From positions 416,501-480,500 of the forward strand of contig JAXDDX010000212.1 of assembly GCA_034670405.1 (NCBI GenBank): 64,000 bases of DNA, given 5' to 3'. Below are positions 1-64,000 of the stretch, in pieces. Made by a program: the position numbers and the translations under genes. A model generated the notes under the pieces. The model did no database searches. It saw only the letters and a list, made by a program, of their open reading frames with translations, and was not told the DNA's origin. Positions within the stretch are counted from its first letter, which is position 1. Each line of letters starts with the position of its first letter. Source of the DNA: Hoplostethus atlanticus. Taxonomy: Eukaryota > Chordata > Actinopteri > Trachichthyiformes > Trachichthyidae.

Positions 1-326
1 GGTGATACTCTTGAATCCACACATGCATTCACTTTTTTACTTTTTGGCTCACTGTTTCTTCTACTCAAAACTCCTAGGATGAAAATTAGATTTATTTGAA
101 AGTTCAAATAGATGATCCAAGCACAAGAAGGGAGGTTAGAAGAAGTGAGGGATAAAACCACAGTACGGTCTGGGACTTATATGCACTGTGGTCCCCCAAT
201 GCTGGGGTTCCCAAACTTCTTCAGCCCTAGTCTCTACTCCAAAACACTCTGAGCTGGCGAAGAGTCAGCTCAGTTAACCTGAACAAACTGGTAGCTAGCT
301 AACTAGCCAGCAATCATAATGGCTCT

Positions 327-433
327 GGGCTACACGCAGGTGTGCTTTATAGCCATATAAGACAATATGGGCTACACGCAGGTGTGCTTTATAGCCATAT
401 AAGACAATATGGGCTACATGCGGGTGTGCTTTT
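327..433 (+). repeat. 42-bp tandem repeat, about 2.5 copies
   Basis: Units beginning GGGCTACACGCAGGTGTGCT start at 327, 369 and 411, exactly 42 bp apart. The first two are nearly identical; the third is truncated and has substitutions. No coding meaning is seen. Confidence 0.85.
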
Positions 434-1365
434 TCAGGGTTTCAGGCTCCACCTTCTCCACCCTGTTACTCTACTGCCAAACTCTATGTGAATATCAAAT
501 CCAAGTCAATACTTGTGTCCTTGGAGACAAAGTTCTTCCCAAGTTTGGAGAGCGTGAACTTCTCAAGACACGAGCAGGGAGAACCACCCTGACCGTTTGA
601 GCTGGGCTGTGTGCTTGACGTTAAGTTAAGGTACCCAGTTAGTTTTCCCATCAGTCTCAACCAGCTCTGTACTATGGACTGTTGCACTGTTGGACACGAT
701 GCGTCATTCTCGCCATGAATCTTGGGGCTTCGCATCCTCCATTGACAAGTGAACTTCTGGGATCTTTATCTGTCCTCACTTCTTTTGTTTTGGAATCGGA
801 CTGTTAGATCAAACGCGTCATGGTGGACGCAACAGTGCGTATTGAGAAACAGTGTCTGGCTCCACAAATCCAACATGATGGCGCTCTCCTCCTGGGCTTC
901 AAACATGCCCATCTAACGTCAACAGGCGTCATCATGGTCCACGATCTATTACAGTCTGCTCTCCTAGTTCAGGCACATTGCAGAACAGGCCTAGTCATTA
1001 TTACGGGACAGCAGCCTGTTTACTAACCTACTTCACAATGAGTCCTCATCGCCCCTGGGCACAACACACAGCACATGTGCATGTTCATGCTTGCACAGTA
1101 AAACCACTGCAGGCAATAGTCTCCGTTTCGCTCTCCTTGCTCATTCTTTTTCTCTCTCTCTATTTTAAGATGCACATGTCTGCTATGACCCAGCACGTGC
1201 TGATTCTGTCAGGTTAAGTTTCAGACTCAGCGGATCACAGTGGAACACTCACTCTCTAATTTTAAAACCCAAGGAAACTGGGTTGTGTCCCTCCAAGGCT
1301 CCTGTAGTCAGCCCATCAGGACCATGAATGTGAACCTGTCTACCGACTGAGTCTAGGTTGGATTC

Positions 1366-1400
<35 letters not shown>

Positions 1401-1651
1401 TGTGAGTGTGAGATCCTTATCATTGCCAAAGCAATGACCTTTGCCCCCTGTTGCAGCCAGTCCCATCTATCCTTAACAATGGAGCTTATCTTTCCAACAG
1501 TCTGGCCTTCAGCAAACACAACACAACTCACATCACTCTTCCCCTCTCTCTCGCTCTTTCTGTCTCACTCTTTCCCCCCCTCACGTCTGCATGTTACCCA
1601 GATGTCTCATTTTACACAGTCTGGTTCCAGCCTCACATACATGTCCATTAG

Positions 1652-1653
<2 letters not shown>

Positions 1654-1710
<57 letters not shown>

Positions 1711-1723
1711 GGGGGGGGGGGGG
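1654..1723 (+). repeat. (TG)n microsatellite followed by a G run
   Basis: About 27 TG dinucleotides (1654-1707) run straight into about 16 G (1708-1723). A shorter (GT)n tract lies at about 1371-1400. Open frames across them on either strand are poly-Cys/Val or poly-Thr/His artefacts. Confidence 0.95.
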
Positions 1724-3757
1724 TTGGCTGCTAGCTAGAGAGCCCATCAGGATGTGATGGGGGCCAGCTGCTGCCCCAGGGCTCATTCTGACTATTGGGG
1801 GAGAGGGGGAGAGAGAGAGGGAGGGAAGGAGGAATGTCAGGAATCCCATGGGAAAAACACTGACCGTTTGTTTGTTTGTTTTTCTTTCTTTCTATCACTC
1901 CAGCTTGATATGTCTTCCTATATATCTATATATGGGACATAGCTGTATTCCTGCTTTTACTGTGTGTCTGCGACATGTTAAAGCCTAACTCCAGCCATTT
2001 TTGACCTGGACCCTATTTTCTCATCATTTTCAATCATACTGATTGATTCTAACTAAAATCTCTCAAAGCTTTTCTGCCCTTTTCAGCCCCACCGTCTGAT
2101 TTCAATGTGGGGGACAATAATAATTAGAATAAGAACAATAAAAGATGAGAGATGAGGTACAAAAATGACATTTGGGGCAGGAAATGAGATCATTAGCAAG
2201 GCAAAAACGGAACATGGTTGGAGGGTGATCGACACTGAGACAGAGACGGAGAGAGATGGAACGATGGCTCACTTAAAAAGAGGAAGAGGAAGAGAAAACA
2301 GCAGGAAAGAGCTGGAAGGGTCAGCCATCCATCAGTGACATTTAGGTCATTAGTCTATTTACAGACAGCTGGCGCTGTGTTTCCACTCATCATGTGGAAC
2401 CAATATTTAATTAAAGCTGAGCTGAGGGAGGGCTAATTGGGACGGACCTGCCCTCGGGGGTTACATAGCATGTCATTTTGAGCTACAAATCCTTCAACTG
2501 CTTTTCTTTGCATTATTAAAGGGTTAGAGTAACAGGTAGGGTTGGCGTGACGTCTTTCCATAGACGAGTGAACGTCACATACTGTATGACGGCTAGAAAA
2601 AACACTGATTGATGCACACTGTTTGCTCAAGATCCACTGAGATGTTTGGTCGGGGCCCAGTATGATATTTGTTCAGGACCCAGTGGCATGTTTAGGTGGG
2701 CCCTGGTAGTATGTTTGATCAGCACCCTGTGGCTGAGGTGGTTCAGACGATCTCATGGTCAATATTCATGGTTATATTCAGTTCAGTTTCACTTGTTTCA
2801 GGATAGTCAATATTTTGAAACAAAGCAGAATAAGGCACATCACTGCACTAGTATCAAAAAAAATTCTTAAACAACTTGATTTGTATTGCATTGGAAACAG
2901 GTGGAATTATCTCACCCTAACGGCAATGATGTTTCTTTTACGTTTTTTTCTTTTTAACAAAAAGAAAAATAAGGTTTTCGGGCTCAGTACTAGATAAAAT
3001 GACTTAGTAGCAAATCAGTAGGAGTAGCAAATCATTCATAGTGCTTGTTTTAACTAGGCTTGCAGTGCCAGCTGGGTGGGGTTTGCCACATAGGAGAATA
3101 CAATGAGTGCCGGAAAATGAAGACAATCACAGGGAAATTATTTGATCGACAGTTTAGTAGATCTTTCTATGATTGACAACTGAGGCAACAAGGTAAGTAA
3201 TTGCAGATCTTTCTTTAATAATAAAGAGAGGAAAAGATGCTTGGTAAAGAGTTGTAGCTGTATGCTGTAGCTAAATATATGAAAACCGGGCTAGAATGCC
3301 TGAAAGAAGGTGTGGTTGTAGTCTGTTTAGTAACATTATATGTAAAAGTGAATATTCCAATAATGAATATATTAAATAATGTAGATTTGTTTCCAAATGT
3401 CTTTAGCCCTAGTCTCTACTCCAAAACACTCTCAGTTGTAGCTTGAGAAGAGTCAACAAACGGTTAGCTAGCTAACTAGCCAGCAGGCTAATTTAGCAAA
3501 GCAAACAATGTTTATGTTAATATGCAACTACCAACTTCTTCTAGATGCTGTACATTACCAACTGTGCTAATCAGATGTGTTAACAAGACAGTGATGGTTA
3601 GCTGACCAGATACTATTAGCTAGCTACCACCTAACAAGACAGTGATGGTTAGCCAACAAGCTAACTGAGGGATGTTGAGGGATGTTGTGTACTAACCATT
3701 TATTGTTTTCACACGTTGGGCACTGTGAAGCCCTTTGAGACTGTAACGCTGATTAAG

Positions 3758-4198
3758 TATGGAGTCAGTTAACTCTCATAAGTCACAAATGATACAACAC
3801 GATTCACAAATATATTTTGCGATTTATATATAAATGTCTCTGTTCACAAATATATTTTTCAATGCACACACAAATGTGTATCGTTTCATATAAATGTAAA
3901 AAATATATATATATATAAATGACAGAAGGTTCACAAATAAATTAGTGTTCACAAATGTCTGTTTCCGATGCACACACAAATACGTCTCGTTTTATATAAA
4001 TGTAAAACAAATCCACAAATATACTCAGTTAAAAACAGCTGCAGTGTTCATCTAAAACATATTTCAATGTTGTTACATTTATATACAGATTGTCGAATCT
4101 GCGTTTAGAAACCTCCAGACGAGTTGTGAACCTCGTTACATTTGTGTGGGTTTTTGAGAGTTTCCTGACGTGGTTAGATTCACAAATGCATTTTTTCT
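3758..4198 (+). repeat. Left terminal inverted repeat of the composite transposon
   Basis: About 441 bp rich in CACAAATATATTT/CACAAATG-type motifs. It matches the reverse complement of 9049-9495 nearly end to end, with small indels such as the TATATA run near 3903-3920. Confidence 0.88.
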
Positions 4199-4894
4199 GC
4201 ACAAGCAACAAAAGGAAACCACAAATGTAGTATTTTCTTCGTTAATAAAGATTTTAAAAATATTATAAGCATCGTATTGTATGCCGATGTCTCTACTTCG
4301 CTAGTTAACGTTACAACATTGTTTTTAGGCTGATTTGTGCATGACAGTCCCGCATTTTGACATATTTCCATGTTGCATTTCCCCCCTTTGATGGCATATG
4401 ACGCCGAAATATAACTAAAGTCCAGCAGCGAAGTTGCTGCACTTGTTACGGCTCCTCTAATATCAGTGCAGACTGGCAGGGTAACGGTAGCAGCACGGCT
4501 TGCTAGCTACAGAGCACCGCTAACGCTATTCTGTCAAGAAGTGGCCCGGTAATGAAGCAGTGGTCTTTTTTATTTGATGACTTGTTTGATCGATTAGTAG
4601 CGTGAAACGTATAAGTTGTGAACGAATCGCGAGCGTCCATGCTTTTCTATCGCCATCAGATGAATGTGTCACTGTGATAATACCATTATTGCCATAGTAA
4701 TGTCCGATAACATACTTGTCGCGTCTGTTTACGTAAATGTCATCGATGACGTATCAGGGTCTTGAAGGGTTGTCCCATTTCATAGGGAGAGATTTCAACC
4801 ACTACCCCTTGTAACTCTGTTCCGAGGGCCAAGCCGAAGGGCGAGGGGCCTCGAAAACGAGTTGTAGGGGTGAAAATGAGAAATGGGATTCGAC

Positions 4895-5888
4895 CTAAAT
4901 GTAGAAGAGACTTTGGCATTGTTTCATGAACTGGGTGAAGGGGAATCTGTTGGTGGACGTTGCAGTACGTGTTTCCCAGTGGGACCTTTGAGGGAGTAAC
5001 ACAGGGGGCGGAGTCCAGTCAAAGACTGTCGCGGAAGTCATAGAGCTGTACTGCCCGATATATGTTTGATATCAGTCAGGTGTTTGAAGATACGTCGTTG
5101 TTTGTACTTATTGCTATAATTAAACACTTATTGAAACAGTGGAGACGTCTCAGACTTGAGCGAGGAGGAGTGTTCGTCTGATTCTGGCTATGAGCCAGAG
5201 GGACCGTAGTCCGGGTAAGCATAGGTTATTATTTTTTCACGTAGGCCTAATTTATGTTATTTCGGGTTTAGGGCTAGGTTGAATTAGTTTGCCGTCAAAC
5301 GGATCGCGCCTCTCTGTAGATTAGATTGGATTGCTCTTTATTGTAGTATAGGTCCTATACATTCATGGAAGCACAGCTGCTTCAAAGTGCAACGTTGTGC
5401 AAAGTTTAAAAAATAAGTCGGAAAAAGCGGAATCTAATGTAATGTAATCTATACAGAGGCGCGATCCGATTGATGGCAAACTAATTCAACCTAGCCCTAA
5501 ACCCGAAATAACATAAATTAGGCCTACGTGAAAAAATAATAACCTATGCCTACCCGGACTACGGTCCCTCTGGCTCATAGCCGGAATCAGACGAACACTC
5601 CTCCTCGCTCCAGTCCACATCGCTCAAGTCTGAGACGTCTCCACTGTTTCAGTCAGTGTTTTATTATAGCAATAAGTACAAACAACGACGTATCTTCAAA
5701 CACCTGACTGATATCAAACATATCTCAGACAGTACAACTGTATCACTCACGCGACAGTCTTTGACTGGACTCCGCCCCCTGCGTTACTCCCTCAAAGGTC
5801 CCACTGGGAAACACGTACTGCAACGTCCACCAACAGATTCCCCTTCACCCAGTTCATGAAACAATGCCAAAGTCTCTTCTACATTTAG
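4895..5888. repeat. Large palindrome, two ~435-bp arms around a ~100-bp loop
   Basis: Left arm about 4895-5328 and right arm about 5432-5888 are inverted copies; for example CTAAATGTAGAAGAGACTTT at 4895 returns inverted ending at 5888. Both arms carry the same short exon-like frame reading SEEECSSDSGYEPEGP then stop, pointing toward the centre from each side. The right arm has 12 extra bases (DVDW) that the left lacks. The structure is probably the paired ends of a separate DNA transposon nested in the larger element. A related inverted TCCCATTTC motif lies just outside the left arm, near 4782 and 4880. Confidence 0.75.
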
Positions 5889-6021
5889 TCTTCGGTTTGA
5901 TCTCTTCATCCTCTCTCTCCTCATCCTCTTGCTCCTCAAATAGCAGGCAATAGTGGACAATCCTGACGCAACTCAAATAGACTACTGCTCTGTGTTTCGG
6001 ATTGAGATTGTTTTGGGGTGC

Positions 6022-6432
6022 TAGTGCGAAATGGCCTAACATAGCAAAGAAATGCCGGTCCGATCGCAGCCCAGTTTTCACATGCCGAGTCAGCTTTAGT
6101 TGGCCCGACACCGGAACCCGGAGATGGCCCGACTTCATTTTGAATGACTGCCCAGAATCGGGCCGAGTACATCGGCCCAGTTCCGTCTGCCGAATCCAAG
6201 CCGATTCTGCCGACGCTGAACCAGAATAGGCCCGATTTAAGATTATATACCCAGATAGCAAAGAAATGCCGGTCCAGTTGCGGCCCAGTTCTCACCTGCC
6301 GAGTCAGCTTTAGTTGGCCCGACATCGGAACCCGGAGATGGCCCGACCTTGTTTTGAATGACGGCCCAGTTCCGTTTGCCGAATCCAAGCCGATTCTGAA
6401 CCAGAATAGCCCCAGAACAGGCCCGATTTAAG
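6022..6432. repeat. Two tandem ~200-bp copies of a GGCCCGA-rich repeat
   Basis: The segments starting near 6044 and 6253 both run ATAGCAAAGAAATGCCGGTCC, then AGTCAGCTTTAGTTGGCCCG, and both end GGCCCGATTTAAGATTATATA. Weaker relatives rich in TCTGGGCC motifs are at about 8560-8770 and 28000-28085. The reading frames across them have no recognisable product. Confidence 0.75.
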
Positions 6433-7262
6433 ATTATATACTATTCCCTTTCCATCCTCACTGAATTCTTTAATTCCCTGTAAATAGTCTAAAATAACTA
6501 ATTGTCTAAATTTTCTAAAATATACAACACAGTTTAACAAACATTTACATTCATATAATATATTGTATAAAACCCAAAAAGCACAAATATTTGATAATGA
6601 AAAGTTGTGGTATTGATTGACAGCAAACACTGAATTGCACCATTCTAATATTTATTATAAACAATTGCAAGAATATTGAATATATACACACATATATATG
6701 TATATATATAATTAAATAATTAATTCTCTTCTTCTCACTGGTCTTTCCTCTCTTGCCTTCCTTCCTCCATCTCTTAATGTATTTCTCGATCTCCTCATCC
6801 ACTGCCTTCACACAAAGAGAAAGAGTCAAGGGAAGGAAACAGAGTGAGAGACTAGACAGACAGATAGACCCATACACCCACTAGAGATGAACAAACTGAA
6901 CAGTAAAGCACAAGTAGAGTCCGCACACCATGATAGCCACCTGCTGGTCGGAGTACAGCAACCACAAATATGAGAAAATCTCTTTAAAAAAGGTTCAAAA
7001 TCAAGTTTTACAGCACCAAATTATAATTCTCCGTTTTTTTTCATATTTATTCAGTGGCTTTGGCGGCTAACAAACATCTGAAAATGATCTTTCTAAAAAC
7101 TAGCTTAAATGCATTTCTCCATTCAGAGACCCCTTTGAAGCTACACACATGACTTAAAATACATATTCTCTCAAAAAGTGGATGCAAAGGACTCAAACTA
7201 AAGTCACGTTAGACTTAGTTAATCTTTAAGAGTGTAAATATCAGATTAACTGACACCCGTTA

Positions 7263-8254
7263 ACTCGGACTGCGAGGAATCTGGGTGTGACCCTGGACGA
7301 CCAACTGTCGTTCTCGGCAAACATCGCATCAGTGACGCGCTCCTGCAGATTCCTCCTCTACAACATCAGGAGGATTCGCCCCTTCCTCACTGACAAGGCA
7401 GCGCAGGTGCTCATCCAGGCTCTTGTCATCTCCCGCCTGGACTACTGCAACTCCCTCCTTGCTGGTGCCCCGGCGTTTGCCATCAGACCTCTGGAGCTTG
7501 TTCAGAAAGCTGCAGCTCGTCTGGTGTTCAACCGCCCCAAGTTCTCCCATACAACTACCCTTCTCCGTTCTCTACACTGGCTCCCTGTAGCGGCTCGCAT
7601 CCAGTTCAAGACCCTGGTGCTAGCCTATAGGGCAGTGAAAGGAACAGCTCCTTCTTACCTCCAGGCTATGGTCAAGCCTTACACCCCCGCCCGACCACTT
7701 CGCTCTGCTGCCTCGAGGCGACTGGTTGCCCCGTCGCTCAGAGGCCCCTGCGGCCGATCTACACGGTCACGGCTCTTCTCTGTTCTGGCCCCGCAGTGGT
7801 GGAATGAACTCCCCACTGATGTCAGGACAGCAGAGTCGCTGCCCATCTTTCGCCGCAGGCTGAAAACCCACCTCTTCAAGAAACACTACCCTGACTCTTC
7901 CTCTTAGCCTTGCCTATTTGTCGTCAATTATGTGTCTGAGCTCTTGTTTATTGGCTCTTGTTCATTTGATACACTTATTTGTCTTAGCTCTTGCTTATTT
8001 GGTTCACTTAGTTGTCTTAGCTCTTGTTTATTTGATTCTCTTATTTGTCTCATTTGTTTAAGATATAGTAGGTTGCTAACTTATTGCACTCTTACCTTAA
8101 CACTAGTTATGCTCTTAGTTGCTTGTTTAGGAAGGAAATGCACTTACGATTTCTGGTGACTAGTAGTTTTCTTGCCTACCTATGTTGAATGCACTTATTG
8201 TAAGTCGCTTTGGATAAAAGCGTCTGCTAAATGACTGTAATGTAATGTAATGTA
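7263..8254 (+). mobile_element. L2-type LINE, 3' end with C-terminal reverse transcriptase fragment
   Basis: An uninterrupted frame to the stop at 7905-7907 carries the C-terminal part of a non-LTR reverse transcriptase: TLDDQLSFSANI, then RPFLTDKAAQVL, SRLDYCNSLLAG, LVFNRPKFSHTT, SLHWLPVAARIQFKTL and PQWWNELPTDVR. This order is that of vertebrate L2/Maui LINEs (established family knowledge). The 3' UTR ends TAAGTCGCTTTGGATAAAAG, CGTCTGCTAAATGA and short TGTAA repeats, the tail shared with fish SINEs, two of which are also in this window. The 5' part, with the endonuclease and RT catalytic region, is missing, so it is a typical 5'-truncated insertion, here inside the 5.7-kb composite element. 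Confidence 0.88.
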
Positions 8255-9048
8255 GTCGCGCTAGCGTGCTAATGTTAGTTTATTTTAGCTGTAACGTTAG
8301 CGGTCGCTTCTACCAGATTTATTTTTAAAAGATTTGAGTGCAACAACAGTAAAATCACAGCATAAATGGCAATTTTGTTAGTTAAACTACACAAACCTAT
8401 GATGGTGACATTACTCACCTGGAATTACTAATAAAAAATACACCATTTCGTAGGCTGAAGGATTGCAGCAGCAGAGTCAAAACGCCAAGTGAAAACTGAA
8501 GCTCGAGCCCTCTACTCAACCAGATATGTTTCATAGTGTTGCTAGGCAATGAAATATAGTCATCTGCCGAATATTGACCAGAGTTGGTCCAAATTCAGAC
8601 ATCATGATCTGGGCCATATCCGGCAAGCTACAGTCGGGCCAGACTCTTTCCGTGACAATAAACCAGTATTCACCCAAGCCCTCCACTGTATCTGGCTCAG
8701 CTGACAGCAGCCGAATCTGACACTCAGCCGATTGTGCCGTCAGTCAAGTGGGCGCTGGCCCGAGTCTCATTGCTATCTATGGTTCAAATATTACCTAGCT
8801 AACTTTTCTAGCTGTGTAAATAATACATTGTTAGCGAAATCAGACGATCATAATTCAAATGTATTCAATCACGAACGACAAGGGAATTATTGGCTAAACG
8901 TGTTATGTTTAATTACACTTGGAGTACTGCTACCGGACGCCAAACTCGTCGGGATTAGGGACGTTGAACGCAGCATTGACATCACACACTGGTGTGATTG
9001 GCTGAACTTGAAAGAGACGTCTGATAGGCTACAGAGAAAGGCCCTTTA

Positions 9049-9495
9049 GAAAAAATGCATTTGTGAATCTAACCACGTCAGGAAACTCTCAGAAACCCAC
9101 ACATAAATGTAATGAGGTTCACAACTCGTCTGGAGGTTTCTAAACGCAGATTCGACAATCTGTATATAAATGTAACAACATTTAAATATGTTTTAGATGA
9201 ACACTGCAGCTGTTTTTAACTGAGTATATTTGTGGATTTGTTTTACATTTATATAAAACGAGACGTATTTGTGTGTGCATCGGAAACAGACATCAGTGAA
9301 CACTAATTTATTTGTGAACCTTCTGTCATTTATATATACTGTGTATATATTGTTTTACATTTATATGAAACGATACACATTTGTGTGTGCATTGAAAAAT
9401 ATATTTGTGAACAGACATTTATATATAAATCGCAAAATATATTTGTGAATCGTGTTGTATTCATTTGTGACTTATGAGAGTTAACTGACTCCATA
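9049..9495 (-). repeat. Right terminal inverted repeat of the composite transposon
   Basis: About 447 bp, the inverted counterpart of 3758-4198. It ends TTAACTGACTCCATA directly before the ATTAAG target duplication. Confidence 0.88.
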
Positions 9496-9501
9496 ATTAA
9501 G

Positions 9502-9996
9502 GGCTATACAAATAAAATGTGATTTGATTTGATCTAAACACAAAATCAGTCAGATGTAGCAGTGATGAATTGATCAGTTCCCAATCAAAAGCACAGCGCA
9601 GAAATTAACCATGTGTATCGTTCACAACTTTTGTTGGCCAAGAGTGAGGGCATCCAATATGGCTGCCAGAGGGTGCATTACGTCACCCGAACACCTTCTG
9701 TAGGACTATTTGCTTATGAGTCCACTGAAATGGACTCCTGAGCATGGCAGGCGAAATCTCAACCAGCCACAATGGTGGTTTTCCAGTTAACCCACTGCAG
9801 CGGTTCAGCTACTCTTTAATTAGGTGAGGTGGGTTATCCCATTGCAGCCTACATGTGAGTGTGGTCACTGTTGGGTTAGACAGTTTGCTTCATTTCCTGC
9901 CGTTTGTTTTGTCCAGCCAGCATCAGCAGTCACACCGACGTACCAACCAACACAGCCAGAGCAAAGCTAACAGAAGGAGTTAGGGATGTAGCTTTA

Positions 9997-10059
<63 letters not shown>

Positions 10060-10181
10060 AACCATTCCTCAAACACACTCCACCCCTCCCCTCCACGTTT
10101 AGATAACCTTCTACCCTTGTGGGTCTGGAAGCCATTTACGCAGCAGTCAGTAGGAGGGTTTCATACATCTGTGTTACTTTG

Positions 10182-10226
<45 letters not shown>

Positions 10227-12058
10227 ACCTCTGACTTCAAACAGTCCATCACACGGGTTAGCCGGCTGTCGTCTGGCTATGGAGGCAGTAGGAGACAGGC
10301 AGAATATCATCCATAACTCAGTGGACATGGTTGAGGAGGAGGGCGGGGTTCAGATGGGAATCCACTGGACTTTCACAGCAGGTTGACTGTAACCACATGG
10401 GACAATTCAGACCCGCTAGTAAGTGATCATTACCAGTGGGCGATTGCTATGAAAGGCATGGGAGGAGATGGCCCCTCATTAACAGACATTATCACAATAA
10501 ATACTGGGTTAATCTTTTATATATTTTTTTTAAAGCTAACGGATATGTTTTTTTGAAGGCTGATATTAAGTGCAGATCTTTACAAAAAAATCACAAATAT
10601 TCAGCATTTCCCCAGGGTGGAAAAGCCTCTGAAACAGATCTTGGGACTTGTGTGGGACCTGATCAAAATGTTGCGTCAGAATCAATTCAGGTCAAGGGCT
10701 TCCCATAGACAACCAGTGTAGTATTGATCAATTCACTGAGATCTACCGAATGCATATGCAAGTCTGCTGATTTATTTATTTTCCCAGAACTTAAATGAAT
10801 CAAGCTGTTCAAAGTAGAACGCCAGATCTAGTTTCATTGAATTGTCTGTTTTAACCCTGCTTACCTCACAGTAGAAAAAACAAAACCCCAGATCCCGGAA
10901 CATCAGGCTCTGTCAGTCATAGGATCACAAGAAAATAAATTGCTAATCGATCTAAAATTACTGCAGTAACATCTGATCGTCATTTTGAAAATGGGAAAAC
11001 CTCCAGCCTTCAGTTTTTCCGGCTGCACGCAGACGCCTGAAAAAGCCATGCAGCTTGGCAAGGCTAGACACAGTTTTCTTTTATTAGCTCTCAAAAGCAG
11101 CTCGGTTTCTGTGCCTTTGACTGCATGCAATATCTTTGCACTTTTACTTTTTTGTTTTGGCTGTTCAGCATCGCATACTTATTTCCCACCTCTGTATGGA
11201 ATCACCTGCTGAAAGAGGTTTGGATTGCCCACTGTGTCGGAGCTTGACATTCATACTAAACTCTTCGATTTTATACTATACCCCTTCATGCTATACCCAA
11301 GGTTGGTTCATGTTTGGACAGATTTCTTTGGGGGTTGTGCTGGCCTCAAATTTCCAAAGGATGGAAATGAGAGTAATCCCGTAGTGGGAGTCAGTCAGAG
11401 GTCCTGCTAGGACACAGCCCTCCTTCCACCCCCCCTCCCTTCAACCAAACACTCCTCCGACGCCTTTTCATAAGACACGAGCCAGATGCTCACCCATTAA
11501 TCACGGGGCTGCGTGGGCGTGGGTGTCTTTGCGCGCACAATGTGTATGTTTGGGGTGGCTGTGATCTTCGTCAAGTCGGTGTTTGTCTATTTGCCACCGT
11601 GCAGCCAAACGTCAGTATGGGAACGGGGAATGGAAAGTTGGCGCCATGAGGAGAGATGGAGAGATTTATATACCAAGGAGGCTTTAAACAAGAGTGGATG
11701 CATGGTAGAGGATGAGGGGAAGAGAGTGAAAGGGAGGCGGAGAGGAAATGTTTTATTCCCTCTATCTGAAAGCTTTTTTTGCTGGTGGACGAGCTCCTGA
11801 CCTTTTCCCTCGCAGACAATGAATCTACTTTATTTCCTCTGCTTCAACGCTGTCCCCCCCAGGCTGTGTGTGTACACATATGTACGCGCCCACTTTTGTG
11901 TATGTGCATGAGTTTTCAAGCACGTGTGGGTGTCTGTTTGTGTGCATGTGGTTAACTGTATGTATGCACGCAAATAACGTGGCCAAAAGGTCGTCCTTCC
12001 ATCATGTAAATACAAATTTTAAAAGACGCCCTTTTCATTACTTTGTGTGTGTCCTCAG
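9502..12058. other. Non-coding region upstream of the first recognised septin 7 exon
   Basis: It starts with the remainder of the LINE-like tail (AAATAAAATGTGATTTGATTTGA, about 9508-9530) split by the composite transposon. Long CA and TG microsatellites follow at about 10010-10056 and 10185-10223. Nothing protein-like was recognised. It most likely belongs to the septin 7 intron that ends at 12058. Confidence 0.5.
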
Positions 12059-12165
12059 GTGAGTCTGGCCTGGGCAAATCCACGCTCATCAACTCTCTCT
12101 TCCTGACCGACTTGTACTCCAAGGACTACCCCGGGCCTTCCCAGCGCATCAAGAAGACTGTACAG
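12059..12165 (+). CDS. sept7: Septin 7 exon with P-loop (G1)
   Basis: Begins in codon phase 2 after TCCTCAG; the first two bases complete a glycine codon. It encodes [20 protein letters not shown] and ends TVQ before GTGAGG. The GxxxxGKS nucleotide-binding loop sits at the very start of the exon, as in other vertebrate septin 7 genes. It is followed by a 5.6-kb intron. Confidence 0.95.
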
Positions 12166-15100
12166 GTGAGGCTCCGCCCACTTTGAGGCTGATTATGGCC
12201 ACAAATTGGCTTCACAAAAAATTTGAATCTGGCCAATTCTTGTCATCTATAGTGTGAGTTGGTCAGCCACTCATGCTGCATTCACATCATAAGACATCAT
12301 ATCACAGTAGATGCAAGCCTCCTACTAGAAAATACTATTCACTTCACCTTGCAGCTGGCAATTACCGACAAAGACTTCCTGAATTAAGGGAATACTTTTA
12401 TTCAAATGAAGGGAATGATATTTCATTTCAAATAAATAAGTCATTTGGTGATCATAACTTAAAATGCCATGGCAGGACACAACCACTTACTGGATTTTTG
12501 GTTTGTGGTTGACATTTCACTGTTTGGTTCACAAGTCAAGTGCATCACTCACTAAGTGCGTGTGTGTTAAGCTGATCAGGAGCAACCAAAGTCTATAGAA
12601 AACTACAATCATGGCGTCTGATGGCTTCAAATGGGCTTAAATGTGTCCAGTTGGGTGCTTTGAGTCATCAAGTTGTGCAGACAGTTATTCCTATGTGGCG
12701 TGACTGCAGCATCAAATCTGAACGTAGACCTACGGCAGCCAATGAGAGTTGAGTGAGAGAAGGAAAACAATACAGCAAGTGTGGAAAGAAAAATAGCCCA
12801 CCTCCATGTTTGTTTTGGTTCTGTTACGAGAGTTTGTTTTTTCACGAGATTGGCGGGCGCCGTGGCGTGAGAACTCAGTGTGTGTTCTCCAAATCAATAA
12901 TAAATGGAATAAACTTCAAAAGGACTGTCCAGACCCCTAGCACCCTTGTCTGAACTTTGACCCACTCACCCCTCAAACCTGACCTACGACCTTTTGTTAT
13001 ATATACTCGCCACAGGCAAGGACCATCTCTGTAATATGTCAAAGTTACCACCGCTCATTTATGAGTCCCTTCTGCTTTTAGAAGTTCTACTTCTGAGGAG
13101 GAATGTGTGTGATTGACAGCTCAGGACGTCCTGGGGATATAAGCGCATGAAGCTACACTCGTAACACCGAGACGTTTTGTGGTTCCGTTCAGCCTGTTCA
13201 TATTAGACTACATTGAAGGAGGCTTTCTTTTCACAGAAATCACTGCAGTGCCGTATCAGTTGGGGCATTTATGACTGGCCCCATTTTCCCTCTTCGTCTC
13301 TCCTCCTTGCTCTCTCGCTCCTTTCTTTCTCCTCTCTCTCTTTCTCCTCCCCCACATATTCAGTCCCATGCTGCGTGTTTGGCTCTGGAGATCTCAGTAC
13401 ACAATAACCAGGCCCTAAGCAAACCAACCCGCTGAGCTGCTGAGCTGGAGTTGTCACTAGTTCACCGGTTCTTCTTCTATTTATTCCAAACAAACTGCAA
13501 AACATAAAACGCATCACTTCCTGTCTCCAGAGGGTTTTTCCCAGGAAAGACCTACCTGACATTGGGTGTTTAGAACAGCAGATGGAAAAGCTTTCTTGAC
13601 CTGGATATACAGTATGTTGAATTTCTATTATATTGGTCAGCGAGAGATTAGCAAAGTGGACATTTATTTATTTGAAAAAGTTGGGAATTATTACTCAATC
13701 CAAATATATCGGTATTGGCCTTCCAAAACCCAAAGCAGGCACATAGCAGAGAGGAAAGGGAGATGGAGTGACTTGGAGAAGGAGTTGGGGATAGAGAGAA
13801 AGAAAGAGGGATGGAGGAAGAGAGAGAGAGGCCACAGAGGCTGGATGGTTTTGTCCTTTTATGGTCATGACAAACAGAGGGGGAGGGAGGATGGAGAACC
13901 CGTTTGGGGTAAGGGAGAATGAGGGAAGAGAGGGAAAAAAAGAGGACCAGGAGGAGTCATTGATGGAGAATGTCTGGAGAGAAGATTTGATGGAGGAGTA
14001 ACGGAGCAGGGAGGAAAGAGAAAGGATGGAGGGAGGAGGAGGAAAGGGTCAGGACAAGCAGTTTGTGGTGGGAGGAAAAGGCCTGAGAGGGAGTAGAGAG
14101 GGGAGAGAGGAAGGCAAGATAGGAGGAGGAGGAGGAGGAGGAGGAGAATCAAAGGCGATGAGCAAGGAGGAGAAAGGAAGCGCGGACGTGGTGGTGGGTG
14201 AGAGGGAAGGGAAAGGGGTGTGGCTGCGGGGAAATGTGTTAGGGAGTGACGGGGGAGTTAGAATGGGGGAGAAACCGTGACATGGAGGGAGTCAAATGAG
14301 TCCCTGCGTTTCCCTAGGGGCCTGAAAGGGTCAGTAGCAGGCCAAGAATGTTCCCATGAAACATAACGCCCACCACACACACACACACACACACACCATG
14401 CTGAAAAAAAGTCAGCTTCTCTGTGCTAGATGAATAAAATGTAAGCCTTATAATGAGGAATCTGCCCACACACACTCAACACAGTTGTAGCAGTACTTTA
14501 CATCAGTATTTGACTTCCACATATACTGTACGCGTTTGTCTTTGCACATTAACACTAACAAGCATGACAACACCCACACAAGCTGTGAGTAAAATTGGGG
14601 TGGCTGTGATGAAATGAAGCAACCAGTAGAGATTCTTTCAAAATAAAACAAGTTCACGGAAATGACATGAACCGAACATATAAGTCATCAATGAACATTT
14701 CGGTCGTTTCAGTAGGATAAGCATTCTATGCTAGGTGGTGAATCAGCTTAGACAACAGAGTAACCTGCTGAGACATCTCCCATTGTGCAGCATACCTGTA
14801 GCAATCGATAATGCAATAACTAAATGTAAAAAAACATCCCTCTAAATCAGTGTCAATACGTACGCCCTCGACCCGAGCCTGTGTACAACCGTGACGGGGG
14901 TCGATATAAATACCGAGCATCTCCAGCTGTCAGCTTTTTAGGAACTGAGAAAAACTGCCTCATTTTTAGCACGATGACCATATGTTTTTGTGGTTATCTG
15001 ATGAAACTTTGAAAAGGTTTCATAAGCCCAAGGGTGATCGAATTTTCACCAACCCACAGAGGACCATGTAATCCTTCAATTGAAGTTAAAGCATGAAAAT

Positions 15101-18100
15101 TGCAGTTGTAGTTGTTGTAGTGCCCAGTGCTCATGGTTTATGTATTTCATACTTTCTATTCAGCATAACTACCCCACCAGATGCTTGACCAATGCACTCC
15201 TGGTCATTCACTGCACATACAAGGCCTGTGTAGTGTAGTGCCATTCCACTGAAGAATTTTCAATATATATGTATATGTGTGTATATGTAGAGAAACGTGT
15301 ACTCTGCAGGGCCATAATTATAATATATATTGGGGGTGACACATCCCCCCCAATATATATTATAATATGCTCAAAATGTCCCCCCCCCCCCCCCCCCCCC
15401 CAATATATTGATATAAAAATATAAATAAATAAAAAAATTCTATGCTATGACAGGCAACCACGCACCACCGTCCAAAATAATCATTAGCAAATGTAATCAT
15501 AACTAAACTTAACAAATTGCCATTATTATTAATACCGGTTCTAGTATTACGGTGTACTGCAGTTCTGTGTGTGGTTTGTCCAAGTGGTGTTGCCGTACCC
15601 CAGCAGATGCCGTTGCTCGACTGCTGTGGGTACAATCAATGTCAAACACTGTACTGTCTCTCTATTTCATTACTTTCAAATGTATTAAAAAGTGAGGAAA
15701 TGAGTTTTCAAATTTTTATTTTTTTCTGGGGCGGGGCCCAGACCCCCCGGCAGATTTGGTCAACCCCCCCAATCTTGACTCCATGGCTATGGCCTTGGTA
15801 TTCTGCGCCCTTTACCGTAGTAAAGAAGTGGGATTTGAACCCACGCCTCAGAGACCACAAACCCTGTGGCGTCAGACCACTCTGCCATCCCGACTACGTG
15901 TGTGTCTGTGTGTGTGTTACGCATTGGGAGTTTTTGTTGGTGCTGGAAAATTTGCTTTGCACCTTTTTTTTTTAAAATTGTTTATGATTTTGATGCCGAA
16001 TCCTCTCCCCGTAGTGTTCCTTTGGATCGGGGACTCAAAACAGGTCACATGTCTGTTGAGTCGTCACATTACAGGAGCACTTTGATGTTAAACGTTCCCG
16101 TTGGAGCCACAGGTTGAACGTTTGCTCCAAGCTCCCCTTTGATCCATTGGCCACAGCAAACCTCATGTGAATCCCATGATCGCAAGGTGGACACGCATGC
16201 TCTCAAACAAGTAACTGTTCACGTGTGTGTGTGTGTGCGTGTGCGTGTGTCTGTGTGCACCATGGTTGCTGTGGTCTGAGGCTGAGGGGAAGAGACGGGG
16301 TCAGAGTATTTATATTCAAGAACAATCATGTTTTCTTGCACACTCACATTCCCCTAGCTTAGATTTCCCTTAAATGATGGTGTGGAGACTGACGGCATTT
16401 TTGAGGTTTTCACCCAATCTGTTTTTCTTCGCTGAAATGGTTCAAATAGCAGATTTGGTTTTGCACTGGGATGCTGCGCGCACACACACACACATACACA
16501 CACAGTTAAGCTAAGATATGTTGAACGACTGCAATGCGTGATTTATATATTCTTTGCTGTAAAGTAAAATAGATTATCTGAAGGTTTGTGGAAGCTGAAG
16601 AATGTGTTGTTTTTAGAGAGAGAGGGCGGTAGTTTGAGTGAAAGGGGTGATCTTAAAATAACTAGCCGGCCTTGTGAAAGTATGCAGCGAAGTGCTAGCT
16701 GCAGGAAAAGATGGATCTGTGGGACTCTGGATGTCTGGATGTGAATATATGTGTGACTGAATTGTGGGAATGCATGGTTCTGTCTGGCTGGTATGTCTGC
16801 TCTTTTGGTATTTTTAACTTAAACTGCACAGAGGTAAATTTCAATCAGCTATGTTGTCATGACAACAAAGTATTACAGTGCACAAACTAATTTTCTTTTA
16901 CTACTTTGGCTTATTACAAAAATACACCTGTCTTATCAGGCTAGATAACAAAGTAGTGCTGCAACAGAGACAAGCATCCCATCTCTACGTAGCCCACGTA
17001 GATTCACCCTATTTGCACAAATTATGATTATGGTCAACGGTGGGAAATCCTCTTGGCGCACAGGAAGTGACAAATCAAAACTTGAGAGAAATACCAAACT
17101 GTGTCCGAAACAGCAGTGAGCGAGCGCTTCATCCAGCTGGACTCGCCAACGAGGATTTCTTTGTAATAAAGTCCAAAAATACCACGCTGAAATAGGTTAT
17201 CAGAGAATTTCCCCTACACCGAAAGCCACTGGATGGCATGTCAGGAAGTAAATTGATTGATGTTTGATGTTTGATGTTCTGCCTTTTTCAAGCACATGTA
17301 ACTAATGGATATGAAATCGATGTGAAGTGGGTAGTTTGGTGAGCCCATGGTGTTCATTGTTCCTTAAAAGTAGTGGATTGGATCGGTGCCCTGCATGAGG
17401 AAGTGATACTGGCACATCCCTAATATACCCGTACACACTGTGATTGTTAGTGATGTTGCTTGCTGCCTAGAGGAAGGAAGGAGTCGGGGCTTCTGATGTT
17501 ACTCCTACACACGTACAGTATATACACACTGCAGATCTTGGTGTTTAGTAGTGTCATGTATTGTATTTAACCCCAGGGTTTGTGTATACACGCCTGTTGG
17601 TACCAGGTTTCACTCTGTCAGCTTGCAGGGTCCAGAAAGCCTCAGAAATCTAGAAAGATCACCAGAACACTGCAGGGATTTTAGATGGAGGGGTAAGGGT
17701 TCGAAATGGGTCGGATTAAGGTTTGAGGTTCGGTAATGAAAAAATCTATGGGATGTTGTCAAAAGTATAGTAACAAATAGTGTGTGTGTGTGTGTGTGTG
17801 TGTGTCACAGGTGGAGCAATCCAAAGTCCTGATAAAGGAAGGGGGCGTCCAGCTGACACTCACCATTGTTGATACACCAGGGTTCGGAGATGCAGTGGAC
17901 AACAGCAACTGGTGAGGAACTTGTGTGTGCGCGGCATAAGCCAGGGGTTTTCCCACAGAATTATATGGTTCCTTAAATGTTACCAAGAAACCAAGTATTT
18001 TACAGTCTCTCTTTTCCTCTTTTCTCACTCTCCTCTTCATCTTACTCTCACCTTCACCCCCCCCGACTCCCCCCTTTCCTCCATATTCCCAGTTGGCAGC

Positions 18101-19464
18101 CAGTCATCAACTACATTGACAGTAAGTGTGAGGACTTCCTGAATGCCGAGTCGAGAGTGAACCGCAGACTGATGCCAGACAACAGAGTCCACTGCTGCCT
18201 CTACTTCATTGCACCCTCAGGACACGGGTAGGTACTGCCTGAGATGAGATGAGATGAAATAAGATTAGGTTAGATGAGGTAGAATGAGGCGAGATGAGGT
18301 AAGTTACAGTAAGATGAGGTGATGTAAGAGGATATGAAATGAGATAGAACAAGATGAAAAACTGAGAAAAGTTGAGATGATGTAAGATGAGGTGACGAGA
18401 TGAGGTGATATAAGATGCAGTGAAAGGAGGTAAGTTGAGGTGAGATGAGATATTACATTACAGTCATTTAGCAGACGCTTTTCATCCAAAGCGAATTACA
18501 ATGGTGATAGTCAAAGCTATGTGGGGCTCGAACCCACGACTCTGAGACTTAGTCTCATGCTCTACCGACTGAGGTAGCCGGCCCAGATATGATAAATTGG
18601 GGTGCGATAAGGTAAAATGAGGTGAGATGAAATGAGTTAAGTTAATGTAAAAATGTGATGAGGTGAAATTGAATTGATTGATTGGAAATTGGGTCAGCTA
18701 ACAATAACAGGAAGGGAACCGCAAGGGAAAATAGAACATAATTAGAATAAAGAAAATGGGTTTATTTAAACATAACAAAACCAACAATTACAAGACTAGA
18801 ACGTATCGTAGTAATACATGAATGAGAATTATGGAAATGTGAGTAACAGCGGTAGGACGGATATGAAAAAGGGAAACAAATGAATGACAAAATCTGTACG
18901 CTATGAAATTAGGAAAACAAATGTTTATTTACAGCATATAAACAATGTGTGAAATAATCGCTCTAGCCAGTATAAAAAGGTTGCAACTAAAAGTACCGAC
19001 ACAACAGCGAATTTGAAACCAAGCCCATGTGACAAGACGTCCTTTAAAGTTGCCAGATCACGTTGGTCTAAGATCCTTATCGTTTGCTGCAAAACGAGTG
19101 TGCGTACGAACAGCCGACGGGTAACATGATTTCTGTTTTTACCTGCAATGGCTTAGTATAGTAGTATTCATTTGAGTCTGTGCAGTTATGTGGGCCTACA
19201 TCAGGAAGGAAAGGTGTGTGTGTCTCTACAGCTTCTTTGTCGAGACCATGGAGGGCTATGCAAGTTGTGTGTGTGCCTGCGTGCATGTCTATGCCATAGA
19301 TGAGGAGGCTGCCAGCGAGTGTTTGTGACCCTCAAAGGTTATATAACGCTCTCAGTTCTGCTCATGCTCAGTCAGGGTCTTGCTCTCCATCGCCAAGCCA
19401 CCCAATCACAATCCAGGCTAGAAGAGCAGCTCGAATAGAGGGCAGTCACACTCTGTCTTCCCTC

Positions 19465-19506
<42 letters not shown>

Positions 19507-22500
19507 CGCGTGTTAATTTGGCATCACCAGAACATTTGCTGCGTCTCGATGTAGCTACTGTTGCAGCCAATTAGTTTCCTCAAAGCCCAAAACCCGTCCA
19601 CATCACAGGCCCAGTGGAAAATCATCTAAATCGTCTCTCGTTTGTTGGGAAAGCTATAAAGTCATACCGAGTGTCTATGGCGTTACGGAATCATATGGTA
19701 ATAATACAATCCCATTCCACTGAAATGAAATGGCTTTAAAGGAAAAAAAGATACTTATATACCATCAATATGTGACGTTCACTGCTTTCCAAGTGTGTGG
19801 TAATTTACTTTAACGGTGTGTCCACTTTCCCTCAACCTACCTCATCTACTTCTACTTCAGTTAGCGATTTTAAACGCCATTGTAGCTGCACTGGAAATAC
19901 CAAAACATAAGAGTCTGCATGCCTTAAGACTGTTCAGCTCCTGTTCAGGTGATGTTTTAGGCCGACTTCAAACAGGGTCAGGGAGTTTTGATCCATTTTC
20001 TGTAGAATTCAGGAAATATCAGTTTTTTGTTCATTTTTTTACAAATTGATCACTTTACAGGAATATACCAGAATCTATTTTACAACTTGTTTCATGCATT
20101 TATTACAATAGATGGTGGTTTTCAGCCCAACTGCAGTGAAAACCAGACTACCCCAGACTACCCCACCCCTTCAAACCTACATAGGCAACTTAGCCAGTCA
20201 GCGAGAGGTAACTGTTTGGGTTTTGAGGACTTCAATACCCAGAAATCTTCTACGGTGATGTTGGTAAACTGCGCACAGCACACTCCAACCCGGCCGGTCC
20301 GTGATGACCAAAGGGATGAGACAGGAAAAGATCTGTAAAATCTACCGCTAGTTAGTCCAGGATGGAGAAGTGACCATACCCAAATTAAATTTGAGCCAAC
20401 AGGGTGAATCTACAGGGTCTCAATTAGTGGAGATGGGGCTCTTCTCTGTTGCAGCCCCTTGCCTAGACACACTGACACACTGACTCCTGTATTGTCTGGT
20501 ACATTCGTTGAAGGACCTGTATGATACAATTCACCATCCAGGGGTCTGTTCCAAGAAGCAGGTTCAGAGTCTAACCCTGCACTCTGAGTTGATTCATTCC
20601 GAGATGGCCAAGTCTGAGTTTTCGGGTTCCAGAACGGCTGATCTGAGTTAGTTCAATCAACTTTGAGTAAGTTCACCTTGAGTTAAGCGCGTGCGCGACG
20701 ACAATAAAAAGCCATCATCAATGGAGGTCCGATACTACGATTCACCATGGCAACCAGCAAGCAGAAGGGTCGTAAAGGAGAGGGAATTGGCGTGGGAGAG
20801 AATCGCTGCCCGAGTCAATGCGTACGTTTGAATGCAGCAGTGTATTCATTTAACATTTAACCACACTTTCTTATAATGTTACCTACATGTGAGAAAGTGG
20901 TGGAATGGTATAAGCGCTCTTGGCAGCAGCTGAAAATGAAATATAAAAACATTACAGTCATTTAGCAGACGCTTTTATCCAAAGTGACTTACAAAGGTGA
21001 TAGTTAACACTATGTGGGGATCGAACCCACAACCCTGAGACTCTAATGCTCTACCAACTGAGCTGTCTGGGCCAGACATACTTCAAATGGTGTACTTGGG
21101 GCGACAAATTAGAAAGGCAGATGTAGAAATGTAATTACTGGAACATAAGTTAGAGGTGGGTGCACGGTCACAGGTGAAATGTGTTGTTGGAACAATATAA
21201 AATACTAACTGTTGCTTTTGTATTTGTAGGAAATAAAGAAGACCAAATGAAAGGTGTCTTTATTTGACTGCTCGGGGTGGTGGTAGCTTAATCCGTGAAG
21301 TGTAAACGGCATATTATATCTCGGACAGCTCTTCCATCCTGGACATAGAACATCTAATCGGGTCTCAAAATCCTCTCCCGACGTGAGGCTATGCGAATTA
21401 CTTCCGCTTGAATATCGATCGGGTTACCGAGGAAAGGACACGCCATGTCCGACAGCTGCTTCAGGTTCAGCAGAGGGAGGAGACAGGGAGAAAGTCAGGG
21501 TTTGTTCAAGAAAACCTGCCAGCCAGCAGGTTAGGTTCACAGAGTCAGTTACCATGGTAACTGAATCAGAGTTTGAGTTACCTCTCTTTCTGGAACGGAA
21601 AACCCAGAGTTTCCCTCATCTCAGGGTTAACAAACTCAGAGTTTTCACTAAACCCGCTTTCTGGAACAAGCCCCAGGGCTGGTGTACACAGACACACACA
21701 CACACAAACACTCTTACTGAGTTGTTAGTGCATGTGGGATGAGTCCCTCTCTACCTCATATGCCCCCTCATATGACCGGTGAACAGCTGTTGCTCTTTGC
21801 ATTCCTGGAATAGGTAGCCCTCCTACCCCACCTACACACACACACAAACATGTAGGTGCATAGTTTATATGTACATGAATCAAAATTATTGTACATTCAT
21901 ATAGGCACACAGTAAACGGACACCTACTGCATTGAAACACACACCAGGAGGTTGTGTGTACATGAATCTAATTGGTTGTGCATTCATATATGCAGCAATC
22001 AAACACAAACATCTGTCCCTTAATGCTGTACACGCATGCCGCCGTGCATTCTGTCCACACCTCCGGCCCTTCGCTCCACAGCCCACCACCCCGATGCCCG
22101 GACAGAGCTCACTGTCTCTGGCCACGCAACCGGAGAAGAGTCCCCTTTGTTCTCCAGACAAGAGACGGAGAGCCCATGGGAGCGTTACAAAGACAATCCC
22201 TCATCAACCCACCATGACATAATAATGAGTCGTCACCAGAGAAGAAGAACACATTAGGCAAAACGTCAGTCACGCTCAACTGACTTCTTTGGTTTCCATT
22301 GCAGGGTTTTGTTTGCCCTCTCCTGGAGACCCACTGAATTACACCTAGTTTCAGCATTAAGGCAGTGAGGAAGGATCTCAGGCTGCTTTTGGTGTCTTTT
22401 AGGGTTTTGTAAATGAATTCTTAATTTGATGATCTTTCCACCAAGCATGAACAGATTGCCCATTTTGGTGCGGTTATTTTGCCCTTAATTTATTCATTAC

Positions 22501-25500
22501 TCATTATTACTAGCCCATGGCTTTGGTTATGGTTCTTTTAATAAAACCAATTCAAGTTGAAGTACTCAATCCTAAAAATGGAAGTAAAAGTAAAACTTCA
22601 GGTGAAAATAAACAGAAAAAACTGTTGAATAAATTGACTTCAGACCATCTCACGCCAACAATGGATGAAACTCCAAGCAGTTTTTGAGAAGTTTATTCCT
22701 CTGGTCTTACAAATAAAACAAACCCGATTGGTTGTTGAGGGCCGAAGTTCATCTCCGGCCAACTTATCATGGCTGACAAGCTTGGTGACCACTCACACAT
22801 CGGCCAAGATTCCATGGTCACTCAGCTCTATCGGAAATGAATGCACTTCTGGTGACTTGTTGATCACTTGCTCGCAGTGTGAACACAAGGTCGTGTTGTG
22901 GTTCTCATAGTTCTCTCTCTGTCTACCCTTCAGTCTGAAGCCGCTGGACATTGAGTTCATGAAGAGACTCCATGACAAAGTCAATGTCATCCCTCTTATC
23001 GCCAAGGCCGACACACTGACCCCTGAGGAGTGCCAACTGTTCAAAAAACAGGTGTGTGTTCCAAAAAATGTGTGTTTCGTGTACTCATATACGGTGCTAT
23101 ATGTACCCATCAGTGTCCAAACATGGTGGCAGAGATGCATGCATACATTTAAGTGTCCAAGCATTGGAAACCCTAACTAGTACTACTGGAATCCTGTACT
23201 TACTGTGTGTGGGGGGTGTTTGTGCGCGTACGTGCTACCTCTGTTTTATTTGCCCCCCCGCCCCCATTCCTCAGATCATGAAGGAGATTCAGGAACACAA
23301 GATTAAGATTTATGAGTTTCCAGACACGGAGGACGACGAGGACAGCAAGCTCATCCGCAAGATCAAGGTATTCAATCGCTAGTTAGCCACAACATGAAGA
23401 ATCAAAGACTTAATGACCTAGTGCCACGAGCAGAGTGAAGTAAATGGAGAGAGAGAGGCATAAACAGCTAATAGTCAGTCTGTCCGTCGAGCAATATCTG
23501 TCCCCTGAAGCAGCCTCTGTCCCATTTCCCAATGCCTGGCAGTCCCATTACAGAACTGGACATCAATACTGTATACAAGCCCAGTTAAATAACGTCCCCT
23601 GCTGACGGTCATCCATGGTAACTCTGTGTCCCAGTAATTGTTGCCTCTAGTAACAATTAGACATGCTAACTGCCACCCATAGTAACAATTGCCCCAAGGA
23701 ACTGCAAACCATAGTAACAATTGCCCCCAGTTACTTCCAATCATAGTAACACTCGTCAGTTACTGTTTACATGATTACCAATAATTCCATCTTATTCTGT
23801 TTGTGGGCAGACACAGGCCGAACCATAGCACCCAACAGGGGTCAGTAAAGTTTTACCTTATCTCATCAAGTAAAATAACCGCTGTATTTGTTTTCCCACC
23901 CCAGGAGAGGATGCCACTGGCGGTGGTCGGCAGCAACGTGGTGATCGAGGTGAACGGCAGGAAGGTCAGAGGTCGCCAGTACCCGTGGGGCGTGGCGGAA
24001 GGTAGGTCCACAGCCAGGTCCACAGCCAGCATCTCTGGGGGGGACAAAAGGGGAGGACAGGGCTTCAATTATGTGGCCAAGCTGCAAAGGTTGTATTGGC
24101 AGAAAATGAACTAATCAATGAAATTTGGACACTGGAGGTTTTGGGGTTAAGCAGGAATTGAGACATTGTGTGTCTGTATGTCGTTGGGCAAACGGTGGCA
24201 GTTGTGAGATGAAGGCTGAGGCATGTTGGTGTTTGTAGGTTGATGTTGTTGAGTGTGTCACCAGTCACTGTAACACCTCTATGGTAATGGATGGAGCATG
24301 ATATTTCCCACGGTGCATGTTTTCCAAGAAAGACTCCTTGTGGTAACTGATGATGTAGTAACTGCCAGAAAACGTAATACCATGTCAAAATGTTATTGAA
24401 ATGTCCCTCCACTGTAAATGAGTTGAAAATGTAATACAACCTCGTAAAGGGGCATTAGGTAATGACCATATTATCTGTAAGGGTTGATAGGGGTATTGAT
24501 CAGTATCAATCAGTATCAATGACTCAACGAATACTCCCTTCACTTCATTCCTTCAACTTTCAAAACGTCGACGTCGAACCAAATGCTGACATGCTGAAGG
24601 CCTCCGTAAAAGGACCACAGAGAGAAGCTGCGATATCAAATCTGAAAGTGGAGTGCCCTTGACAAAATGTGACTTTGTTTGTGTCAATTACAGGCCACCG
24701 TAGCTCCAGACTGGTGTAGGAGGAAATAAGTGATAAGTTCTATCAATGCTGTTGCAGTTCCCATGGTCCGAGGTGTTGTCTATCCAGATCCTTTTGTTTT
24801 TTGAATGAATGGGATTCTGTTTTAAAATGGGTGAAATAATGAGATATTACATATTTTAATGCATTACTGAATTTTAAAAATATATACCTCGTTTTGGGTA
24901 TATGGGCATTGTTAGTGTATTGAAATATTATTACTAATATTACTAAGTGCATTTTTTGGATTATGCCTTCAGATGAAAGTATGGCCAACATTAGCTGACA
25001 CCAAAGAACAAGAAGAATTTGCTCAATAATAATCAATATAAGACTTTCTATTTTTCTCCTGGATGTGTTTTCATGACATTCAGGAAGCCGATTTATTCAC
25101 TTTAACCCGACTGATGGAAGCGCACCTAATTCTCTTTTTTTTTTTTTGGTGCTATATCAAAAGGTTGCATAAAATGTGCTTGTTTGATGGATGGAAAAAT
25201 AGCTAATGGTGGACGGCAAGTATTATTATATAATGAGTTTAATTTCTTTTTTATGATATAATCTAATAATCTAATGATCAAGAAATAAATACAGTATGAG
25301 CCTGAACAAATGATTGCATTACTGAGAAATGCATTAGGTAAAAAGGTTTTATTACATTTTTGATGTTCGATTTCGATGTTTTAATTACACTTTGACAAGT
25401 CATTTCATTATCAGGCAGTTATTACATTATCAGCCGCTACACCCACCCTGCTGCCCCCTCAACACACACGCCTTCAGATAATGTGTATGTGGCACTGATG

Positions 25501-28500
25501 GGGATTCTGGAAAAGGAGGACAGACATGGTGTATTATGGGATATGTTGTTGCAATATGGCAGCAAGCACTGACTCACCCTATAGACGTCTGAGAGAGGCT
25601 GACTGTCACCTTCTTTTCACCATTAGCCACGATGAATTATTGCTGTCAGTGGTGTGTTACAGTTTTCCACTTAAGTTTTCCATTTGTTTATTCAAGTCCT
25701 CTGTAAGACGATAAATATCTATATATCTATATATAAAGTTATATACCTTTTGTTTCTCTGTGGTTGACCGTTTATCAGTCTTTCACTTTTTCATTCTTTT
25801 CTCTCTTTTTTTTTTTCCTTTTTATCTTTCTGTCTATCCTTTTCCATGACTGACAGAGGGCGTTTTTGGTAAACAAAAAAACATCTTTCACCTTTTTCGA
25901 CCTCATCTCTCACCCTCTCCACCTCCCTCAGGGTATCCTCCATTCCCTCCATCTGTCCTTTCTCCACCTTTCTGTTGCTGTGCTGTATCATCTATAGCTG
26001 ATGGTCAAACCGATGCTCTAATCAGACTTGGGCTAAATCTTATTGAAATATTTCCAAATACTTAATGGAATACACCACGTTTTTGGGAGTCCTGTTAAAT
26101 GATGAGAACATAGACACCAAAATCATCCATGTGTCCCTGGTAGATCGTTGGCTTCGGTGCTCCATGCTAACACTAGCATACACTATGTTGCGTGATAGTA
26201 GGCTCCATGCTAACACTTTAGCATACACTATGTTGAGTGATAGTAGGCTCCATGCTAACACTTTAGCATACACTATGTTGAGTGATAGCAGGCTCCATGC
26301 TAACACTTTAGCATACACTATGTTGAGTGATAGTAGGCTCCATGCTAACACTTTAGCATACACTATGTTGAGTGATAGTAGGCTCCATGCTAACACTTTA
26401 GCATACACTATGTTGAGGGATAGTAGGCTCCATGCTAACACTTCAGCATACACTATGTTGAGGGATAGTAGGCTCCATGCTAACACTTTAGCCTACACTA
26501 TGTTGAGGGATAGTAGGCTCCATGCTAACACTTTAGCATACACTATGTTGAGTGATAGTAGGCTCCATGCTAACACTTTAGCCTACACTATGTTGAGGGA
26601 TAGTAGGCTCCATGCTAACACTTTAGCCTACACTATGTTGAGGGATAGTAGGCTCCATGCTAACACTTTAGCCTACACTATGTTGAGGGATAGTAGGCTC
26701 CATGCTAACACTTCAGCATACACTATGTTGAGGGATAGTAGGCTCCATGCTAACACTTTAGCCTACACTATATTGAGGGATAGTAGGCTCCATGCTAACA
26801 CTTTAGCATACTTTGGAGCCAGCAATCTACCAGGGACACATGGATGATTTTGGCGTCTATGTTCTCATCACTTAGCAGGTAATCTGCCCAACAGGCCAAT
26901 CTCCCCCAAACTCTGTGTATTCCTTCCTTTCCTTTAAGAGTTTGATAAAACCTCCTTCACGCTCAACATCTCAAAATTTCAAATCCCATCTGCCTGGTGT
27001 TTCCAACAGGTTTAAGCCTTTCACATCTGAAAGATTTTGGTATTTTCAAGCCGTGTTGGGTTTTGCCCCAGGTCTGATGCTGTTAATAGTCATGGAGAAA
27101 TCTAGAGGCTGTTTGGTGCTGATGCTACTGCTGCAATAGAAGCACTTCACTCTCTAACTCTGTGGTTCCCTTCTTTGCTCCTATGGTATCACATAATGTG
27201 CTGCCGTTGAGCTATAACGCCCATTTTACCGCAAATGATTCAGCTCAGTGTTTTTGTTTGAGTTGAATTGGTTGTGTTGGTGCAGAGTGACAACGAAGAT
27301 GTGCAGGCTTAGCGGTATCACTGGACCAAGGAATGGGATCCACCGTTCTAACTCATTGCTTATAGGTTCATGAGCGGTTTATGATAAACGTTAGGGCATG
27401 TATCTTACTGTGTAAGTCATCATCAAGGTAACACGCGGCTTGGCATCACAAGTTCTCGCTCAGCCGCATACATGGATTTTGATATGGGAGATTTGGCATA
27501 GACACATTTCATATGCATACAAACTCACATGCATACGCACACACTTAGGCATGTTTCAAATAAACAGCTTATGTGCTCTTGACTCATAAAACCAAAGTAG
27601 TTCATCATCATGACCTAGATAAACATTGCTAGTAGTTAAAGCACTCCGGCGCAAAACACCTGATGGACAGAGTTGCTTCTCCATTCACATCCATGTCAAA
27701 TTGATTGACCAATAGAGAACGGATATGACATGGATCAAACAAGCATTATCCATGTTGAGTATGCATCAGGTATTTTCTGCCACCCATCAACAAATAGGGT
27801 CTGTTTCCCATTAGTTAGTTACAACCCCTTTTGTTTCCTATAACCCTTGATCCCACTTGGCCTCTCTACTTGTCCTTTCATTGAGAATAGCGCCCTCAAC
27901 TGGTCATCCGCAGACCCTCACATAACAATCCCGCACCCACTCCCCCTACAAGCCCACTTCTCTGTAGCTAGTCAGCTTGGTGCAGGTTATGGTGTTGATC
28001 TGGGCCAAATCTGGGCTGAATCTGGGCCAAACGTGGGCCGATTCTGGGTCAGAACCGGGCCAAGTCTGAGCCAAATATAGCCCATCTGCTCCAGACCCAG
28101 ATTTTGTCCTCCCACTGGGCGTTGACAGTAACTGAAAAAAACATACCCCCTCCCCTCCGTCAGAGCTCCCTCAGCTAGAAGAGGCAGGAGGTCAATGGCT
28201 GGCTTTGGAGGCCAAGGGGCGGGACTCCTTAAGTTTCATCAATGGTAAGGTGTCCTCCTTATTCGCTCCCCTGATGTTGACTGACCGCTGGTGGGGCGGA
28301 GGCGAACCACTTAAGGAGCGTCGTGTGTGACGAGGAAGAGGGCGGGTATCATCCTGTGACATCGCATACATCCGCAGCAGCAGTTTACCTGCAGTCTTTT
28401 TCCAGAATCCCATCTGATTGTGTAACTTGTCTTTGATGTTGAGATGAAAACTCACAACCATCTAACTGTCTGAGTCTCAAATAAGACCGACTCCGTTTTG

Positions 28501-31500
28501 CTGTTGTCTGACCCAGAACTGTCTTTCCTCTAACTGTCTGGCTGGTATGGTGTTGAGCGGAGTGTGGCCGTGATCAGATAGGACACCCATCGGCGAGGGT
28601 TGAGGGCGTTGTTATGTTACTGATAGTTTATTTAAATTCCCATCATCCACTTGTGGTGTGTTTACAAGCAAAAAAAGAGATCAGGAGCCCCATGTACCAG
28701 AAACACTGAACAAATATTTAAATTCGTCTTGCTGCTTCTGTTCACGTACGTGCCGATTAAATAGGGCAGGGCAGAGTTTTGGTGACTGGTGATTGTATAA
28801 GTGAGTGAATATAAATATGAACAGACTACAAATAAAATAAATAATTAAAGGTATGTTAAAGTAGTTAATCCCCCAAAACACGAGACTAACTAACTAAACC
28901 ATTGGAGTGCAGGCGTTTATAAAAAGCGTCCTATGTGATCACGGCCTAATGTCTTCCGGCCTTAACTTTCTTTATACTGCTGTGCAACATACTGCGACAG
29001 TATTGTACCACTCCTTTTTGCTGTCGGCTGTATACATGGGCTCGCTCTGTGTACCCCCATTCATTAGAAATGTTGAATGAATGAACTTAATGCACTGTGA
29101 TGTGTGTGTGTGTGTGTGTGAGCTTAACTGTTTCATTATTTTTTATGTACCTCTGATGTTTTGTTTCCGTTTGACGTATGATTTGATTGACATGTAAATA
29201 ATATCCACCAAATATCACCAAAAACACTATAACAGATCCATCTCTGTTGGACTGCCCTAACAAGCCAGAGATCAACCACACAGCAGTCGACCACCATGTA
29301 CCCAATGTCTATTACACTTACCATTCCCTCATATTGTGACTTAGGACCCTAGAGCACATGCAGCACTAGCACTTGTAAGAACGTTACATTGCATTGCTGC
29401 TTGAGATGTATTTAAAGTGATGGGATTATGGGATGTAGGTGTTCATGTAAGGGGATTGTAACGTGTCCTCCTCTCTCTCTTTCTGTCTCTCCTCTACGTT
29501 TGTGTTCCAGTGGAGAACGGGGAGCACTGCGACTTCACCGTGCTGCGAAACATGCTCATCAGGTGAGGCGCTTTCTCTTCCGTCTCGTGAAAGCAACTTG
29601 ATTTCTTGATTTGTTAACAGTAATTATACTGATGTCTCAATAACTGTGGTAATGATTTAGGCTCGGTTCAGGTTCATGTCATCGCTTTTGAAACGTTTGT
29701 TCCTGTAGTCTTTCAAAAGTTGTTGCTTTTTACGCTCGCCAGGTGGTAATGAAACAAAATCACCTCAGTAGATACCATAACTCTGTCTGACTTCCTGTTC
29801 TCCCTTCCCTTCCATGCCTCTCTCCCGGGACTCTTCCTTCTTTTGCTTTCCTCTTTTCTCCTCACCATCCTCCCTCCTGCTTACCATCCCTCTTTTCCCT
29901 GTTTCCCCTCCTCTTCTGTAGGACCCACATGCAGGACCTGAAGGACGTGACCAACAATGTCCACTATGAGAACTACCGCAGTAAGAAACTGGCTGCCGTC
30001 ACTTGCAACGGAGTGGACAGTTCCAAGGCCAAGGGACAGCTCACCAAGTAGGACTACAGTGTTGAATGAATGAATTAATGAATTCACAGTGACAATTTCT
30101 ATGACCATCATATCTTAAGTGCATTATAAACACCCTCATAAGTAAGGAAATAACAAGATGTCAGTGTGACTACCCTGGCTACATGGAGTGCACTTGTCTA
30201 GTAGTTGTCACACTTTGTTCTTCAGAATGGTTCAATAACTCTGTAACTATAGTGGTGGTTCTCAAACTTGGGTCCGGGGACGTCCAGGGGCCCTTGATGG
30301 GGTTTTCAGGGGTTCCCCAACAAAATAAGTCAAGTTTCCCATTGGTCGTGAAATCTGGAATATCATGGAGTTTTAAGTGTTCCAGACTGGGAAAGTCAGG
30401 GAATTTGATCAGTTCTCAGGGGAAGTCAGGGAATATCAGGGAACTTTACAGGAATATATCAGAATGTATTTTACAACTTGTTTCACGCATTCATTGCATT
30501 AGCTGGTGGTTTTCAGGGTGGACACTAGACTGTTCACCCCTCTAGGAAAACGTTAGCAAACCTGGTAGGAAGAATATTATTAGGTTATGGGAGCGCTCTT
30601 ACTAAGTCATGGAAAGTCGTGGATTTTTACATCAGGGCTTCAGTGAGAACCCTGATGAGGCTTAGTCATTCTCACCATTATCTCTCTACCTACAGTATAG
30701 ACAGTTCTGTAATTCAATACTAAATGTCCAACAACTAAAATATAGTCAGGTTCATTGACCTTTGACCTTTGCCCTGGTCAATAGGAGTCCCCTGGCCCAG
30801 ATGGAGGAGGAGCGGAGGGAGCATGTGATGAAGATGAAGAAAATGGAGACCGAGATGGAGCAAGTGTTTGAAATGAAGGTCAAGGAGAAGAAGCAGAAAC
30901 TGAAGGACTCTGAGGCTGAGGTGGGTCTGAGGAGGTTTCTCTCTGATACTGATATTTTTGGATTGAAGATGTCCTCGAAAGCTTATCTAATGTTTTTCCC
31001 ACGACGGCCCTCAGCTGGAGCGACGTCACGAGCAGATGAAAAAGAACCTCGAGGCCCAGTACAAAGAGCTGGAGGAGAAGAGGCGAGTGTTTGAGGAGGA
31101 GAAGACCCACTGGGAGGCCCAGCAGAGAATCCTGGAGCAGCAGAAACTGGACGCCTCCAAGTCAGTAACGCACACATCTGATTGGTTCTTTGATTGGGTG
31201 GCTCATCAGTTGGCTAGGTGGTTGATTGGACAACATAACACGTCCAAAGCAATGCATGACTGATGATGAGTTTTTTAAGTGGTATTAAGTAATGTGTGAC
31301 CTCTATCGGCCTCTATTGGTGACCAGCAGCAATTGCAGTAACATTGATAGAACTTGTCTCCTGCACATGTCTCAGGTTCAGTTTGTGCTATGGGGCAGTA
31401 AAAATCTTTTTTTATATCATTGAATGAACTGACCAATCTGACCAAAGTACCCACATAGTATCATACGGTGAGCCGGTCACAGCTTATTCATAATGTGCTT

Positions 31501-31609
31501 GTGTCACAACACTGTTTTCCCTATATTTCTACATGATAGTGAAGTCATTTCCTCTCTTTTCTCACACAGGACGATGGAAAAGAACAAGAAGAAAGGAAAA
31601 ATCTTTTAA
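12059..31609 (+). CDS. sept7: Septin 7 (partial, N-terminus outside window)
   Basis: Septin 7 is a GTP-binding cytoskeletal protein that occupies the terminal position of septin hexamers and octamers and forms filaments at the cortex, cleavage furrow and cilium base (family knowledge). Eleven exons join in frame: 12059-12165, 17811-17911, 18093-18227, 22934-23051, 23275-23367, 23905-24001, 29511-29562, 29922-30047, 30785-30920, 31015-31160 and 31570-31609. All have AG/GT borders and compatible phases, giving 382 codons plus stop. Visible landmarks are the P-loop GESGLGKST, switch II DTPGFGD, G4 motif AKAD, the septin-unique element ([31 protein letters not shown]), a C-terminal coiled coil ([19 protein letters not shown] onward) and the ending KNKKKGKIF. 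The chain is so close to vertebrate septin 7 that paralogue identity is secure; a versus b copy is not determined. The first ~50 residues, before the P-loop, were not found. No frameshift is seen. Confidence 0.96.
13741..14280 (+). repeat. Purine-rich (GA/GGA) low-complexity tract
   Basis: Roughly 540 bases with very few pyrimidines on the + strand, dominated by GAGAGG, GGAGGA and GGGAAA words, including a (GGA)n run at about 14125-14148. The open frames across it are Gly/Glu/Arg-rich on + and Pro/Leu/Ser-rich on -, as expected from composition. Confidence 0.85.
15317..15366. repeat. Perfect 20-bp inverted repeat beside a poly-C run
   Basis: ATTATAATATATATTGGGGG (15317-15336) and its exact reverse complement (15347-15366) are separated by 10 bases. 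About 23 C follow at 15380-15402, then CAATATATTGATATAAA. The arrangement looks like the end of a DNA-transposon-derived repeat. Confidence 0.75.
15819..15895 (-). pseudogene. tRNA-Leu-like pseudogene or SINE head
   Basis: Read on the - strand, GTCGGGATGGCAGAGTGGTC resembles the acceptor stem and D-arm of a eukaryotic tRNA-Leu, and GGCGTGGGTTCAAATCCCAC its variable arm and T-arm (A and B boxes of the polymerase III promoter). The anticodon arm is shortened and the acceptor stem is imperfect (3' side reads CTTTAC), so it is not a working tRNA. Confidence 0.6.
17811..18227 (+). CDS. sept7: Septin 7 exons with switch II (G3), two exons
   Basis: Exons 17811-17911 and 18093-18227 are separated by a 181-bp intron. 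The first gives [20 protein letters not shown] then DTPGFGD; the second continues [19 protein letters not shown] and [12 protein letters not shown]. The first exon is preceded almost directly by a (TG)n tract (17781-17805) instead of a conventional polypyrimidine tract. Confidence 0.95.
18237..18680 (+). repeat. Degenerate (GAGAT/GATGA)n array interrupted by a SINE
   Basis: GAGATGAGATGAGATGAAAT begins the array; variants such as AAGATGAGGTG and GAGGTAAGTT continue to 18451 and resume after 18584. A tRNA-derived SINE sits between. Confidence 0.8.
18452..18584 (-). mobile_element. tRNA-derived SINE with L2-type tail
   Basis: On the - strand it starts GGCCGGCTACCTCAGTCGGT (A box) and continues AGAGTCGTGGGTTCGAGCCC (B box), a tRNA-Lys-like head with a shortened anticodon arm. 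It ends with a tail close to CGTCTGCTAAATGACTGTAA, the same 3' end as the L2 copy at 7263-8254. A shared tail is how such SINEs borrow the LINE reverse transcriptase (family knowledge). Confidence 0.85.
20541..21674. mobile_element. PIF/Harbinger-type DNA transposon relic with Myb-like gene fragment
   Basis: The termini are inverted: left GGGGTCTGTTCCAAGAAGCA, right the reverse complement of GGGGCTTGTTCCAGAAAGCG, both followed by AACTCTGAGTT/AACCCTGAG-type subterminal motifs. Inside, on +, the fragment [12 protein letters not shown], then [13 protein letters not shown] in another frame, then [14 protein letters not shown] look like the Myb/SANT-like DNA-binding protein of Harbinger elements. 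A frameshift near 20785, and insertion of a SINE at 20950-21074, show it is dead. No DDE transposase frame was recognised. Confidence 0.65.
20950..21074 (-). mobile_element. tRNA-derived SINE with L2-type tail (second copy)
   Basis: Same family as 18452-18584: - strand head GGCCCAGACAGCTCAGTTGG, B-box GTTGTGGGTTCGATCCCCAC, tail AAGCGTCTGCTAAATGACTG. It lies inside the Harbinger relic and so is younger than it. Confidence 0.85.
22934..24001 (+). CDS. sept7: Septin 7 exons with G4 specificity motif, three exons
   Basis: Exons 22934-23051, 23275-23367 and 23905-24001. The first carries [20 protein letters not shown] and [13 protein letters not shown] (AKAD guanine-specificity motif); the second [20 protein letters not shown]; the third [11 protein letters not shown] through [11 protein letters not shown], entering the septin-unique element. 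An acidic stretch (DTEDDEDS) marks the end of the second exon. Confidence 0.95.
26065..26925. mobile_element. Foldback/MITE-like element with internal 45-bp minisatellite
   Basis: Flanks of the tandem array are inverted copies. Left, GGAATACACC (26068) then GATGAGAACATAGACACCAA (26101); right, the reverse complement of GATGAGAACATAGACGCCAA (about 26870), ending at AGAGTTTGGGGGAG and GGAATACACAG (reverse strand, to about 26925). Arms are about 90 bp. Between them are 15 tandem units (26159-26813). A related element is at about 32685-33105. No transposase is encoded. Confidence 0.78.
26159..26813 (+). repeat. 45-bp tandem repeat, 15 units
   Basis: Units start CTCCATGCTAACACTTTAGC and repeat every 45 bp from 26201 to 26786; the first unit (26159) is 42 bp. 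Variants (AGTGATAG/AGGGATAG, TTTAGCATA/TTTAGCCTA/TTCAGCATA) are intermixed. Because 45 is a multiple of three, both strands stay open: + reads a 15-residue unit containing [12 protein letters not shown], - one containing [12 protein letters not shown]. There is no start context, splice signal or similarity to suggest a protein. Confidence 0.92.
29511..30047 (+). CDS. sept7: Septin 7 exons, septin-unique element, two exons
   Basis: Exons 29511-29562 and 29922-30047 encode [20 protein letters not shown], then [17 protein letters not shown] and [20 protein letters not shown]. They complete the GTPase domain and septin-unique element that forms the NC filament interface in this family. Confidence 0.95.
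30785..31609 (+). CDS. sept7: Septin 7 C-terminal coiled-coil exons, three exons
   Basis: Exons 30785-30920, 31015-31160 and 31570-31609 encode [19 protein letters not shown], a long Glu/Lys/Gln-rich heptad region ([31 protein letters not shown]) and the conserved end KNKKKGKIF, with TAA at 31607-31609. The coiled coil pairs with SEPT6-group septins in known complexes. The last exon codes only 13 residues before the 3' UTR. Confidence 0.95.
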
Positions 31610-32684
31610 AGGGATAAAAAAAACGTCTCTTTCAGTTCAAACAAACAAACTTGTTCTTTCTTCATCCCCCTCTGAAGTTCACATTATCTATGACCCAAAA
31701 ACACACCGGTAAACACACACATACACGTTACTCAACACATTCCGTAACAACCTTCCAGTCGTGTTACTTTAACATGCAGCATATGTAGCATGGAGGTCAC
31801 ACATTCTCATATACAGAACATGCTACACACACATGCATATACACACATGCATATACACACATGCATGCAGATGAACAATAAAAAACACATCCCTCTCTAA
31901 AACACATCCCTCTCTCTGCAGGGTTTCATCTGCTGAAACAGTGTGCACGTGTTTGTGAAATGACCTTGTGATTTCCTGACAATGAGGAAAAGCCCAAGTC
32001 CCTCTGAGCTGCAGTATGGAGTCACATATGGCAGGGACCATGCATAGCCATTTCTGTACACATAGTAGCTGTCATTTCTAGATCTTTAGGTAGACTTACT
32101 ATCCCTCTCCTCTGCTGCCTTTCTTTAATCATCCACAAAAACACAATATTCTGTGTGCTGGCATAATAACACAAGTCCATAAACACTTCAACACCCATGG
32201 GTGGAAAACCAGGCATATGTACACACCTTGAGATAGTGTGTCAGGAGAGGGTAGAGTGCATGTGAATGGAGGTTTTCACAAAAACAGAGTGTGTGTGGTG
32301 AGGAGTGAGGACGGTAAGAAGCCAGGTAGGTGGTAGGTGTTTCAGTGTGTGTGAGGAAGAGAGAATGTGTGTTACGTTATCCCTGTGTTTGAGGTCATAG
32401 ATATTGCCTGATAATGCACTCATGACACACATTTCTACTAAACAGAAGAGAGATAAGAGATAAACTGTGGAACTGTAACCATAATATTGTCTGTTTCATT
32501 GCACCGTGTGCTTTTGTTTTTTTTAGTTCCTCAATACCAGAGCAAATGACCATTTTATTATTTGAGTAGATGAAGATGTGCAAAAGCCACATGGGTGTCT
32601 AACATTGGTTACAGTGATTATGATGATGTTTTATATTGTGACATACTTGCTAGGTGTTGTCAAAGCCCTAAAACCTGAGGTCCC

Positions 32685-33105
32685 TTAAAGGAGTACACCA
32701 TGGTTTTTGGGGGATTGTTCAACTTGTTGATGAGAACATAGACTCCAAAATCATCCATGTTTACCCGATAGATCGTTGGCTGCAGGCTCCATGCTAACAT
32801 TTTAGCATACACTATTGCGTGATAGCAGGCTCGTTGCTAACACTTCAGCATACACTGTTGAGTGATAGTAGGCTCCATGCTAATACTTTAGCATACACTG
32901 TTGAGTGATAGTAGGCTCCATGCTAACACTTTAGCATACACTATGTGCAATGATAGTAGGCTCCATGCTAACTCTTTAGCGTGCACTGTTGAGTGATAGT
33001 AGGCTCCATGCTAACACATGTATGATTTTGGTGTCTATGTTCTCATCACTTAGCTAAGTTGACCAAAGGTAAAATCTCCCAAAAGCTCTGTATTTCTTTC
33101 TCCTT
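32685..33105. mobile_element. Second copy of the minisatellite foldback element
   Basis: Starts AAAGGAGTACACCATGG and contains GATGAGAACATAGACTCCAA (left) and the inverted GTGTCTATGTTCTCATCACT (right, about 33031). The internal array has about five to six GCTCCATGCTAAC units of 42-45 bp with indels, so no long frame survives. It lies in the presumed septin 7 3' UTR. Confidence 0.75.
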
Positions 33106-34072
33106 TCCTTCTCCCTGGACCCCTCCTCCCTTTACCAGAAAGACTGTAAACAGAAGTCTGCCAGCTCGGCCATAGGTTTGTCTCAGATGTCCTTCCACAC
33201 ACTTTGCAGTGATGTTCTTTTTTTTCTCCTTCTCATGTGGAACCCAACCAAACGTTACTCTCCTGCTTTCCTGTCAGGCTCATGTCAAATTGTAGGTAAA
33301 AGGATTATTTTGAAAGGATAGATGGAATATATTTTGTCCCAGAGTCATGATGTATCGGCAAAAGCAGCACACTGTGTGACACACCTTTAACGAACCTATC
33401 GAAGAGTTGTCATGTTTTATTTTCATATGATGATGATGATGATGATGATAATGTGTGTATGGTTGAAGAACTGACTCCTTAATCCTTAATCTTTTCTGAA
33501 ATGGCTCATTAGATGAATCTGTTATTTTAGTATAGAATTAGTTTAGTCTTCAAGATGCATTTAAACAAGATGCTGAAGGGACAAAGTAGGCCTACACATG
33601 CTCACAAACAACCTTCTTCATGGCACACACACACACACTGGAACCTACTCAATGGCCAGTTCCTGTACATTAGGTGTTTTTCAGAATATTCCACAACCTG
33701 AAACAGCTGAACTGTTCATTCAACCCATACATCCTGTCAGGGGAAGCAATGGAAACACACATTTACACACACTTACAAACTATGCCAATGGCTACACCGT
33801 CTCAGGACCGCTGTGCTAAATATTCTCTTAAGTCTCAAAAGTAATCCTATGGTCCAACATGGTTAAAAAATAAAAGGAAGTCTCAACTGAGTAAAACATC
33901 TGTGACTGAACTTGTCCTTAAATGTTTTTGACCCCCCCCCCTTCCAAGAACCCTTGGTTAAGCTAGACATGAATTTAGGTGGATTTTTTATTTTTATTTC
34001 TTTTTTATATGTACACTGCTTCTCTTCTTTGTTTTATCATCTGTTTTCTCTCTCTAACTGTACATGATTAAT

Positions 34073-34078
34073 ATTAAA
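34073..34078 (+). promoter_or_regulatory. Candidate polyadenylation signal ATTAAA for septin 7
   Basis: ATTAAA lies in TGATTAATATTAAAGATGAG, followed within 30 bases by TG-rich sequence (AGGTTGTGC, AAGGTGTGCTTGC), as expected of a downstream element. Position after the stop codon fits the usual septin 7 3' UTR length. Confidence 0.45.
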
Positions 34079-34184
34079 GATGAGAAGGTTGTGCTTAAAC
34101 CTGCAAGGTGTGCTTGCATTCTTTTGAAGTGTCCCAAACATCATGCTGACATTCAGTCACAGACAGACACTTTTCTTACAATAT

Positions 34185-34298
34185 AACCGCCCCAAGTTCT
34201 CCCACACAACTAACCTTCTCAGTTCTCTCCACTGGCTCTGTAGCAGCTCATCCAGTTTAAGACCCTGATGCTACCTCCTACCTCCAGGCTATGGTCAA
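34185..34298 (+). mobile_element. L2 LINE fragment
   Basis: ACCGCCCCAAGTTCTCCCAC through CTCCAGGCTATGGTCAA aligns with 7530-7676 of the L2 copy in this window, with short deletions. It is a 5'- and 3'-truncated scrap. Confidence 0.8.
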
Positions 34299-34616
34299 TA
34301 GGGTTAGGGCCTCTCTGGGTGATCAGGATATGGCTGCTCCTCTTCCACCTCTATCACCTTCCTGTTGTCCTCAGACAGAGAGAGGTATCTGTTTGCTGTG
34401 TTTGGGTCCAGCGTTCACAGGCATCTGATGGGCAGAACAAGACACAATACAGCATCAGTTTCTGATCTGAGACCTGTTCTGTTCATTATGACACATATTA
34501 GCCATCATCTTCATTCTCAGTAGGATTTGAATGAATGGATGTCATATTCTGCTGTGTTGATGGGCTTTCCATCTCAATAGTTGAATATTCAGGAATAAAA
34601 CTAAATCCACACTTAC

Positions 34617-34942
34617 ACTTCCTCAGACCTGATTTCAACCAACACACTCCACCATGGTCGACACCGGGGGGGGGGGTAATGGAAATATGGGCATTTAATA
34701 ACCTTCCTTATGAATGAGTTTCCATACAACATCACTGATATCCACCAGAAGACATTGCCTCTCCATACCTGAGAGTCTTCAGTCTCCAGTGTGGATCCTC
34801 CAGTCCAGCAGAGAGCAGCTTCACTCCTGAGTCTCCTGGGTGATTGTAGCTCAGGTCCAGCTCTCTCAGATGGGAGGGGTTGGAGCTCAGAGCTGAGGCC
34901 AGAGAAGCACAGCCTTCCTCTGTGACCAGACAGCCTGACAGC
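34617..34942 (-). pseudogene. NLR gene relic: LRR exon plus linker exon
   Basis: Two exons on the - strand match those of the intact NLR at 44104-49341. Exon 34942-34769 (174 bp, AG/GT borders) encodes one NLR-type leucine-rich repeat unit: [40 protein letters not shown]. Exon 34663-34617 is 47 bp, the same length as its counterpart 48636-48682, and encodes VDHGGVCWLKSGLRK with donor GTAAGTG. The acceptor of this second exon reads GG (34665-34664) after a poly-C run instead of AG. No NACHT or B30.2 exon was found nearby. It is the remnant of an NLR gene in the opposite orientation. Confidence 0.8.
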
Positions 34943-35480
34943 CTGGAAACACACACAATCACCAGTTGGTCCACCAGTATGTCTGTCCATGTTATGCGTG
35001 TGTCAGCTGACATGGTGTCCGCCCCCGCTGAGTTGGCCCAAGGCAGCACCGTGTTGCAGCGGCGCAGTTGAAATCACCAGAAACATTAGTTTTTAAAGCG
35101 TAATCTCTAGCCCCATAGTTATTCAGGTCACTCTTTTAGGACTGGTGCTGCTACTTCAGCTCCCACGTAAGGTGTCCCTCTGCCTCTCTACCAGTTCAAC
35201 CTCCGATCATTATCCGTATATGCTTCCTTTATTAGACCTGATCCCCCAGCTATTGTAGCTATTCAAAGAGGGCTTCTGCCATGATAATTTTGGTGATCCA
35301 CCACCATCTCTGGTGGTGTTTGCACTCGGAGAAGATTTTGTAAATCCATATTGGTAATTGGCCCCTCTATCACTCAGCTAACTGGGGTATTACATTATCG
35401 CTCATTTAGCTCACACCGGCTAATCTATGACACTGATCCTCCATCAGTCAACCAGCCCTCTATCAGGTAGTTGGCCCTAC

Positions 35481-36965
35481 TCAGTCAGCGTCTCTAATGT
35501 TACCCCATCGATTTTGTCCACCAAATCCATTCCGTGATACACAACATGCATTTAGTGCCCGCACTAAATGCCACTGCCACCTGATTGTCCCACCCCTTGA
35601 TGTGCCGGATTTCAAGACTATAAGGCTGCAGGAATAGAGACCAGCACAATACAGCCCTGTGGGAGTAATAAACGAAGAAATCTCTCTGGCCCTTGGAGAC
35701 AAAGGCACCTGCCAGTACCCCTTCAACAGGTCAAACTTACTCACAAATTATGTAGAACCAACACAGTCAACACAGTCCTCCATACGAGGGAGTGGGAATG
35801 AATCAGGTTTTGTGACGTTGTTTACCTTACGAAAATCTGAACAGAACCTTGGTGTTTTGTTAGCCTTAGGAACCAGCAGACAGGGAGAGGCCCAACTAGA
35901 GTTATAGGGTTGAGCAATGTCAATTATCAAGCATACACTTTACCTCTGAGTCTAGAAGGTTGCGTTTCTCTAAAGAAACGTGATAGAAGCGCTGTCTGAT
36001 GGGCTGAGCATCCCCCACATCAATGTCTTGTTCTATCCAGTGTGTGCGAGTTGTTCACCGGCCACAATTTCACCTTTCACCAAATCTGAGGTGAGCATCA
36101 CTTTATGCAGTGGGACAGACAAGGTTGTTAAACCCATCCCCCGGATCAAGATACTATCCCCTGCATCTGTCTCCTGAGAAAAAGGCAGCACTGACTCCAG
36201 CACAAATTAATCAGAAGCACCAGTATCTCTTAGAATTCTGACTGGCACCTTTTTATCACTCCCAGCAATTGACACATAACCCGGTGTGATAAAGGGCGAG
36301 TAAGTGGAGTGATCTTCAAAGGAACATAAAGCCTTGCATGGCAACTGTCCATCAGATGGGGCCACCACCTTAACCAGACCTGTAACCGGAGAAGCTAATG
36401 CGGCAGATTTTACCCGGGCATTACCACTTACATGTCTTGCTTCAAAGTTAAGGACAGGGCACTCCATTTTCCAGTGTCCTTTCCCGTGGCGATACAAACC
36501 TTAGGCTCAGACTTTCTAAATGCACTATGAACAAATTAAGGTAAGGTAGGACTTTCAAAGTATTTTCAAAAACAATACCAGTACGAGGTTCTCCATAGGT
36601 ACCTTTGTGAATCAGTATATATTCATCAGCTAGAGCAGCAGCCTCAGTAGCAGTCTTCACCTTTCGCTCATTTAAATAAACAGCAATGCGATCAGGGAGT
36701 TTTTAAACTGTTCAAACACAACTAAATCACACAGCCCCTTAGAAGTCTGAGTATCTGTAGCAGTGCACCACCGATTTCCCGTGCAAATTCTACATGGGTC
36801 TGTTTATCTCCATTCTTCAAGTTCTAAAACGTTGACGGTAAGCCTCTGGAACTAACTCATAGGCTTTTAATACCTTAACTGTTGAATAGTTCTCACTGTC
36901 AGCTGGGGTCAGAGCAGAACAGGCTTCCTGGGCTTTTCCAGTCAAAACACATTGCAGCATTAAAG
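35481..36965 (-). pseudogene. Ty3/gypsy LTR retrotransposon relic (gag, protease, RT)
   Basis: Reading the - strand from high to low coordinates gives a gag capsid-like piece (about 36965-36500, including TGKAQEA, AYELVPEAYRQ and KTATEAAALADEYILIHK in shifted frames), then a zinc-knuckle remnant with HGKGHWKMECP (about 36490), and an aspartic protease site RDTGASD (about 36207-36240). Reverse transcriptase follows in two pieces: SSWASPCLLVPKANKTPRFC, DFRKVNN (about 35750-35900) and KFDLLKGYWQVPLSPRARE, SFITPTGLY (about 35640-35740). Frames are broken by stops and shifts. The RT catalytic YxDD box, RNase H and integrase were not seen, and no LTR pair was identified. The order gag-PR-RT and the motifs are those of Ty3/gypsy elements. 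It is non-functional. Confidence 0.8.
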
Positions 36966-37225
36966 GGGAATTCCGGTATTTTTAAACTTGGGCTCTATTT
37001 GTACAAATTCGTCATTTATACCGCAAAATAGGTGCATAAAGTTTTGGAATTGCTCCGGTAGATCGCCTCAGTCGGCAGTCGCGAAACGGGCTGCTATGGC
37101 TGCAACGTAATCTACAGGGGCAAGTGGGCCGATCAAAGTACGTCCACTAAAAGTTCTTGTTTTTGCCACTGACAGGCTCAGATTGTTATTCGTGTGTCTG
37201 ACAACATTACGGAAAGGATCACTAA
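36966..37225. mobile_element. MITE-like repeat starting AAAGGGGAATTCCGGT
   Basis: The block AAAGGGGAATTCCGGTATTT, CTTGGGCTCTATTTGTAC onward has the look of a common fish non-autonomous DNA transposon end. It abuts the gypsy relic. The opposite terminus was not identified with certainty, so the end is approximate. Confidence 0.45.
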
Positions 37226-39890
<2,665 letters not shown>

Positions 39891-40440
39891 TGCAACACTC
39901 CGCTCGGATAGAGGCCTGCAGAGAGGTGCGTCGGCTGAACGTACTATTGGAACTACACTCCCCACCCGCAGGACTTACACCAGAGGTGCAGAACCGAGCC
40001 TGCAGATCTGAAGGATCCTCACCACCCAACAACGACGTTTCAGTCTGTGGTCAGGCAAGGACTCGTCATGTGCCAAAACAGAGAGACTGAGACGAGTTCT
40101 TTCCTCAGCATCAGGGGACTCGACTCACCAGGCCCACCAGACCACACACTCCCCTCCTATGCACCACTCACTCACTACACCACACACTAGGTAAAGACTA
40201 CACATAATTATTATACATCTACAATTCCTATTCTATATGTTAAGTGCACTTACGTAATATTGTATTTCTTTTATATAGAGCTCTTACTCTAATACTGTAA
40301 ATATTGTGTTGGTTTTCTTTATTGTAAATAGTGTGAACTTGTTGCCCTTTGCACATTTCTGTTGAGCACTGCCACTTTTTCATTTCACTGCACACCCCGT
40401 GTATGTATGTGACGAATAAACCTCTTGAACTTGAAATACA
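39891..40440 (+). mobile_element. LINE 3' fragment (CR1/Rex1-like, clade uncertain), degraded copy
   Basis: Aligns along its length with the cleaner copy at 52009-52560 (for example ACTATTGGAACTACACTCCC, AAACAGAGAGACTGAGACG, GGTAAAGACTACACATAAT) and ends with the same GTGTATGTATGTGACGAATAA-type 3' end. Numerous single-base deletions relative to that copy break the reading frame. Confidence 0.75.
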
Positions 40441-40441
40441 A

Positions 40442-40547
40442 AGATAGACCTTTTTTTAACCAGAAACAGAAGTCTTGCTCTGAAATCTGAAAGAGTTGTT
40501 GCAGGAAGAGGTTAAACAAAGGTTTCTGGTTAAAAAAAGGTCTATCT
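40442..40547. mobile_element. 106-bp MITE with perfect 26-bp terminal inverted repeats
   Basis: The 26 bases at 40442-40467 (AGATAGACC, a T run, then AACCAGAAAC) recur as an exact reverse complement at 40522-40547. The interior is only 54 bp and includes GAAAGAGTTGTTGCAGGAAG, which has a relative at about 39500. Confidence 0.8.
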
Positions 40548-43500
40548 CTGTATCACAGATACTTGAATAAGTATTACCACTCCACAGGTTAGGTGTTTCT
40601 TCACGCTAGAATCGACGGCAACACTTGCCAAATAGGAAATGAATGGCAGTGCCAGCGCCGAGCGTTTTTGTCGCTGATCATGTGTTGGTTTATCTTCTTT
40701 GTTGATCCCACGATTGCTAAATAAGCACAGTATGCACGATTGCATGCGGCCCGCGGGCCGTGTGTTGAGTAGCGCGGGTTTAGACAAACCAACACACATT
40801 TCCATTGCTGGCTAGCGTCACCTACATTTATCTGACTATTTTGTTTCATTCCCATCCCTGTTGTCCAGTGATTTATCTATTCTTGTGAACTACGACACCT
40901 CATAGTCAAATATTTATCCTTGTCAGTGGTCATAAGATTCACAAAACAGGAATGATGGTGGTGTTGGAAGGCTGGTGCACTCTACTACAATGGGATGCAG
41001 ACTAGCATCCAGTTCTTTCTAAGTTGCTTTTTTTCCCAAGTTGCTGCTCTCACCGGGTGTTTTTGAAAATCCTCCACAGTTTGTTTCACCCAGCATTGTG
41101 TTTCAACAGAATACGTTGAATTAGAGAAGCAAGACACTCTCAGTGTTAGGTGTCATTTTCACCTAGGTAATAGTTTCAACACTCTTGCCATGAATTACCT
41201 GTCAGTGCCAGCAGCCGAGTCTTTCCTGTCCCGCATGTGTGGGGTCGACCGAAGCAGTCAGCCAGAGATTGCACCGTAACAAAGGGTCACAGAGCACAGA
41301 CAAGCATGCGTCCCGCAGAGGCCATGTGTTGGAGGGGGAGCGGGGCTTCTAACAAGCAACACACATTTGCCATTCTGGAGCGAGGTTCACCAGGCCTCAT
41401 GACTCATGGTTTCATCCATCCTGTTCCAGACTAATCATAATTGTGATACAAACTCAAGTACAAATATTTGCCATTCATTTCATAAGATCACAACAGACTG
41501 AAGAGGAGGTGTTGAGGGGCGTAGGTACATCTACAATTGTATGCAACCTTGAAAACAGTTTCTCAATTGCTTATGTGTTGTTTGTTTTGTTACTATCTCT
41601 CCCACAGTATGTTCACTCGCATTGTGTTAACAAATATTGAATAGAAAAATGACACTTTTCTCATTCACAAGGTAAGTAATGTCACTTGTGTTACTGTCGT
41701 CCTACAGTCATCTAGCCTAATGCAGACTGAAGGTGGCAGAGGATTCCACCATATTAAAGACGAGAGTGACGACTTGTTGAATGTATCTCCCTTAAGGAGT
41801 AGACTCATGGCTCCCAGTTGTGTTGAATTGAAACAGCCATCATGACAGTCCATCAGCTGAGATCAACACGTGAAGATGACAAGAAACAACTAAATGGTGA
41901 AGTACCACATAGATCTCAGGTCTGTTCGTGATGAATCACTTTTGTAACCTAGAAAGGACGTAATTTGCCAAATTAGTATTAGTAGTAGTACAAGAAGTAG
42001 TAATAGTAGCCTGGCATGCCTTCATTTTATATTTCAAGAATCATGAAATATAAAAATATTGTGTTTACTACCAACTGATATATACAGATTATTTACCTAA
42101 CAGTAACTGGACCCAACAAGACAACCAGGTATATAACCAGGTATAAGGACTAGTTTCAAATACTGTGCACCTGAGAAATGGAACAGACTGCAAAGCATTT
42201 AGGAATTAGACTTTTTTTGTCCGTCTCAATAATATATCATCGAGACCTGAGACAAAAAACTTCAGAAACGTCATAAAATGATCACAACATATATAAACAT
42301 ATATATATACAGTATGTATGTGTACTATAGTATACAAAGCAATTACACAACAATGGAAGTGTGATATAGATTGCCTTAATGCATTGATGGGACAAGAAAC
42401 TTAATTCCACTATTTTTAATTCTGTTTTTAGTGAAGTGCATTCTGCCCAAGTCACTCATTGAATTGAAAGAAACACTCAATAAACCATGTACAACTACAA
42501 TCAAATGGCATTGAAGCATTCATTCACTTTCTCAGGCAAATGAAAAAACTAATGCGAGCACATCTCCATTTCCTGATTCGTGCCATGCTGATGTGTCACA
42601 TGTTTTTTTTTCATTTTCTGGATGTTATCACCATGGCTGCGTTTTCACCTAGGATTAAAAACTGATTTTACTGCAAGGTTTGTGCAACAATCTGTCAAAC
42701 TATTTCAACCCAAGAGATCAAGAAACTTGATCCTCTTTGAGCCACATCACCTTTAAGCATGAATGCAAGAGCAGTGGATGAGATGGGGAGTTTTGTCACA
42801 CTGGAAAAACCTTTTTTCACAAGTGGGCGAGTGAAAACACAGCCTCAAGTGAAAGAGAAACCACAGGCAATTTCCTGAGCCACACAAGAAAGAGACCAGT
42901 ACAAGGGTAAGAGGCTTCTAACTTTTCAAGAAGAAATTAATAAATAGAACAGATAAACTGAAAATCATACTGAGACTTTTACAGATGCAGATCAGCCTGC
43001 AGCCATAGCATTTTGGACTGTTTTTGTCTAATTGTATTTTTTCATAAATGCTGGGACAGGGAGCTAAAAGACTCATCTTACTCAGATCAAAAGATGCATA
43101 TGAGACAAAAGTACAAATTAACAGCTTTTGATGTGGGATAGTTTTTGAATATTCTTTGAACTTAGTCAGTTGTTGTCTGTTATCCAAGGTTATAACAGAA
43201 CGGTTTGCTTGTTTATTTCCTCGAAACAAGATTCAGAAACAATCAGCCAGAGCAGTCAGCACCTTTAGTTGACCACCTACCTACCTACATGTGACCAAAC
43301 ATGTCCTAAGACAGTTTGAGTGCTCAAGCAATTCATTTTGGTTTTAAAATAGATGAAACATGTTTGTTTCTTCTATATTCAAGTACAGGTTTCAATGATG
43401 GCATGTTCTCTTCAGGCTCAAGGAAGTTGGGTTTAGCTGGTTTGACAGGGTATAGATGATGCAATGAGTACATGAGAATAACATGCATTATGGGAAAAAT

Positions 43501-44103
43501 AGGATGGTGCTGCTCTTCAAATGTACACAAACCCCTGGGTACAACTGTGGATGTAATAACTCACCATTGACGTAATAAATCATGAATGCAACAATTGAAG
43601 GAAAATAGTGTAATAATCCTGTTAATGTAACAATTAAATACATTCTTTGAAACAAGTTACTAGTTCACATTTGATCATATTAATAAGGGGGGGGGGGGTA
43701 CTGTTATTGGTAGGTAACTTTGATGACAGTAGTATTATGTCAACAGGATTGTTAAGCTATCAAGTGCAAATTAATAGTTTATTACATTAACTGTTGTAAC
43801 TGATTAAAGCTATGAGAGGCATTTCACGCCACAAGACGATCAGATGGAGGGAATGGACACAGAGAGAGGTGGGGGAGACAGACGGCTTTACTTAGTTCAA
43901 CACAAACAAGGCCCATGGGCCTACCTCCCCGCTGAGCCCCGCCTCTTCTCCCCGCCCACAGCTGCTGCCACAGTGAACAGGTCCAGCAAACAGAATGAGT
44001 ACGACGATTAAGTAAAATGTAAAAGTAAATCTTCTTCTGACTTTTAACAGCTGCAGAAAAACTCAGTATCTCCAGAGCAAACAAGAAAGCCACTGCCTCC
44101 AAA
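40548..44103. other. Intergenic region, no gene recognised
   Basis: Contains two weakly similar GCCCGCGGGCC/CCCGCAGAGGCC-type repeat copies (about 40640-40830 and 41190-41400) and AT-rich unique-looking sequence with scattered microsatellites (ATAT at 42290-42315, G run at 43687-43698). The 5' UTR or promoter of the NLR gene should lie at its right end. An AACAG acceptor-like site at about 44046-44050, just before the first ATG-bearing exon, hints at an upstream non-coding exon. Confidence 0.5.
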
Positions 44104-47100
44104 ATGGATACCCCCGAGAAGGCCGACGAGGATCCTGATAGGTAAAATATTTTTTTTGTCTAAATTTGAACATCTATATTAACTTTGATCCCAGTCATTT
44201 TATTTGATTTGTTTGTTTTTCAGTCCAGTCCATTTTGAGAAGCCACTCTCGCCTGCTGTATCCTGCGTGTCCATGAAAAGTGACAACTCATTAAAGGCTC
44301 CTCCTGATTTCAGCAAAGAACTGTCAGTAGTTAAATAGAGCATATCTTTTTAACTGATTCAAATGAGAGCTGATGTCTTTCTGATTTCAGCCAGCTAATT
44401 AAATGTGATTCTGAAGAACCATGCAGGTCCTTGAAGCACTGTGATATTAAAATGCTCTTTTAAAAAATATATTATTCTCATATTCCCCCAAGAGACCCAC
44501 ATGAAGGTCCAGAAGTAACAGTTCCAATGGACGGAAATTACATTTTTAAGGTAGGCAGACATCTCTTCCTCCTAAAGTACATAGCAGCTGAAATAAACTA
44601 CATGACAAGTAAAAATGTCGACTCACACACAAAGCACACGTACTTGTACATGTAAAATAAATATCCCAAATAGATTTCACTTTATTCATAACCTGTAACT
44701 CCATTTCAGTCAGTGGAGGTCCACGGCATGAACATCTTGTTGAGTGAGTTCAGACGTTACAAAAGGATTCTCTTCCATGATCAACCAGACTCCTCTGAGA
44801 GTCAGGATGAGGATGACGTTTTGTCTCCTGAAGATACAAAAGAAGACAGCAGTGCCAGAGAGGGGGCGCTAATGATCACACTACATATCTTAAAGGAAAT
44901 GGGCCATAGTGAGCTTGCCAACATACTGGAGAAAAGTAAGTACCAAGAGTAAAATGGATAGAAATGGGTCCCTACTAGGGTTTGAACGATATGGATTTCT
45001 GAAGACCAGTACAGATATAGATACCAATATTTTGGATTGAAGCTGCAGATATTTTGTGTCAATATCCTATTCTAAATTTGACCATTTTCATGCCAAATAG
45101 TTGCATGGATTCAGTGTTTTCCCCCAAAAGTGTATTCTTTGCAAAGTGGGAAATACTCTGAAACAGCATTTAGACCATCATGGTACACTAAAAACACTCC
45201 CCATTGAAACCCATACTGATGAAGTTCTTTAGGTGAGTTCGCTCCTTAAGGAAGGGTGCAGCAGCTGTCTTTGCAGATTTTACAGCTTGGTACAGCTGAA
45301 GCTGGGATGGATGACATTGACTGACCGCTACCGTCACATCGCTCCAACTGTAGTTGTTATACATGCTTGCAATAAGAAACTTAATACTAAGATAGTCGTA
45401 TATCTACAGAAAACTCAGTCAGCTTTGATGGGTATCGTAAAACTCAAAGTGAGTTTACAGTAGGGTTGCTTACATGGTGGCCTGGTGGTTAGAGAGACAA
45501 TAGGAACAGGAAAACCAGTTTCCATGGGCACACTATGTGGTGACTGCACACTGCAAACACCACACCTCCCTCAGTGTTTGCACATGAGGGAGTAAGTCAT
45601 TTGCCTCAGAGCGAAAGCTGCGTAGTTGATCTATGCTCTAACTTGAGTCAGAGAATTAGAAAATAATATCTGAACCAGCATAGAGTTAATATGTGCAGAA
45701 ATTGGTGTTTTATAACATCTCCACTACCAAATCTAATTCTAGTCCTCTAAATTCAAATGAAGGTTGTATCACTAAACATGATGCCTTGTCTTGCCATGAT
45801 TACAAGATTAATTTCATGTCTTTGTAAAACTAGAGATTTACGGTGAGCTTGATGTCTGCCAGCGCAAACTCAAACTCAAACTGAAGAAGTTTGAATACAT
45901 TTCTGAGGGAATAGCAAAGCCGGGTAAACAGACACTTCTCAACAAGGTGTATACTGAGCTCTACATCACAGAAGGAGACGGTGGAAACGTCAACGATGAA
46001 CATGAGGTCAGGCAGATTGAGACTGCAACCAGGAGACTAGTAACCCAAGATAAGACAATCAAATGTGAAGACATCTTTAACCCCCTACTCGGGCAAGACA
46101 AATGTATCAGAACTGTGCTGACAAAGGGAATTTCTGGCATTGGAAAAACTATCTCTGTACAAAAGTTTAATCTGGAATGGGCAGAGGGAAGGGTCAATCA
46201 GGATATCCAACTCCTAGTTAATCTTCCTTTTCGGGAGCTGAATTTGATGGAGAGAAACTACACTTTGACCCAGCTTCTTCATCATTTCCTTGTGGAGGCA
46301 AAAGAATCGGGAATCTCAAATTTTGGCAAATATAAGCTTGTGTTCATCTTTGATGGCTTGGATGAGTGCCGACTTCCGCTGGACTTCAAGAACAATGAGA
46401 CCTGCTGTAGTGCCTCAGAGCCAGCTTCATTGGATGTACTGCTGACAAACCTCATCAAGGGAAATCTGCTGCCCTCGGCACACATCTGGATCACCTCCCG
46501 ACCTGCAGCCGCAAATCGCATTCCCTTTGAATGCGTCGACCGTGTGACGGAGATACGAGGGTTCAATGACCCCCAGAAGGAGGAGTACTTTAGGAGAAAA
46601 ATCTCTGATCAAGTCATGGCCAGTAAAGTCATCTCACATGTTAAGTCATCCAGGAGCCTCCATATCATGTGCCACATACCAGTGTTCAGCTGGATATCAG
46701 CCACCGTCCTGGAGAGAATTTTAGAAGAAGCAGAAAAGAAGAGAGGAGGGGAGGGGAGTGCAGGAGAAATGCCCAAGACTCTGACGGGAATGTACACCCA
46801 TTTTCTGGTCTTCAACACATTGATCAAACACCAGAAATATTCAGCAGGAGAAGAGAGAGCTGAAACAGACGAAGAAATGATCTTGAAACTTGGAAAACTG
46901 GCCTTTGAGCACCTGATGAAAGGTAATCTGATCTTCTACGAGAAGGACTTGAGGGAGTCCAACATCAACATCACTGATGCCACAGTACATTCAGGACTGT
47001 TTACACAGATCTTAAAGAATGATTTGGGATTGTACCAGGTGAAGGTGTATTGCTTTGTGCATTTCAGTATTCAGGAGTTTCTTGCTGCATTGTACGTTTT

Positions 47101-49341
47101 TCACTCATTTATCTGCTGCAATCAGAACCTAATGGAACCACAAGAAACTACCGCTGTCAAGCCAGACACCAAAGATGCAGCCATCCTGGTCAAGAGCGCA
47201 GTAGATAAGGCCTTGCAGAGTAACAATGGACACCTAGATCTTTTTCTTCGTTTCCTTCTTGGCCTCTCACAGACATCTAATCAGACTTTGCTGCATGGCA
47301 CACTGACTACAATGAGGAGCAGTTCTCCAAGCAATAAGGAAACTGTTGACTACATCAAGGAGAAGATCAGGGAAAGTCCATCTCCAGAAAGATGCATCAA
47401 TCTCTTCCACTGCCTGAATGAGCTCAATGATCAGTCTCTTGTGGAGGAAATCCAAAACTACCTGTGCTCTGGTAGTCTCTCAGAAACCAAACTTTCACCT
47501 TCACAGTGGTCTGCTCTGGTGTTTGTGTTGCTGACCTCCAAGGAGGAATTGGATGTTTTTGACCTGAGGAAATATTCAAGATCTGAGGAGGGTCTTTTCA
47601 GGCTGCTACCAGTGATCAAACAATCCAGAGTAGTCTTGTGAGTACAGAATAACATTACTGCCTGCCTCTAACAATATCATAAATATGTTGTTTATCTCAA
47701 AGCACAGAACATTTGAGTTTCATGAATGTCAAGTGATTACTTTAAAGTGCATTTTTGGACATCGACATATTGTCAAATGCAAAATACAGTGTAGAGGTCT
47801 ATCGCTGCCAATCTTCTCAGCGATGGTCTTTCTTGTTTAAAGCAATTATACTAATGTCTCAAAATGAATGTTTGAATGGTTTATTGATAATATAATACAC
47901 ATAGCACCTTTTAACAAATGGATGCAGTGTAGCAATTAATCAGTTTAAACAATTTAAACAATTTGTCTTCTACAGGCTTAAAGAATGCAACCTCACAGGA
48001 AAATGCTGTGAAGCTCTTGCATCAACTCTCAACTCAAACTCAAGTCTAAGAGAGCTGGACCTGAGTGACAATGATCTGCAAGACTCAGGAGTAAAGCTCC
48101 TGTCCGCTGGACTGGCAAGTCCAACATGTCAACTGGAAAAACTGAGGTTTGTTAAGAAATACTGACACAGGCTAACTGACATTCAATGACACATACTATT
48201 ACAAAAGAGACACACTTACTTGAGGACTATACCATTATCATCTGAAGTGTGAGGTTTCAAAATGAGGAAGCTGAGATAAGCTAGCAATATCAAACTAAAA
48301 CAGTCTTAAACCGAATTCTGTGTTACATTCAATGAACTTTTATCCACCTTTTTTACCTCCATTTTGTCTTCCTCTATTTCCAGGCTGTCATTCTGTGGAA
48401 TCACAGAGAGAGGCTGTGTCTCTTTGGCTTCAGCACTGAGGTCCAACCCTTCCCACTTGAAAGAACTGGATCTGAGTTATAATCACCCAGGTGAATCGGG
48501 GATGGAGCTGCTGTCTGCTGTACAAAAGGACTCTGAACTGCTCAGTCTCAGGTATAACGTAGATTGTTTTCTTATTATCACATGAAAATACATGTACAGA
48601 ATTTTGTCATAATAATACATCTTTGGTTTTCTTAGTTTCAAGGGCAATGCAGAATGCTTCTTAAAAACAGCTCTGAAGACATGTAAGTGTTTTAAAGTTT
48701 ACAATATGTGAAATATTTGGCTTGAATAGTGCATGCATGTTACTGAAAGACAGTGTTTCTTCCTTGTCTCTGTTTGACCAGATGCATGTGAGCTCACACC
48801 GGACCTAAACACAGCCCATTCTCAGCTGTCTTTCTCTGAGGACAACAAAAAGATGATGCGAACGGAAGCAGTCCAGCCGTTTCCTGACAACCCTGAGAGA
48901 TTTACGGACTGGGGACAAGTGCTTTGTAAAGAGGGTCTGTCCGGCCGTTGTTACTGGGAAGCAGAGTGGACGGGGGAATGGACAGGTATAGGAGTGGCAT
49001 ATGAAGGAATCAGAAGGAAAGCAAAAGGTAACGATTCTGTTCTTGGATACAACGATAAGTCCTGGAGTCTGCGTTACTGTAAAGGCAAATACACTGCCTG
49101 GTACAATAAGAATGGTGAAGCTATACCCGTCCCCTACTTCCTCTCCAAAAGGGTTGGAGTGTATTTAGACTGGCCGGCTGGCACCCTGTCCTTCTACGCT
49201 GTACTGTCAAACACTATGACTCACCTGCACACATTCCAGACTACATTCACTGAGCCAGTCTACCCAGGGTTCAGACTGGGATATGACGACAGCTCACTAT
49301 CTCTGTGCCAGGTAGAATACCCACCCAGCAGTAAAACATGA
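44104..49341 (+). CDS. NLRC3-like NLR protein, FISNA-NACHT-LRR-B30.2 (fish NLR-C type)
   Basis: A cytosolic nucleotide-binding leucine-rich-repeat receptor of the large teleost-specific NLR-C group, presumed to act in innate immunity. Nine exons join in frame: 44104-44141, 44224-44322, 44493-44550, 44710-44935, 45834-47637, 47976-48146, 48384-48551, 48636-48682 and 48782-49341, totalling 1056 codons plus TGA. Order: N-terminal segment with [20 protein letters not shown]; a helical segment ([20 protein letters not shown]); FISNA and NACHT in one large exon; two LRR exons; a short linker; PRY-SPRY (B30.2). Walker A is GISGIGKT (about residues 239-246) and Walker [11 protein letters not shown] (about 309-318). 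The start ATG has an acceptable context (AAAATGG) but an upstream exon cannot be excluded. The gene appears intact; only two LRR units is at the low end for the group. The ligand is unknown. Confidence 0.92.
45834..47637 (+). CDS. FISNA-NACHT exon of the NLR gene
   Basis: One 1.8-kb exon codes the fish-specific NACHT-associated (FISNA) region ([43 protein letters not shown]) and the NACHT ATPase with [20 protein letters not shown] and [14 protein letters not shown], then the winged-helix/superhelical part ([34 protein letters not shown]). The apparent stop just after 47637 is intronic: CTT|GTGAGT is the donor and the codon is completed at 47976. Confidence 0.92.
47976..48551 (+). CDS. NLR leucine-rich-repeat exons, two exons
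   Basis: Exons 47976-48146 (171 bp) and 48384-48551 (168 bp) each encode one NLR-type LRR unit: [38 protein letters not shown], then [38 protein letters not shown]. Both start in phase 2, as is typical of repeated LRR exons, so units can be added or lost without a frameshift. Confidence 0.9.
48782..49341 (+). CDS. PRY-SPRY (B30.2) terminal exon of the NLR gene
   Basis: Codes about 186 residues. PRY begins [20 protein letters not shown] and carries [18 protein letters not shown] has [46 protein letters not shown] and the closing [18 protein letters not shown]. The usual LDY motif reads LDW here. The exon resembles the B30.2 of fish TRIM proteins, a domain for target recognition in related receptors. 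Confidence 0.92.
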
Positions 49342-50473
49342 GCCTGGAGGTAATCAGTGGAAAGGAAATGTTACACAGCAAACCTAAAGGGGAATAAGTA
49401 AAGATCTCACTGCCCCATAGAACAAAATGACCATAAAATATCTGCAGGGGGTTGATAGTTATTGATCAATACCAATGACCCAAATGATTACCTTGCCACG
49501 GACTGGACTTTCTTAATTTCACCCACTGAAATTTAAAGACACTCCCAATCCGCCACTCCCCTCACATTCCTTTCTCTATGCATTATCGACTGCTGGCGGT
49601 GGCACGAGTAAGCAACTGGCCCAAATACAAAGCTACGAGGTCTCGCGAGGCTGCCGGGAGACCATAAAAAAGAAAAAAAAGAAAGTGAGTGATGAGGCTG
49701 AGAGAAAAGACCTTGAGGTTAGACGTCACTTAGTCTGGTAATGTTAGTGTAGGAGAGGTTAAAGATGTACTTCAGGTCTTTGATTCATCATGAACCGAGA
49801 ATCAACATGTATCTTCCAAACAACATATTATATAATGTTTATTTATTTAGGTATATTATCCTGTTCATTTGTGTTCCATTATGTTCTCGTATCAAATAGG
49901 GTTCATTAACATCCATTTTTCAAAGAAACAATCACTAAATAAATCTGTTATTTATTTTAACATTTATTCTCTGTAATGATAGCATTGTTGTTTCTTTGTG
50001 TTTTAATTACCTGTATTATGTGCTATACATCTGAATTGATTGACAGGACCATGAAATCATTGTGTGGCAGTGTTTGGCTACAAACAAAATATACAAGTTG
50101 GTGAAGAAGTATCTCTCTCAAAACATAATAAATACATGATTCATGTCATAACATGTCTATTGGCTTTCATTCCACTCTTCTATTCACTCATGAAAATACA
50201 GACCAAAGTGCAAAACACAAGTAGGTAATTGTGGTAAAAGCGATTCACTCGTGTTATAAATTATCATTACTTAATTGCGCCACATAAGTGCAGAAGCAGG
50301 AAAACTCTGAATAAATCTCTAAACTATGAATTACACACTTTGGGTTTGTTAGAAACCTCTCTCTCTTCTCACTCTGATAAAAAAAAGGCTTTGTTAGTAA
50401 ATCATCCAGTTGGTAATTGCTGATTAGATCCTTTTCCATCAGGAGGGCCGCCATCTTGGTCGTTCCTGTGGGT
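49342..50473. other. 3' flank between convergent NLR and PLEKHA6 genes
   Basis: No frame of interest. AATAAA signals for the NLR transcript lie at 49938-49943 and 50127-50132 on +. TTTATT (AATAAA on -) occurs around 49850-49970 and could serve a - strand transcript. A repeat resembling part of the 24440-24560 intron sequence (GGTTGATAG..TATTGATCA) is at about 49448-49475. Confidence 0.4.
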
Positions 50474-50496
50474 TCAGTGTTCAGCAGCAGCATTGG
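50474..50496 (-). CDS. plekha6: Possible alternative last exon of PLEKHA6
   Basis: On the - strand TTTTCAG precedes CCAATGCTGCTGCTGAACAC then TGA. If joined to the donor CAG|GTTAGT at 52922/52921 the frame is kept (phase 1) and the protein would end KLVAANAAAEH instead of KLVAG. The evidence is only splice-site and phase compatibility. The intervening intron would contain the Tc1/LINE cluster. Confidence 0.3.
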
Positions 50497-51810
50497 CTGA
50501 AAAGAGAAGAAAACACATTCATGATTAAAAAGAAGTCTGGCATCTTTAGTCTTTCAGACGGTATGTGGCAACACCTGATTTTAACAAGAGTTCAATAAGT
50601 TCCAACAGGACAAATTGCTCAGAAGGGAAAATGTCCCAACATGCCCATAGTTGAATGTTGGCAAATATGATCCCTAGAGAAGACCTGGGTGAATTAGTAT
50701 TTACAAATACTTTTTATAGTTTGTTTTAGAGAAATGGGGTTTGCTCCACCGACAATAAAATGAGTGCTTGAAAGTTTTTAGACAGGAGGGTGAAAATCAA
50801 TTTGCATCCTTCTACGTGACTAACAACTTTCCTGACACTATCAGTATCCAGACGGGTTAAAACAAACTTTTAAAATATTTGCTACAACTATTTGACCCAG
50901 GTCACGATTTAGAGCGGTAAAATATTCCTGAGTAACATAGTCACACAAACCCCTGTGCAACTATATTAAACTCTTCCAAGAGTCTAACCGGGTGGTTTTT
51001 TACATAGGAAAGACACGTGACTCACACCAGAAGACCATGTACACATGGAAGGCCACCACACTTCACCAAAGCAGCCCTCTTTGTGTCCATCAGGGCCACA
51101 CAGCAGAAATGAGACCTGAAGCTCTGGCTAGAAGAACACCCAAAATAGGAAACTAGGACTGTGCACAGATATTGTGAGGGGCTTGATACTAAATAACTCA
51201 CCTCAAACTGTTGAGCGGAGGGTTTATTAAAGTAGGTTAGGTCTACCAGTATTATCATTATCATTATCATTTTACAGTGTGTGGAAAACCCTCAAGAAAC
51301 TCAGGGCACACAAAACTTATTACAACTCAAATGGATTCTCTTCAGGTTAAAAGGTTATAAGTACATTTATATAAAATGTATAAGTACATTTTTAGAGAAC
51401 AAATACACAAGTGAAGACATGGCTGAGGGGTTTGAGTCCCCATCGGACCCAATCTGTGCACGTTCCTGACCAAACCCAAACAGCACACACTGTAGAGACA
51501 TACAGTTGCAAGAAAAACATTGTGAACCCTTTTGAATTACCTGCATTCCTGCATAGATGGCCCCTAAAATAAGGTCTGATCTTCATCTAAGTCATAACAA
51601 TAGATAAACACAATGTGATTTAACAAATAACACACTCAAAATGTACTTTTACATGTTTGTATTGAACATATTGTTCAAACATTAACAGCCTAATGACTTC
51701 TATGAAAGGGGGTAATTGAAGTCAGCTGATCAATCAATGAGATGACTCAGGTGTGGGTTAGAGGTGTCCTGTCATATAAAACCCCACAAAGTTTGGTTAT
51801 GAAGGCTACA

Positions 51811-52013
51811 AGCCGAACGCACTACTCTCTGCAGAGCCTTCCTGTCCTGAGCGGAGCTGTTGCCAAACCAGGCAGTGATGCTTCCTGTCAGGATGCTCTC
51901 CACAGCTTCTACTCTGGAGCTGTGGAGAGCATCCTGACAGGAAGCATCACTGCCTGGTTGGCAACAGCTCCGCTCAGGACAGGAAGGCTCTGCAGAGAGT
52001 AGTGCGTTCGGCT
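51811..52013. repeat. Near-perfect hairpin, ~97-bp arms with 10-base loop
   Basis: Arms 51811-51907 and 51918-52013 are reverse complements except for one base missing on the right (CCAAACC versus GGTTGG). The loop is TCTACTCTGG. The right arm is contiguous with the LINE 3' fragment that follows, so the left arm is an inverted copy of LINE sequence. Confidence 0.9.
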
Positions 52014-52560
52014 GAGCGCACTATTGGAACTACACTCCCCACCCTGCAGGACTTGTACACCAGGAGGTGCAGAACCAGAGCCTGCAGGATCATGAAGGAT
52101 CCTCACCACCCCAACAACGGACTGTTTCAGCTGCTGCGGTCAGGCAAGCGCCTCCGTAGTCACGCTGCCAAAACAGAGAGACTGAGACGGAGTTTCTTTC
52201 CTCAGGCCATCAGGACTGTGAACTCTGACCTCACCAGGGCCCCCACCAAGACACACACACTGCCCCTCTTATGCACACACACACACTTAGGTAAAGACTA
52301 CACATAATTTATAATTTATATTATACATACAATTTTCCCTTTTTTTACTATATTTTTTTATAAAGTGCTCTTATTGTAAATATTGTGTTGTTTTTTTATA
52401 TAGAGCTCTTAAAAACTGTGACATTGTAAATATTGTGTTGGTTTATTGTAAATAGTGTGAACCTGTTATTTTGCACATTTCTGCTGAGCATTGCCACTTT
52501 GCATTTCACTACACACCTCGTGTGTGTATGTGACAATTAAACTTCTTGAATCTTGAATCT
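51918..52560 (+). mobile_element. LINE 3' fragment (CR1/Rex1-like, clade uncertain)
   Basis: The frame from about 52002 codes a LINE reverse-transcriptase C-terminus: SAERTIGTTLPTLQDLYTRR, MKDPHHPNNGLFQLLRSGKR, RLRRSFFPQAIRTVNSDL. The 3' UTR ends GTGACAATTAAACTTCTTGAAT with a short (CTTGAAT)n tail. A degraded copy is at 39891-40440. Confidence 0.8.
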
Positions 52561-52916
52561 TGAATCAAAGGCATTTCCAAAGACTTGGGCCTCCATCAGT
52601 CTACAGTATACAAATGGAGAAAATTCAGGTCCATTGCTGCTCTCCCTAGGAGTGGACGTCCAGCAAAGACCACAGCAAGAGCACACCACATAAAGGAGGT
52701 GACAAAGAACCCGAAGGTAACAGCTAAGGACCTGCAGACATCTCTTGAACTACCTAACATCTGTGTCCACGAGTCCACAATAAGTGATCTGAACCTAAAC
52801 AAAGGTTGGGTCATGCAGCATGACAATGACCCCAAACACAAAAGCAAATCATAACAATAGATAAACGATGTGATTTAACAAATAACACACAGACAATGTA
52901 CTTTTGTGTATGGACA

Positions 52917-53061
52917 CTAACCTGCCACCAGTTTGCTCTTGCGTGAGGCTTCTGAAGCCAGGACATGGGATACACTCATGATCCTCTCTTGCTGCTGCAG
53001 AGCTGAGTCAAGTTCACTGAAATCTAGCAGGTGCACAAGGTCCCGACGACGGCTGCATGTT
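52917..53061 (-). CDS. plekha6: PLEKHA6 last recognised exon
   Basis: The in-frame acceptor is GTGTTCAG at 53062-53069, not the nearer-to-repeat CTCAG at 53070-53074; the latter shifts frame and stops after 18 codons. It encodes RTCSRRRDLVHLLDFSELDS, ALQQQERIMSVSHVLASEAS and RKSKLVAG, then TAG. The stop overlaps a potential donor (CAG|GTTAGT), so translation may instead continue into a downstream exon (see 50474-50496). Confidence 0.8.
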
Positions 53062-53072
53062 CTGAACACTGA

Positions 53073-53113
<41 letters not shown>

Positions 53114-55683
53114 GAATATATACCAGTGAGTTCCTGAATAGAATTATTGTCTTAAACAAACCAAAACAAACACACCTTCAGGTAGTCATGACATACGGAC
53201 CAAAAGTGTTTTGTTTTTCACAAAGCACAGTAGAGGTAGTAATGATCAAGATGATGAATCATCATAATGATCAAGATGATTGTATTCCTGGCATTGTCCT
53301 AAAAGTGGATGCATTTCCTACCAATGTTGTGCCTTAAACATTGATTTCCCTAATTTCCACGAGGAGGAATGCACCTTATTTGGGTTTGGTAATCATTAAT
53401 CTGAAGTCCTCATTTATGTGTTGAAGTAATGCCAGTTTTATATATATGCCAATCTTCCAGGCAGAGTTTTCCCACCCCGAGTTCAAAACGGCTGCTGTGG
53501 GAATCAGGTCAATAAGGAATCTATGAGCTGAAGTGTCAAATGCAAACAATATTTCACTCCCATATTTGCTCCTTGCCTACCAGCCATGAGGTGATGTAAT
53601 ACAGTATGAACCCAAGCCTTCAGTGCCTTTGTGTGAATGACATCTACCTGGACTTGGCCAGGAGGTTCTTGATGCGCTCGGCCCTGCGGGAGCGCTCCTC
53701 CAGCTCCTCTGGACTCGGAGGCTCTTCGGGGTCAGACTCCACGTAGCGCTCTGGGATGGGAACCTTCTGGGGTTTGGACAGCTGCAAGGATCGGACAGTC
53801 AGTTGGTCAACTGCTTTCCATTCATTTATTACACGACAGCCAAGCAATCTGATTGGTCTAAGACATGTTCCAGCCATGCAATACTACCATGTATGGATAT
53901 GTATTAGTTGCTATGCCAAACCTTGCGATAACCACGGAGTTAACGAGGAATTTAATTGACACTTGGATCATGGATCAGAAAACATCTGAACTTTCAGTTC
54001 CTGTAATAAACAATTGGCGTTGGTTGTTGGTTGTTTTTATACCACAGCAGCATGTGATAAAAACGAGCCTCAGCGACTGATTTGTGAAGTGCTGGCCGTA
54101 CTGCAAGTAGGACCTGAAAAAAGGTGATAGAATGGCAAAGGCAGAATCTGACAAACATTGACCAAAACAGCAGCTTCCTATTGCTGAGTTGCAGGCCATT
54201 TGCCATTACTTCTTCATTCTGTCGGTTCCCCTTCACCTCCATCTACATCTCCCCTTCATGACTGAAGTTGATTTAATAAGTAAAATCTATAAGCTTTCAC
54301 CTGGATTCACCTGTTAACTCTATTTCATGGAAGGCGCAGGTGTTTGTAAGATTTTCTACCATGTATACTACTACTACAGTATGTGCTATCGTGATATATC
54401 CTCTCTTCTTCACATCCTTTGAGTAATCACTGGATCTAATAAGAGAGGACTGCATCAGTGGCTTAGGAGAACACATGCTTAGACCTGTCCCTGTCTTGTA
54501 TCTTTCAAACCTGTGACTTCCCCATTACGGGACCGTCTACCAAACCACCAGGCTGTCCTGCCACAGGCCATGCGGATCAGTAGCTACCTCTCGGCTGATA
54601 TCCAGGTCGTAGTCGAGAGGGTCTAGATCCAGCTCTCTGAGGGGCGTGGCCATCACCATCACCCACTCATCCGATTGGATCCTCCCCCTCTCTTTCACCT
54701 GGCTCCGCCCTTCATCGCTCTGGCCCTCTGCCCCCAGTCGCTCCTCCTGCAAATCAAACACCTGGGGAGGGGGGGTCCACGGATCAGGGTTACACAGCTA
54801 GCCAGATGATTTATATATCAACATTTTGGATTTGAGTGTTTCAAACTGAGGCTATGCAGTATCATCAGTCAGCCATACTGATGTTCAGAAATTGCAGTTG
54901 TTGTATTGTATGTACTTTTAAAGGTGCTCTGTGAAGCATTTTAACATAAATCATTACCACATGAAGTTTAGACATTTGTATAATTACCGTAAACAAATGA
55001 GACCATCGTTGAGAGGACCGGCAGCCTCTACCGGACTCTACACTGCATTTTACACTGTGTGCCACCGGGTCAGATTTCACAGGAAATCTGCTCGATTGCA
55101 TCACGTCACAAAACAGGAAGGGGGCGCTGTTCTTCTGGCATAAATGGAGCTAAAACTTTCAGTTTTTATGGGAAATGTGTTTGAGAAACACTAGCACTAG
55201 CACTACCACTAGGGTGAAACAGAGGCAACCATTCGTCTTGATCATGGTCTCATTCGTTTACAGTAACTATACCAAGTATCACAATTCATTTGACAATTAT
55301 ATATATCAATTAAAAAATGCTACACGCGGCGCGTTCGTGTTCGTGTACGTTGTCTGGATGAATGTGCAATGCTGATTTCTGGAATACCTGCAGTGAGTCT
55401 TGCCTCCATTAGAGAGAGGCAGACATCAAAATGAAGGGGAGATGATTCTGAATTTAAATTTTCTGTGCAATGTGAAACCAGGAATAAGTAGAGCAAGGAG
55501 TCCATCCGGGGATTTGCAGGGATGTGATGTTTAGTATCATTAACACAGAAGGAACCCAGCCACCAGAGGCTATCACTATGATGATTAGTCAGTGTTCCTG
55601 CAAGCTGTAATTACATACATACCACCTCTCTTGCACACTCACACACCCACACACACATATACATACAATTTATATTCTCTGAC

Positions 55684-55724
<41 letters not shown>

Positions 55725-58700
55725 TGTAGGGTACTTGTGAGTAATCATCCAACGAGCCTCAAAGCCATGCATGCATCCTTCCCACTCCAGTGCTTGTTCA
55801 GTACAGTAGCCTGCAGCGGGGTCTGATCTGTTGATGTATTCCCATGCTTTAGGAAACTGCATCCCATGCCTTGTTGTGCTCAGGAGAATCAATCACACAC
55901 ACAAAGGAAAGAGAGACCACCATGCAAACACATATTCAAGATTGGGAAGAACACAGCCAGAGGAGATTCAGAAGCAAGAAACTCTCTTTATTGTTGAGTG
56001 CAAATCTCTACATGATAGAAAAGAAAAAGGAAAAGAGTTGTGTGTTGCTTCTAAATTACACAGAATTAGGTGGTGGTTAGCAGTTCACTTCTCTAAGGTC
56101 TCAACTACTATAACTCTAACCCACAACTGAGTGACCTTGAACTATTGTTTCTCACTGATCTGATCTAGGCGTGGAAGGGTAAGAGCAATATGGCGGAAAA
56201 GCATTCCAGATTAACACTTGGAGGAAAAACAAGGAGTGGACATTAGTGCCATGGAGAGCCAGGTCAGGATATGACACGTTCACTATGAAGTTTCAATAAT
56301 ATCATAAATCTGTTTCAAACAAAGTAGGTAAATATGCCACTGTACATGCACCAGACTCTCCAGTTCCTGGCTTCCCCCAGTGACTTCCCATGACAACACT
56401 GTCTGCTCCTTGTTTTTTTATTTCTAATATTGCGTTCCAGCCCAGGTTGAACCTGTCCTGCTTGTTTATCCTGCATAAAACAGCATATACAGTATAAGCC
56501 ACTTAAAAGCACTCAGATATGAGTACACCTTCTCTCATCCGCAGTCTAACAATAAAATAACCTTGTAGTCGATACAAGAAAAGGCTGTATTAATGTGGAT
56601 GGTAATATAAAAGGGTGTAAACATGTTATATGCTGATGTGATTATGGAGTGTAGGAAATGAAAGTGGACAACTACCTCTGGCGGGTAGTTATGGGCACAA
56701 AAAAAGAGGAGAAATAGTAGCAGGAGTTGATGGACTGCGTATTGTTACAGGGAAAGCAGAACACAAGGATTTATGGGAAATAGTAGTTACAGATAGATCT
56801 CACAGCAATTTGGTTAGGAGTGCGTATTAGTTTATAGTCATGATTAATAACTATCTGTAAGTCATGTTATCTTAAAGGAAGGACTTTGACATTTTGAATT
56901 TCAGCGTGTTACTTTTTTCACCAATCACACCCTCAGTTCTGTTAAAATGTCTTGTTAGCATTGTTAGTCCTGGAAAACCAAGTCCTCCTTGAAACCAAGG
57001 GGCGCGGCTAGCTGCGAGCTAGTGGCTAGTACTTCAAAATGTCCAAGTATTCCTTCAAGGATAAAACCAGCATGTCCCCACACCTGACTTCATTGTGCTA
57101 TTACACAAAAGCAACCTTAAAGCTAGCTCTGAGACGATTCTGCGGTGGAGATGTGCTGTAAACAAAGTGCGGTTGACAGAAACATTGATTTGTGACAAAG
57201 GCAAAGGGGTTAAGGGATCATCAGCAAAACAAGGCACTTAGATTTCATCTGAAGAAAAGAAAGCGGGGAGGTGTGATCATGATTTGTGCCACTAGCGTTG
57301 CCCACTTTCTTCATATCTTCAACCTGAAAATGTAATTTTCCTTTACCCAACATTTACCCCAGTCCTCTATATTCTCTATATACCAAATCTCTACAAAATA
57401 TAACTGTACAACTGTATACTGAAAATATCCCTCAGTAATAAATAAAAGTGTACATGTACAAGGTGTGTAAATGTACAGAGATGGGCTATTCTCTCTACTT
57501 TGTGGTGATAAAGATGGAGAGAAAGGAAGGCAGAGTGATGCCTTCAATTCCCTCCTTTTCTCAATGGATTTACATTCAGAATTGTGTCAGTGAGGTCCCA
57601 CCAGGGGGCAGTGGTACGAAGGTTCACTTTAACCCCTGAACCTTAAAAAAAACAAAAAAAAACAGGGAGCGACTCTGTCCCAGTCCAAACCAGCTTTCCC
57701 CTCCTACTCCTCAAAGCAGCCCCAGTGCCCATATTGTCTCCCATTGTTCTTTGCAAGCCCAGCCTAAAGTATTAGCCAAGCTAGCTAGCTAGCTAGCCAA
57801 AGCCTGTCCCGCCCTTTAGCTTGTTAGTGCTTGTGGTTAACGTCAACAACCAGCGTGTTAGCATCCCCGCTAAGTTATTATGTGGTTGGGGGCTGGAGGG
57901 TGGCGTAGCAGCAGTGGTGGTAATGGTGGTGGTCCCTGTGTCTGCTGCTGCTGCGCGGGGGGTGGCGGGTAACGTACGGAGGCTGGAGGGTCGGAGGTCG
58001 TGGAGGGCAGCCTGGAGGAGGAGGAGGAGCGCTGGGTGGAGGTGGAGAGGCCGGTACAGGAGCGCTCGCCCTGGCTAAGGTTCCTCTTGCGATCGCGAAC
58101 CAGCGCCCTCTGGTGGCGTTTCATGCGCTCCAGCTGCTCCTCGGCGCTCATTCGACCTCGCGGCTGGCTGGCCGGGGCCTGCTGGGCCTCGATGGGCGAG
58201 GACAGGCGCTCCAAGGCACTCTTGGGTCTCTCCTGGCGACAGAGAGAGAGGAGAGGGAAGATGTAGGGGGATTGGAAAGGAGATGGAGATGGATAGGATA
58301 GTGGAAAGAAAGGATGTTCAGTACAGATGGAGGATGGATGTGAAGAATGAAACGGCAGGGGAAAGAAACGGAGAGGTAAACAAAACAATAAAGAGAGGAA
58401 AAAGGGGAAGCGGGATGGAAACTGACAGATTTGGACACCATACAGTGACATACACACAAAATGCTACCAATGACTCACCCTGGCTGTAGGGGCCCCGGGG
58501 CCTCTCCGTAGGGTGACGTAGGAGGAGATGGAGTTGGACTGGTTCAGTAGAGATGAGGAGCCCAACAGACCTGGCCAGATGACATGGGAGCATGGGAACA
58601 GCACAATGTGGTTTAGTGTAGGCTTATTTTATTTGCACAGTGAAAATAACATTGAAGCAAATTGATAAAGTGACAATACATCAATAATAAGCACAGGAAG

Positions 58701-61700
58701 AGGAGAAAAAGTTGAATAAATATCTATATTGGGAAAAATGGCTACCTCAACTTCATTGCTAAATGTTTTCAATATATAGAAAATTATGGCATTCTCTAAA
58801 ATGTAATTGTCTTCAAGATTTCTATGAATTTCAATAATATTAGAATATAATTGAATTAAAATTAATATTGAATTTTACTTAAAAGCCAGCAAATATTTTT
58901 TCGAATTTTTTCAAATTGTCAAGATACCTTTGCTCTGGAAAGACTGGTAGTCAACGTCGGACCCGATGTTGTGTTGGCCCATCCCCGGCAGCTCTGGTTC
59001 ACTCAAGTAGGATCGCAACTCAACCTGAAACCAGCAAACGCTGACGTTAGGTAGAAGGCTGGACTGGTGCTGAGCTTCAAAGGTTCAAAGTGGTTAAATT
59101 GGATGTTCTTTGACTGAAGTAGAAATCCAAGTCACTCCAAACCTATAAGGTTCCAGTTAAACATGACAGCGTACCTTATAGTCTCCGTTGACGACATACT
59201 GGCCGCTCTCCCTGTCCCTCTTCCTCTCGTCCGACTGGCGCTTCAACCCGCGCACCGACGTGTGGCGGATGACCGAGGCCTCTCTGGGGAGCGGCGGCAC
59301 CACGGGGGGCGTGTCCTCGTAGTCGTAGAGGCGGGGCAGGGGTGGTCTGGGAGGGGCGCTGTCCTCAGCCTGGACAGGCAACCACGGCAAAATTACAAGC
59401 ACGAAGGAGAAAGTATAACTGATCTCTCTTTTGGTGCAGAGTCTCTTATTTTATCTTTTCCATTCACAAAAATGAGACTAGAACTGGCAGTACTACAGTA
59501 CTACTCCGACTACTGTATATATTACATTTATCACCTAGCATTGCTTGCACAATCTCTGGGATGTCTGTAACCCTCTACTGTTATTGTCTACCCTATCCCA
59601 TGTATTACTGCATAAGTCTTAAACCACTCTGCTACTTTAGCCCATTCTCCATAAGGCTCAGAGCGAATTCAATGCATTTCTATCCAACTCAGTATAACGT
59701 GCATGTTGTTACTGCATGCTACATGCATGCCTGCATATAGCGATGATATACTTACACTGTATTTATGTGGAGTGATATGTATAATCCACTATCTGCTGCA
59801 TGTCCTACACTGCCCCCTTGCGCTCAACGTGAGGTCTTGTTGCCCCTGTGCCATGTGTGTCAGAATATACTGTGTTACTATGCTAGTTGTCGATATGTCT
59901 CTGGACCAATGTCACCTAGGCTTGTACGTTTACTGTACTTGGTGATATTGACACAAAGGACAATGCAAACAGTGACAGCTACAGTAGACAGGCTTCAAGC
60001 TTGTGCTTTCACCAAAGAAAAGAAACGGTGTTGGAAAAGTAAATCCTTCCAACAAAAGACCCACACAAGCCTGTGTTGAGGTTCAAATGACTGACATGTT
60101 GAGTCTTCTGTACATTCATGATGAAAGATCATTGAGGTTGTGTACTTTCAACATCTACCCTGCTAGGGATCCACATGAACAACCAAGTCAAAAAGATTTA
60201 ACGCAGATTTCCATGGACCTTCATCTGAAGGTCTCTGATGTGCAGCTATCGCATGTGACTTACTCGGGCGTAACGTCTGAGATCTGAATTTGATGTTTAC
60301 TCATGTTTCTGTTGCTGCAGGGTGACACTCACCCACTTTGGCACGGTGCTGTGAGGCAGGGTATAGGAGGCGAGGCTGGGGTTGGAGCTGCGAGGAGGAG
60401 GCTGGACCTCTGCGCTATAGGAAGGCACTGCCGGGTCCGAAGGCACTAGTTTCCTCTCTGGTGAGGAAAACAGCAAGGATTAGTTTTGAAATGTACGGGG
60501 GTTTGTTTTGGCTTCACCGGCAGGAACGGGACACTGTTGACTAGGTTGACTAGATTTTGTTTTTTGCTATTGGATCTTAAAACCATGGCCTGTATTTATC
60601 AAGCGTCTCAGAATCACTTCAAGGAATTGCCCTGAAAGTTTGACTAGGACTAAAAATAGAAGAACTAATACAGACAATAGCACCACTCCTAGATATATAT
60701 AACAAGCTAACAAATCTATTAACCAATCTGATAAATAGGTTAATTCACCTATAGGCCTACACAAATCGTACCTCATAATATAATAATACTGATATTGATT
60801 ATAAGACTAATATCAGGCGACTGTATCAGCAAATATTTCCAATTCTTTTACCTTTTAGACATTTACGTTTTAGGCAATTAGCTGCTGATCTTATCCAGAG
60901 CAACTTACAATCACTGCAACAGTAGAAAAAGCTTCAATTCCTAGATGACCAATATTACAAGTGTTAGGTCCTAAAGTCGGATATCACACTATTCACTTGA
61001 TAAAATGGATCAAGATGGAGGATCGCTAGGATCTGTCTTGAAGATGGGTCAGCAGAGACAGTTCTTCATACACAACTGACAAAGAGGGAAGATGTCAGCT
61101 GTACAGATGACAAAAATAGCTAAGCCAGGAAGTAAAGAAAGTAAAGAAAATGAATGAACATACGCCACAGCCTACGAAAAGAAGTAAACACAAGAGCTAA
61201 GGAGAGCAGTAGAGGCCAGGGGGGTTTTGCATCCCTGGGTGTTGCTGTGGTCCCCCTACCTGGGTTCTGGACAGAGTCGATGGTGATCTGGTAGTTGGCT
61301 TTACTGGTGCTCAGCCCACCCATCACGTCCTCGATCCTCCACAGCTCGCGCTTCATCGCCGCTTTCTCTTGCTGCAGTGCGACACAGGGACATGAACACA
61401 CGTTTGATTCCACTTTCTAGTGCAAACCGCTGAGTGAGCTGTGACATTACAAACTTCACATACAGACACTCGTCCCTGGACTGTACAGGCCTTCAACATG
61501 GTTAGTTACCATGAAGAAGCAGTCTGAGTACTAGCAGTAGAGCAGCACATTACTGTAAGTCACACAAGAGCGTGATGACTACAGTATATGACTACTACTA
61601 CTATATGACTACTATATTTTCAAACTTCAGACAAGAGAACATTAGAGCAAGGGAAGGAGGAAGATGTGACGATGAGACTTCTTACCATTTTTCTAATTGC

Positions 61701-62104
61701 ACACTATCTGCATTGCCTGGTAGCTTTTTATGATGAAATCTGGATGCTACAGATGAAAGACCAACGCTGCGAGTTTGGAGGTGAACTCAGTCCAAGGTGC
61801 AGTACCACGTCTTACCTGGGGGGTGGCGCTGTGGTTCATGTGTGCCTGCAGCGATGTCCTCAGCTGCTCCACTGAGCTCTCCAGACTGCTGTACTCCTCC
61901 CAGGCTCGTGCCATCTCCTGCATCGCACAGCACCACACACACACACACACACACACACACAAATAGGGTACAAACTTTGCAAGACAAATATAATAAGGGT
62001 GCAAGGCATCCTCTTGCAAAAACATTCTCTGTGGATGCAAACACATCCACCACAATTAATGGTATACGTGCACGTGCATACACACGCACGCACGCACACA
62101 CACG

Positions 62105-62154
<50 letters not shown>

Positions 62155-62284
62155 TACATGCATGCAGATAAAGAAAGACATGCATGCACACACTCTCTCA
62201 TGCATGCACACTCACAACCACACACACACACACACAAGCATACAAGCGTGCACTCCCCCTCTCTCTCTCTCTCTCTCTCTCTCG

Positions 62285-62321
<37 letters not shown>

Positions 62322-62890
62322 ACGTACCGTGGAGAGGCGGGAGATCTGGGCCCTGATGGTGACCAGGTCTTCCTGTAGCAGCCTCTGCTGGTAGGCGATC
62401 TTCTGTGCGTGGGACGGCTGCTCCTGGTACTGCTCCATCTGCTGGTGGGACACGTCCAGCACGCTCTCCAACTTGTCCTGAAGGGGTCAGAGGTCATACA
62501 GCATGAGGTTAAAAGAAGTCACAGCAAGTCAAAGCAGCTTCTCTTTCAGGTCAATGCTGTTGAAAGGTTCATTTAGGGCATTCAGTAGATGAACTTTCAC
62601 CCCAAAATGCCTCCACATAGCAGTATGTTTCTAGTGTCCATCATAAATGATCATCTTTTAAATCACTTATTAAAGGAAACAATCCACCCTGTTATATTTC
62701 ATCAATCTGTGATGTTCAATGCATTCCAGGAGTTATTTAGTGATGAAGCGTTGCAATTTGAGATTGTTTGATTCACATCCTGTAAAAACAGCTGAGTAAC
62801 GATGTGTACCTTATCCTCCTTCAGGGAGCTGATCCTGGCCTCCAGCTCCTTCAGGGTCTTATCCTGCTCACACAACCGACTCAGCTTCAC
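52917..62890 (-). CDS. plekha6: PLEKHA6 (C-terminal half, long form)
   Basis: Pleckstrin-homology-domain family A member 6, an adaptor of the PLEKHA5/6/7 group linked to cell junctions and membrane trafficking. Twelve - strand exons, in transcription order: 62890-62810, 62477-62328, 61917-61816, 61371-61260, 60457-60333, 59369-59175, 59024-58928, 58570-58479, 58232-57978, 54761-54588, 53781-53648 and 53061-52917. They join in frame for 553 codons plus stop. Coiled-coil region first (LSRLCEQDKTLKELEARISS, QKIAYQQRLLQEDLVTIR, ELWRIEDVMGGLS), then the Pro-rich block APPRPPLPRLYDYEDTPPVV with TSVRGLKRQSDERKRDRESG, then SISSYVTLRRG, RPKSALERL, MSAEEQLERMKRHQRALVRD. The conserved tail has IPERYVESDPEEPPSPEEL and QQQERIMSVSHVLASEASRK. 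WW and PH domains must lie beyond 64000 or in unseen exons. Landmarks identify PLEKHA6 rather than A5 or A7. Confidence 0.93.
53073..53111 (+). repeat. (CA)n microsatellite at a PLEKHA6 acceptor
   Basis: About 19 CA repeats; on the - strand this is (TG)n lying about 12 bases before the acceptor of the exon 53061-52917, replacing a polypyrimidine tract. Confidence 0.9.
53648..53781 (-). CDS. plekha6: PLEKHA6 exon with conserved IPERY motif
   Basis: Encodes LSKPQKVPIPERYVESDPEE, PPSPEELEERSRRAERIKNL and LAKS. The (I/V)PERY..(D/E)PE..SPEEL pattern is shared by the long C-termini of PLEKHA5/6/7. Borders TTGCAG and GTAGAT. Confidence 0.88.
54588..54761 (-). CDS. plekha6: PLEKHA6 long-form exon
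   Basis: 58 codons, phase 0 at both ends, so it can be skipped or included without a frameshift. Encodes VFDLQEERLGAEGQSDEGRS and DEWVMVMATPLRELDLDPLD, acidic and apparently unstructured. Borders are CCCCAG before and GTAGCT after. Confidence 0.8.
54920..55325. mobile_element. MITE with ~90-bp imperfect terminal inverted repeats
   Basis: The left part GTAAACAAATGAGACCATCG (about 54990) is matched inverted by ATGGTCTCATTCGTTTACAG (about 55244). The outer ends AAAGGTGCTCTGTGAAGCAT and AAAAAATGCTACACGC are weaker inverted matches. About 400 bp, no frame. Confidence 0.65.
55685..55727 (+). repeat. (TG)n microsatellite
   Basis: About 21 TG dinucleotides inside the PLEKHA6 long-form intron. Confidence 0.95.
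57870..58232 (-). CDS. plekha6: PLEKHA6 exon with alternative in-frame stop (short form)
   Basis: Starts after TCGCCAG with ERPKSALERLSSPIEAQQAP and MSAEEQLERMKRHQRALVRD, then RKRNLSQGERSCTGL. A candidate donor CTCC|GTACGT at 57978/57977 joins in phase 0 to the exon at 54761. If it is not used, the frame runs on through a Pro/Gln/Ser-rich tail (YPPPPAQQQQTQGPPPLPPL) to TAG at 57870, giving 120 residues from this exon. Mammalian PLEKHA6 also has a form ending shortly after this region, so both ends may be used. Confidence 0.75.
   Translation of the reverse strand, partial: ERPKSALERLSSPIEAQQAPASQPRGRMSAEEQLERMKRHQRALVRDRKRNLSQGERSCTGLSTSTQRSSSSSRLPSTTSDPPASVRYPPPPAQQQQTQGPPPLPPLLLRHPPAPNHIIT
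60870..60925 (-). mobile_element. SINE/L2 tail fragment
   Basis: TTAGGCAATTAGCTGCTGAT and CTTATCCAGAGCAACTTACAAT match, in diverged form, the shared tail of the SINEs and L2 in this window (reverse complement of TAAGTCGCTTTGGATAAAAG). No tRNA-like head is attached. Confidence 0.55.
61260..62890 (-). CDS. plekha6: PLEKHA6 coiled-coil exons, four exons
   Basis: Exons 62890-62810 (27 codons), 62477-62328 (50), 61917-61816 (34) and 61371-61260 (37 plus one base). Lys/Glu/Gln/Leu-rich heptads continue through all four. Introns between them are packed with CA/TG and CT microsatellites, two of which touch splice sites. Confidence 0.93.
62081..62321 (+). repeat. Cluster of CA and CT microsatellites
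   Basis: (CA)n at 62081-62151, short CA at 62218-62236, (CT)n at about 62259-62297 and (CA)n at 62297-62320. The last ends 7 bases from a PLEKHA6 exon border. A further (CA)n is at 61932-61961. Confidence 0.95.
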
Positions 62891-64000
62891 CTGCAGGGGG
62901 AGACACAGAGCTGAGAGCGACCAGGCTGAGGTATAAACCTATCTCCTGCTCTCCAATGCTTTCAGAGAGCTGTGTGTGTTCTCCTCTGATAAATCAGTGG
63001 CTCATTCATCCAGACGACACAACTTGTGTCTGTACATAGATGGATGGATGTGTGTGTGTGTGTATGAGAGATTGTGACAGCGACTGTCCCCCAACTCCCT
63101 GTCTCATTAGCAGATCATTATTGTGAGCAGAGTGGGTTCAACCCTCACGCCTCTTCCAGTCGACGTGTCAGTGAAGCTCTGAGCCTCGTTCATTAATCCC
63201 TGATTAAACTCGGCAGACGTCATGGCGAAGGTTGGATCGATTCATCTTCCAGGGTCAAAATAACATCCATGTAACAAGGCTGCGACTGAACAGCTTCATA
63301 TGAACAAAGTGCCAATCCACATATATTTTGTGCTCAAAGCTGCATTTGCCGTCGCATTGAATTAATTTTTTATCTTGTTGTGGTTCGATCGCATCAAATA
63401 TTCATCGAAGACATCGCCCTCATAAATTGTTTAAACGCAGTTGTGTATGAAGCTTACACGAAGATTCGCTTTCATAAGAGAAGTAAGGGCTGTTGAGAAG
63501 CTGTAGGGAATTGTTTGGATATCAAAGTGAAAGATTTACTGTGTTCAAGTATCCCACACTTTTTCCACACCATCCATACTTTTCTGCCTCAATTGACCCT
63601 CAGTTTTCCCCAGTAGAACCGGTAGACCATGTAGCTCCCCTCAAAAACAGACTTTTTTGTCAGGAGAGGAAAAAGACAGAAATAGGTTGTTCGGAGTTGA
63701 GAGGGTTTTTTTAATCGATGTAACATTTTCACGTTAATCTAGCCTAAAATCTCAGTAGGTCAAAAGACTTCTGATCTATTCATTCCCCATTTGGTTTGTT
63801 GTTGTCTCCTGTATTCAGCAATGTTTTTTACGGCCCGTAAAAAGGTTCCTCCCCTATAGCTGCAGCCCCTCCCACCCATTGAATCCATCCAGACTCAACC
63901 AGCTCCACCGGGTGCATGCTGCAAAATATGGTGGAGAAGCAGCAAGTTGCAAGACTGAAAAACTTGGTAAGCCTCCCAAACTGCCTTTCATAGAGCAAAG
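62891..64000. other. PLEKHA6 intron or upstream sequence, no further exon found
   Basis: No PLEKHA6-like - strand exon was recognised. On +, ATG at 63928 opens a 13-codon frame ending in TTG|GTAAGC, a possible but unsupported first exon of an unrelated gene. A short TG tract is at about 63050-63063. Confidence 0.45.

Follow-up and report, generated by a model that had tools for sequence, protein, structure and literature searches.

The window, a 64,000-nucleotide stretch of the Hoplostethus atlanticus genome, carries at positions 3758-9495 an element of 5,738 bp with TATGG...CCATA termini, set within a repeat. The features of the element and its surroundings are as follows.

3676-3751, no strand: left part of the target repeat, a putative LINE tail; the joined flanks match the copies L039 and L013
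3752-3757, no strand: left target-site duplication, ATTAAG; L013 and L039 have the target repeat uninterrupted
3758-4198, plus strand: left terminal inverted repeat, 441 bp, starting TATGGAGTCAGTTAACTC; defined by alignment of the arms and shortened relative to siblings
3784-4187, plus strand: array of 16 YAYAAAT boxes in the left arm, judged against shuffled sequence
4199-4278, no strand: 80-bp stretch, apparent site of an internal deletion to which the shorter left arm is due; siblings are longer here
4895-5888, no strand: nested palindrome of 994 bp, arms with 414 matches and 20 mismatches; common to siblings
6043-8778, no strand: nested transposon with GGCCCGA-type subterminal repeats; exact empty site in L009 and L012
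7266-8252, plus strand: 5'-truncated L2-type LINE fragment, present in none of 18 siblings, with a UnaL2 3' element at 8186-8240
8844-9495, minus strand: right arm at full family length; its part 9048-9495 is the counterpart of the truncated left arm
9496-9501, no strand: right target-site duplication, ATTAAG, from comparison of termini and hexamers
9502-9545, no strand: right part of the target repeat, matched to 9545 in L039 and to 9530 in L013

Boundaries, arms and target site

Aligned with each other, the two arms (3758-4198 and 9048-9495) are identical in 434 of 450 columns, the remainder being 5 mismatches and 11 gap columns; the terminal bases agree between the ends at 20 of 20 positions. 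The inverted ends reported in the earlier note at 441 and 447 bp are thus real, the left one at the length given and the right one at 448 bp. The flanking ATTAAG duplication was likewise borne out; across the whole window, at spacings of up to 8 kb, this element is the single TAYGG/CCRTA pair with identical flanking hexamers.

Removal of the duplication had been said to restore a repeat, and the joined flanks indeed match uninterrupted copies in L039 (126 columns, 89%) and L013 (111 columns, 91%), each holding one ATTAAG. These are paralogous copies of the target repeat, neither of them an orthologous empty locus, and they may not be independent, since both lie inside one common 2.3-kb repeat (94% over 2,316 columns). 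Folding of the joined flanks did not discriminate as an empty-site test: 150 of 1,000 random right flanks folded equally well or better.

Arms of other copies measure 582-651 bp in 11 of 18 cases and are shorter or broken in the remaining 7; a length of about 620-650 bp is common in the family, and L037 reaches 1.3 kb. Where the window element has only 4199-4278, siblings hold about 350-640 bp (456 in L027, 470 in L012 and 636 in L015), and L020 holds 1.07 kb. On alignment, the left arm of the window element is therefore truncated by an internal deletion relative to the arms of its family.

A multicopy family with 6-bp duplications

The family end sequence is TATGGRGTCAGWTAACTC. Exact matches to its 18 bases number 126 + 123 across the 633-Mb genome, against 0 + 0 for the control. 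The exact end sequence had no occurrence in either viral_contigs or genome_contigs, a phage similarity search gave no match, and a literature search with the letters of the end and of the target repeat found none. Twenty genomic regions were fetched, eight chosen as both ends were already visible and 12 chosen for one end. In ten of these 12 the partner end, inverted, lies no more than 10 kb away, and most have the interior in common, so the ends do not always occur singly, the outcome that the earlier note had named as damaging to its reading.

Flanking hexamers were compared in 33 two-ended copies, including that in the window; these were best-matching or exact-ended copies, not a random sample. 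The hexamers are identical in nine of the 33 and match at five or more of six positions in 19, whereas cross-paired flanks gave 0 of 516 and 3 of 516, respectively. The 14 copies lacking a match of at least five positions may be recombinant, decayed or mispaired. A chance inverted pairing of unrelated repeats could be entertained insofar as AT-richness and internal sub-repeats are common among repeats; it is refuted by the paired ends and by a rate of hexamer matching that the cross-pairs do not reach, and its probability is close to nil.

The length and variety of the duplications also bear on the superfamily. No identical flanks of 7-10 bp were found among the own pairs of the first 18 copies (0/18), nor any of 7-9 bp among the other copies (0/15), and MuDR/MULE and other superfamilies with 7-10-bp duplications were rejected on this basis. 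Each junction of the element admits a TTAA reading, as would befit a TTAA-specific transposon of the piggyBac or Kolobok type whose target lay within ATTAAG, the outer A and G matching by chance. The identical hexamers of eight further copies, however, are GTTATA, GTTGGC, CTTTAT, ACTGTC, AAATAA, AATCTC, TAAGAG and ACATAC; none includes TTAA and none extends to 7 bp. As the duplications vary among copies and are 6 bp long, a TTAA target is refuted, with a negligible chance of being correct.

Both termini read TATGG/CCATA in 16 of 18 two-ended copies, one end being altered in L011 and L018; the 15 further copies were selected for these ends and so provide no test of them. The idea that the two arms of one element should be mutual nearest relatives was not supported (5 of 16 and 1 of 15). 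By inspection, base 12 of the terminus agrees between both ends in 17 of 18 elements.

Probable assignment to IS3EU

According to the literature, IS3EU transposons in general have TA..TA ends and usually 6-bp duplications, fungal IS3EU families are described with TAYGG..CCRTA ends and a 6-bp duplication, the terminal inverted repeats exceed 30 bp, and copies are reported in teleosts. TAYGG..CCRTA ends, 6-bp duplications and inverted repeats longer than 30 bp are all found in the window element and its family. The view that no nameable family fits such ends was hence not upheld: the window element is likely a copy of a multicopy, non-autonomous, IS3EU-type DNA transposon with a GGCCCGA passenger and a later L2 insertion. 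The IS3EU-like label draws on ends and duplication length, since no transposase was found, and the family is probably mobilised by an IS3EU-type enzyme supplied from elsewhere.

No transposase domain appeared when the window interior and the L038-specific block were searched in all six frames and L027 and L013 in one forward frame apiece. The genome contains 151 matches to rva_4, which we take to be related to IS3EU. Thirteen loci around rva_4 integrase-core matches were examined (L029-L036 and L052-L056, with L029 and L030 lying inside L035 and L036), and in none is there a TAYGG/CCRTA pair whose flanking hexamers are identical or whose end bases match at 14 of 20 positions. When the family arm was compared with seven wider rva_4 regions, two weak matches appeared, both in L052 (33-34 columns, E 0.019). 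L029 and L030 come from a single repeat (L035/L036), about 5.1 kb long, that does not read TAYGG at its edges, and L056 has 171-bp inverted arms with sub-repeats of their own and ends that do not match. None of the 13 having the family ends, these loci were rejected as the partner; the autonomous relative sharing the ends that the earlier note had proposed to look for was not found.

Two other assignments were weighed. Polintons are much larger and have AG..CT ends. A non-autonomous relative of Polinton/Maverick would agree with the long inverted arms and with the duplication, which is 6 bp in Polintons (PMC10045372). The TATGG..CCATA ends match IS3EU instead, and six frames of the window interior gave no Pfam match to polymerase, integrase or capsid, genes that a non-autonomous copy could lack; this affiliation is very improbable. 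Duplications of Dada elements are 6-7 bp. With the superfamily resting on ends and duplication length, the family could belong to Dada, to hAT6 (for which the title of a cited work gives 6-bp duplications), or to a new superfamily with convergent ends. The combination of TAYGG..CCRTA with 6 bp is, however, that described for IS3EU, which has been reported in teleosts, and these options are unlikely.

Interior cargo

The palindrome, the GGCCCGA repeats and the L2 3' end reported earlier are all present in the element. An internal inverted repeat occurs in 12 of 18 other elements (at least 765 bp in seven, shorter in five), so the palindrome belongs to the body of the family. GGCCCGA repeats occupy 6041-6441, with more motifs at 8566-8790, and the nested transposon containing them is bordered by AT at 6041-6042 and 8779-8780. 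Its exact empty site, CCTAACAT joined directly to GGTTC, is present in L009 and L012. The nested element measures 1.75 kb in sibling L027 and is larger in the window owing to the L2 insertion. At 38 of 40 scored genome places it is accompanied by 11-12 bases of host-element flank, and at the other two the match ends at the base equivalent to 8778. A search for family parts through the window flanks and further fetched DNA, 187,555 bases together, recovered a single diverged fragment, beside L024; the nested element was not encountered there in free form.

The UnaL2 3' element of the L2 fragment matches Rfam RF00436 at 65.5 bits. Counting listed stretches of at least about 40 bp, between 8 and 18 of the 18 other elements cover 3758-7265 and 8253-9495 and none covers 7266-8252; the L2 site is contiguous in 11 siblings. 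By this sequence comparison, the L2 fragment is the sole cargo private to the window copy among the 19 elements compared. The proposal of a composite that had itself collected its cargo does not hold for this copy, the palindrome and GGCCCGA block being common to others.

A 105-codon frame at 8732-9049, pointed out in the earlier note, is open in the window. It leaves the nested element at 8778 and continues into the right arm; elsewhere only L011 has it fully open, and L012 and L016 keep it open across as much of it as they contain. Stops or frameshifts interrupt it in the remaining copies, and a gene here was rejected.

Box arrays, proposed history and related systems

Thirteen of the left-arm YAYAAAT boxes are in one orientation and three in the other, and the first 12 forward boxes are spaced 16-25 bp apart (mean 20.9). 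Over 500 shuffles the count averaged 1.2 and never exceeded 5. Seven other arms have 14-16 boxes, in mostly matching positions. The array offers a concrete prediction of the binding site of a putative IS3EU-type transposase.

In the proposed mechanism, an IS3EU-like DDD/E transposase encoded elsewhere would bind the box arrays, join both TATGG ends and insert the element with a 6-bp staggered cut; we infer the identity of the enzyme, its binding to the boxes and any current activity. The element body would already have held the palindrome when a GGCCCGA transposon entered an ancestral copy, and the composite, now in many places, would have carried it as a passenger. Insertion of the window copy into a repeat would have duplicated ATTAAG; this copy would have received the L2 fragment, and its left arm would have become about 200 bp of inverted repeat shorter. 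Derivatives down to about 0.5 kb would have arisen by internal deletion. A broader reading, possible but less likely than not, is that the family represents a foldback-like fish branch of IS3EU whose transposase recognises some 16 regularly spaced boxes in 620-650-bp arms and not merely a short end. The two-transposon composite with its palindrome would then spread as one unit by means of a transposase supplied by a partner, and the stages from pre-insertion copies through the composite to half-kilobase remnants could still be read.

The earlier note's reading is supported as far as a real transposon with long inverted ends, a 6-bp duplication, nested repeats and a foldback-like architecture is concerned. 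Its closest likeness is to IS3EU (with GingerRoot), in ends, 6-bp duplications, inverted repeats of more than 30 bp and occurrence in teleosts; the window family differs in its arms, often of about 620-650 bp, its box arrays and internal palindrome, and in having no transposase gene in the stretches examined. The Foldback/Galileo elements of Drosophila share long, internally repetitive inverted arms, a resemblance of architecture only: the transposase of Galileo assigns it to the P superfamily, whereas the present ends and 6-bp duplication indicate IS3EU. What was an unnamed repeat thereby becomes a family defined by its ends, its stratigraphy and the length of its duplication, an aid to annotation of the Hoplostethus atlanticus genome and its relatives. 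Nested or hitch-hiking transposons, one inserted in another and carried along, are a familiar arrangement. The present family is a natural example of a transposon carrying a transposon, in which what appear to be pre-insertion copies coexist with composite and deleted ones; what sets it apart is the survival of these apparent pre-insertion copies (L009 and L012), which make the order of insertion readable.

Structure and target site of the window element

The window element is a real transposon. The earlier note had described long inverted ends flanked by a duplicated hexamer, and both were borne out: the arms of 441 and 448 bp are identical at 434 of 450 aligned columns, with gaps in 11 and mismatches in 5, and ATTAAG borders the element on each side. 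When TAYGG and CCRTA motifs within 8 kb of each other were paired across the whole window, the pair of the element was the sole one with identical flanking hexamers, and no further arm copy was found elsewhere within the window. Its parts are as follows.

3758-9495: window element, TATGG...CCATA ends
near 4198: point at which the left arm is shortened
4895-5888: palindrome
6043-8778: putative nested (GGCCCGA) transposon
7266-8252: L2-type fragment carrying a UnaL2 3' element
8844-9495: right arm at full length

Joining the two flanks with a single hexamer yields a query (junction at base 100) that aligns uninterrupted to repeats in two other genome regions, L039 (query 19-144, 89%) and L013 (query 19-129, 91%), each with a single ATTAAG. 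These target repeats, which would be LINE tails on the naming of the earlier note, are paralogous copies, distinct from an orthologous empty locus. Both sit in one common 2.3-kb repeat (L013 2104-4382, L039 721-2994; 94% over 2,316 columns), and because of this the two uninterrupted copies may represent one inherited insertion, hence one witness at worst.

The arms are rich in a repeated motif, YAYAAAT. The window left arm, on which the motif was picked by eye and then scored, contains 16 such boxes, 13 of them in one orientation (mean 1.2, maximum 5 in 500 dinucleotide shuffles), and the element interior contains 7 (shuffle mean 3.8, maximum 11). As an unbiased check, the commonest hexamer of the left arm was counted on both strands; it occurs 11 times, a number that none of the 500 shuffles reached (maximum 8). 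In seven further arms there are 14 to 16 boxes each, mostly at matching positions, and the single-strand fold of the window left arm was better than those of 100 shuffles (z -3.9). The boxes are putative transposase sites.

A family spread across the genome

The 632.8-Mb assembly (1161 contigs), in which the window lies at G000:C212:416501-480500, was searched with the left arm; scoring the best 40 of 437 first-look candidates gave 41 matches, among them the window itself, with identities of 96-100%. Matches to the 18-base end TATGGRGTCAGWTAACTC number 126 on the forward and 123 on the reverse strand (control, none on either), with at least 31 inverted pairs within 15 kb, counted by eye among the 100 places listed. 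The first sample comprised 20 regions around left-arm matches, eight picked because both ends were already visible and 12 for one end. In 10 of these 12 the second end was present, and in the other two (L022 and L028) none lay within 10 kb. The second sample comprised 15 of the 27 listed, previously unexamined TATGGRGTCAGWTAACTC pairs.

Among the 18 other copies of the first sample, 11 have arms of 582-651 bp with 93-99% identity between arms, while arms are shorter or broken in L016, L020, L023 and L024-L027. The second set has arms as short as about 40 bp and, in L037, as long as 1,327 bp. Copies L037 and L038 have a different end subtype, TATGGGGTCAGTTAACTC, and interior sequence, partly common to both, that did not turn up in the first 19 elements. 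Another copy, L047, is a minimal foldback of 546 bp, with an exact 6-bp duplication and almost wholly one inverted repeat (86% against itself). Two pairs of copies, L006/L008 (contigs C441, C427) and L017/L018 (C714, C330), have the same flanks or are near-identical on two contigs each; these may be haplotype duplicates among the contigs or the result of recent duplication.

Flanking hexamers were compared within each copy and in cross-pairs, which join the left flank of one copy to the right flank of another; L018, near-identical to L017, was left out.

Table. Agreement of flanking hexamers.
Set; own pairs identical; own pairs at least 5/6; cross-pairs identical; cross-pairs at least 5/6
First (17 elements and the window); 5/18; 9/18; 0/306; 1/306
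Second; 4/15; 10/15; 0/210; 2/210
Pooled; 9/33; 19/33; 0/516; 3/516

The identical pairs belong to the window element, L010, L012, L015 and L020 in the first set and to L038, L040, L046 and L047 in the second. At duplication lengths of 7 to 10, none of the 18 own pairs of the first set was identical, nor was any of the 15 in the second set at 7 to 9. Fourteen of the 33 two-ended copies lack a duplication at the level of at least 5/6. Some of these may be recombinants, for example L019, which has no duplication and whose two ends disagree at base 12. The flanks of copy L014 show an inverted match (score 22) in place of a direct duplication, reflecting either a real palindromic target or an assembly effect.

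Cargo and order of events

The earlier note had also proposed that the window copy collected its cargo. This view did not hold when the element was compared with the 18 others, L018 included, listing shared stretches from about 40 bp upward: 7266-8252 alone has no counterpart in any of the 18, whereas every other part recurs in 8 or more of them. Over half of this L2-type fragment matches a 592-column stretch of another region, L032, at 92%, and its insertion site is read through uninterrupted in 11 siblings (L017 and L018 both counted).

The palindrome arms align with 414 matches and 20 mismatches in 449 columns. A matching internal inverted repeat is present in 12 of the 18 other elements (at least 765 bp in seven, shorter in five), and none was seen in L009, L010, L013, L016, L023 or L025. 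In L009, by our own reading of the junction, a deletion removed most of the palindrome, with microhomology of about 2 bases. In L020, whose 6-bp duplication is exact, a 4.9-kb insert (element bases 2732-7634) with long frames, LTR-retrotransposon-like by eye, sits inside the palindrome.

Two copies, L009 and L012, read ...CCTAACAT|GGTTCAAATATT..., which is the window exactly minus 6043-8780. On the simplest reading, a nested element with ends AGCAAAG.../...GCTATCT would have inserted here with a 2-bp AT duplication. Precise excision could also leave such sites in place of a pre-insertion state, but is judged less likely given that duplication. In a genome search with 8253-8790 (best 40 of 101 candidates scored, window included), 37 of the 40 matches reach query base 538 and one reaches base 537, 11-12 bases beyond the nested end and into the host. 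The best-scoring copies are nearly all composite. Two matches, on C90 and C352, end at query base 526 (8778) and could be either the nested element inserted on its own or composites truncated at that point; no free copy was seen across 187,555 bases made up of the window flanks and other retrieved regions. The nested element would have inserted first, forming a composite that subsequently spread, and the window element preserves a readable history of its passenger transposon.

Probable placement in IS3EU and the search for a transposase

According to the published descriptions, the ends of complete IS3EU families are always TA..TA and their duplications usually 6 bp, a length shared by Polintons (PMC10045372), and fungal families have TAYGG..CCRTA ends, inverted repeats of more than 30 bp and 6-bp duplications (PMC12730594). 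Styx, an IS3EU-linked fungal element, likewise has 6-bp duplications (PMC10853768). Other sources list IS3EU among Repbase superfamilies (PMC5753468), report it from killifish (PMC12763893) and give it 17,838 copies (0.21%) for the first of four teleosts tabulated, presumably zebrafish (PMC4746887). Three of the four membership features of IS3EU were found in the element, the fourth being the transposase. A literature text search found no match to its sequence letters, and the names IS3EU-N and IS3EU-1 occur in none of the 12 papers listed out of 107 that matched at least two of these names and the words nonautonomous and teleost. Within the reach of these searches the element is a new representative of a known kind, and Repbase or Dfam may already list the family.

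No transposase domain was detected in six frames of the element interior (stops read as X), where the one sub-threshold match (E 0.02) was to an unrelated family, in a single forward frame from L027 and another from L013, or in six frames of a 1.3-kb L038 block. Frames of at least 180 codons, with type labels given by eye, were as follows.

window: L2
L019: LINE-like, labeled by eye
L020: LTR-like, labeled by eye
L026: 182 codons, in the GGCCCGA region
L037: 188 codons

From the ends and duplications, the element would be mobilized by a partner transposase through 6-bp staggered insertion. Such a partner was sought with the integrase-core family rva_4, which we take to be a likely IS3EU relative and which has at least 151 matches in the genome (best 150 of 307 candidates scored). 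At 13 rva_4 loci, no TAYGG/CCRTA pair had hexamers that were identical or ends that agreed at 14 of 20 bases, and the family arm gave only two weak matches, both in L052, across seven wider rva_4 regions. One of the 13 loci, L056 (G000:C5:11026000-11034000), has 171-bp inverted arms with their own CACATA-like sub-repeats; these resemble the family arms in style but differ in letters.

Other features in the window

Elsewhere in the window, the following were observed.

18458-18512 (-): UnaL2 LINE 3' element
20952-21005 (-): UnaL2 LINE 3' element
26040-26847: repetitive stretch, long frames open on both strands
45812-47641 and 48778-49341: two long open frames resembling, by eye, a fish NLR (NACHT) receptor and a PRY-SPRY domain
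57870-58463 (-): frame with a PLEKHA-type-like stretch, by eye
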